A DNA stretch of 64,000 nt, from NCBI RefSeq assembly GCF_910596095.1, contig NC_056535.1:22398505-22462504 (forward strand), read 5' to 3'. Both the position numbers and the translations under genes were made by a program. Below are positions 1-64,000 of this stretch, one piece after another. How positions within the stretch are numbered: position 1 is the stretch's first letter; every line of letters starts with the position of its first letter. The notes under the pieces were generated by a model. The model saw nothing but the letters and a program-made list of their open reading frames with translations, was not told where the DNA came from and did no database searches. Origin of the DNA: Thunnus maccoyii (lineage: Eukaryota > Chordata > Actinopteri > Scombriformes > Scombridae).

Positions 1-650
1 AATGTATGTACACTTAAAAACTGGACCTGTGACATCATGATTTACCCAGGTCCACTTTTACCTATTTACTATCCCCAAAGTAAGAGATTAACCTAGATGT
101 TAAAGCTTTACAAATCCACATTACAGTTAATCAGTTTTCAGAGAGGTCACTCTGAGATTGTCCTCACCAGCTGAAGTTTAGGCCAACAGGGGTGTTTTGG
201 AGATGGCCAACTTTCACTTATGTGTAAGGGCTCCTTCATAGACAGTATGATAACTCTGGTCTTGATGTACGTGTCCCTTGACAAGCCTTCTGTACAACAG
301 CACATCACTTCCTGTTCCGTTAATCTACGACGGACCAGGTCCCACTCAATAAGCTAGAAATGGCAGCTTACATTTTTTTATCTCTTCTATGGTGTTCATT
401 TTGAGAATTTTCAACTTCCAAGAGCATTTTAAGCTGAATGTCCCCCCAATAATACATGCTAGAAATCCTCATGCAGGATAAAATGTTGCCAAAAAGCAAA
501 CCTACTGCCCTCTAGTGTCTCGATCGAGGAGGTACTTGTTACCCGTGATGCTGATTGGAACAACCCTGTATGAACCGATATGTTTGCTTTTTTTATACTG
601 CATTATTGTAACTGTACAATAAATATATTTAAGAAACCATTTAAAATAAA
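1..650 (+). other. Probable 3' UTR end of an upstream plus-strand gene
   Basis: No coding exon is recognisable here. A canonical AATAAA lies at 618-623 on the plus strand, followed by A-rich sequence. The next gene (pcbp2) is on the minus strand and its own poly(A) signal is at 742-747, so two genes appear to end tail to tail about 100 bp apart. In human, MAP3K12 converges on PCBP2, so map3k12 is the natural guess, but nothing in these bases proves it. Confidence 0.4.
618..623 (+). terminator. AATAAA poly(A) signal of the left-hand neighbour
   Basis: A perfect AATAAA hexamer in the plus orientation. It is the best candidate 3' end for a gene entering from the left edge. Confidence 0.4.
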
Positions 651-741
651 AATCAAACCTGTAAAACATTCATTTGCGTGTTCGTTACTTCAAGTGGTGA
701 CAGAACTCTCAAGACAATTTGTGGTTTGAGCAATTCACATC

Positions 742-747
742 TTTATT
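742..747 (-). terminator. AATAAA poly(A) signal of pcbp2
   Basis: TTTATT on the plus strand, so AATAAA on the minus strand, about 2.6 kb downstream of the pcbp2 stop codon. This implies a long 3' UTR, as usual for PCBP genes. Earlier sites inside the UTR could also be used. Confidence 0.45.
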
Positions 748-3354
748 TCTGTATTTTTTTTAACAATGTTGTGGCACCCGGGTCTACAGTCTCAAAAAAC
801 GTGCACAAAAGTTTTCTTTCCTGCAAATAAAAAATAAAATTCTGACTCGAGCAAAGCAAAGAGCAGGAAACTAGTGTTAACTCACAACCCTTTCTTTGTC
901 TAGTTCCAGAGCTTAAATGATTCAGTTCTCAGCCTCATCACATTTAATAGACAGATCAGTGTCCAGGAGTTAATCCCCCCTTTGGTAGTTAAAAAAAATA
1001 TTTCCTCCATTTAAAACAAATATTCCAACTTTTTTTTTTTTTTAGTATATATCAGTCTTTACAAAAAAAGCGAGGAGAACCCTCTGCTTCTGATCCCTAA
1101 AGCCGAGCCCAAATCCCCCAAAAACCTCCCATCCCAGCAAAATATCAACACATGATCTCAGGAACAGGAGTGGGGAACACAGGAATGACATGTAGAGGGG
1201 GGGGGTAGGAGAAAGTGACATGTGTAGTAATACACATTTTAAATTATGTGGATAAATTCAATTGTGTTAGAACATTTGTCATCATAACCAATATAATCAG
1301 TGACAGTGCATGTACAGCTACGTATTCTCAGTGACACGAGTGTATTTCATATGACAAGCACTTCAATTGAAAAGGTGATGAAGGAGAGAGTGTACAGCAC
1401 CAGTCAAAAGTTTGAACACACTTTCTCATTGAAGGGAATGGGAAGGTGTGTCCAAACTTTTGACTAGTGCTGTATACCTAAAGCATGTGGACATACAAGT
1501 TGGCAGACCGACATTCGGAACTGAGTGAGAAAAAAAAGGAGGTGGGGGAGGGTGGGGGGGGGGGTTATATAAACACAATAAAACAGTCACTCTATTCTTA
1601 TTTTTGATACTTTTTTTTATTTTACCTTTTTAAAGAAAAAAAAACTGACTGTACAGAACTAAATCTATATGCCTATTCAGAGTTTTTCAACTCTACTCCT
1701 CTGTGATGACAAAGAAAGAAAAAGGGAAGAGAGCGAGGGATCCATCAAAAAATAAAATAAAATAAAATAAAAAAAAAAAAATCTAATAACTCATTAAAAT
1801 CTCCAACTTGACTCAAAAAAGGGAATTAAAAACCTAATTGTTTGCTTCTTTAGAGTAAAACCAAAAACAAAATAAATAATGAACGCAGCGCATCAAATCA
1901 GTGGCGGTTGACATGATTTCAAATGAGGAAGAGGCGGTATAATATATAAACTCTTAAGTTGAATAGTTGCATTGACTGCTTTATGGTAGCCGATGATATA
2001 AAAGTGAGATTTAGTGCAGATGCAGTGTCTTATCAGTTGGCTGCCAGTCCTGTGGCCTCAGAGGAAAGCCTGGAGAAACAGACAGAGAGACACCAGGAGA
2101 CCAGGGTGGGAGAGAGAATAAGCATGCATGCAGTCAGACAGACAAGATAAATATTAACCTCATTTACTATACATTATATTATTATAATTAAATGCTATAT
2201 GATGACATAATCTGGATTTATTAAACAAAAAAATGTATCATTAGAAGAAAAAGATCATTAGATGTCCAGTTTAGCCACTCCTCTTTTCCTAACCATCAGC
2301 TGTTCAGATCTCAAACTGATACTGAAGGGTTTGACAGTGGAGCTGCATTGAAGAAATGGATCGGCATTTTGGGAAATATATTTAATTTCTTATCAAGAGT
2401 TAGATGGAAAGATTGATACCACTCTTATGTCTGTAGGTAATTATGAAGCTACTGCCAAGAGCTGGTTTGCTTAGCTTAAAGACTGAAAAACAGGGGAAAA
2501 CAACGTTCCTGATTCTGTCCAAAGCAAACAAAACGTGCGTGCCAGCATCAATGAACATCAATAAACACAATATCATTTGATTAATCCGTACAAAAAATAA
2601 ATCAAAATGACATGTTGGGGTTTTATATTTGGAGAGAACCAGGCTAACGATCCCCTCCTAAGCTAAGCTAACTGGCTGCTGGCTCAAGCTACATGTTTAC
2701 TGTACAAACATGAGTTAAAAAAAAAAAAAAAACACTTGGTAAAATGATCTTTTCATCCAACTCATGGCAGGAAAGCAAATGTGCGTATTCCCCAAAATAT
2801 CAAACTATTACACTATGATATGTTTGTATTTTTATATCAACAACATGATCTAAAAAGGTGATTTGATGCCTTTGATACCTGAGGGCAGATTACTTGAACT
2901 TACAATTGTTTCCTACATGAGCAAAATCATCGTGATACATATACTCTTCATTATGACATCTAATAATAATCACTTAAAATACACTACAAGAAAACTATTC
3001 CCATACTATATGACATCTTAAAGAGAGAGCCGCTACCTGAGCAGAGCTTACACAAAGAGAAATGCTTCAGTCAAAATCAGTGACATAATTCACTGTCCAT
3101 GCTAAGTTCAAAGTCATTTAAAAATATAATGCACTCAACATGTCATTCCTTTAGGAGACAAGCCAAATCAAGCTACAGATATCGATTTAATAAATATGGC
3201 AGCAACCATCTTTCTGGCTGTGTAACACTGTTAATGTGCATTTGTTTTCTGTAGTAAGCGTGGCATGGCACAGCCAGATACAAAAGCAAGTGCAGGTACA
3301 GACAACAAAGAGTATTGTCAGTACTTTAGTAGTAGATGACTTATGTTTCCTTCG
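748..3354 (-). other. pcbp2: pcbp2 3' UTR
   Basis: No exon-like coding sequence is seen between the pcbp2 stop at 3355 and the poly(A) signal at 742-747. The stretch is A+T-rich with several A and G homopolymer runs (for example a G run near 1197-1206 and A runs near 1770 and 2717). It carries one short palindromic MITE at 1393-1474. The 63-codon open frame at 1959-2150 on the other strand looks like chance. Confidence 0.5.
1393..1474. mobile_element. 82-bp palindromic MITE
   Basis: Two arms of about 31 bases (1393-1423 and 1443-1474) are inverted copies with only a few mismatches around a 19-base loop. Key words are CCAGTCAAAAGTTTGAACAC and its near-complement GTGTCCAAACTTTTGACTAG. Short palindromes with this CAGTCAAAAGTTTG core are common in fish genomes. 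It lies in the pcbp2 3' UTR and would fold as an RNA hairpin. Confidence 0.75.
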
Positions 3355-12776
<9,422 letters not shown>

Positions 12777-14052
12777 AACTGCAACTGAAACGTAGTCGTC
12801 CGTATAGAACTGGGGTCTTTGGTCACCGAGATGGATCTAACAGGTACAGACAAACAAACGAAATGATATACCAATGAAGATAATGTAAATTGTAACTTAC
12901 TAAATGTAAAAAATAAAAACACACACAGATAACACAAACACTCACATCACCTTTGGGGTTTTCATCATTTGCCTAAATCAAATTCTTCCACAAGAGCAAA
13001 TACTCTCAAAATATTCTTTCTACAAACATATGGTCAGATTTAAATGCTACCATTACACAAAGTGCCCGGTTTGCTAAGCAATGAACTAACTTACCAATTA
13101 CATAAAATATAGAACACCTCACCATGTCATGTGTTTTGGCTAAATGTGTAACGTTGGATGATATACTGGCAAACATACGTTAATTATGATTTATTTTATG
13201 TTTGACAAACGTGCCCTCGAGAATAAAGATGAACATTTTCTTAATGAATAGGATACATCTGTGTTACAGCTTATGCCGGTATGACAGTAAAACCCTGACG
13301 GTTATTAAAATGAATCAGAAAAAGGGTTTAGTTCTTACTTTCTCTGTGGAAACTACAAGCTGCTAGTTTGTAGGATCTATCTTACAACATCAGACAGCAA
13401 GTTATCCCACTCCAAACAAGTAAATTAACGTTAAATCCATTTCATTACGATCTGGAAATCATATGGCCAACCTTGTTTAGCTTGACGGCTAACGATGCTT
13501 TCATCAGTATCTGACTCAAGTTTATCAACAAATGTGCGTACAATTAACCTCTTGTTATCGCAGTCAGACAAATTTATCACAAAATGAATATATAGGTCTA
13601 CTCCACATGAAAGGCAGATATGAACTTGCTTATTTCGCTTGCGTTGTTTAGTTTAAAGTAAGTCTAAATGAACTATTAACGCTAGTTGTAAGTGTGTTAG
13701 CATCTAGCATGTTGGTTGCCCACCGTGCTGGGAAATGAATGGAGCATGCGTGCGCTACTTAGCACAGCTAGCTACTGGCTTAGTTATTCAACGTTGTGAT
13801 TTTTTGGCTAAATGTCGGCAGCTTATGTGGCACCGATAGTTAGGTCTCCTTTTTATATGTATGCGCACCAAACAACAGGCAGTAGTGTTTTAACTCCACG
13901 TTCAAAATTAAAGTTCCCCTTGGTTGGCTAAGCTAACAGACTGCGTGCTCATCATCATGCGGCCTGTTAGCACGCTGGGCGCGATTTCTTTCCGCTACTT
14001 CTGATCATAACAACAAATATAAAAAAACGCCAAACACCAACATAAAACTCAC

Positions 14053-14280
14053 CTGATTCGTGCGCTGGAAGGTGATCGGGGGAAGGGTTGGGGTTGTAAG
14101 GGTAGAAGGGGAGAGGTTCGGGAGGGTAGAGACCCGGGGGAGAGTTTAGAAAGGACTCGGGGAAGAGGGAAGAGTGATGTGAAATCGAGCTCCACTCCTT
14201 TACACAAAGACAACACAATTATAACCTCTGAACTTTCCCCTTTCACCCAACGCGATCCCCCCCGCCATATTTTTTTTTCC
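14053..14280 (-). other. pcbp2: pcbp2 first, noncoding exon
   Basis: A donor ATCAG/GTGAGT in minus orientation ends this exon at 14053. It joins the acceptor at 12836, giving 60 nt of 5' UTR before the ATG at 12776. The joined frame has a stop upstream and no earlier in-frame ATG, so 12776 is the likely start. The upper boundary (transcription start) is approximate. Confidence 0.55.
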
Positions 14281-14283
14281 TGC

Positions 14284-14453
14284 ACCCGCATTCCACGAAG
14301 ACCCGCCCTACTCTGCTTCTGATTGGCTAGTACTCGTTACCTTCATTGGTTAGGCTTAGGAAGGAGGAGTGAGATGATTGGTTTAGTGTAAGAATATCAC
14401 AGACAGAGCCAATCAGAGGTAGATTAGGGGCGGGTCTTCACAGAATGCGGGTT
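14284..14453. promoter_or_regulatory. Inverted-repeat promoter of pcbp2 with CCAAT and GC boxes
   Basis: Two roughly 45-base arms (14284-14328 and 14407-14453) are inverted copies at about 38 of 46 positions. Each contains an ACCCGCATTC word, a GAAGACCCGCCC GC box and a CTGATTGGCT inverted CCAAT box. Two more ATTGG pentamers lie in the spacer (near 14345 and 14377). The position just upstream of the first exon fits a TATA-less housekeeping promoter with NF-Y and Sp-type sites. It could instead be a small hairpin transposon that came to serve as promoter. Confidence 0.6.
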
Positions 14454-15801
14454 GGAAAAAACCACACATACTCCACATACTCCACATACATCCTGAGTTT
14501 GTCGCACAAGTTTGACCCAAAGATGCCCCAAAATCACGTCTACAATAAGTTAAAGTGGCACATTTGAGGGACATTATTACTTATTAAATTAAAGCTATCA
14601 TTTACAAAATAACAGTTATTTTATTTTTATATATTTTATAGAAACACTGTTGCATTGAATAAAACGTCACATTAGAAAAAGTCTGTTGTTGGAAATAACT
14701 GATGGCATGTATTACCCGTGTTTAAACACTGATTATAAAATTGAAATTATTATTTTATAGAAAGAATTATATTCTATATTATAGAAAGAAGTGTATGATG
14801 TTTCCTAATATGTTGACTCTAAGCTATTGATATTTATAAGCTTCAATGAATCTTGGCTGTATATACTGTACATAACCACCTACTATATGTTTATAAAGCT
14901 TCTTTTTTTTTTAACCATTTAACATTTATCTCAGCACTCTTCACTTCTTTGCACTATTTGTATCCTGTTTACAGTTCACAGGAAGAGTTTCATCTGTGTA
15001 TAGGCATTGCTTGTGTGTATTTCTGTAGATTGCTGTGTTGTTATTCTGTGTAAGTACATTGAAAGTCACTAAACAGGAGTCAAATTCCTTGTATGCTTAA
15101 ATATACTTGGCCAATAAAGATGCTTCTCATTTCGAAATACTTATCATATATGGCCATTAGTGGATGCAAAATATATTGCACCATTTTAGGTATAACACGC
15201 ATTTTTACGTTTTTTCATTCAGATCTATTTATTGAGGAGGCTTGATTGTATGCCTGGCATATATGATTAAAATTAGTGCAGTTATAAAGTAATACAGATA
15301 TAGCTTTCCTGCAGTCATCTCATACAGTAGTGAACACAATATTTGAATAAATAAAAATCAATAGGCCCAAATAGAGACACACAATATATGTTTTATTCTC
15401 TATAGTTAATCTTTCCAAGAAAATAAAAAAAAAATTTAAAAAAACTTTCAGGACAGAATGAAAAATTATAGATTTTTACATATTTTCTCTTATAGATTTT
15501 CTCAAACATCCAGAGTCAAGCATTAAGAAAAGTCTTCACTGTACCTCCTAGAACTAATATTTCACATTTGACATAGACACTACAAACCAAATAGGGCGTA
15601 GGTTTGGTTTTAATTTTGGTAGGGATATTTTTTTCAGTAATCGTGTATGTGCACTTGCTCTCTATCACTCTTTTCTCTTTCACAGGCACATGTACGCACA
15701 CACATACACACCACAAGAGCCTGACTGCATAATGTTTACTTTACTAAATATTCATTTGCTGACTTGCCTTGTGATCATGATTTTTTCTCTGATTTTTACA
15801 T
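14454..15801. other. Intergenic, pcbp2 to prr13
   Basis: A+T-rich sequence with no exon, RNA gene or repeat family that I can name. A plus-strand AATAAA at 15113 has no gene attached to it. Confidence 0.5.
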
Positions 15802-16646
15802 TTTATTTTATTGATAGACTACTTCACTATAAATCAGAGACCAATATTAATATTTAAAAATAACAGATCATAGACTGTCATGAGAAATATTACATAAAAT
15901 AAATGTATAGAAACGTGTAGGTGATGTGCTGCTCTGTAACTTGCTGCTGTAAGGTTTTCAAACCTCAACTGAGATTCTGTCCCTCTTTCAGTTTGTGGAT
16001 TCACATTATCTTAGTTTTGCCCAGTGAAGTCGTTTTCAAGTCTGTGACCATGTGATGTTTAAACTATAAATACTGACCGCTTCAGATTATCCACCTCACC
16101 GACTCCACTACTGCTACTGTTACCGGGCTGCTGCTAGTCAACAATGCGTACAGCTTGAAGTAGAGGGTTGCCAGATCACCAGGTCGAGTATCCCCCATAT
16201 CTTGCTCTTTCACCCTTTATCATAATAGCGCAGTTTTTTGTAGAAAACACACAAACCTGGCAACTCTGCAGAGATCTTAACATAAACATTACATGGATTA
16301 AAGCAGCTAGATTGTTTGAGATCTGTAAAAATATCAGTAGGGACAATCTAGTAACACTTTGATATTGGTAGGTACGTGTCCCTACTGTCCATACCCAAAT
16401 CTACGCCCACATGGTGGAATAACAGTAGAGCCTAGTAACAGTAGTGTGTGAATATGTTTACAGCAATAGCCTGTGTGTGCATTTCTGGTATTATACATAG
16501 CCCAATTAGGATATAATACAGAACTGTATTATTACAGAAATCCTATATAAGTGTTAGCAATTCATTTTATATGTTTGTAGTTAATAGTCAGGTTGCCCTT
16601 TGGTAAAGCAGCCTTTCTGTAACAGCTGAGTTGTGGACTGGTGGCC
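15802..16646 (-). other. prr13: Putative prr13 3' UTR
   Basis: The prr13 stop is at 16647-16649. The first good minus-strand AATAAA downstream is at 15802-15807, giving a UTR of about 840 nt. This is the simplest reading and no transcript evidence is available. No coding signal is seen. Confidence 0.35.
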
Positions 16647-19275
16647 TCAGTCACTGTCACTGCTGCTGCTGCTGCTGCTGCTGCTGGAAGACTGTGGAGA
16701 AGAACAGAAAGATTATATATGTTTTAATATTTTAATACACTTTAAATGAGTCATAACACAGTCAAGTGGAAGGAATATTATCAGTTATTTTCAAGGCCAA
16801 GTTACTGCAAATCCATTGCTATGGATTGTCATTGATCATGGATTTTCAGTTTCATCTGGCCAACAAAAGAGATGTTGAAGTAATGATGTATTAAGACAGT
16901 ATATTGTACTGGTTAATCTCAGTTTGGTGTGTAGTTGTTTCCTGTTTTAAACTGAATGTGCTGTATGTTTTCCTGTGCCATAAAAACAACTCTTCCTCTG
17001 CACTGGATCAACTCCATTACATTACATTCATCTGACAGACAATTTAGTCCATTGTTGACTTATAAGAAGCGTATCTAAAAGTCTTAGGAACAACAGCTAG
17101 ATGTCATCAAAAACTCGAAATGCATCCCTCCCTAAAATAAACAAGTTACAGCCTGTTCACAGTGTGAAAGAGTGCAAGTGCTTAGTGGTTGTTTATTTAT
17201 TCAATTTTAAAGAATTGAGATGTAAGGAAGCGCTAGCATGGCGTAGTTTGAAAAGGTAGGTTTTCAACCATTCCCACCCAGGTAATTAACACCATTCAGA
17301 CTCAGCCACATTCAGTTGTTTGAAGCTAGTCTAGCCCTGAAACAGATCCAATACCTCACTTCCATTAATCAGAAACAGATCACATGGAGCTCATCTGAAT
17401 CTGTGGAATGCAAAGCCGATTGATTTTTAATGGGGTGTCTTAAGATGAGTTAAACATTCGTTCACACTGTCTCTTAACCTCCTCATAACCATTAATACAC
17501 AGCATGTTTTGGAATAAATTTAAAGTCAACACAATAACTGATTATCTGACAAAACTGAGCAGTCACTGAACTATTCAAAGCAAAAAATTAACCCCCGCTG
17601 TGTGTTAAACTCCCGAAAGCACCAGTCTTAACTGAACCTATTCACACCCACATGGAAGATTTATGTAAGATAGTCAAATGCAAACTGACAAAGCAAAAGC
17701 CACATCATGTTTCCAAGGAATTAATTTACAGGGCGGATATTTGTAGCAGCAGAGCTACATATTGTTGCTAATGTTGTGCTAACGCTGTCTATCTGGTGAA
17801 CTAATCAACCAAGGTTTGACATGACCAATTTCCTATGAAATTGACTAAGTTGACTATGACTAATTATTAATAAATAACTAAAATTTGAAGTCATTTCATG
17901 TTGCTTTTTTCCCTGTTTCCTTCTGTTAATCAAAGCAGAGATATTCAAGTAGAGCTGAAACATTTATATTAGGTAATTGACAGAAAAAATACAATTTCAA
18001 CAAATCAATTACTTGTTTAAGTAATTTTTTACAGAAAAATTGCAAAAAATCTGTTGGTTTCAACCTCTCAAAATTGTGAAGGCTTCCTGCTTTTCTCTTC
18101 TCTGTCTTATATGATAGTAAAGTGAAAATTTGGGGGTTTAGAAAATAACAGGCATTTTGAAGATGTCACCTTGGAACTTGTGATGGGCATTTACACAATT
18201 AAAATATCTAATATTTTATAGACCAAATGATTAATTGACAAATTATTTGTCAGATTAATCAATAATTAAATAATCTTTAGTTGCAGCGCTATATCTAACA
18301 TACAGGGTGTAGAAAGAGATGTGACTTTATTCTACGTACAGTATGTTTGATTTATAATCTAATGTTTTGTCTGTGCTCATGTGAGCCATCATCATGCCTC
18401 ATAATGCAATCCAGTAACTAGTTATCATTTGGTTTTATGGCAATAAAATTAATCGTAATAATAATAAGCTGTATCCCTCTTCCAGTAGCATGTAAACAAC
18501 GATGATTACTGTGTTCACAGAGCTGACTGAAATAAAGTTAGAGGCCTGTGTGCAGGTTCAAGTTTAATCTTTTGATCTAGTTTGGCATTAATATTTCACC
18601 TGCAGGGGATGCCATTTTAAACTCTTTAACCTTTAAGCCCAATCTCACCTTGTGGCCGTGTTTGTGGTGCTTATGTGTCTTCTTCATCTTCTTCTTCATC
18701 TTTTTGTGGGCTTTATGTCCGATCAGCCCCATTCCCATTCCTGCTACTCCCCCGCCTAACGCTGCAGCCATGGGATTCATCCCTCCATGATGATGACCTT
18801 TGTGGTGGCCTTTATGGTGACCCCCTTTTGGGGAGTGTGGGTATGGACCTGGGTGAACACCTGAAGGGGGGACTACTGGATATCCACCAGGAGCCATAGG
18901 ATAAGGATGAAGCCCTGGAGCTCCATAGGGCATCGCCCCTGGAGGTGCATGTGGTGGCATGGCTGGATTCATAGCAGGTGGGAATTGGCCAGGTGGGAAT
19001 TGGCCAGGTGGGAATTGGCCAGGTGGGAACGCTGGAGGTGGAGGATTGGGGAAGACTCCTGGTGGAGGGACAGCAGGACATGCGGGGTTGTATCCAGGAG
19101 GGTAGGCTGGGTTTGGTGGTCCCATTGGAGGGGGAGGACCTAATACATACACACATGCACAGATATCCGCCATATTCTTCAAAAATACACATTATAAAGC
19201 AGGCCTAAGCCAAGTCATAAAATATTGTAAGTATATATTTGTTATGTATGCTATCGTACCTTGATTTGGCCACAT
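16647..19275 (-). CDS. prr13: Proline-rich protein 13
   Basis: A small Pro/Gly/His/Lys-rich protein. Human PRR13 (TXR1) is reported to affect taxane response through thrombospondin-1 expression, and its biochemical role is not settled. Coding exons: 19260-19275, 18649-19139, 16647-16691, giving 183 aa. The start MWPNQ resembles human MWNPN. Next come PPGYNP-type motifs, a FPPGQ pentapeptide repeated three times, a His/Lys stretch ending in KKMKKKMKKTHKHHKHGHK, then a last exon coding only a serine run and SDSD-stop. The same order (Pro-rich, Lys/His, poly-Ser, DSD) occurs in human PRR13. It lies between pcbp2 and amhr2, as in human, all on one strand. Confidence 0.9.
17952..18293. mobile_element. 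Degenerate hAT-type MITE
   Basis: Begins AGAGCTGAAACATTTATA and ends TTAGTTGCAGCGCT, with internal words ATTAATTGACAAATTATTTG. This is the same layout as the better preserved copy at 22019-22280. It is old and diverged. It lies in prr13 intron 2 (16692-18648), which otherwise shows nothing notable. Confidence 0.5.
18977..19026 (-). repeat. 15-bp tandem repeat coding FPPGQ in prr13
   Basis: Three near-perfect copies of AGGTGGGAATTGGCC plus a partial fourth on the plus strand. On the coding strand they give FPPGQ repeated in frame. The near identity of the copies suggests recent expansion by slippage. Confidence 0.85.
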
Positions 19276-19311
19276 GGTTATGTGTCTTGACTTCAGGTGT
19301 CACACAAAATC

Positions 19312-20812
19312 CTGGAGAAACAGTGAGAAAGGCCACGTAAATGGACTTTGAATATTTCATGAAGTAAATTCACATGACATTATTATATAATTATATAATA
19401 TAATATAGTTTTTATTAAGGGTGTAACTACACTGCATCTTATCATATCATTCTACATGCAGCTCTTTATTCAAACTGAATCAAACAAGTCACCACAGGTT
19501 TTGTCCAAACCCTGAAAAATGGAGTTCTGATCTGAGATGATATCTTTTCACACATCTGCATCACATTTGCACATCTTTTTTGCCAATATTTGGTTATATC
19601 TGCTCATTAAACCAATAGACAGAATGGTTACACCAGTTTCCAACATTATAATTGTATAAAGATGAAAAAAAGTTATAATAAAAGTAAAAAATGTGAAAAA
19701 AAAGAACAAAAAATGCATATCACGATTTCAGGAGGCCTAAAGACTTCCTCAAACTGCTTGTTTTGCTCAAACAAGCCATTTAAAACATAGAAGCAGAAAA
19801 TGCTCACATTTGAGAAAATAAAACAACTGTTGACAACATTTAGATTGGCTGGTCTATTAATTGACTAATTGCTTCAGCATAGTTCAGTTTCTTAAAAATT
19901 GAGATATAAGACCTATTCTCAGGCACTCTGTATTTTTACTGCCTGAAAATGTTACAACCGATTTTGTAATTTCAGCAGTTGGCAAGAGTGGATGTTGTCA
20001 GACAGACATCAAACCCGGAGGCTGCAATGCACCTGATCCTTTGTTTCCTGGGTCACATGATTCAGGATTCAGAGTTTTAAAGTGGCAGTAAATTGAGATT
20101 TTATTGTTGTCAGATAGATTTACACTCAGTAGCCAGTTGATTCAGTCTAAAACAACAACCCTGCACTAAATCCTACTTACATGAAGGTTATAATAGTTCC
20201 TGTTGAGACCGATTTAAATGTGTTTCTGATATTTTGTCATCCTCAGTTACATAAATAATGGTAGACTAAATGTCACGAGCACCTCTCAGTATGCAGTATA
20301 ACACAATGCAATTTAACTGTATCACAAACTACAGCCTCTAACATGACATTGAAACAGTTTTAACAACAAATGAATATTAAAGCCTTCATGAGGATTGATT
20401 AATTGTAAGGCTGTTTTACAGGCCTGCACGGGTTTATCTGTATATGCCTAAACTGGCAACTGGATATAGATCTATTGTAGGCCATGAGGTTACTTTATAA
20501 CTTTATAACAACTAAATATAACACAACAAAATACTTGAATAACTAAATATAGCTCTTGTCAGTATTTTAAATCATTTTCAGACACAATACACACTTATCA
20601 CATGATATAACATGTCACATGTCATAATGTCTAAATTATGTCCTAATGTTCAAGTTCATTTTTGCAGCACTTCCATTATTTAACTACATTACATGATATG
20701 GCGTTAAGTCCTAAGCAAACCGGTATAAACAGTGTTTTTGTCGTATTTGTTTATGCGCCATAAACTCTGTTTACAATCACTGTTTGTCAATGACCAGATT
20801 TCCTAAGCTTAC
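19312..20812 (-). other. prr13 intron 1
   Basis: The intron lies between the noncoding first exon (donor at 20812) and the exon carrying the ATG (acceptor CTCCAG/GATTTT, exon start 19311). It is A+T-rich with no recognisable element or exon, apart from weak hAT-like words near 19850-19890. Confidence 0.45.
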
Positions 20813-20890
20813 CTTTGGAACTTGTCCCCGCTCTGGGTGAGTTTCTCAGGAATTTAGTGCTCCCAGTGTTTGTCTTCCGCATTGAGCTGC
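20813..20890 (-). other. prr13: prr13 noncoding first exon
   Basis: The minus-strand sequence TTCCAAAG/GTAAGC gives a strong donor at 20813/20812. Joined to 19311 it leaves a short 5' UTR before MWPNQ. The upper boundary is a guess. Confidence 0.4.
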
Positions 20891-21097
20891 ACGGAAGCAG
20901 CAAAAAAATGCATCAGGAAGCCACGCCCGTTGTTAAAGCATACGTACGTTATTTGCGTAATGGCAAAAGTCCAGTGGGGTGTGGATGAAAAGCTGACATA
21001 CTTGTTCAAGTGGGACAAAAGATAGTGAGGTGATAATGGAATTGATGATGTGTACCCGCAGGTATCGCTAGTGATATTTTCAGAGGGAGGAGCCCAT

Positions 21098-21140
21098 GAC
21101 ACACACACACACACATACACACACACACACACACACACCG
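21098..21140. repeat. CA dinucleotide repeat
   Basis: (CA)n with two interruptions, between the prr13 first exon and the amhr2 3' end. A usable microsatellite, with no other signal. Confidence 0.9.
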
Positions 21141-21237
21141 GATCCATACTCACTCCATAGTCACACATGTATCCATTACATCATGGACCAATATTATGTG
21201 AACAAAGTCAAGCATACAACACAGGTCTTTCTAGAGA

Positions 21238-22349
21238 TTTATTCAACTTCATTTTGACAAAAAAACACCAAAGATGTTGACAAAAATAACTCACTTACTC
21301 AACCAAACCAATCATTGTGCATTTTTTTTTAGCCAATAAGCCTTTTTCACAACAGACATTTTGAGTCATAGTAGGAAAAGCACAGGTGTTACTCATGAAA
21401 TTAACGATGGCCATGCTCTATTAAAATGTCCCAGTAAACAATGACAGTATGACAGCAAGAAACCGAAGCACCTAAATTGAATTTGGCCATTAATTTTATT
21501 ATTTACACCTGTGCTGTTCTTATTGTGACAGGTTGAAATGTCTTCTGTAAAAAAAATGGCTTGGCTTACTGGAACATATAAATCTTACAGAGCGGTTATT
21601 AACAGTGTTAGCACCAGCTGTGATTTTGCTGCTACAAGTCAAAATGTGTGCTGTCAAAAAGCCACATCACTTTAAGAGTAACTAGTCATTGTAAATATCT
21701 TTTTAAAAAATGATTATTATTTCAATACAAAACCTAGATCATATATGACAGTTATATAAAATTAGACACACAAGCAAACAATCCAAACAAACCCCACCCT
21801 GTTGTTGAGAATGAAGAAATAACATTTCTTTTCATTCTCTTTGAAAAATAATCATTTGCATTATGTCAATATGGACACACTTTTCAATTTTTCTATAATA
21901 TAACCTGTTGTAAGTATATAAAAGAAAGACAGCATGTAATGGAAACCTGTTTAAGTCAAGAGGCTTACCTATAAAATTCAACCTGATGAAAATATTATGA
22001 AAGGCTAAAAGTAGTGACTAGGGCTGCAATTAACGATTATATTCATTATCGAATGATCTGTCAATTATTTTCTCAATTAATCGATTTGTTATTTGGTCAA
22101 TAAATCCTAAAGATACTCTTACTGTCATATAGGACTAAGGAAGCCAGAAAATATTCACATTTGAGAAGCTGGAACCAGAGTAATTTGGACATTTTTTCTT
22201 AAAAAATGACTCAAAATGATTAATTGGTTATCAAAATAGCTGGCAACTAATCGATTAATCGACTAATTGTTGCAGCTCTAGTAGTAACTCAAAGAAAACA
22301 TTGCAAGTGCTTGATATGTTGGCTACGGGACAAGTTGAAACAAAAAAAG
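21238..22349 (-). other. amhr2: Putative amhr2 3' UTR
   Basis: Runs from the amhr2 stop (22350-22352) to minus-strand AATAAA signals at 21495-21500 or 21238-21243. There are no coding signals. The upstream part contains a hAT MITE (22019-22280), so the mature transcript probably carries it. Confidence 0.45.
22019..22280. mobile_element. hAT-type MITE with 8-bp target duplication
   Basis: A 262-bp element starting TAGGGCTGCAATTAACGATT and ending in TTGTTGCAGCTCTA. Flanks are GTAGTGAC (22011-22018) and GTAGTAAC (22281-22288), an 8-bp duplication with one change, as expected for hAT. The internal CGATTAATCGACTAATTG words are typical of an abundant fish MITE family. It lies just downstream of the amhr2 stop codon. 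Confidence 0.85.
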
Positions 22350-25300
22350 TCATAATGAGTGACAAGACTGAAGGGAGACTAATCTGTCCGCAACACACCA
22401 AGCTGTCAGCCGGGCATCCGGGTCACTGTCCCAACAATCTGTCAGTAGCTCCTGCAGCACAGATCCCTGAGAGTTTTAAACAGTCCGTCAGTACATTCAC
22501 CACAATAGATTCATATTTTCATGAGCAATCCAAAATATTTATTTTATTACTACATGGCCAACACAAACTGTATGTCCAAGTGAGAGGCATCATGTGGAAG
22601 AATACCTGTGGTAGCAGTTCCCAGTGTTCTGGTATGGAAGGTCTCTTTTCCATGTGAAACACGTACCAGGTGAGGCTCCCCAGGGTCATACTGGCCCCCA
22701 GCTCAGATTCATAAGGCATGAGATGCTGTGGAACAATATGGCCTGCAGATGGAGACATCTGTATGAATTTTAACATCCATTTAGCACTATCTCATAGATA
22801 AAGTGTATCCGAGCAGTGCACAGACATACAGCAGATTACGCACATCAACATCAAAGGAAAGTAAAAACAGAAATTGTGAAAATCTGACAGTATTGGCAGA
22901 TGTGATGACTGTTATTACGCCAAAGTGAATGAAGGCTTTAACATAACTCTTCTCCTTGCTCTGCCTAAGAGTGACTGAGCTTTTCTTTTGTGACAAGTTT
23001 TTTTCAACTTCAAGAGCACCTTAAGGTTCCCTGGTTTTGAAACTGATTGAGCACTTGGTCTCTGCAGTTATTCTAATGTGATGTTGGAAATTTTGCTTTT
23101 ATTAATCGTTATTATGCAACTATTGATGATATTGAAAAAGAAACAGTAATGGCAGAGTGGAAACAGTTGTATATAGTTTTAATTATCAATATCAGGTTCA
23201 AACGTTTACAATATAAGTGGTTAATGTGAACCTATATTGCTCCCTGTAAGCTACACAAGTTCAATCCAAATATCCCAGATCAGTGCATTAAAAGTGACGA
23301 AGATAGCGGGAAACTATAATTGTTCATGGGAATGTCCTGTTATCAAAGATTTTTTGGAGAAAGTGATATATATTTCCCACATTGAGAAGAAAAAGATGAT
23401 ATCGTTTTGGTATCTTCATGCCAAATACACAAAAAAGGCACTAAAGCCATCTCTCAACCAATGGCTGAAATTACTTTCAAGGTCGTTATTTATGGAAAAA
23501 CTAACATTTGCATTAAAGGGAAAATCCAAGGACGTTGAAAAGATGTGCACCATTTATGGACTTCCTGAAAAAAAAAACAAAAGTTGGGACTTAAGTTTTC
23601 CTCTTTTCCTGTCTGGTTCTGTTTCTGTTTTGTTGTTGTTATTTGTTTTGTTTCATTATTTTTTGTTTCTGTCTTATTTTATTGTCATGTTTTTTATTAT
23701 TGACATAACAGAATAAATATAATGGTAAAAGATAGATAGATTGTTATCATGCACCTGATTAAAGGCCCACATGTGGTTGGACTAGCTCATGGTCAAAGGC
23801 TACCCCATTATGTTATGTATAGGCCTAAGAAGAAGTTTACCTTCAAATAAATCAGAGCAGCGCATCCAAATCTCCCACAGCAGCAGTCCCAAAGCATAGA
23901 CGTCCCCTTGCAGACACCAGCCGCTGTGTAGGTTTACAGAGCCTTCCAGGATCTCAGGGGACATGTAGCACAATGTGCCTACCTGAGCGTGACCCTGCAG
24001 ACGGACAGAAATCTGAACTGTCATTCCGTATGTTTTCATTTAGAGATTTTAATCTTGCATTACTAAGTTGTATCTCCACACAGGTCTCACCACTGTGTTT
24101 CTTGTGCAGCTCTGCCGCCGCCGAGGTCCGGAACATGAACGTAGGATGGTGGAACAACCAAAATCACTCAGAGCACAGGTACCATCTGCTCTCATAAGCA
24201 CATTGAAACTGCTGAGGTCTCTGTGGGCCACAGGAGGTTTATGCACATCTGTAAGGAAAGACACATACAGAATAATTGTGAAAATATTCTGATTTGTGAA
24301 TTTATTTGTGGTTTGAATTCATAAATGCAGTGAATGTTACGGATCAAGAAAGACTCATATATTCATTCATTCACTTACATTTAGAGTATTGGCCTCCTAG
24401 TGGCTGTAAGGAGCTGCAGCCGCAACACTACAGTTCAAACACTGAACCAGAATAATTCAAATGTCTTCCGTCTGCAATACTGCTGAACTGTGAATGTTCC
24501 TTCTTGTGGGTGATTTTGAATCCCTGTAATATATCAGCTGTTTGTATGCAGCCTTATGCTTTTTTTGTTACAACTCACCTGAAAGAATACTCACCTTAAT
24601 GTGTTCAATTCTGGTAATAGTTCAAATTGGGCACATGTATACAGAGATAGCAGTGCTTTCTATGTAGGTAGGGTATAACATGGACAAGCACACACACACA
24701 CACATGCACACACACACACACACTGTGATATTCTGGCTGATACCATTGCTGTGAAGGTCAGAGTGGAGATAGGAAAGTCCCTGTGATAAAGACTGGCACA
24801 GCTTCAGTGACAACATCCAGCTGGTGGTGTGCTTGCACAAAAAGGAGTGGAGAGAACCCTGAAATCAAAGGGACACTAATTATTTATGTCCAATAACATT
24901 AAAGAGTTAGCTTTGGGTATACAATGATAGTGTGAGTGTGAGAGGATGTGGTAGACTAGAAAATGTATGGCATGCAACTCATTTCACTGTGCCAAAAGAA
25001 ATGCTAATTATCCTAAACAGAACGTTTGAATGGGAACTTTCTGCTCTATAGAGCTTACAGGACTACAAAGCACATACCTCAGACTCCTTTTCCTGGTCCT
25101 TCACCTACTCCCTTGAATAACTTTAGATATCTCAGAAAATGGAAAAATGCCCTATTATATTTCCTTCAACAAATGATTGCCACTCACATATTCAGCAAAT
25201 TCCAGGACTGTGAGCCAACTGTCTCCATATGGTTTCCTCCCAGTGCCCAGGAAGTGGACAATCCCAGCATGCTTCATCAATGGGAGTTCATAAACCTCCT

Positions 25301-28300
25301 TCTCTGTGGTAAATTGATGTTTCCATCTTGCAGGGATAACCTTCACGGCCACCATGGATCCCTTGTATTTCCCCTGCCAAACGGTGGCAAAATGCCCATT
25401 AGCCACAATCTGAAAGAGATAATAACATACAGGTACAAGTACAAGTTAACCGGATGGTAAAATAGATCATCTAACTGTATAATTTTCTGATACTTTGCTC
25501 ACTGTTGACCATAAAATATAAATTGATTTGACAGCTGTGCTTACCCGCTGTAGTTCAATGTTAGCAATGTCAATCTCTGAGGCTTTTGTTGTTTGGCAGG
25601 AACACAGTGGTGAGACATGGGAGTCATGAAGGGAGGCTTGTTGGCTCTCCTCTAAAATGACAGTAATGTAATGAAGATACACTAGTTCAAGGAAATCTGA
25701 CACTACCACTCCTTTTAATTTTGTGTTATTTTTAACTGTCTGGTTTTATTTGCTGCATTGCACTCCTGAAAAGTTTTAATCTGGGCATAAATTATTTGGT
25801 CACCCACTATTCATTTTAAACTATCCTAACTGAATATCCACAGAAAAGACACAGAAATATGATTGAAGAGTACTAAAGAGAGGACAGGAGGTAAAAGGGA
25901 GCACTAGAGATAAACACCAAGGCCAGTCCAGCAGAGAGAATGTTATTGTTTCAAGGTTAAACAATGATATCATGAGAACTGAATCTGAATTTAGGAAATG
26001 CGTTGTTGAAATGTTTTTTTCCCAAATCTTTGGGGAAGCAGAGAAGGGATGTGCTATAAATCAACAATATCTTTTTTCCTTCGTAAGGACAACAATTTTA
26101 TAGCATGTCTGGTCTGAATCTAGCTCTAAGACACTGCAGGGGCTGCGATATTAACTCTATCTTCCCAGGATGAGCAGTAACGTGGAAGCTGAGTTATCTA
26201 AATGTGAGGGATCTAGCAAACTCTTCTTCTGTGTGTTGATGATATCATAAAAATGTGATAATACAGTCCACCATTAAGGCTTTTAATTTATTCCAGTTAA
26301 CGCCTACTTGTACTGTATTCAGTAAGTAAATGGGACATACAGTATTTTCATCTATGAAAACAAAATGATTCCCTTTTATATCATGCTATTGCTCACTGAA
26401 ACAGGTTTAAGACATACTGCTACAATAACTGCAATCAGGACAAAGTGTCGATGTTGTCCACTGGAGTGGGCAGTCACATAACAAAAATTGAAAATGAAAC
26501 TTTTACCCAAGTGAAAGTAATTATCTTGAAAGAGGTTTCTCCATTTCACAGCAACGACCAGGAGTACGACAAAGATCAGGACTACCAAATGTCCAAACAG
26601 AATCACTGCAGTTGCCGTCTCTATGAAAAAAGAAACACATTTAATTTCTGTAGAATCTAATATGATTCATTAAGTGAATATCATGTTAAAAAATAATATA
26701 AAAACACACATGACAAGTTTAATCTTTTTAAGTTTAGGGTCAGATTTTCAAATGAAAGGAGAATAGAAAGAGAAAGAGAGGTTTGGATTTGGCTTGGGAG
26801 GAAACAAAATGTGTCTTTTGAAAGAATGATAACATTTTCTGCGATGAAAAGAAAATAAATCACTTATCATCATACCTACAGAAGCGAGTGGAGGCTCTTC
26901 CAGCTCTGGGGTCCAGGTGATGTTGCTATTGCAGAGGTCTGTGTGGCACACACACTTAATAACATGATTGCTGAAGCGTGTTTGTGGCCTGCAGGTTGCA
27001 TCCGGGCAAGACTTTTCAACGATATCACAAGCTGGAGCAGAAAAATTAATAACACAATAGACAATTAAAAAAACATGAGAATCCTACTCAACCTAGTAGG
27101 ATGTGTATATTACATAACATAGACATTACAGCAATTAACTTATTTAGCCAATAGCAGTCAGATATGCCCTGATGTTGGCTGGTTTTGAGGCTTAAATTAT
27201 TAAACGATCTGATAACATTTTAAGAGCAAAAATGTTTATGACTCCTGATAATGACACAAGAACAGAATCCACAACATCTGGTCTACTCCAGATGTTCTGG
27301 TCCGGATGTCTAATAAATTTTTAGGTCTCTTACCAAGAAGATCAACCTCTGGCTGGCTATTGTTGATAAGAAAATAGCCCACACAGCAGTAGGTGTTCTC
27401 GCAGAACTGCACCGAGCCGCTCACATTGCCAGCGGTTGTATATATGTTGTTTTGTGGGTTCTGTGGATTCACTTGGAATGCACACTGTCTCTTCTGAATC
27501 AAAGACTGGTTGGAGATACATAGAAGGATGCATTCTGGGAAGAGGAAGACAAACAGACAGCTGCTGTAGATGTTGTACATGTGGATTCATTGAGCAAAAA
27601 TGACCTTTTTCTCTCTGGTTTTAACAGGAGGCTTTGTTATCCAGGTTTTATGGTGACTCTTATACTCTATAGTGCTGATTGTTTATAATCTGGTGGACAA
27701 TACTGTCTAAATACCAGTTTAAAGTAAATATTTAAAGTACATTTTCTACCAATTATGCAAAGATTTAATGTTCTTTGTTCAAGGCAATATCATGAGAAGC
27801 AGATTTATTGGAGTCAATATCACTTTCATGATAATTATACTACATTTATTTACACAGTCAATGTACTAAAGTGAAACAATTAGACTTGCAGAATCTTTCA
27901 AAGTGTGACCACTTTAGCTCAGTCCAAAGTTTGACTGTAGATATATTATGATAAAAAATCAAGATGCCCAAATGTGCATCCTATCTTATCAGCCTCAATA
28001 TTTCTTGAAACACCTCTTAGTGCTCTAGTTTCCTGCTGTCACAGTGTTCCTGACTCTGAAATTACTTCAAAATTTATTTCAGTAAATTGCTGTTTCCCTC
28101 AAGTGTTCCGATGCTTGATGATGCAGATCCAATACAATCCACAAAACGTTTTTTTCCCTGAGAACAATTTATCAGCGCTATAGTTACAGGACATACGCTG
28201 GTAGCATACCCATCTCTTTCCTTACACATTTAGATCCTAGCCAATAACTGGCCTATGTATCATTAACTCTAGAAAGGTTGGTCGACATATTTAAGATGTC

Positions 28301-28651
28301 CCTGCATGATTGAAATCTGGTTTGGAAGGAGTTACTAAAATCTTAAATATTTCCCTTTTTAAATTCAAATCTCATAAATTCATGGAGTTTTGCGAGTTAG
28401 TGTTAGGGAGATCAGTTACAGTAGCATACTCCTTCTGAACTGTCACTACACTATTACAGTGCTTCAGCGACACATAATCTAATTATCATCAAATTGGAAA
28501 TTGTGCCCCTAGAAGTCAAATTCACATAGAAAATAAACCAAAAAAAAGAAAGACACACATGCAGCTTACAAGCTTCAAATGAGAGACAGGCTTTTTAATA
28601 GCAAATGCACTCACCTAAAGCCAAAATCAGCTGCCACTGCTGCAGGATCAT
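22350..28651 (-). CDS. amhr2: Anti-Mullerian hormone receptor type 2
   Basis: A type II TGF-beta family receptor Ser/Thr kinase that binds AMH and activates a type I receptor. Exons: 28615-28651, 27334-27534, 26876-27031, 26507-26620, 25545-25651, 25188-25409, 24744-24858, 24091-24248, 23841-23994, 22606-22742, 22350-22466. All join in frame, 505 aa. A signal peptide ([12 protein letters not shown]) leads a Cys-rich ectodomain ending CHTDLCNSN, the family's CxxDLCN mark. The membrane segment is about residues 137-158. Kinase features present: [11 protein letters not shown] loop, Lys228 in [14 protein letters not shown] (Asp328), DFG (346-348), [16 protein letters not shown] and a terminal [13 protein letters not shown] motif. 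All catalytic residues look intact. Long activation-segment spacing is usual for AMHR2. The gene lies between prr13 and sp1, as in human. It determines sex in some fish. Confidence 0.95.
23040..23735 (+). mobile_element. 5'-truncated L1/Tx1-type LINE fragment
   Basis: Translation gives the C-terminal part of a reverse-transcriptase ORF2. The key word WECPVIKDF follows a zinc-knuckle-like CIK region in another frame, so at least one frameshift is present. Later residues ([25 protein letters not shown]) resemble fish L1 ORF2 C-termini. A hydrophobic T-rich stretch and an A-rich end follow. It sits in the amhr2 intron between exons 23841-23994 and 22606-22742, antisense to amhr2. Confidence 0.6.
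24688..24724. repeat. CA repeat beside an amhr2 exon
   Basis: (CA)n with one TG interruption, about 20 bases downstream (on the gene strand) of the donor of amhr2 exon 24744-24858. Confidence 0.9.
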
Positions 28652-29290
28652 GGTGACTCTGAGCCCAGACAGGCCAAGCAGGGAGTGAATATTTATCAGT
28701 CCTGGGAATGTGAGAGGAGTTTCCCACGTTTCCCAGCATCACTCCCACTGCCACACACCTGCATGTACCACACATACCTTCTACCAAACAATGGGCTGTG
28801 GGAATACATAACATTTATCAACATAATCATCTCCCACTGTTAAGGGATATCATCTGCAGTCAGGTGGGATGTTATCTGCAGCTGACTCAGATGATCTAAG
28901 GGCCACAAGTAAACTGAAGAGCTTTCAGACAAATTCACTGGAGCTACAAAAGGAGGCGCTCCATCTCCTGTTTTTTCTTTTTTTAATGTCCCACAAACAC
29001 CCATTTATGCCAGGAAAAGGAGAGCATAAATGAAATATGAGGAATTACAAAAATACAAATACTAATGACAACAAGCCAAAATTATAAGATTATACATCAA
29101 AATTTGACTTACTAAATAAAAGTTGAGTTTCACATTTTCACATTTAATCACATTTCGAAATATTAAATCTTAAATGTAAGATACATTTTAAGAAAGTGAA
29201 CATTTGAGATACATTTGAGAAGTCAAATCATGACTTTTGAAGTCAAAATTGTAAGATAGTAAGTCAAAAAAATGTCCTTTAAGTCAAAAT
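28652..29290. other. amhr2 5' flank
   Basis: A GATAAATATT TATA-like word on the minus strand (near 28691-28700) sits about 40-50 bases above the amhr2 ATG. No SF-1 site could be fixed with confidence. The rest, to about 29290, is plain A+T-rich sequence. Confidence 0.35.
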
Positions 29291-29294
29291 TATG

Positions 29295-29570
29295 AGATTT
29301 ACTACATCAAAATGTCTCAACACCTATTGGATGGATTGCCATAAAATTTTGAAGACTTTCATGGTTTCCAGATGACGTATCCATAAGACTAAGTTACTCT
29401 AGCGCCATCAGCAGGTTGACATTTGTGGTTGTGGATGAAATATCTCAACAACTACTGGATGGATTGCCATGAAATAAGACATTCATGTTCCCAACAGCAT
29501 GAAACTTTGATGATCCTCTGACTTCTTTTCATCCAGCACCACCATCATGTCAAACTTTTTGTATGTCCAG
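29295..29570. repeat. Interspersed fish repeat, two partial units
   Basis: The phrase CTATTGGATGGATTGCCATA (near 29324) recurs as CTACTGGATGGATTGCCATG (near 29453). Each is followed by ACTTTCATGG or ACATTCATGT words. This CTCAACAACTATTGGATGGATTGCCAT motif is a very common teleost repeat. I cannot give its class. Confidence 0.6.
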
Positions 29571-29588
29571 TTGTTTGTTTTATGACTA

Positions 29589-30361
29589 ACAGTGGTGGAA
29601 AGTAACTGAGTACATTCACTCAAGTACTGTACTTAAGCACAATTTTGAGGTACTTGTACTTTACTTGATTCATTTGATGCTACTTTATACTTCCACCCCA
29701 CTACATTTCAGAGGGCATTGTTGCACTTTGTACTCCACTATATTTATTTAACAGCTTTAGTTAGTGGTTACTTTTCAATAACATAATTATGAACTTATAA
29801 ATTACATTGCATTGTTAAAGATTAAAGCAGTGGTTCCCAAACTTTTTGCCTTGTGGCCTCTTACAAAAAATCAGTGTGTATTTGTTTCTCTTTGTCATGT
29901 TTCAGATGTCAGAGTTGCCAGCAGTGCCCCCAAAGGGACATTTTCCCTAATGTGGTTTCAAATGAAACTGAGTCCCAAAGAAGTTAAACTCTTTTAATAT
30001 TTCACAAGAACGAACTAAAGACTAAAGAAAAGAAAAAAAAGAAGAAGAAAGAATCCAAATTCATGTAGCATCCCACGACCCTTCAGATTTATTTTATGAC
30101 CCTTACAAAGCAGTTCAAACTAGCTCCACCTCTTGAAGCTACAACAATAACATGCTGCTTATGAATTGACTGATAAATGTGTTTGTCAGTCAAAGCAAAA
30201 TTTTCTGCAAAACGAATACTTTTACTTTCATTCTTGAAGTACATTTTGCTGCTTATACTTCTGTACTTTTACTTATGTAAGATTTTCCATGCAGGACTTT
30301 TACTTGTAATGGAGTATTTTTACTTTACTAAAGTAAAGGATCTGAGTACTTCTTCCACAAC
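29589..30361. mobile_element. hAT-like element with 8-9 bp target duplication, itself interrupted
   Basis: Ends GTGGTGGAAAGTAACTGAGT and (reverse complement) GTGGAAGAAGTACTCAGATC. Flanked by TTATGACTA on both sides (29580-29588 and 30362-30370). The body is full of AAGTAC/TTTACTT words, as in an abundant teleost MITE family. A second repeat beginning AGTGGTTCCCAAACTTTTTG (about 29828-30130) appears to have inserted into it. Confidence 0.75.
29828..30130 (+). mobile_element. Repeat nested inside the hAT-like element
   Basis: Begins AGTGGTTCCCAAACTTTTTG, a widespread teleost repeat start, and contains CCCACGACCCTTCAGATTTA. A weaker relative is at about 32610-32720 (AGTGGCTCTCAGACTTGG). Ends are approximate. 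Confidence 0.5.
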
Positions 30362-30941
30362 TTATGACTACAAACTTGCAAAACTCATGACATTTCCCAT
30401 CAGCCTCGGCTGTAGTTTGTGTTTACTGCTAACAGCAAATGTTAGCTTGCCTATACGCTAAACTAAGATGGTGAACAAGGCAAAATATTACCTGTTTAAC
30501 ATCAGCATGTCAGCATGTCAACGTTTGCATTAAGCTCAAAGCAACACTCACGTTTTATCTGTACTGTACTATCTCATATATTTGTCTCACAATGTCAAAA
30601 TTTTAACGTCCGATATGGCTTTAACTCTGAGAGTCAACATTCAAGTGTTTCTAATGTCTACACTTTGACGGTTAGCTAGCTTATATAATTTTGACCGAGG
30701 ATTTACCCTAACTTTTCAGGGTTTTTTTTACTTTTTGTGGCAGAAAATGGACTTCCGTAAACACTGATATTCTGTTTTCTTACACAATTGAACAAACATA
30801 AACTCATTTTTTCACTGTGACTCAAATAATGTCTTTTGGAATATGTTATTTTTAAATGTTATTTGACAGTCTTCTTTATAGCGCATGTGTCTCGAGGATG
30901 ATCAACAATAAGGTAGTACACTTTTGTTTATTTTGTCTGTC

Positions 30942-30949
30942 TTTCGCGC
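30942..30949 (+). promoter_or_regulatory. E2F-type site upstream of the CDCA7-like gene
   Basis: TTTCGCGC, a match to the E2F consensus TTTSSCGC, about 200 bases upstream of the CDCA7-like ATG. It is followed by a GGGCGGAG GC box near 30978 and GCGCGGGCGGGCGGGC near 31083. Human CDCA7 is a known E2F and MYC target, so a cell-cycle promoter is expected. Confidence 0.5.
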
Positions 30950-31150
30950 GTTTAGGTGTTCAGTTCCCCCCACGAGGGCGGAGTTTAAAAAGCGACATTG
31001 ACCTTGGCTAATACTGTGCATTCTCGCTGCCCTAAGCTACAAAACACGCACACCTAATTTTCTATCAGTTTAACGTATTTGAGCGCGGGCGGGCGGGCCG
31101 AACTGAACTGGGGAAGCTAGTCCTTGCCGTCGACGGCCATCAAGAAAACA

Positions 31151-34100
31151 ATGGTAAACCAACTTAAATGACTTATTGGTCAGCCCGAACATGTATTACA
31201 CATGAATTCAAAAGTTTTACGTTAATTTTGTGCATATTTATTTTACCAGACGGGGATTTTAGGAATGCGCTTCCCCACAAAAGAGCTGGCTGATGTTTTC
31301 GCGGAGGACTCTGAAAACGATCGAACATTTTACGGTTTTTCTGACGGTGAAATCAGCGATCACAAGGTGCTTTTTTTGGCTTCAATACGAAGGAAATATA
31401 CATATTTAATTGTAATAGACGTTTTCTGTTGTTGTTTTTGTTGTTGGTTTATCGCCTCACAGAGATATGAATACACTCACTGAGCAGTTTATTAGGAACA
31501 CCTGTGCAATCTAATGCAATCCAATAAAACAGTTCTGCCATGAATTCTACTTTTATATTATTATATTATACAAAGTGTTCCTAATATTTTGCCCCTCTCA
31601 TGTATGTTAATAGAGTGGACAAAATATTAGGAACACTCTTCAATATAATGCAATCCAGTACACCACCACTATGACCTACATAATAAACATAAAGTAGAGT
31701 TCTCACCTTTCTGACAGTGTCAACAGAAACTGAAAATGTTCAAGCTTTGTAAAAGTAGAATTTATGGCATTACCCTGTAGTGATTTCATCGGTCATTCTT
31801 TTTCACTTCAACGCAGCTGGCAGTTTATGTTCCTAGAGAGCTCAACAGATTACTTAGACTGTGAAAACTTTGTGAAAGTTGTGTCACCAGCCAAACGAGA
31901 AATAATCCAATTTCTTAATCTCCTCATGTCCATCAGAATTCAAATTTGGAAGATGAAGATGGAGCCCAGCTTTCTCTTTCTCCCAAGAAACAGAAAGCCA
32001 CATCTAAACCATCTGCTGCTGCCCGCCCCTTCAGACTCAGGGTGGCTCTCCGCTCCACTTTCACTGCCCAGCAGTCCACTGATGATGAGGATGCAGAGGG
32101 TGAAGAAAAGAGTACCGAGAAGAGAGAGGTGAAGAGGGCAGGAAAGACCAGTCAGGCAAAGAAGAGGAGACGTGTTAAGTTTGAAGATGAAGAGTCAGCA
32201 GTGGCTCGGCCGTCTCCTTCTAAGGAGCATGGATCAGATTCAGCAGAAGATGTGTCGGACTCTTTTCTGGCCAAGAGAGAACAGAACATCAAAGCCAATA
32301 AAGCAATGGTAACCAAGAAACACAGAACTACATACAGTATATGGTATAGTACTATTTGGAGGCCAGCAGATTGATGTCACCAACATGGTGTATATAGCTG
32401 TGGTTCATAATGTCCAGTTATCCCAAAGGTTTATTGGGAAACCACAGGGTCCCTTGTGAAATAAGAATGTTTAATTTCACTGTTCATTTGATACATTTTC
32501 CACACAGAGAGATCTATTATTTTACTAACTTCTCCCTTTTGTTTACAGTAGAAATGGACAGGTCTTCTCAAATGGGACAAAACAAATCAGAATGAGGGTT
32601 TTTGGCCTAAAGCAGTGGCTCTCAGACTTGGGGTGTTGGATCCTTTAAGGAGTCACAAGATCATTTGGGGGGGCTTCAAATAGCTTGTTCGGTCTGATCA
32701 ACAGTCCAAAACCTAAAGAGATATTCCATTGATTATAATCCTTTTTATTTTATTTTATAACAGTTGGCTCAGCTGATGGCAGACCTGCAGAAGATGCCAG
32801 GAGCTGCAGGTTTTCTGAAGAAACAAGGTGGTAAACAGCCAAAAGAGAGAAGTACTGTGAGTAGAGGATGATGAAAAATCTTTCACAAATCACCAGCAGT
32901 TTTGTCCCAAAGTCAGTTGTTAATATTTAACTGGATGGAAATTAAAATTCCCCATTTGCTTAAGTCAAAAGTAAACAAGAGGTGAATCAGAATATTTATG
33001 TTAATCTTTCTTCTCTGTCAGATCACCCCAATTATGACTACTTCAAATTTGAGTTCCAGCTCTGATTAATAGACAAATGTACTGAGGTGATTTTATCCAA
33101 CCTCATCTGCAGCATCCACCACGCTCTGGTGCAGCTGGAGGGGAGTCCAGGAAGAACCCAGAGCGAGCGTCCCGCAGACAGACCCGCTCTATGGGGGGAA
33201 GTGACAATCCTTCAGCCCTGCAGGAGGAGAAACTGGAGCTCAGTTTAGAGGAGGAGCTGCTGGAGGTTCAGTTCTTCCATTTATCAATGACTGTCTTTAA
33301 AACTTTGGACTACTTCCTATTCTAAAAAAAATGTTGAACAGAATTGGGAGCCCCTACTCTCCTAAAAGGTGTTAACTTAAGTGCAATATAATTATTTTAA
33401 TTTTTTGTCAGATCTTGACAGTTTGTTTTGCATGTAAATTAATGTTTTTTATTTTTAAAGTAGATCTCAGGCCAGAAAATCAAATAATTTCATAATGGCA
33501 TTATTGTGTAGTGCAACACATTGTGCAAAAATGTTTTTCAAAGAACTACATAACAAGCTGTATGATTGAAGAACTAAAACTGGGTCTTTGTTAATCATAT
33601 GAATGTTTTATCTTCTGTTTTACTCAACCATTTGTAATATGTTCCGTATACTGTCAAGATGAATGTATCAGGCTTTGTATATGTGTAAGTTAACTGAACA
33701 TATTTTATTAAATCTTATCAGTGTCTTAAGTCAGACTGTTAAAGTGAAAAAGATCATTGTTGTTTTGTGTTCTAGGTACGCCGGGCCCCGCAGCGCCGTG
33801 GAGCCCCACGACCTCATCAGTCCAAACCTCATATTGTCCGACCTGTCGAAGACATCACAGAGGATGAGATTCAGCTGATTGCAGACAACATGACTGATAA
33901 AGTCTACGACAGAGTCATAGTTAGTTCTGGGAATGATAGACTTTATTTCAATATCATGTTATTTTGGAACCAAATCAGTTTGCACAGAGACCACTAACAA
34001 AATCACTGTGACAAGATCTAGTTCAGAACACTGAGAAACCGCTGTGGTCATCGAGTCACCACCAGGTGGCAGTCTCTCCTGTACTGAAGTCTAACAAATG

Positions 34101-35463
34101 TACTCAACCTCTGTATAACATCTGTTGATGTTTCTTTTTTTGTTTTCAGGGCTCTACATGTCACCAGTGCCGACAGAAAACTGTCGACACTAAGACGTGC
34201 TGCCGCAGTGAGGACTGTCGTGGGATTCAGGGTCAGTTCTGTGGGCCATGCCTGAGGAACAGATACGGAGAGGATGTCAGGAAGGCGTTGCTTGATCCGG
34301 TCAGACACCAGCACACAGGCTATACCTGCACAGATGCACATAAGATGAATTTTGCACACATCATTTCTGTATTTTCTGTCATGGAGTGTTTAGGTTTGCA
34401 GGGGGGTCAATTTAAATGTGGCAGAGTCGATATGATAGCAGCTCTGTGAGGCTGTATTTGAAGGATAATTACGGTTTATTTCAACCTTATATATTTCCCA
34501 TAAATGTAGCCATTTGGGCTCTATGCACCATGCTAACTTTGCACTCACCAGCTCCATTATAGAGATTTGGGGAAACAAGGGACTTGTGCAGAAAAAAAAA
34601 TTAAAAAGTCATTTCACTTCTTACTCTCCATCTTAAATTTCAGTCTTGTGTAACAACTCTGGGCTTTTTCACCTTTTTACTGAATAGTTTTGCCAGTGGA
34701 GACACATATGTGAAACAGAGAGTTCAGCTAGCTTAACAGTCATGGTCCTAGCAACTCATCATTAAGTGTCAAGACAAAAGGTGACTAATAATGATAACAT
34801 CAGTACTTTTCTAAAGACAGAACAGGATTTGTTTCTCTGTGTTGTTAATCATTTGCACCTTAAAGTAAGCAACACTGCAGGAAAAAATATAAAAGTAGTT
34901 GCACTTGTAAAGTTAAATCCTGTTCGCCTTTTAAATCCTTTTCCTTATGTACTTACACTTCTGTCTTTCTCCAGTCAGTTTAGTGTTTAATCATGTATCT
35001 CCTCAGGAGTGGCGGTGCCCTCCCTGTCGAGGCATTTGCAACTGCAGCTTCTGCCGCCAGCGTGATGGCCGCTGCCCAACTGGTATCCTGTTCCCCCTGG
35101 CTCAGTACCACGGTTTCTCGGACGTCCACTCTTACCTCAGCAGGTGGGGTACTACATCAGAAGATTTTTTTTTTTTTTTTTTTACAATAATTAAGTTTTT
35201 CTTTCAAGAGTCTAATTTATTGAATACTACATATGAACCTCAATATAATGAGAGGATACTTACCAACTTAACAAGTACCAGATTGCACCACCATCTCAGT
35301 AAAGTGTCCTAAAAAGTAACTGTTAAATACCTGCAAATTATCAGGAAATTAGTGTAAAATAAAATTAAGGGACCTGTAAAGTAAAGCTCTGGAACTGACA
35401 CATTTCTCTCCTTACAGCCTCCAAAAAAAACTGAAGAGTGAGGATGACGATGGAGAGATGTGA
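31151..35463 (+). CDS. cdca7-like: CDCA7-family zinc-finger protein (third ohnolog, beside sp1)
   Basis: CDCA7 proteins recruit the HELLS remodeller to chromatin and support DNA methylation upkeep. Exons: 31151-31153, 31250-31366, 31937-32308, 32764-32856, 33113-33265, 33776-33919, 34150-34299, 35007-35143, 35418-35463, all in frame, 404 aa. The C-terminal zf-4CXXC_R1 domain (about residues 297-388) begins [11 protein letters not shown] and holds [34 protein letters not shown] and a TGILF end. All paired cysteines look present. The N-terminal [12 protein letters not shown] recalls the CDCA7L ADIF/RRIF motifs. A middle [23 protein letters not shown] block matches family coiled-coil segments, and [11 protein letters not shown] precedes the domain. 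The first exon codes only ATG. The gene is convergent with sp1, as I recall CDCA7 is with SP3 and CDCA7L with SP4. Confidence 0.93.
31482..31785. mobile_element. Palindromic MITE in intron 2 of the CDCA7-like gene
   Basis: A perfect 18-base inverted repeat, AGTGTTCCTAATATTTTG and CAAAATATTAGGAACACT, meets near 31574-31637. Outer arms also pair: GCCATGAATTCTACTTTTA near 31540 and the complement of TAAAAGTAGAATTTATGGC near 31750. TTAGGAACAC plus TAATGCAATCCA also recur as direct repeats. A foldback element, class unknown. Confidence 0.7.
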
Positions 35464-35577
35464 TTCCAAGACACCAGAGGGAGCAATTGTTCCAATTGTA
35501 TTGTAGTTTTGTGTTGAAAGTTTTGAGTCTTGCTGTTTTAGTCTGAGTGACACTTACACATGCTGTGATTTTAAACA

Positions 35578-35583
35578 AATAAA
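35578..35583 (+). terminator. AATAAA poly(A) signal of the CDCA7-like gene
   Basis: A perfect hexamer about 115 nt after the stop codon (35461-35463), giving a very short 3' UTR. Confidence 0.75.
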
Positions 35584-35599
35584 GCAGTTTCCGACCAAC

Positions 35600-37397
35600 T
35601 TATTGTCATTTGTTAGATTGGGACATAAATTTGCAAAGAAATGAGACAAAAGTATATTCATAATTTTAATCCAGCTGTTGGCATTTGCAGTAGTAGTATA
35701 CACACAATATAAAATCCCTTATTTAAAACGGGGCAGAAGAAATAAGAGCACTTGTTGTCCAATGAACTTAGTCTGTAGAGATTCAAAGGAGAGTTTTAAA
35801 CAAATTTTTGACATAAAATTTACAATTGTTTCTCAAACTAAGCAGATCTGAAGCAAAGAAAACAATTTTAACAATGATGAGAAGTATATCATCTCAGAGA
35901 AACCTTGACCCTTAATATATTTTGCAACTTATTTATTTGGACAACAAAGGGATGTGCACCGAGGTTTGCCTTTAAGCTGGATATTTTCCAGTTAGAACTT
36001 ACACATATGCATTACAAGTGTAAAAAGTATTAGAAAGTTCATGGACCAAAGACAGTTTCCTAGTTTTGCTTATAAACTTGAGTATGAACCTTTGGTTTGA
36101 GCTTACATATTTATGCTGTCTGGACATTATTACAAGATACTTCACTCTGACCAGATATGACTAAACAATAATTTTCCACAAAATAAACTGATGTGACTGC
36201 AAGGCAAAGTCTCAGATAATAAGTATACCACAGAAAGAAAAGTACTGGGAAGATCAGGACTGTATAGAATACATTATTCTATGACAGAAAGGCTTGCACA
36301 TTTGATCTACATATATATAAAAGTTAACATAAGATTAAGATTGATTGTGCATGAGAGGTTCATACAACTGAAAGGCAATCTCTTGCAATCATGTAAGATG
36401 ATCCCGCCTATGCTAAGAATTTCTGTAGCCTTTACATTACCAAATATATATATATACATAAAAAAATCTAAATATTTTTTGCTATGATAAACATATCAAA
36501 GCATGATGGCTTGGATGTGTGTACCTACACAAGAGGTTAAACAGTTATTCTCAGGATTTCAGTGCTCTTATACACCTACATCCTCACACTGATTAGTGCT
36601 TCTGGCTCCAACCAGGTCGTGACCTAATATAGTCCAGCCCTCTTCTAAACTCCTGAAACGCTTAACATGTTATTCCTATGATAGTGGGATTGTTAGTTGG
36701 TGAAAACACTCGAGTTCTCCCAAAACTGCAAACAGAACTTTGAGAGCCAAATGTTTGCTGCCAGATATTATGATGATAGTTTTCCATTTTAGTTTTAGGG
36801 GGGAGTTTAGCATTATGGGAGGATGAGGGCCAGTTAACCTGAGGGGGCACGCATGATATAACAGCCCAGGTTGAGAGGGCAAGAACCACCTGAGGTGAAG
36901 AGGGGCAGAAGTAGCGAAGCTCACAGCCTTGAAAACAAGGGTGAGAGTGTGACTTAGTAGTGTCATCTCTTTACTAAAGAAGGTTGTAGAGAGAATATTA
37001 CTAACTAACAATTCAATATCAGGTGAGGGGGGTCTTGGTGTTTTATTGCAATCCCACTATCAAGTAAGATTGGGTCTTTGTGTGGGACAAATGTTAGTGT
37101 ATTGCCATTTCCACTTGAGAGAAATAAGATTTCATGATGATTTCTTTAGTCTAACATTTTAATCCAACTCAACCACCTCTGATCTTTAAATGCCACAGGA
37201 ATCTAAAGACACCTGGAAAGATGGAAATCAGCACTCCTGCCTCAGTTCTCAATAGTGTCTGTTGTGTTGCATTGTGACCACTTCTCCTGCCTGAAGCCTT
37301 CAAGAGGTTCTGTGTCTGCAGTCAGACGTGCCCTTTTTAACCCCAAACGTCCGAATACAACGTCCACCAAGGCCATCTTCCTGCTCCTGCTCTGTTC
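35600..37397 (-). other. sp1: sp1 3' UTR and intergenic gap
   Basis: The sp1 stop is at 37398-37400. Minus-strand AATAAA signals at 37042-37047 and 35932-35937 are candidate ends. With the longer one the two convergent genes end about 350 bp apart. The interval is A+T-rich. I saw no named repeat or coding exon in it. Confidence 0.45.
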
Positions 37398-40300
37398 TTA
37401 GTAGCTGTTGCCATTCATCTGTTGAAGTCCCACCTGCATCATGTTGATCCCACTGCTGGCTAATCGAGCTATGCTCTCTGCAGATAAGGTTTCCATGGTG
37501 ACAATGGTGTGCTGGTCACTGGCCGACACTGCTCCGGTGCCGGCTTCTGTTCCTGCTGCAGGGGAAGCAGCATCAGTCGAAACTGTGGTGCTGCCAGTGG
37601 CGACGGCCGTTGTTTTCTTGTTCAGGTGGGTTTTGATGTGCTTGGAGAGGTGGTCGCTGCGCATGAAGCGTTTTGGACACTCTGTGCAAACAAACCTCTT
37701 CTCACCTAAAAAAAGGGATAGAAATTAAAGTCAGTTAATGCTGTAGAAAAAAAACGAGTTTACTAGACTCTTGGTAAGACAAGCAGATGTTGATGTATGT
37801 ACAGTCTTGTCCTTTACTCTCCAAATCAGAGACCACTTCAGAAATATGTCTCAGGAGTTGATTGTGTCATAATGTTTTGTAGTTGCTTTTGACTAAATGT
37901 CACGAGTCAAATCCTAAACGTCACCTGTGTGTGTCCTCTTATGGCGCTGAAGCTCATCTGAACGGGTGAATCGTTTGCCACAAAAAGACCAGCCGCAGAC
38001 AAAGGGCCGTTCTCCTGTGTGCCAGCGGAGATGGGCCCTCAGGTGGGATGTCTTGCCGTAGATCTTCCCACATCCGGAGATATGACAAATGTGCTGTTTC
38101 TTTTTAGTTGGGTCACTGTTTGATGTACAAAAAATAATACAAATAACAGTAAAATTACAGTAATATCAGTAAATAATACAGATATTTTACACAGAAAAAA
38201 TTGTAAGAAGCTGTGATAAAAATCACCCTCTAAATAAGCACAATATAGGCATACAGCTGGTTCAGTGACATACCGTCCTTCTCCATCCTTGCAGAAGGGG
38301 CAGGTACAGGCTTCTCTCCGGTTACGTCGTCCTTGGGTGGGAGGGCTTATATCCTCATCGTAAATGGCTGTGCTATCATCCAAACTTTCCCCGCCTGTCT
38401 GCAATGCCTGCTCTCCTGTAGTGATGGAAGAGAAAATACTCAAGTCTGAGATAATGTCTTTACTCAACATTGCTTGTCAAATAAACATACTAAACCCTGG
38501 GGGTTCACAAAAGTTTCACTAGCAGTGTAAGTACCGTGAGATGTACTATTTGAAATGAATAATAATCATCAAGGTACAAGCACATATACTGTACATTTAA
38601 AGGCTGGATAGCCTGAGCCCTACAGGCTTAAACCTCTATACTAAAGTGAATTTTGGTTAAATGTCATCACCAACAAAGCTTACTACATAGCCGATTTCAT
38701 AAGAATAACAGAGCAAATTACACCCAATGATGATGCAATGATTCCTCAAAAACTTAGTATTTGATAAAATGTAAACTGGCAAGGATATACAAATTACTGG
38801 GAGGGATTGCCAGTGACACAGCTGAAGAGGGGTTTAGACATGATAAAGATTCCTATGTGATGGGAGGGGTCAAGTTACACCCCTTCTCTGACACAGACAT
38901 CGTGGCCAGCCCGTACTACTGTTATGCGACCATCGTCTGAAGAAGGAAGTATCACCAAGAAATGAAAAAATTTCAAACACATATGCAAACACATGCAGTG
39001 AAGTAAAGAGCTCAAGGAAACTCTGGGCCAGTTGAACTGGTTAAACCAGTATAGTGCACTTCACACACAAAAGAACAAGAGATCAAATCCAGAGATACGA
39101 GATGCTTTGTGTTTCAGAGAAAACCTAATTGAAAAAAAAAAAGAACTCCAACACACCAAGTAAACCTAATTTTGTCAACAAATTTACTTAACAACTGTCA
39201 GTTGTATAGTAAACAAATACTGTGAACTACACTATTTGAACTGTAGTTTTTTTTTATCTCTCATCTAACTAAACACAATCAAAAGTTAGGGTTTAAGCCC
39301 CTCTCGTTTTGATCAAACACAAAATAAATTAATGTACAGAACATTTTTAAAAAAGTAATGGTAAGAAAGTCAAATAACTTTGACAATAATAACAAGTTCA
39401 ATTTATAAATTCTCATACTGTCTTGGATGAGAATTGCATCATTTAGTAAAAATAAGCTCCTCCAGAGTCACTGGCAGCTCAAAATATTTCCAACATACAA
39501 TTTGTTGATTTAATGTTTTGTATGTTAATATAGTTCACCTTCAAAACATATGCAAACTGATCAAACCATTATGTATACTTTTTAAACTGCACATCAATAA
39601 TTCCTGGAAAGCAGGCTACTGACTGACCTCCTGTGCTGGCGATGGTGATGGGAAGACTCTGCATCTGCAGCCCTGAGCCACCGAGTGAGTTGAGATTTAT
39701 GGTTTGGAAGCCTGGGATCTGCACGGTGTTGACAGCTGCAGCAGGTCCCTGAGTCTGGCCCAGTTGAGGGAGAGACTGCACTGGGGCCAGTGTGATCTGT
39801 GTTCCTGGACTCTGGATCTGAATGGTCTGCCAGCTCACCTGGCCATTGGGCCCAACAGTGCGCAGCAGGAGGGGGCCTGTGTTTGGCATAATTTGAAGAT
39901 TTTGAAGCCCTTCCTGGCTGAGAGTTGGAGCAGCAAATACCTGACCGCCTGCGGTCGTGACAGCACCGGCCTGTATGGTCTGGAGGGGTGTTCCACCTTG
40001 AATGATTTGCTGAGGCTGGATAAGGATCTGCTGCGGCTGCTGTCCGTCTCTATTGTCTGGCTGTATTGGGACGCCCAGAGAAGATGCTGTGTTCTGCTGT
40101 AATGTCCCCGTCACCGCTACATTACTGTTCTGCGTTTGGGTCATTCCATAAGAAGATGTCGTCTGCGTGGTGACAGTGGACGCACTTGTCATGTACGTTG
40201 CCCCACTGTTGGAAGACACTGGCTGCTGCGATTGCTGTATGAGCTGGTTTCCCCCTGTATCCCCTCCACCATTGGCATCTCCCCCTGTACCACCTGCTCC

Positions 40301-42770
40301 AGTACTGACAGGCAACAAAGTGATGTTTCCATTTAGCGACACAGGCATATTTGCCAGGAACTGGGGCTGGTTTTGTAACACGCTATTGCCTAAGCTAATA
40401 TTTTGTATGGGGATTGCTCCCTGAATGAGGCTGGGCATCGTTATGATGTTTCCTGCTGCACCAGCTCTGTTGGCTGCGGTTAAGATCTGCTGGCCATTGG
40501 GAGAAGACACTATCTGAAACTGCTGTCCTGGTCCTGCTGCAGGAACACCAGAATCTTGCTGAGCCTGCGCAAACTGCAGTGGCTGGCCATCTACTGTCTG
40601 AAACTGAGGAATAACCTGGTACTGAATGTTGGGCATTACACCTGATAGGGTGGTGAGCAGCTGTTGACTCTGCAGTGATGGAGCCTGAGCTACTACATAT
40701 TGCTGCGCCTGCTGCTGCTGCTGTCCCTGAGTGCTTACAGCAGCTGCTGATGGTGACTGCACCTGTCTGCCCTTGCCTGTGTCTCCTACTGCCATCACCC
40801 CTGAGGAGTCGGTGGTGATGGTGCTGGTGCCTGAGGACGCTTGAACACTGAGAGGGATAACCTGCCAGCCGTTGGCACTGGAGGTGAAAACACCTTGATT
40901 CATGTCCAGCTGTTGCTGCTGGTTTTGTTGTTGTTGGTCAGCAGGTGAATCATTTTCTCCTGGGGTGTCAATTCGACTGCATGTGGCCGCCAACAAGGCG
41001 AGAGGAGATGGCTGCTGTGAGTCCTGGAAAGAGAATAAATTAAAAAAAAGAGAAGGAATTTAGAACATAAAAATACATCTCACTATCCAACATACATGTT
41101 GATGCTGCAGCTGTGATAAAATATATCAATGGCTGTCAAAATGTCTACTGATAATTTAACCCATTTTACATGTACTGAGGCAGTTGAAATAACAAAGGAA
41201 ATAATAACATCAATATAGTGATTATAATAATAAATGAAATAAGAAACCTTTAAAAAGTGCTTTACAATAAAACAGTTGAGTAAAACAGAATTAGGATAAA
41301 TAAAGCAGGATAATGGCACAAGTAATTTAAAAAAAAAAGAAGATAAAAATCAAGCTACACAGTAACAGTAATATAGCCAGAAGTAAAAGTGGACCTTACG
41401 AAACAAGGAGGAACTGAGAGGGCCAAAAAAAATAAAAAATAAAATCAACATTTCAACTTTAATAAAAAATGTCCAATTCATGTAATAACACATAATTGCA
41501 CTCATTTAAACACTTATATAGTCTGGCTGGCTTTGCAAATGCCAATTCATAACATTAAAGCCATTTTTGTCACGCAAGTCTCTTTCCAGCAGTTCACAGG
41601 GGCTGGAGTGAGAAGTCCAGGGGGAGAAGCTGGGTGGGAGAATATGGGAGGGACCACTTTTTTTTTTCCAGAGCAGCGGCGGGCTCGGCCTCCCCTCCCC
41701 CCAAACCCACCCATCTCCCTCCCACACTTTTATTTTGCCCTATAAACTGACACACTCCTCTAGCCACCCCCTCCAAGGCCAGCCAAATGGGCCGAGCGAA
41801 ATGCACATGAGAGTGCAGGGGTTTGACGGGAACACCCCGTGTGGGCGAATTTTACCTGCCCATTTCCCACCCCGGTGACATGTGCTCCAGAGAGAAAATC
41901 AACAACACGCACACGTCTCGACACAGATGGGTTACAGAATCAAATCAAAACAAAACAAGAAATACATATCGGGTTCAGTGAGGGAGGGAGTGGATTTATG
42001 TTTCCCAGCGGACAATCACCAGATGTGGCATTAGTCAGACTGTGTTCTGGTTAACCTACTTGTGAATTCGTGTTTCGCTTTTGACTGAAGCCTCCACCGC
42101 TCTCCACAGCGGCCATTTCACCCTGCTGCTGATCTGCGGAAGAAGAGTTTTACAAAGATCACTTCTCTTTAACTTTCAAGCAGCAGACACATCAAACTGA
42201 GTTATGGTCTCATTAAACCAAAAGGGGGGGAATGGCGAAACAAAACAAACAAAGTATTCACATGATCGACGACACAAAATGACAAAAACTACGAAATGTG
42301 TCGTTAACGTGAAGCAATTAAAGACAAGAAATGTAAGGAAATCCAACCACAAGTGCCTGAAGGGCCAGCTAGCTTATTAGCTAAGCTAACATGAACTCAC
42401 ACAAGTTGTCACGTAGAAGTGCTACTGAGAGCGAAATATGTTTATCTGCACTACTAAGTGTAACTAGTTAGCTAGCTTATATGTGTCTAATAAAGTTAAA
42501 TTGTTTTATAGGCAGGTAGTGCCGGTTAAAAACAGAAGTTTCGTTGCTGTTAACCAGTTAGTTGGCTAAATGTTGTTAGCTAACTTAAATACCGACAATT
42601 AGCAGTTAAGTAGTTGGCCACTTTTAAACTGCTTGAGACGCCACAAAACACAAAAAATACAACAGTGAATACGCTTAAAGTAACGTACTTCAGTTCAACT
42701 TATACCTGATAACTGAATGCTTCGTTCACAACACGCTAGTTAACACAAAAAAAGTTCACTTACTGCTCAT
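37398..42770 (-). CDS. sp1: Transcription factor Sp1
   Basis: Sp1 binds GC boxes and activates many promoters in the nucleus. Exons: 42764-42770, 42060-42133, 39628-41023, 38274-38415, 37925-38115, 37398-37705, all in frame, 705 aa (human about 785). The large exon encodes the [13 protein letters not shown] motif, Gln-rich and Ser/Thr-rich activation regions ([45 protein letters not shown]). A Buttonhead box CTCPFC follows at about 529-534. Three C2H2 fingers (about residues 550-632) carry the Sp1 DNA-contact signatures [16 protein letters not shown] and RSDHLSKH. The C-terminal [14 protein letters not shown] matches Sp1 domain D. The start is MSNQQQGEM. The first exon holds only seven coding bases. 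Adjacent genes fit the SP1 locus. SP3 or SP4 identity is unlikely given the neighbours. Confidence 0.95.
41590..41890. other. G+C-rich patch in sp1 intron 2
   Basis: This stretch is clearly more G+C-rich than its surroundings. It contains CCCTCCCCCCAAACCCACCC (near 41692), CCACCCCGGTGACATGTG (near 41869) and several CCCACC or GGGAGG words. No conserved reading frame is evident. It might be an internal regulatory element or alternative promoter. Confidence 0.3.
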
Positions 42771-43020
42771 AATTTGAAGACGGGAGGAGTTTCTCTTCTT
42801 TTTTTCGGGTTGACAACTTTTCACAACTTCACACAAACTTGACGGACTCCCCCTCTATGAAGGAGACGGACGGGTGCGTTTGATTTACGGCCCCGCTGAG
42901 CCTGCAGTCTTAACAGTGACCAGCAGGTATAGCTTTTGTATTATTTAATTTCAAAATATAGACTTAGAATTTAACATCGTAATCTTTAACTAAGTCACAA
43001 TTTAATTGTGTTGTCAATTG

Positions 43021-43260
43021 TAAGATAGATAGATAGATACTTTATTAATCCCAAAGGAAAATTAAAATGTTACAACAGCCAACAATGAGGTAAAAAAAAC
43101 CCCAATGAGACAAATGCAATTCAAGGCTAAATTATATACAGTAACTAAATAAACTAACTCATATGTAACATAAATAAATGAATAGAACATAATACAAATA
43201 CGAATGAGATGACAGTAAATAAAGTCTGTCTCAAGCTGCTTCCTAAAATGTTTATTTCAT
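43021..43260 (-). mobile_element. Non-LTR retrotransposon 3' tail fragment
   Basis: Plus strand begins with GATAGATAGATAGATACTTT then ATTAATCCCAAAGGAAAATT. Read in reverse this is the classic fish LINE-type 3' end: ...GGGATTAATAAAGTATCTATC repeats. Orientation is therefore minus, heavily 5'-truncated. The upper end is approximate. Confidence 0.6.
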
Positions 43261-43602
43261 TAAGACTTTAAGCCAAACCAGATTAAAAACGTCCTAATCA
43301 TATTACTATTACTACATTATCCAATGTGCTGTCTAAATTATATAGAAAATGAGTTTCATTTTTTTTTCTACTGTCCTTTTTATTGAGAACTGCGCAGTGT
43401 GTTGTGTAGTAAGTTAAAAATAGATGTTGATTTTGTAAATATGGATGATGCACAAAGACTAAGTTGGCTGTTCATATAAGAACCATATAAATTAGCCAGT
43501 TACTTGGAGAAAGGGGAAAAAGGCCCTTTATCGAGATAATTTGTAGATATGATCAATTTATTTTCTGTGATCAATTCATTTGGGATTTTTGTTTTGTATT
43601 GT

Positions 43603-43634
<32 letters not shown>

Positions 43635-44029
43635 TTCTTTTCTTTTCCTTTTCCACATGCTTCTGTATATGTATTACCAGAAGATGCATGTTTTGTAAAA
43701 TAGTAGTGTGTGTAACCCCGTGTGGGATGGACCAAATGTTTGGCATGACACAGAATAAATATATTTTTTTAAAAACAAACAAAACAAAACTATTACTAGT
43801 AGTAGATTGGTCTATTAAACTAGAGTAACTGCAAAATCTGCAAGTCCAAATGCCAAACCACGTGGTCAAATCTTATTAAGTCCAGTAATAGTATCTAAAC
43901 AGGATGTTTTGTGTTTTTAAAGTAATCTTAATTTAAAAGTCTTTGTTTTCTTCGTTTGGTGATTGCACTGTGGCGCTACCCCAATACATAAAAGAAGCGC
44001 ACCTCTCTGAGAGCTTCTTGTAAAGGATT

Positions 44030-44200
44030 GCTGATTTGCTCCAATGGGAAAGCTCGTTTCTGCCAACAAGTATCAACTCGCTCATGTGATTGGCTCAAAG
44101 GCTGAGAAATGGGCGGTACCAAGCAAGTTAGGTAGTACCGCTGAGTATGATTGACGTTGGGTTATCTGTTTACCGCTTAAAAGGCGCTATAAGTAAATAG
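44030..44200 (+). promoter_or_regulatory. Candidate promoter for tespa1 or an sp1-divergent transcript
   Basis: Within 170 bases there is CTCCAATGGG (CCAAT box, 44039), GTGATTGGCTC (inverted CCAAT, 44088), ATGGGCGGTACC (GC box, 44108) and TTAAAAGGCGCTATAAGT (TATA-like, 44178). The order and spacing resemble a plus-strand core promoter. The transcript it serves is unknown. The next plus-strand gene is tespa1. Confidence 0.4.
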
Positions 44201-46446
44201 GTTCTCGTAAACATTGATATTTCGCCTTTTTCTAGCTGAGATACTGTCTTATTTCTCTACAGTGAAAAGATGCTCCTCCCTCTCTTTGAACACGGAGGTG
44301 GGGACGGGTGTTTAAGTCGTGGCCACTAGCCACTCCCTGGTGGCGCCTTGTGGGCTGGGAAACAGCAAGGAGGCGGGAGGAGTCAGGCAGGGTGGAGGAG
44401 AAGAGACCCCCCCACCCGCACACACACACGCACACATACACACATAGACACACACACAGGCTGTAATAGCACTGGGAGGAGAGGTTGGTCCTAGTGTGGG
44501 AGGGCTTTTATTACTGGGATGTGTGAGGGGGCTGTCAGAGAAGCAGCACATGTGCCCATGTAAACAGGACAGAGGGTGGAGTCCATCCTTAGACCAGGCC
44601 TGCACCCACCCAACTCTGTCTGAAGTCAAACATGTTTCTGCACTTACACACAGATGTGATTCATTTCGCTTATTTATTTCTAACAGTGCCTCCACACAAA
44701 CACACATCACGTCTAATAATGTATCAGACTTTATTCACCAACATGCGTGCAAGGAATTTGGTGCAGGAGCCAGAACAGACAAACAAGATAGCAGTAAAAT
44801 GGAAAAAAGCATGCTAAAACAATTATAAATATGTATAAACATTTTAAGATAATATTCAAATACATAAAACATTATACACAACTAGCCTAAGTTTACAAGG
44901 AAGCAATTGGTTCTGCGTGATGGGTCACACAGTATATTTAAAGTGTGCACAGATACCGGTAATGTTGCCAGATAAGTTCAGTGCAATCAGCAGTTTAGAT
45001 TAACTCACAGTGCAAATTTGGCTATGTGCAACAGCATTTGAGTGCAATATGCATAACGTTCATGTGAAAAGTAGGGAATGGGAATGTTTTGTTATCAGCT
45101 GTCCAGTGCTCCATGCAAAAACTCCCTTTGCTTCTTTTCCTTCACTCCACACTCTTTGGGTGAGCGAAAAACACAATTTGGTAGCCAAAAATTTACATCT
45201 GTAAAATGATGAAAAAGTTGGCCTATTTGCATAATAGCTTTCATAAAAAATAATGCATTAACATAAGCATCAGTCTTGTGAATATGCCTGAACAGCAGGT
45301 CACTAGAAATATCTTTAACTGGAATATTTAACATGGAAATGCCAGGATTAGTGAGGTTAAATCTTGATTTCTTTATAGGTTATAGTGTAATATAATAAAT
45401 TGCTCCTCGTATGTGAGGAAAGATGGTCTGTTGATGTTTGGTACAAACCTTAATTATTAACATATTGTCTGTGTAGAGCATTATGTGAAGCAGAGGACCT
45501 ATATCTGTGTGTGCACAGTTATGTTCAGGTAAATTACTATTAGATACTGTTTAGAAACAAGCTGCTTTAATGGTTTTCCTGAAGAGAAAAGGCTTTATTT
45601 GTTATGTGATTTAGGTGAGATTAAAGACCATTTCAGGTTTTATATGATGACTTAAGGGCTACACTTTTTTAGTAAAATGTCCTTCATTTCTAATGAGTTC
45701 TTCTGGTTGGATGATTATGAAAAATGTGAGTTTTGTTTTAGGTAGAACCTTTTTGTGGTCAATTTTATCTGTAGAGCCCAGAACAGGAGAAAAAGTTCTT
45801 TGATTGCAGATACGTGTGAGAATTTATTTACTTGTCTGACAAATGTTTCACTGCTGCAACAGGATTTTTGGTGTTTGTAATGTAATAATGTAAATGTGAA
45901 TGTTTTATGTCCATGTGGATTGGGCTCTTATAGGCCTGTGTGCATGAGAATAAAATAAATAAATAACGTGACATCTGGTAAGTAAGAAAAGTTGATACCA
46001 CTTTCTGATGAGTCACGTTTTATAAAGGGTTCATAGGTCGCAAATAATGGCTTTATTAATATTAATAAATTTTTTATAGATACAGTTAAAGCCATTAATA
46101 AGAAGAGTCTGATTTTAATTGATAAAGGATGAAGAGTTTCACTGTCTAACTGAGCCAAAAGCAAAAGTTATTAAGTCAGTTAATAAGTTTTTTATAAATA
46201 AAGATTCTTACATTAAGCCAAGTATGCAGTTATAAATGTTGAAAAGTTAACAGTATGAATTCTGGCTCAGATACTCTGCTATGAATAAACCTTTAAAAAT
46301 GCATGTCATGGGGGAGTTGCTCTGCATAGTTTGCTTATCTTATAACGTTATTATTATGTTTCCATCACATCTTTTGTATAGTTAACCTTTACCTGCCTTT
46401 GACATTTCCAGCAACCTGTTGAGTGTGTCTGGTTTTGTTTCTGCAG

Positions 46447-46742
46447 GATGTGTCGCAGCTGCGTCCCACGCTGATAACTGTTGTGTTTCAGATGAGATGC
46501 AAAGTCACTTCCTACAGTCTACTCTAACCCATCCCCTGCGATGATTCAGCCCGCTGACATGTCTAACAGCAACTTACCAGAAACTTGTAATCGTCAATTA
46601 ATCATTGGAAACCAGAACAGGCTGGATGCAGCTTGAGAATCTGCTAAAGATTGCAGATAAGTTTCAGATATCTCAGCCTGCGACAACAGGAAACGAGAGA
46701 AAGAGCGCCAGTGCAACAGAACTGAAACCTGCGTCGATGGAG
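46447..46742 (+). other. tespa1: Possible tespa1 5' UTR exon
   Basis: The acceptor TTTCTGCAG/GATGTG and the donor ATGGAG/GTAAAG bound it. Joined to the coding exon at 47970 its ATG would open a short upstream frame ending before the main ATG. Suggested by splice consensus only. Confidence 0.3.
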
Positions 46743-48012
46743 GTAAAGCTGCTTTTCTTCTCTCTCTCAAGTTTGTTCGCTATTTTGCTGTAAATTGGAT
46801 TTTTGGAAAACTCTGAATAGACCTTCATATTCCAGCTAAAACACTCAATACAGCCTGCGGGTACATTTTCATTGCAGGGTAGGCTTCTAAAAATAGTGTT
46901 TCATATTTACACGGATGACACACACTGAAAGACTTTTATAATCACCAAACAATATGAAAAAGTCATTCAAATTTTCAAAAAGTTATATTATCTTCATAAG
47001 AATGAGCAGTATACATCATTTACTGTATGTCCTACATGGTGGTTTTGTTTTCAGTTTATCAAAATATCAATATTATCTAAGCAAACCAAATGTCTTATTG
47101 GGCTCATACATTATAATCCATATACTTATATGTAGTATATAAATGGACATGCAATTACCATTATGCACTAATTCAGTATTTATCCATTCCAAGTTTTAAT
47201 TTCAATGTATATGGATGCATTAACCTGTCACTCTGTATTTCTATGCGTTTATATGTTGGCCTTCCTTTACTGTATGTCACATCATATCAATTTTTTATAG
47301 CTAATAAGTGAGCATGTATCTTGTTTTATCTTTTCTTTTTTTTTTACTCTGCTATATACAGTTTATTTGAATATACTCAGATATTTTATTGCACTCAGGT
47401 GTCCATGCATCATGTCATGTTTTGTCAGTTCGTCAGTTTGGTCTTGAAGAAACATAATTTCATTTTTATTGTATTTTTTATATTTGAAATTACACATATG
47501 GTAACTTGAATTTGAACTTGACCTCAGACTTGAACTTGATGTGTAGTGTAGTTGAGCTCTTTGTTATAGCTTAATTATATAACAGTTAGACTGGCTGATA
47601 TTAGCTTTTAATAAGTTTTACTGGGTCAGTTAATGTCATCCAGAGGAATATGTAACCTGTAATGACAAGGTAGACAGGTTTTATTCATTGTTCATTAAAG
47701 TTTATTTAGACAGGGAAAACCTAATGGAGATATACCTATACTGTAGTGGCAGTGGCTGCTAATCTATGCAAAATAATGTCATTAGTCTGTCAGCGGAGAG
47801 TATCTCAGGTAAACTAAAGTGACAAAGATTATTGGCACAAAATACCAACCCAAAACTCTAACTATCTTGGAATTCTTCATAAAAATATTACTGCCTCAGG
47901 CTTTCAAACACATCAGTGAAATCCTTAAAAATATATTGTTTATGTTTCACCTCTCTTGTGCTGCTGCAGCTTCAACTCCTCTGTGTTCCTCGGTCGTCTG
48001 TGAACTGAGGCG

Positions 48013-50355
48013 ATGGAGAGTCCGTCCTCCACAGTGAGGCGGCGAGCCTGGATCAACAGCAGCCGACAGTGGCCCACAGTGGAGGAACTGGACCCTGATG
48101 GACCATTAGGCAACCTCCCCTCAGCCTCTACGGCAGATGACGATGTCTTTTCAGATGGTCAGTCCGAACCCAGGAGAGTGTGACATATCCAGTCACATAT
48201 CTGTTCAGTATCTATGATTTATGTTTGATTATGTCAGCACTTTAATTTCTGACGGTATAAATGCATTAAAAGAAATGTCCCGACAAAAAAGTGACTCAGA
48301 TAAAAACTCAGACCACTTCCTCTTTTAGCAGAAGAAGACTACAGTATTACTTCCACTGTTTAATGCAATCAGAAGTTAACACTTTTTTCAAGATAAATGT
48401 ATGTTCAAGATTAGTATATATTGTATGTATGTTTGTTTAAAAAAAAGTGAAATCCACTAAAAGAACAAGAAGAGCAGTTTATTTTATGAAGATTACTCAT
48501 AAAGCAGTGTCTGATTTCCACAGGATGCTTTGTAGGAAAGATTGAGAACTGGCTACAGGGTTGTGGGTAAGTTAACTTGCTTTACTAAGTTTTTTTTTTT
48601 GGTTGTTTTTTTGTTTGTTGTTTTGTAAGATGATCACTTTCAGCTCTGACTAACAAGCTCTAAAGGACAAGGTGTCAGTCACTGGAAACTGGTTTAACAA
48701 ACAGCCGTACGTAGAAAGTGGAAACTGTCTGAGGTCAGGTGTTCCAGGAAGACGATGCAATAAGGTAGCTACAGTATTGTTTTCCCCACAATGGCCTTAG
48801 GCGATGCATTTTTACAGCTCCCTATGAATAAAAAACATTTTAGTTCTTTAAAATCATAATACTCCAAACTGAATATGCAGAAAAGGCTAATTTTGTTCTC
48901 AGGAGATCTGCCAGTCTTGAATGACACAACCGAGAGCTGCCTAGGCCATGGCATGCATGCAAACAACTTTTTATGGCAGTGTTAATCATGAGAAAAAAAT
49001 ATTACTTGTCAAGATATAGATGCTAACACTTCAACAAGCTTGTGCCCTGTGTTTGATTCAGTTTTTAAAAAAATCCCTTGTGATTCATACTAACACAACT
49101 ATTTAACAAGAAAGAAATAACAGTTCCTTTTTACTGTTATGAAACTGATTGTAGGAAGGCGATCAGCATGCAAAGACATTGTTTAATGTCTCATATAGCA
49201 GCCAATTACAAGGAAGCTGCATTAGTGGTCAATGAGATACAGTTTAAGGAGTAGGAGGATGGTTGTGAGTTCTCAGAATTATACATGAAAATGACCAGAT
49301 TGGTTTGAAGGTGTTGACCCTATTGCTGCTCAGTGTGTGAACGTATCAGCAAGAGGAAGTTTGCAGCCTTCATCAGCCTGTTGAGAGCTGATCAGGGAGT
49401 AGATCTGTGCTGCTGCTATCGTACTCAAGATGAAGTTATCTATATATAAACCACTTCTGTGATAGAGGAAATGGCATGCATATGAAACTGACTGGGTATG
49501 TGTGTGTATTTATGCAATAGCTATATGGATATGTCTTACAGATTGGAGGGATGCTCAGAGAACACTAGGCAGCTGAGTTTTGGTGAGTATAAACTGAGAT
49601 GAAGCTTTAACACAAATAGTATTCAACATAAGTCATTTTTAAAATTGGCAGCTAACATACCTACTGCTGCATGTAGTAAATGCTGATCACAAATTCACAT
49701 TTCTGTTGTCTTTAATCATGTCCATACACACATAAGTAAAAGTAACAATGCTGCACTATAAAAATACTCCATTACAAGTAAAAGTCCAGCATTTAAAATG
49801 TCACTTTAAGTAAAATATATTTAAAGTATCAAAAGTAAAAGTATTGACATCCAAAATGGCTGCTCTGAGTGTTAATACTATCATATGTTGTATTTTCAGC
49901 ATTTTACTGTTGTAGTTGGTTGAGGTGGAGATAACAATTTTTGTGTACTGCTGAGTAGTTTGACCTACAACAGTGTATCATATTCGATAAGCTCATCATA
50001 TGTTCTGTATTGAAACTCTTAATGTGTGAAGTGACAAGTAACTAAAGCTGTCAAATAAATGTGGTGGAGTAAAAAAATACAATATTTTCCTCTGAATTGT
50101 AGTGTGGTACAAGTATAAAGTAGCATGAAATGGAAATTGTCAAGTGAAGTAAAAGTAAGTAAATGTACACTTAAGTGCAGTAATTGAGTAAATGTACTCA
50201 GTTACATTCCACTACTACACACTAGCAAGATTTCAAGGTATAAAAATATTTAAATCATTGTTTGTATCTGTCCTTCAGAGTCTGTGCTGAAAGCCAACAA
50301 CTTTGATGATGACCTGAGCCTTGGTGCTGATGGTAAGTACACACACACACACACG

Positions 50356-50437
<82 letters not shown>

Positions 50438-51929
50438 AAGGAAATGGCCTTAAAGGGAAATAAGGTGAACATAACAGGTCTGCTGTTTTATCTGTAATAC
50501 TGGTGACAAACATGCACAGAGACAAATATTTTTGAAGTTTTATACAGTATTACTCCACCTCTGCTGAGGAGGATATGTTTTGAGAGGAGAAAGTGTGGAG
50601 CAGTTCTTCTTTGTTCTTTTTTGTTATTAACTCAAAAGTTAAAGGCATACTATGCAGGATGCTCCTAAAAAAACAACAATGTATAGACTCATACAAAAAT
50701 AATCCCTCTCAATCACCTCTTATGACCTACTAGAAACGTGTGGCAGTGTATGAATCTGCAGAGGCCCTGCCCTCTGCCTGTATTTTCTTATTGTTTAGCT
50801 GTGTTTGGGACGCTTCAGGACGTTAACTTTTGGGAAGTGGGTCTGTAGTCTCTCCTCTGCTCCGCTCTGCTCTCTGTCTCAGTGTCATGGATGAGCTGTA
50901 GGTCTCTGTGTCTGCTTGACCGAGGGCGGGGCTGAGCTACACACATGCAGAGCAGAGAGGCCGCAGAGGACAGGATGACGCTCTGCATTCACACAAAATC
51001 CAGCAATGCAGCAACTTCCTGCAGGGTTGTGTGGAGGTGTGCGGAGGTGTGGGCATGTTTATTTGTGCCTTAGAATGTAACCACCGTGGTACAATCAGAA
51101 GATAACGTCTTATTTATCCGATTCACGGCTTTGTTCTCGCTAGCGCCTCTCCCTCTCTCCATTCACTCTCTAGCTCGCTCAACCACTGCTGCTCTTTGTT
51201 TAAAAAAAAAAGGTTGTATGTTTAAAAAAAGGCAACCAACAAATACTGCATAGTTTACCTTTAATAATACAGATTTCTAGGAGTTTTTATATTAATTGTA
51301 CCTACACTTAGACGTACAGGATACAGTCTTATCAGGGCCATAAGTATTTACACCACCAAAGTTGTGAAATTTTTGTGAGGTTACAATTCAAGTAGTAGGA
51401 CTAATACCTTGGGTGTAACTTTGGGTTATCTTATCTTTAAGTGCCTTAAAGTTTAAGATACGGTCTTTTGTAGCACACTTCTGTTCAAGAAAATATCCAT
51501 AACAATACACCCTTTGTATTAGGCCAGTTCTGCAAGAGGTTTCTTCCTGTTAAAGGGGAGTTATTCCTTGCTGCTGTTGCCAAGTGCTTGCTCATAGGGG
51601 GATGTTGGATCTCTGTAAATTACAGAGTACGGTCTAGACCTGCTCTATGTGAAAAGTGTCCTGAGATAACTCTTGTTATGATTTGGCGCTATATAAATAA
51701 ATAAATTGAATTTAATTGAAATTGAATAAAGTATGAATTCATCCCTGAGTGACATTCTGGTACAAGTGTTTCATTACATTTGCATCTGTATGACAGCTTC
51801 TGTCAACATGTTTGGGCATAAAGCAAAAGTAAGAGTGCACCTGGAGTTGCTGTGTGGTTAAATCGACTAGGGTAACCCACTCACCACACACGCACGCATG
51901 CATGCGCACACACACACATGCACACACAT

Positions 51930-51963
<34 letters not shown>

Positions 51964-54900
51964 TTTCCATGGACACAGGTTTGCAAATAAACTGTGAAAA
52001 CCACCATCAGATGCATATCAACAGATTCCTCTTCTATTCTGAAATGAGTTCTCTGTTTCAGCTTGTGCGTTAAATGGTGGAAAAATTACACCTGGAGTTG
52101 GGTGAGTAGCAACTGTAAAGCGGAAGATATTAACAATGAAACAACACAAAAAGCAAGAAGAATGTTTTATCACTGATTTAGTAAATATATGTTTATATAT
52201 ACTGTATATGAATCCATGTTGCTTTAATCATCATACTGACAGGGCTGTAATAGCATTGAGGACACAGATTTTCTTCTGTAGTTTTACATATATATATATA
52301 TGTATATATATATACATATAAGTGAGCAATAAACAGTATTTGATGTTACTCAAATTTTAGTCAGATGTAAATGCATATAAACTGCACCTCCCATCATGCA
52401 ATTCCCATCATAAAATTCATGCCAAGTCTCTGGATTGATATCTTAAGGTCCTGCATAGTGACGCTGTTTCTATGAAAATGATTCAGTAGAGTGTTTATTT
52501 ATCACTTTATTGCAGATATGTGTGTGTGAAACTTTAATATGCAAACTCATTGTATGTTTTGAAAGCATATTTGAAATCATCTGACTTTCTGCATTTCTAT
52601 AATCAATAGTAAAGAAATCTCAAAGAAATGATGATTAAGGAGACTGTTATTTGTCTTCTTTTTCTCTCTCTGTGCTGACCTTGAAGCCTCGCAAGGCAAC
52701 CTTCCACCAAACGACAACACAGCAGACTCACCAGGTCAGTTACCAACCTCTTTCCAAGCTCGCAATGAAAGTATAATAGAAAGGGTTGTTCTGGTGTCAG
52801 ATTATTGTCGCAGGAATGTTTTCCTCAGAAAAGAATCTTAAATTACCTGGTTTCACTTCTAAAGTTTTGTAAATGGAAAGCAAAAACAAAGTGAGCTTAT
52901 TCAGCTGACTAATCTTCACTTACACGCTGGAGCGATCGCATTATTAACATGAATATGATTCTAATTTGTAGGTCGTATGCATTTTAACACTTAAAATATA
53001 TTAATACCTTTGCCCTTGTTTGATAGTACCCCTCGTCAGGGACTATGTCTGCCGACACTGAACTTGGGCCACAGCATGGCCTCCAGCTGTCTCTCCTCCT
53101 CCACCTGTAAAACCACGTCAAGGTGAGGCACTTTATTGTTCTGGAGGTTTCTTTTGGCTCTCGAATGACCTGCTCGACAAGATGCAACTTTCCAAATCCA
53201 AGTTTCTCTTTTTCTTGGCTCGTTTGAATGTGTTCTATTTTAATTCTATATAGTAGTATTTCATCCTGATATCCTTCTTATCATTGGTCACATTTTAATG
53301 TATTGGCTCCATGTTTAATTATTTGGTAAAAGACATTTTAACTCTGTTTTATTAAGTGCTCTACATGCCAGAATAAAACATTTTCCCTTCCCTTTCTCTC
53401 ACATGCATGTTAGTGTATCTGAGGTGCTGCAGATGTGTTCGGAGGATGCAGAGGAGACTCTGTATGAGTTGGGTTTTGGCTGTGATGAGCCACAGGTCAC
53501 TGTGCGCATTCCTCCTCGATTCTTCACCTTCCCCTCTCAGGCTCAGGGCATAAACTTCCGCCTTTTCCTGGACTCACAGCTACGGCGGATACGAGAGGAG
53601 GATCCTAGCCTGTCTCTTGCTAGTAAGAACATTGATTTATTAAATTACTCTGCTGTAGTTTGTTTGATATGTGATAGGGTGAAATAATTCTGGGATCACC
53701 ATTTGTATTGTACTTGTATTATTTTACATTTTATTCTTTCTACAGGTCGTTTCAGACAAGTTCAAGTACTCACAGCAATGGCCAACGCTTTCTACTCCCT
53801 GTACTCCCATGTGTCTCGCACTCCTCTCCAGAAACTGGCCACACCAGAATTTACCTTCTCCATGTCTCCCGTGGAGAAGATCGAACGCTTCAGGAGCTGC
53901 ATTCGCAGTGAGCCACGCTCTCCTGTGGAGAGGCTGAAGGACACCGTCTCCAAGATGTGCCTCTACACAGGGTCTCCTCGAGGATCAGACTCCACCTCGC
54001 CACAGCCCTCACCCAGGAAAAGGTCTAGCCTTCCTGATGTTGTGGGTATAGTCCTGGATAAGGCCAAGACTAGGCCCACCAAGAAACTGGATTTGGGGGA
54101 ATATAATCGGAGTCATTCAGCTGTGGATGTGAGGCTGGTTATGGATGTTGATAAATTCTGTAACGTTGAGCAAGACGAGCAAATACAGCAGACCGTGGCG
54201 GACACAGACAATCTTCAAAATGGAAATAAAATCTGTCATGAGAAGATGCAGGACAGTAAACAAACAGATAATGTTGATGCTGATAAAAAAATTATCAAAC
54301 CAACAGACTTTGACAGCATGACTCACAGTATAAGAGCATCTCTAGCGTCATCCATATCAGGAGAAACCGTGATAGAAGCAGATCATCAGTTTCTTTCATG
54401 TCAGACTGAGCTGGACTCATGTTTGACTCAAAGTGACACAAGGACAGATGATCTAAAACCAGTTACCAAGGTTACATTTGATCTAATCTGTCCGCCGATA
54501 GTGGAGAGTGTACACCAGGCACCATTCTCTCAACACACGCAAAGTGTGAAAAGAAACACTTTATCTCATCTCTCCAATCGGACAGAACGCATGGATAGAT
54601 CATGTCTTGTATCACAGAGACACCACATACAAAACAAGACTCAAACATCTGTGTCTGAGCCTGACAAGGACTCACACAGAGCTGATGTTGCCTCTTCAGG
54701 GGAAGCCACACAGGCGGATGTATCCAGATCACTTCATGTCCTCGACCCTGATGGTAGCTACACCCATTACAGCATCACTGTGACTGGGTGGGAAGGTGAT
54801 GAAGTCTCTTCCTGTTCCTTGAACACACCCGATTCCAGTCACACTTCGACTGAGCCACCTGTTGAGACTTGTGAAGAGCCACTTAGCGAGGACAAAAGCC

Positions 54901-57193
54901 GGTACCTCAATCCACTGACTCATCAGGCCCTGGGGCACAACTCCAATAACCTACAACAGGTTAACTCCTTTGAGCTGGAGGAGGTGTGGTATTCTAAAAA
55001 TAGTACTGCACATGTACAATATGTACAGACTTTGGGGCTGAATGATGTTGGAAAAAAATATTTTAGTTTTTAGCAATAATACATTTCGATATTTAAGAGG
55101 AAAGTTGCACAGTTTTATCAGATACTGTAAATATGCAGCATTTAAAGCATGTTGCTCCATTTGGAAAGGTTTAATCACACTGATTTAACATGAAATTTGT
55201 ATTCAATATTCACCCATCATTCCAGGTTAAAGTCTGTGATCACCATGATATTAATTATGAAATTGGCGAAAAGATCCAGAAAGAAAAAGGAAGCTTCATA
55301 TTAATATTCTTCAGTTTAAATTAGGGCTGAACGATTTTGAAAACATATCTAATTGCGATTATTTTGACTGATGCAATGATTATGGCATGATTTTTGCGGG
55401 GATATGTACCAAATAAAGATGATTTCTTAAGTTTGTAGAATATGATGTGTAGGCCAGGACATCTCTGCAGCAGGACAATATTTAATTTAAAATGGTATTT
55501 TGACAGACATTTTGCCTTTTACAAACATTGCGCCTCCTGTGATTTGAAAATTGCAGTAGGCCATATTGTGATTTAGATAAAAATTTCAATTAATTGTTGA
55601 GCCCTGGTAGACTTTTGCCTCACTGAATGGCACTCAGTTTTGGCTATGCACTCTCACGTCATATGACTCCCCATTTTTGTTTATTTCATACTAGTCAGTT
55701 CTCAGAATGATTTTGATTGGTCATTTGTCTCACAGGCAACATACGCTTGCAAAACAACAAACTGTTACTAGATAAGGCTAAACAACAGTATGTGTCAAAT
55801 GGATCTGACTGTTTGTCTTTAAGATAAGAAATGAAAAATGAGCTACTGATAACACAGAGCCACTGATATCCTATCAGTAAGTGGGTTTACATAGTGGACC
55901 ATGATGGGCCTAGTTTAGATTATTACATAGCATCCAAGTGTACATTGTAATTTTGATGATGAAACAGTATCTCATTCAGCCCTAATGTCACATAACATTT
56001 TTGTGTTTTCTAATTATAGATGAGTCAAAACAGACCTACAGTGTATTCTGCAATATACACTTACTACTATTTATCTCAATAGGTGCATAGTGCAGGAGAG
56101 GAAGATTTTGGACAATCAGAAACTACGAGAATAACAACCTCACTGCTGGCCACAAAACATCAATACAAAGGTACAGTATATATATAATTTTATTTGTGTG
56201 TGATTGACATTTTTTGCATGAAAACATTAGTTCACAGGCAGTAGATACAACTGTTGCTGGAAACCTGCAGTCATGTTTTACAGGAACATGACCTCTCAAA
56301 TTCAAAATAGCTGTTTGTATTATATTGTAATATACAGCAGGGCTGTAACTAATTATTTTTTTAATTTTCATTATCGATTAATCTGTAGACCATTTCCTTA
56401 TTAATTGTTTACTCAGACATCTGAGTAAACAATTAATAAGGAAAGATAAGAAAGATAATGATGTAAAACTGAGAAAACAAGCAAATCCTCACACTGGGAG
56501 CTGCAGCTGAGGCGTTTTGGACATTTTTGCTTAAAATATAGCTTAAATGATTAATCAATTATCAAAAATAGTTGCCGCTTAATTTTCTGTCAACTGACCA
56601 ATCTATTAATGGACTAGCAGCACTAATATACAGTTTGTGTGGTCACCAAATAGCTGATCCAGTTCACAACAAATAAGCATTCACCCTGTTCAAACGGTCA
56701 TGGATGAGTGAAGAAACGGGTGTTGTCAGTCAGTCACTACTGTAAACAGCTACTGTAACCAGTGCTGCACTTCTCAGCATTAAGGATGCTAGCAGAAAGG
56801 CACAAATATGTGTGAGCACAAAATTTCTTGCTGAACCTTTTTAGATTTAGGCTCAGTGTCTTGTATTGAGGTCAGAGAAAGTGTGTCAGGAACTTTACAG
56901 CTAAGACTCTGACTCTGACAGACTGGTGTATACAGATCATTGTGCAATTGTGCAGGTGTTATTTGTCACAAGGAACATGTATACGACACACGTTCTGTAT
57001 GTATATTCTGTACATATATTCAGGTCAGACTGAAGCTGCATCTGTGCAGTGGTACACAGTACATGGAGTTGTTGACTGACTGTATTTGTGACCTTATCCA
57101 GGTGAAGTGGCCCGGGGTGACAGCATTCAGTCAGACAGCAGCGGCTACGCGGATGAAGAAGTCAGCCCTGCGACCGACAGACATAACAGATGA
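48013..57193 (+). CDS. tespa1: TESPA1 (KRAP/ITPRID family IP3-receptor-interacting protein)
   Basis: Mammalian TESPA1 binds IP3 receptors and supports calcium and ERK signalling in thymocytes. Exons: 48013-48157, 48524-48566, 49542-49582, 50279-50332, 52062-52101, 52687-52734, 53027-53122, 53414-53622, 53746-54983, 56083-56170, 57102-57193, all in frame, 697 aa. An in-frame TGA precedes the ATG. N-terminal RRRAWINSSRQW, KIENWLQGCG and FDDDLSLGA, then SEDAEETLYELGFG, RIPPRFFTFPSQAQGINFRL and RFRQVQVLTAMANAFYSLYS match the family domain. SPVERLKDTVSKMCLYT follows. The long exon codes an unstructured acidic region. The end DSIQSDSSGYADE is the conserved KRAP tail. The gene lies beside sp1 and fits the 12q13 copy, not ITPRID1 or ITPRID2, though these are close relatives. 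Confidence 0.88.
49730..50220. mobile_element. hAT-like AAGTAC-rich MITE, inverted relative of the 29589 copy
   Basis: AAAAATACTCCATTACAAGT and AAAAGTCCAGCATTTAAAAT occur early, and GAGTAAATGTACTCAGTTAC with TTCCACTACTAC at the end. These are complements of the words in the 29589-30361 element. It lies in the tespa1 intron before exon 50279-50332. Confidence 0.65.
50339..50432. repeat. Long CA repeat directly after a tespa1 donor site
   Basis: (CA) about 46 units with two CG interruptions. It starts at the donor sequence itself (GTAAGTACAC...) of tespa1 exon 50279-50332. Confidence 0.95.
50643..51260. mobile_element. TTAA-flanked non-autonomous DNA transposon
   Basis: TTAA at 50639-50642 and 51261-51264. 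The termini AGGCATACTATGCAGGAT and, reversed, AGGTAAACTATGCAGTAT are inverted. It is 618 bp, with no transposase. It has the same TTAA/AGG logic as the element in pcbp2, but a different family. It lies in a tespa1 intron. Confidence 0.75.
51490..51730 (+). mobile_element. LINE 3' end fragment
   Basis: Contains GCAAGAGGTTTCTTCCTGTT, CTAGACCTGCTCTATGTGAA and ATGATTTGGCGCTATATAAA, then a TTGAATT-type repeat tail. This is a very common fish non-LTR retrotransposon 3' region. 5'-truncated, plus orientation, in the same tespa1 intron. Confidence 0.75.
51890..51961. repeat. CA repeat about 100 bases upstream of a tespa1 exon
   Basis: (CA)n with GCAT interruptions. It lies upstream of the 40-nt exon 52062-52101, in the same intron that begins with the longer CA repeat at 50339. 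Confidence 0.9.
55322..55608. mobile_element. hAT-type MITE (second family)
   Basis: Begins TAGGGCTGAACGATTTTGAA and ends TTAATTGTTGAGCCCTGG, so the termini are inverted. The GCTGAACGATT...GTTGAGCCCT layout is a common teleost MITE. I saw no clear duplication. In the tespa1 intron 54984-56082. Confidence 0.65.
56338..56625. mobile_element. hAT-type MITE with perfect 8-bp target duplication
   Basis: Flanked by ATATACAG on both sides (56330-56337 and 56626-56633). Begins CAGGGCTGTAACTAATTA and ends ACTAGCAGCACTA. It includes a second internal inverted repeat (ATTAATTGTTTACTCAGA near 56400 and its complement just after). Same broad family as the amhr2 3' UTR copy. In the last tespa1 intron. Confidence 0.8.
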
Positions 57194-57569
57194 CAGGAAA
57201 CCTGGAACTCCATGTAAACACACATCGAAGGAATGTTTGTCACCTGTGGACTTGAGGACATGAATTTCCCAAGCTTAAGGATTTGGAAAGTGTTTCAGAC
57301 AAACGGACTACATTTAAAGGGTGTCATTTCAGAGGCCCTGCACTGAAGAAGCATTTTTTTCTATGAGAAAAGTTCAGGATATGCAAAGCATATATTTTTT
57401 CACAGTGCTCATACTGAATACAGTATATTGTAAATAAGTAAAGCTGTGTAAAAGCCTTGATGACATGCTGTGTTAACATAATTCAACTAGAATGGCACCT
57501 TTGATCAGAACTTTTCTTTGCATTTTTGATTCATTATGACAGTTCACAGTAAAATTTACAAAAAAAAGT
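57194..57569 (+). other. tespa1: tespa1 3' UTR
   Basis: Downstream of the tespa1 stop (57191-57193). No canonical AATAAA was found in the next 400 bases, so the end of the transcript is uncertain. The tarbp2 poly(A) signal (minus) is at 57570-57575, so the two 3' ends abut or overlap. Confidence 0.4.
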
Positions 57570-59409
57570 TTTATTGGAAACAGTCAATTTGACACAGAGC
57601 TCCGGTTTTAGTTCATTGCTTTTAAAAACTGGGCCACATTTTTCTTGTAACACCACAAAGAAGTCAAGTATCTTGAATTTAATGTCAGCATTGATGTCAA
57701 TAGTATCAGCACATTAAATTCAGTTAAAAAAAAACCAACATAACCTCCGTGTTTCAATAATCAGAAAACAATACGCTGTTCTGCCTTTTCAGAGAATGAA
57801 GTCAACGTTACATCAAGCACACTGTAGAGTGATGTACAGAAACTCAGTCAGCCTACATTGTGCAAAGGACATTATCTTTTCAAGTAGTGCAAACTCTACC
57901 ATTTTCAATACTGTGACTTTTTTAAACTGTGCAAGGCAGTAAGTGACTACGGTACTGAAGATAAACCTTACACAAAGACACGATTGTAGGTGGAGAATAC
58001 AATCTGGAAAATCACCATCATCAATTTTTTTGATATAACAGGAATTATAGTCACATCGACAGAAAAAAAAAACTTAAAGAAGAAATCACAAAGTTCACAT
58101 AGCAAGTGACCCAGACACAACACTCGACATAATGAACACAAAGTAAGTCTTGAGGTAAAAACATTCAAACTCCACATGAAAATGTGTGGTGGTTTTATTT
58201 GCCTGGTCTATAATGTTGAAAGTCAAAAGTACGGCTCCATCAGTTATACCAAGAACAAAGCTTTATCGAAGACTCACATTATTATTTCCTCTTTCAGCCT
58301 CATCATAAATCTCTGACACTGAAATAAATTTACAAATTTCATGCAAAGGCTGTCAGCTAAAAGAAGGGTAATAGAAAAAAAATGGCAAATTTTGAAGGTG
58401 TGATAATTACACTGACAAGTGTGAAGTAAACTAATAAGGTTTAAATTTAATTGTAATATGTGTACAGTTGTCAATTATCTTCAATTAAAAAGACAGTATT
58501 AGCGCTTTCTCTTTTAGTATTCGTAAATGTGAAAACTTCTGATGATCTTGTTGAGAGTTCCTAAAGTCCTCTGAAAGACATGAACATACTGTGTATCCGG
58601 CCAACTGTTGCAAGGAACTCTCAAAAAGGGGTTAATTTCCAAAAATTTTGAATTTTAAATCACATGTCAACTGACTGCTATCCTGAACAGAGTTTTATAA
58701 TCAGAGCAAAAAATGTCAAATGAACATCAGTTTTGGATTTTACAGTTGAAATAATCACAACAAAAGTCACATTTTCAGTACTCATACAAGCTGTATGAAG
58801 GGGCAGTCTTTAAAACAATTATCCTCTGACATTTATGCAGAAGAGTCCTTTTCTCTCCATAATTCAGCAGCACGGCTGGGAAATTTCTTCTTGGCATTGA
58901 TCCATGTGAACGGAGATTAAACAAAGCACCAATCATTGAGGATTCCACAATCCCGAATTTCTACAAACCCTGTTGAATTTTTGTTGCACTAGAGTATGTC
59001 AGTAGTTATTTGGGAACTCACTGCAAGAGCACCATTTGTATTTTCAGATCAAGATTTTTTTTAACTTAAGATTTTAGGAAAATACAATGCTGGGTACGAA
59101 CAAAAACTTTTAAAAACTACAAATAATTTGTATGCAAAATGTCAAGGAGATGGGTAAATGAGTTTTTGGGCAACTAAATCTTCATTGGCAACAATTAGAT
59201 ATCAATGTGACGAAAATGGGCTCCATGGGTTAATTTGGGGACAGAAAAAAAGTCTTCATTTCCAAATATGAGGTAATTCAGGTAAGTGAACTCATCACAT
59301 GCGCTACGACCATTTCGCTGACGAGATAAGTGTCGTCTGGAGTGGAAATTTATCCTGGCGCTGCGTTGTGATGAGTTAGAGTCTGTGAGGAGGAAGATAA
59401 TGAGGCCTG
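57570..59409 (-). other. tarbp2: tarbp2 3' UTR
   Basis: A minus-strand AATAAA at 57570-57575 lies 1.8 kb beyond the tarbp2 stop at 59410-59412. Another hexamer near 58190 may serve a shorter form. There is no coding or repeat signal apart from A+T-rich sequence. Confidence 0.5.
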
Positions 59410-62220
59410 TCACTTCCCCCCAGCCATGATTTTGAGGTACTGCAGTGCGTTGTGGGCTGCGTTGGCGCGAGCGGCGTCTATGCTCGGAGCGAAGCCGTGG
59501 CACACTGTGATTGGCTGCGTCGACAGCTCCACCAGACACTGGCACAGACCACTCAGACTGCGCTCCTCTGAAACAAGAACAAACAAAAATGTTAAAATAG
59601 ATATTTACACCATTATTGTTGCTCTGGAAATTAAAAGTATTAGCATTATTGTAGACACAGCAGATGATGATGTGTCTTATCCTCCACATCCATTGGCCTG
59701 AAAAGAGCACTACAGTATATTTTAGTGGCATTTCACTGACATACTGTATTTTATCTCCATTATAAATCACATTAGGGGTTTGACAGCTATGATCATGATG
59801 ACCACATTCATATGCATGAAGTCACTCATATCCAGGCTATGTTCCAGTTTAAGTCTAATTCTTGTAAATTGCAAATTTATTACCCTGTGAAGAAGGAAAT
59901 GGTGGCAACTAAAAATAGTTTACAAAAATCACTTTTTTATCATTTTATTATTCATATTTCCCGTAGAATGTAAAATAATGACAGTTTCCCAGCACAAGTT
60001 TAATCATGTGAACTCAAGTGTGTTCATCTCAATTTACATAAAATTAAATCTTCAGACTCATTGGGTGCCGGTTCCTCAACAAAATCCAGAGGAAATAACA
60101 AACCGGCAAGTCATGCCAAACATAAACCCAACTTAAAATTATTGTCTGTCTGTAAAGATAAAATGGCTCAACAGCACAAAACCGTAACAACGTGCAGCTG
60201 CCACGAACTTCCTCCATATCTGATGACAGTCACCACACAGCATGCAATTTATTTTGTGGTATTATGCCATCAAGATGTACCCATAATGCTCTACAAGTCT
60301 TAAGTTGATGGTGTGAATCAGATGTGGAAGCAGTAAGAAAACTAAAACTAAAACAGAGTTCTCCATGCATGCAGATATTCATGACTTCAAACTTCTTTTT
60401 ACCCTTTCAAAGTTATACTCCTCTTAAACTTCAAGTGTAGACAGAATGCAGCACTGAGCAGCAGTGTGTGTAATTTTTATCTATTTGAGTGCTACTGTAC
60501 TGTATGTGGACTCACCCAGGTCCAGGTAGCTGACATCAAAGCACTGCTCAGTGGACAGGTCACTCAACAAAGAGCAGAAGTTAGAGTCGGAGGGCATGCC
60601 CAGAGGGTGGCTGCGGAGCTGGAGGATCTTCTCTCCAGCAGAGTTTCGCAGAGAGTCCCACGTGCAGCTGAAGCCTTTACTTTTGCCCGACTCAGCTCTG
60701 CTCCCCATGTGCTGTGTGTGCAGAGGAGATTAGTTTTATAGTAATTAATGGACACTGTCATTATCTACCAGCAAGATTCATGAGACAGTGAAGTGTTAAT
60801 GGTGCACAAGTGCAAGGTGCAGAGCTTATAGTACTCTTCATATTTTTTTAAGGGCAAACAACTAGAACAAATAAAATGCAAGACATTAAGAACTTTATGA
60901 TGCAAACACAATATTTACATGAAATCAAGGAAATAAAACAGAATGTTTTAAATACCTGGGATTCAATTAAATGCTACACAGTTGTGTGTCCTTTCCTCTA
61001 ATGATGTCAAATCGTTCAACATGCACAATCTTCATAAGCATTGTCAATTGGTGAAATGGTTTCACAGACCAAGTTTGTTTCTCACCATGGTGAATGTGTC
61101 TTCCTCTGCGTCAGCATCATTGCTGGTCCTCAGGTCCACTGGGACATCATGTATACGTGACAACATCTTAGCTGCTGCATTTCTCTTGGCTAGCTTCTTG
61201 GACGTACCACTTCCTGAAGACGTACAGGAAACTATGAGTCACATTGCAGCTGTTTAATTTACTGATCTTCATTCAGTAAGACTTTGTTATGTATAAGAAA
61301 CCTAACAGTATGCTTGATATGGGTTCTAATTTAGCAATTACCAATTTCCACAAATCTCTCGACTCTGCAGGTCATGGTGAACTCTTTGCGATGTGCTGGA
61401 CCAGACTCCTGGGTGACTGTGTACTCTGGCAAACGCCATCCTTTCTGCACCACCAATTCCTGGCAGATAAGTGCATGAACAAATAATTACACAAACAAAA
61501 ACTAATGCCACTATAAACACTGCAGATGTTGTTAACAACAGAAAACCAGGATGGACTGCCTAAACATTGACAGTATCCACTAGTCTAACAGAAACATAAA
61601 ACCTTAAACCACAGCAGCTCTATCTTTGTCTCATCACCTGCAGAGCTCCTACAGGGTTACATTCAGACTGCTGAGAATTGCCCGAAGTCTTCATCTCTGA
61701 CTGGGAGCTGCACAGAGGATAAGATAAAAACAAACACAGAAGAGGAAGTTATGAAACCACAGGGACCTCCATCTCACATGCGTTCGATGCTGAATTATTC
61801 TACATAGTGAGGCATCCAAAGGTTTACTTCTAATGTATCTGCCAATGTATCATTTTAACTGTAAAGCCAATGGAAAGAAATTCAAAAAGTAAAGAAGAAA
61901 CTGACCCGTCTTCATCAGTAGGCACGTCAACCCCAATAAACCCGTCTACTCCAACACCAAGTCCGGCGGGACCTCCGAGACCTCCCTTGAGCATCTTCAG
62001 AGCAGCCTCGGCTGCTTTGTGCTTGGCTGCCTTCTTACTGGGCCCTTGGCCGGTGCAGCTGATCTCTCCGACGGAGACGCGGAACGTGAAGTTGGGCTGG
62101 TGGGCCTGTCCCTCGGCCTTCAGCAGGTCATACACTGGGGTCTTACCTATCCGCGTTCCATACTCCTGCAGCAGACTGATGGGCGTCTTTCCGGGATTCA
62201 CAGCCAGCATTTGCTCAATA
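59410..62220 (-). CDS. tarbp2: TARBP2 (TRBP), dsRNA-binding Dicer partner; first coding exon not seen
   Basis: TRBP holds double-stranded RNA and binds Dicer in the miRNA-loading complex. It also inhibits PKR. Exons: 61906-62220, 61638-61707, 61342-61459, 61086-61213, 60516-60711, 59410-59567, with phases that join. dsRBD1 is [20 protein letters not shown] to [19 protein letters not shown]. dsRBD2 runs from NPVGALQ through [20 protein letters not shown] to [17 protein letters not shown]. The third, Dicer-binding domain has [35 protein letters not shown] and the end [12 protein letters not shown]-stop. The TRBP wording ([19 protein letters not shown]) separates it from PRKRA. Codon phase at 62220 requires an upstream exon giving about 20 residues (MSEE... 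in human). None was recognised up to 64000, so it may be outside the window. Confidence 0.93.
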
Positions 62221-62369
62221 CTGAATGAAAAAATAAGAATAATTGCATGAGATGGATTGTTGATAAATCATATTGATCTCTATGATATAAGCATATCAGA
62301 GAAATTAATTGTGTCAACATATCCACCCTATGAATGATTGTTTGATTATATTTCATACAAACAAGCTCA

Positions 62370-63266
62370 AGGGTCCTTTCCAGAAAGCAGGTTCAACAAA
62401 CTCTTGAGTCTAACCCTGAACTCTGTGTTGATGAACCCTGAGATGGGAAACAGCTAATCAGAGTCACTTCAATCAACTCTGAGCATGTTCACTCTCAGTT
62501 AAGTGGGTGCATCATGAATGAAAAAAGCCATCATTAATGGAGCTCTGATACTATGAGTCACCATGGCAACAGGTAAATAAAAGGCAGGGCCTCCATTTCA
62601 ATCAAGAGGATGTAGAGACATTAATGCATTTGTGTGTGGACAGTGCACATTTATCTTTACCAGAATCGGAGTGGGAAAAGTGTCAATAGGTTAACACAAA
62701 GTTTTATTCAGTGTTTTCCATTAATTTGTCATTTACAAGACTTACATTTCCTTAATGATGATAAAGTGGAATCTGACTGTGTATCAGGCTATAGCCTACA
62801 TTACAATTTGAATATAATTGTTCAGCTTTATTCTGAAGGAGCTGAGGGTGAATTGATGCTGTGTAATATTTGAATGTGAGAGCAAAAACCGCTGTTCAAA
62901 GAAATGATTGATGCGCATAAAAGCAGTAACTTTAGATAGCCTAGTCCTTGAGAAACTAAACTAATATCCAACCAGGATTTTGAGTCTGACAGACAGTAAA
63001 CCTCTGCTAATGAGCTTCGATATGCACTTGTGATTGGGACTGAATGAATGAGGACATGAAACAGCATCTCTGGCTCAGAGAAACTGAGGGTTTGTTGAAG
63101 AAAACCTGCCAGCAAGCAGGTTAGGTTCACAGAGTAAGTTACCATGGCAACTGACCACGAGTTTAAGTTACCCTTCTTCCTGGAAATGAAAACCCAGACT
63201 TTCCCTTATCTCAGGGTTAACAAACTCAGTTTTCACTAAACCTGCTTTCTGGAATACCACCCTAGT
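62370..63266. mobile_element. Non-autonomous TIR DNA transposon of about 0.9 kb
   Basis: Left end GGGTCCTTTCCAGAAAGCAG, right end in reverse complement GGGTGGTATTCCAGAAAGCAG. Similarity continues through AGGTT...AACAAACTC and a GAGATGGGAAAC/GAGATAAGGGAAAG block. No transposase frame. A familiar fish family (GGTGGTATTCCAGAAAGCAGG start), possibly PIF/Harbinger-like, but unassigned here. Confidence 0.7.
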
Positions 63267-63281
63267 TTATCAGAAAGTGCA

Positions 63282-63799
63282 CTGCCTGGCCAAAAAAAAA
63301 GTCGCCACCTGGATTTAACTAAGCAAATAGGTAAGAGCCTCCTATTGGATAATTACTGCATGGACGATTATCTTTCAGCTGTCAACAAGTTATTTAACCC
63401 CAACAGATGCAATGAGTAGCTTCTCATTTGTTAAACAACCATTTCAAAAGACACATTCTGTGGTTGTGGAAAAGATGTTAGTCTGTTTGAGGAGGGTCAA
63501 ATCATTGGCATGCATCAAGCAGAGAAAACATCTAAGGAGATTGCAGAAACGACTAAAATTGGGTTAAGAACTGTCCAATGCATTATTGAAAACTGGAAGG
63601 ATAGTGGGGAACCATCATCTTCGAGGAAAAAATGTGGTCGGAAAAAAATCCTAACTGATTGTGATCAGCGATCACTTAAACATTTGGTGAAATCAAATCG
63701 CAGAAAAACAACACTAGAACTCAGGGCTATGTTTAATAGCGAAAGTAAGAGCATTTCCACACGCACAATGCAAAGGGAACTCAAGGGATGGCCAGGCAG
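63282..63799 (+). mobile_element. Internally deleted Tc1-like transposon
   Basis: Left terminus CACTGCCTGGCCAAAAAAAA, right terminus GGCCAGGCAGTG. Total length is about 520 bp against 1.2-1.6 kb for full Tc1 elements. Only the N-terminal transposase part remains in frame at 63510-63790. It has the helix-turn-helix stretch SKEIAETTKIGLRTVQCI, GRKKILTDCDQRSL and TTLELRAMFN. The catalytic DDE part is missing and the right TIR follows directly, so an internal deletion removed most of the element. Confidence 0.8.
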
Positions 63800-64000
63800 T
63801 GTATACGGAAACACAGTTCCATTAGGAAAATGGACAAACCCCTAAAGATCAGAGGATGAAGTGCTTTACAAGAATCCAGACCTGTAAAATAGCACGTGTA
63901 ATGCAATTTATAATCAAATTCGTACTTCTCTATAAATGACTGTGTATATTGTCCATAGACTGTAAAGTGTCATATCAATAAATTATTTCTTATCGTTGCA

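What the first reader, a model, noticed from the sequence alone, without database searches (positions are those of the whole stretch)
31151..42770. A CDCA7-family gene paired tail to tail with sp1: a third ohnolog of the CDCA7/CDCA7L-SP pairing
The sequence shows a complete 404-codon CDCA7-like gene between amhr2 and sp1, convergent with sp1. From established maps, CDCA7 lies near SP3 (human 2q31) and CDCA7L near SP4 (7p15), while the human SP1-AMHR2 interval has no such gene. The simplest inference is that the ancestral SP-CDCA7 pair was kept in all HOX-linked paralogons and the SP1-side CDCA7 copy was lost in mammals but kept in this fish. Its function could differ from CDCA7.
Basis: partly seen in the sequence, partly recalled or inferred. 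Interest (0 to 1): 0.72.

Follow-up and report, generated by a model that had tools for sequence, protein, structure and literature searches.

The report
Third CDCA7-type gene beside sp1
This fish carries a complete third gene of the CDCA7 family, whose known members help cells copy DNA methylation, and its position tail to tail with sp1 matches the family's two other genes, so it is most likely an ancient genome-duplication copy that humans lack, although a third family member had already been reported in frogs and some fishes.

Summary
A complete gene of 9 exons and 404 codons (window 31151-35463, +), with all eight introns GT-AG, encodes a class I zf-4CXXC_R1 protein. It lies between amhr2 (-) and sp1 (-), tail to tail with sp1.

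Each is tail to tail with an SP gene: C3 with sp1, C11 with an sp3-type, C15 with an sp4-type gene. On C3 and C11 a MAP3K gene lies upstream in the same orientation. In the domain region the C11 gene is 83% identical to a solved CDCA7 chain, the window gene 69%. Shared introns rule out a retrocopy. Synteny therefore supports a 2R ohnolog. The sequence tree agrees but is weak: pairing with fish cdca7 is not rejected (AU p 0.08-0.42).

Corrections: three of four SP1-4 segments keep the pair (no match on the sp2 contig). A third paralog, CDCA7e, is already published for frogs and some fishes. An ayu paper lists a cdca7l among genes of the amhr2/sp1 regions. The human SP3-CDCA7/SP4-CDCA7L block was published in 2010.

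None of the papers I opened states that the third paralog is the SP1-side ohnolog. Function (hemimethylated-CpG sensor that recruits HELLS) is inferred from conserved residues.

The parts
31151..31153 (+). cdca7-like exon 1, coding part (start codon only)
   Evidence: GT donor follows ATG
31250..31366 (+). exon 2: N-terminal block with FYGF (degenerate LEDGF-binding motif)
31937..32308 (+). exon 3: basic region and first half of the HELLS-binding-type helix, ending NKAM
32764..32856 (+). exon 4: second half of the helix ([13 protein letters not shown])
33113..33265 (+). exon 5: NPER..TRS block
33776..33919 (+). exon 6: [11 protein letters not shown] lead-in to the domain
34150..34299 (+). exon 7: zf-4CXXC_R1 first half (R302, Q303, G322, R332)
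35007..35143 (+). exon 8: zf-4CXXC_R1 second half (S358)
35418..35463 (+). exon 9: C-terminal end and stop codon
35578..35583 (+). AATAAA, likely polyadenylation signal of the cdca7-like gene (inferred)
37399..41059 (-). sp1, 3' part: zinc-finger exons and the large glutamine-rich exon; convergent partner (5' end of sp1 not modelled)
22353..27586 (-). amhr2 exons (kinase and ectodomain), divergent upstream neighbour; name from my reading

Best explanation
The gene is the SP1-side ohnolog of the CDCA7 family. One ancestral MAP3K-CDCA7-SP block was copied in the two early vertebrate genome duplications. The copies beside SP3 (CDCA7) and SP4 (CDCA7L) are found in human and this fish; the copy beside SP1 survives here and is probably the published fish CDCA7e; the copy beside SP2 was not found here. 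[quoted passage not shown] Gene structure and synteny in this genome are shown here; 2R origin is inferred from synteny; biochemical function is inferred from homologs; identity with CDCA7e is inferred by elimination.
For: Three zf-4CXXC_R1 loci in the whole genome at E <= 0.001, on C3, C11 and C15. Each lies on + with an SP gene on - downstream: gap about 1.9 kb on C3, 40 kb on C11, 5 kb on C15. C11 carries map3k20 upstream and three SP genes, the SP3/SP5/SP9 pattern that PMC3087555 reports for HOXD. C15 carries itgb8 (7p15.3 in PMC2235844) and a second SP gene. C3 carries map3k12 upstream and a second SP gene at 22478278. Four introns match in position and phase in the three paralogs. Domain-region identity: C11-8tlk chain 110/133, window-C11 93/133, window-C15 75/126. 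Informative columns: 6 join the window gene with C15 against CDCA7, 2 join it with C11, 1 joins it with the two solved chains. The best trees place the window gene outside both clades. The 11 cysteines and the positions of R274, Q275, G294, R304 and S330 are kept (roles from PMC11343034 section 10).
Against: The tree is weak. The AU test does not reject window gene + C11 as sisters: p 0.42 with five tool-derived rows, 0.075 and 0.137 when recalled human letters are added. Bootstrap for the CDCA7 clade is 51 without the recalled row. No frog, gar, shark or lamprey sequence could be fetched, so timing and rooting rest on synteny. HOX linkage was not tested. On C3 other genes (pcbp2-, prr13-, amhr2-type) lie between map3k12 and the window gene, so that block is not tight. 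The X. laevis CDCA7e change of C339 to serine is not seen here (C367 is kept), though it is not a defining trait. The strict LEDGF motif is absent. No expression data.
Confidence: 0.8

Rival explanations
1. Fish-lineage duplicate of cdca7 (teleost 3R or later) that moved next to sp1.
For: The window gene is closer to C11 cdca7 (69.9%) than to C15 (59.5%). AU does not reject the pairing (p 0.42; 0.075; 0.137).
Against: A 3R copy should lie in the 3R partner of the sp3 segment; a second sp3-type gene is on C16, which I take for that partner, and C16 has no family match. The window gene lies in the sp1 segment in the same order and orientation as the other two pairs. C11 is nearer to the solved CDCA7 chains than to the window gene.
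Confidence: 0.1
2. Derived copy of cdca7l.
For: Ayu annotators labelled a family gene of the amhr2/sp1 regions cdca7l (PMC8389408). N-terminal block with F-x-G-F shared with C15. Six domain columns shared with C15 against CDCA7.
Against: Window-C15 identity is the low one, 59.5%. With recalled human CDCA7L the clade C15+CDCA7L has bootstrap 96 and 100 without the window gene; nesting has AU p 0.105 on the domain, not rejected, and 0.0076 with N-terminal blocks. The shared columns may be ancestral.
Confidence: 0.05
3. Retrocopy or decaying pseudogene.
For: None found.
Against: Eight GT-AG introns, four of them shared with both paralogs; open frame; the functional residues examined are kept.
Confidence: 0.01
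4. True SP1-side ohnolog, but with a changed job, for example without LEDGF tethering or restricted to oocyte and early embryo as proposed for Xenopus CDCA7e. (A variant of the best explanation, not exclusive of it.)
For: Strict LEDGF motif absent, FYGF core kept. CDCA7e is the only family protein detected in Xenopus eggs (PMC10538959).
Against: No expression or binding data here; frog and fish genes not shown to be orthologs.
Confidence: 0.35

Closest known systems
CDCA7e (third paralog of Xenopus-type frogs and some fishes; PMC10538959, PMC11343034)
   Same: Third family member beside CDCA7 and CDCA7L; class I domain; the paper's figure legend marks residues that set CDCA7L and CDCA7e apart from CDCA7, and the window gene shares 6 columns with C15 against CDCA7.
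   Different: C339 equivalent kept here, serine in X. laevis CDCA7e. Orthology not tested; I saw no sequence of CDCA7e.
CDCA7 (SP3 side; C11 in this genome; human 2q31)
   Same: Domain, helix, intron positions, MAP3K upstream, convergent SP gene.
   Different: About 69-70% domain-region identity; six columns are as in C15 instead.
CDCA7L (SP4 side; C15 in this genome; human 7p15)
   Same: Domain, four intron positions, convergent SP gene, N-terminal block with F.GF.
   Different: 59.5% domain-region identity in this genome; separate clade in the best trees.
Human SP3-CDCA7 / SP4-CDCA7L / ZPK-SP1-SP7 paralogous blocks (PMC3009532, passages seen)
   Same: Same blocks and gene order.
   Different: The passage names no CDCA7 at the SP1 locus and argues for complementary gene loss at SP1 and SP4; the fish SP1 locus has one.

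Membership tests
CDCA7 family (class I zf-4CXXC_R1) | zf-4CXXC_R1 domain | tested here: met
   Pfam PF10497 E 2.9e-39, full model 1-99
CDCA7 family (class I zf-4CXXC_R1) | 11 cysteines spaced CXXCX10CX4CX7CXXCX19CXXCX3CXCXXC | tested here: met
   Exact match, residues 298-360 (pattern)
CDCA7 family (class I zf-4CXXC_R1) | Three ICF residues R274, G294, R304 | tested here: met
   R302, G322, R332
CDCA7 family (class I zf-4CXXC_R1) | HELLS-binding helix | tested here: inconclusive
   Helix-like [16 protein letters not shown] conserved in C11 and C15; I assigned it as the HELLS-binding helix without a structure or binding test
CDCA7 family (class I zf-4CXXC_R1) | LEDGF-binding motif [E/D]XEXFXGF (frequent, not defining) | tested here: not met
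   Only NDRTFYGF
CDCA7e | Third lineage apart from CDCA7 and CDCA7L | tested here: inconclusive
   Best tree (5, 6 and 5 rows); alternatives not all rejected
CDCA7e | Orthology with Xenopus CDCA7e | not testable with these tools
   No frog sequence or map on hand
CDCA7 (SP3 side) | Groups with solved CDCA7 chains and C11 | tested here: inconclusive
   Not in best tree; window gene + C11 has AU p 0.42, 0.075, 0.137; window gene + solved chains has AU p 0.021 and 0.0165 but 0.15 for the equivalent split
CDCA7L (SP4 side) | Groups with C15 and human CDCA7L | tested here: inconclusive
   Not in best tree; nesting AU p 0.105 on the domain alone and 0.0076 with N-terminal blocks; human CDCA7L letters were recalled
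2R ohnolog of the HOX-linked SP segments | Same gene order beside paralogous neighbours | tested here: met
   MAP3K-CDCA7-SP on C3 and C11, CDCA7-SP on C15; on C3 other genes lie between
2R ohnolog of the HOX-linked SP segments | HOX cluster on the same chromosome | not tested
   Search for the Hox9 family did not complete (last); linkage of human SP1-4 to HOX is from PMC2235844

The most novel reading that the evidence does not exclude
The maternal-type CDCA7e of frogs and fishes is the SP1-side ohnolog of the original HOX-linked CDCA7-SP pair. It was kept for maintaining methylation in eggs and early embryos, and its loss in mammals shifted that work to CDCA7 and CDCA7L; its presence also undoes the published gene-loss argument for the order in which the SP loci duplicated.
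Probability: 0.45. Interest if true: 0.55.

Novelty: new member of a known kind. Interest (0 to 1): 0.42.

Why it matters
It gives the third, already reported, CDCA7 paralog an address and a likely origin, and shows that a convergent CDCA7-SP pair persisted in three of four duplicated segments. It adds another informative gene family to the question whether the SP1, SP3 or SP4 segment split first: a 2010 paper argued from gene content of the human SP1 and SP4 loci, and a CDCA7 gene at the fish SP1 locus changes that content. It also names a fish gene for testing whether egg and embryo methylation upkeep uses its own HELLS activator.

Tried and rejected
Retrocopy or pseudogene: rejected by shared introns and an intact frame.

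Scan of genome contigs with exon 7 gave one locus, L025 (Planctomyces MAG, 27 residues, 52%). Its frame holds a stop inside the match and lacks the flanking CHQC; taken as chance. Scan of viral contigs: 25 stretches matched a pattern, none encodes a relative. So no further vertebrate sequences were obtained.

PDB search with the C15 N-terminal piece found nothing, as did the amhr2 ectodomain piece. PDB search with the C11 SP fingers gave 106 sequences, best 60 shown, nearly all other C2H2 proteins, and could not name the gene. The names sp3, sp4, sp2 and so on rest on neighbours plus recalled finger sequences; no call names them. The PDB tables do not print the organism: I take 8tlk for human and 8tle for mouse.

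Rfam: no match in the window at gathering scores. An alignment A1 was made and not used. Structure prediction was not run: the spliced protein is not a contiguous translation, and solved homologs at 69% identity made it of little use.

Papers: searches. The search for CDCA7 with SP3, synteny and HOX gave 0 papers; CDCA7 with ohnolog gave 1, the ayu paper. I opened eight papers. eLife PMC10538959: section 6 and passages. Sci Adv PMC11343034: abstract, outline, sections 9, 10, 11 and passages. PMC8389408: section 11 and a passage. PMC3009532, PMC3087555, PMC2235844, PMC3655950, PMC9358014: passages only. Figures were not seen, so which species in the ayu figure carry cdca7l, and in which panel (amhr2a or amhr2bY region), is unknown to me.
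Full report
What was checked. The window lies at C3:22398505-22462504 of an unnamed 782-Mb genome, a ray-finned fish by gene content (my inference). Between exons of amhr2 (-) and sp1 (-) there is a gene of nine coding exons at 31151-35463 (+). All eight introns are GT-AG and the product has 404 residues. The first exon codes for the start methionine alone. The Pfam domain zf-4CXXC_R1 is matched over its full length, and the best solved relatives are CDCA7 domains, 8tlk and 8tle.

Copies in the genome. A family search of the whole genome gave six exon matches at E <= 0.001 (18 of 18 candidates scored), at three loci: C3 (window), C11:18.25 Mb and C15:19.12 Mb. I fetched 90 kb around each of the other two. 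tblastn with the window protein found helix and domain exons in both, the C11 helix only weakly (E 0.11). In all three places the CDCA7-type gene is on + and an SP gene follows on -. The gap is about 1.9 kb on C3, 40 kb on C11, and 5 kb on C15 (last C15 exon not located).

Which SP genes. A genome search with two sp1 fingers gave 12 matches at E <= 1e-15, with 150 of 1755 candidates scored, so a lower bound. C11 bears three SP genes, which fits the SP3/SP5/SP9 triplet that PMC3087555 describes beside HOXD. Upstream of the C11 gene lies map3k20 on + (31-residue piece, E 7.8e-12). C15 bears two SP genes and itgb8 (E 1.1e-22), which fits human 7p with SP4, SP8 and ITGB8. C3 bears sp1, a second SP gene about 42 kb on, and map3k12 on + left of the window (E 9.9e-53); pcbp2-, prr13- and amhr2-type genes (my readings) lie between map3k12 and the window gene. 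The names sp3, sp4, sp2, sp7, sp8 and sp9 agree with finger sequences that I recall; no call names them. PMC3009532 (passages) had already noted for human that RAPGEF4-CDCA7-SP9 beside SP3 mirrors RAPGEF5-CDCA7L-SP8 beside SP4, and that ZAK-SP3-SP9 mirrors ZPK-SP1-SP7. The fish C3 locus supplies the CDCA7 gene that the human SP1 block lacks.

Missing fourth pair. An SP2-type gene lies on C2 and a second sp3-type gene on C16. Neither contig has a zf-4CXXC_R1 match. So three of four SP1-4 segments keep the pair here, and the presumed 3R copy of cdca7 is absent. A more lenient search for remnants did not complete.

Sequence relations. In the domain region (134 residues of the window protein) the C11 gene is 82.7% identical to chain 8tlk (110 of 133). 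The window gene is 69.9% identical to C11 (93 of 133), 68.7% to 8tlk (92 of 134) and 59.5% to C15 (75 of 126). Of nine informative columns, six put the window gene with C15 against CDCA7, two with C11, and one with the two solved chains. With five rows from tool results the best tree has the CDCA7 clade apart from the window gene, at bootstrap 51 only, and AU rejects none of three topologies (p 0.70, 0.42, 0.15). Window gene + C11 has AU p 0.075, nesting in CDCA7L 0.105, and window gene + solved CDCA7 chains 0.021. With recalled N-terminal blocks as well and the 8tle row dropped (5 rows, 178 columns), the values are 88 and 100; nesting in CDCA7L p 0.0076, window gene + C11 p 0.137, window gene + CDCA7 chain p 0.0165. 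The tree favours a third lineage but does not prove it; the synteny carries the conclusion.

Gene structure. Four introns match in position and phase in all three genes: after NK(A/E)M, before GS(T/S)C, after the LL(D/N)P codon, and a phase-2 intron near the end of the domain (for C15 only its donor was located). The C11 and C15 N-terminal exons were not fully modelled.

How it most likely works. The 11-cysteine pattern is exact. R274, Q275, G294, R304 and S330 of human CDCA7 correspond to R302, Q303, G322, R332 and S358 (R, G and R printed, Q and S read from the gapless alignment there). In the cryo-EM structure R274 touches the 5-methyl group, Q275 would clash with a second methyl, and R304 and S330 touch the backbone (PMC11343034 section 10). 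A helix-like stretch [21 protein letters not shown] resembles those of C11 and C15. I take it for the HELLS-binding helix of that paper (section 11), which gives no letters in the text I saw. So the likely action is to sense hemimethylated CpG on nucleosomes, bring and activate HELLS, and help UHRF1-DNMT1. Shown here: the residues. Inferred: binding, partner, pathway. The strict LEDGF motif is absent and only the FYGF core is left.

What is already known. PMC10538959 section 6 states that CDCA7 and CDCA7L occur throughout jawed vertebrates, that frogs such as Xenopus and fishes such as Astyanax and Takifugu have a third paralog CDCA7e, and that lamprey has one gene. It says CDCA7e is the only family protein detected in Xenopus eggs. 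The gene in the window is most simply the fish CDCA7e, by elimination. PMC8389408 lists sp1 and cdca7l among genes of the syntenic regions around ayu amhr2, whose autosomal block reaches to sp7, so a family gene near sp1 in other fishes was probably seen but labelled cdca7l. The figure was not held, and the same legend covers a second region. PMC2235844 gives the SP tree (((12,2)7)17) and distances to HOX clusters. None of the eight papers I opened names the SP1-side origin in what I saw of them, and searches brought no other; subscription papers are not in the library.

Verdict. The ohnolog reading is probably right (about 0.8), with the corrections above. It is a new member of a known kind; its interest is moderate, chiefly for the history of the SP-HOX segments and for the open question of where CDCA7e came from.

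Noticed in passing
L016-L019 (C15:19075-19114 kb): Upstream of cdca7l a tandem array of secreted C-type-lectin-like genes (ORFs with GLAL...SPSGD..VKLQ.G.CP and MTWADAE.HCVSE), at least eight copies by eye, mixed with retroelement-like ORFs. Family name is my reading.
   Followed up: no
window 31480-31770: Intron 2 of the cdca7-like gene holds short inverted repeats (arms of 20-21 bases, 95% complementary, pairs I2 and I4), possibly a MITE.
   Followed up: no
window 63435-63845: ORF that reads like a Tc1-type transposase fragment, with a weak helix-turn-helix match (HTH_23 22.2 bits, below its cut-off of 24.6).
   Followed up: no
C16:11546390-11548928 (L026): Second sp3-type gene, presumably the teleost 3R copy, without a cdca7 partner.
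   Followed up: partly
window 3355-3849: Low-complexity stretch with poly-Ser/poly-Thr type ORFs on the minus strand, just past a KH-domain (pcbp2-type) exon at 4451-4621; not interpreted.
   Followed up: no
window 53319-55073: TESPA1-like gene (KRAP_IP3R_bind domain; name is my reading) lies between sp1 and a dsRNA-binding (tarbp2-type) gene.
   Followed up: no
PMC3009532: Its suggestion that the SP1 and SP4 neighbourhoods are sisters with complementary gene loss used human gene content, without a CDCA7 at SP1; this fish locus weakens it.
   Followed up: partly
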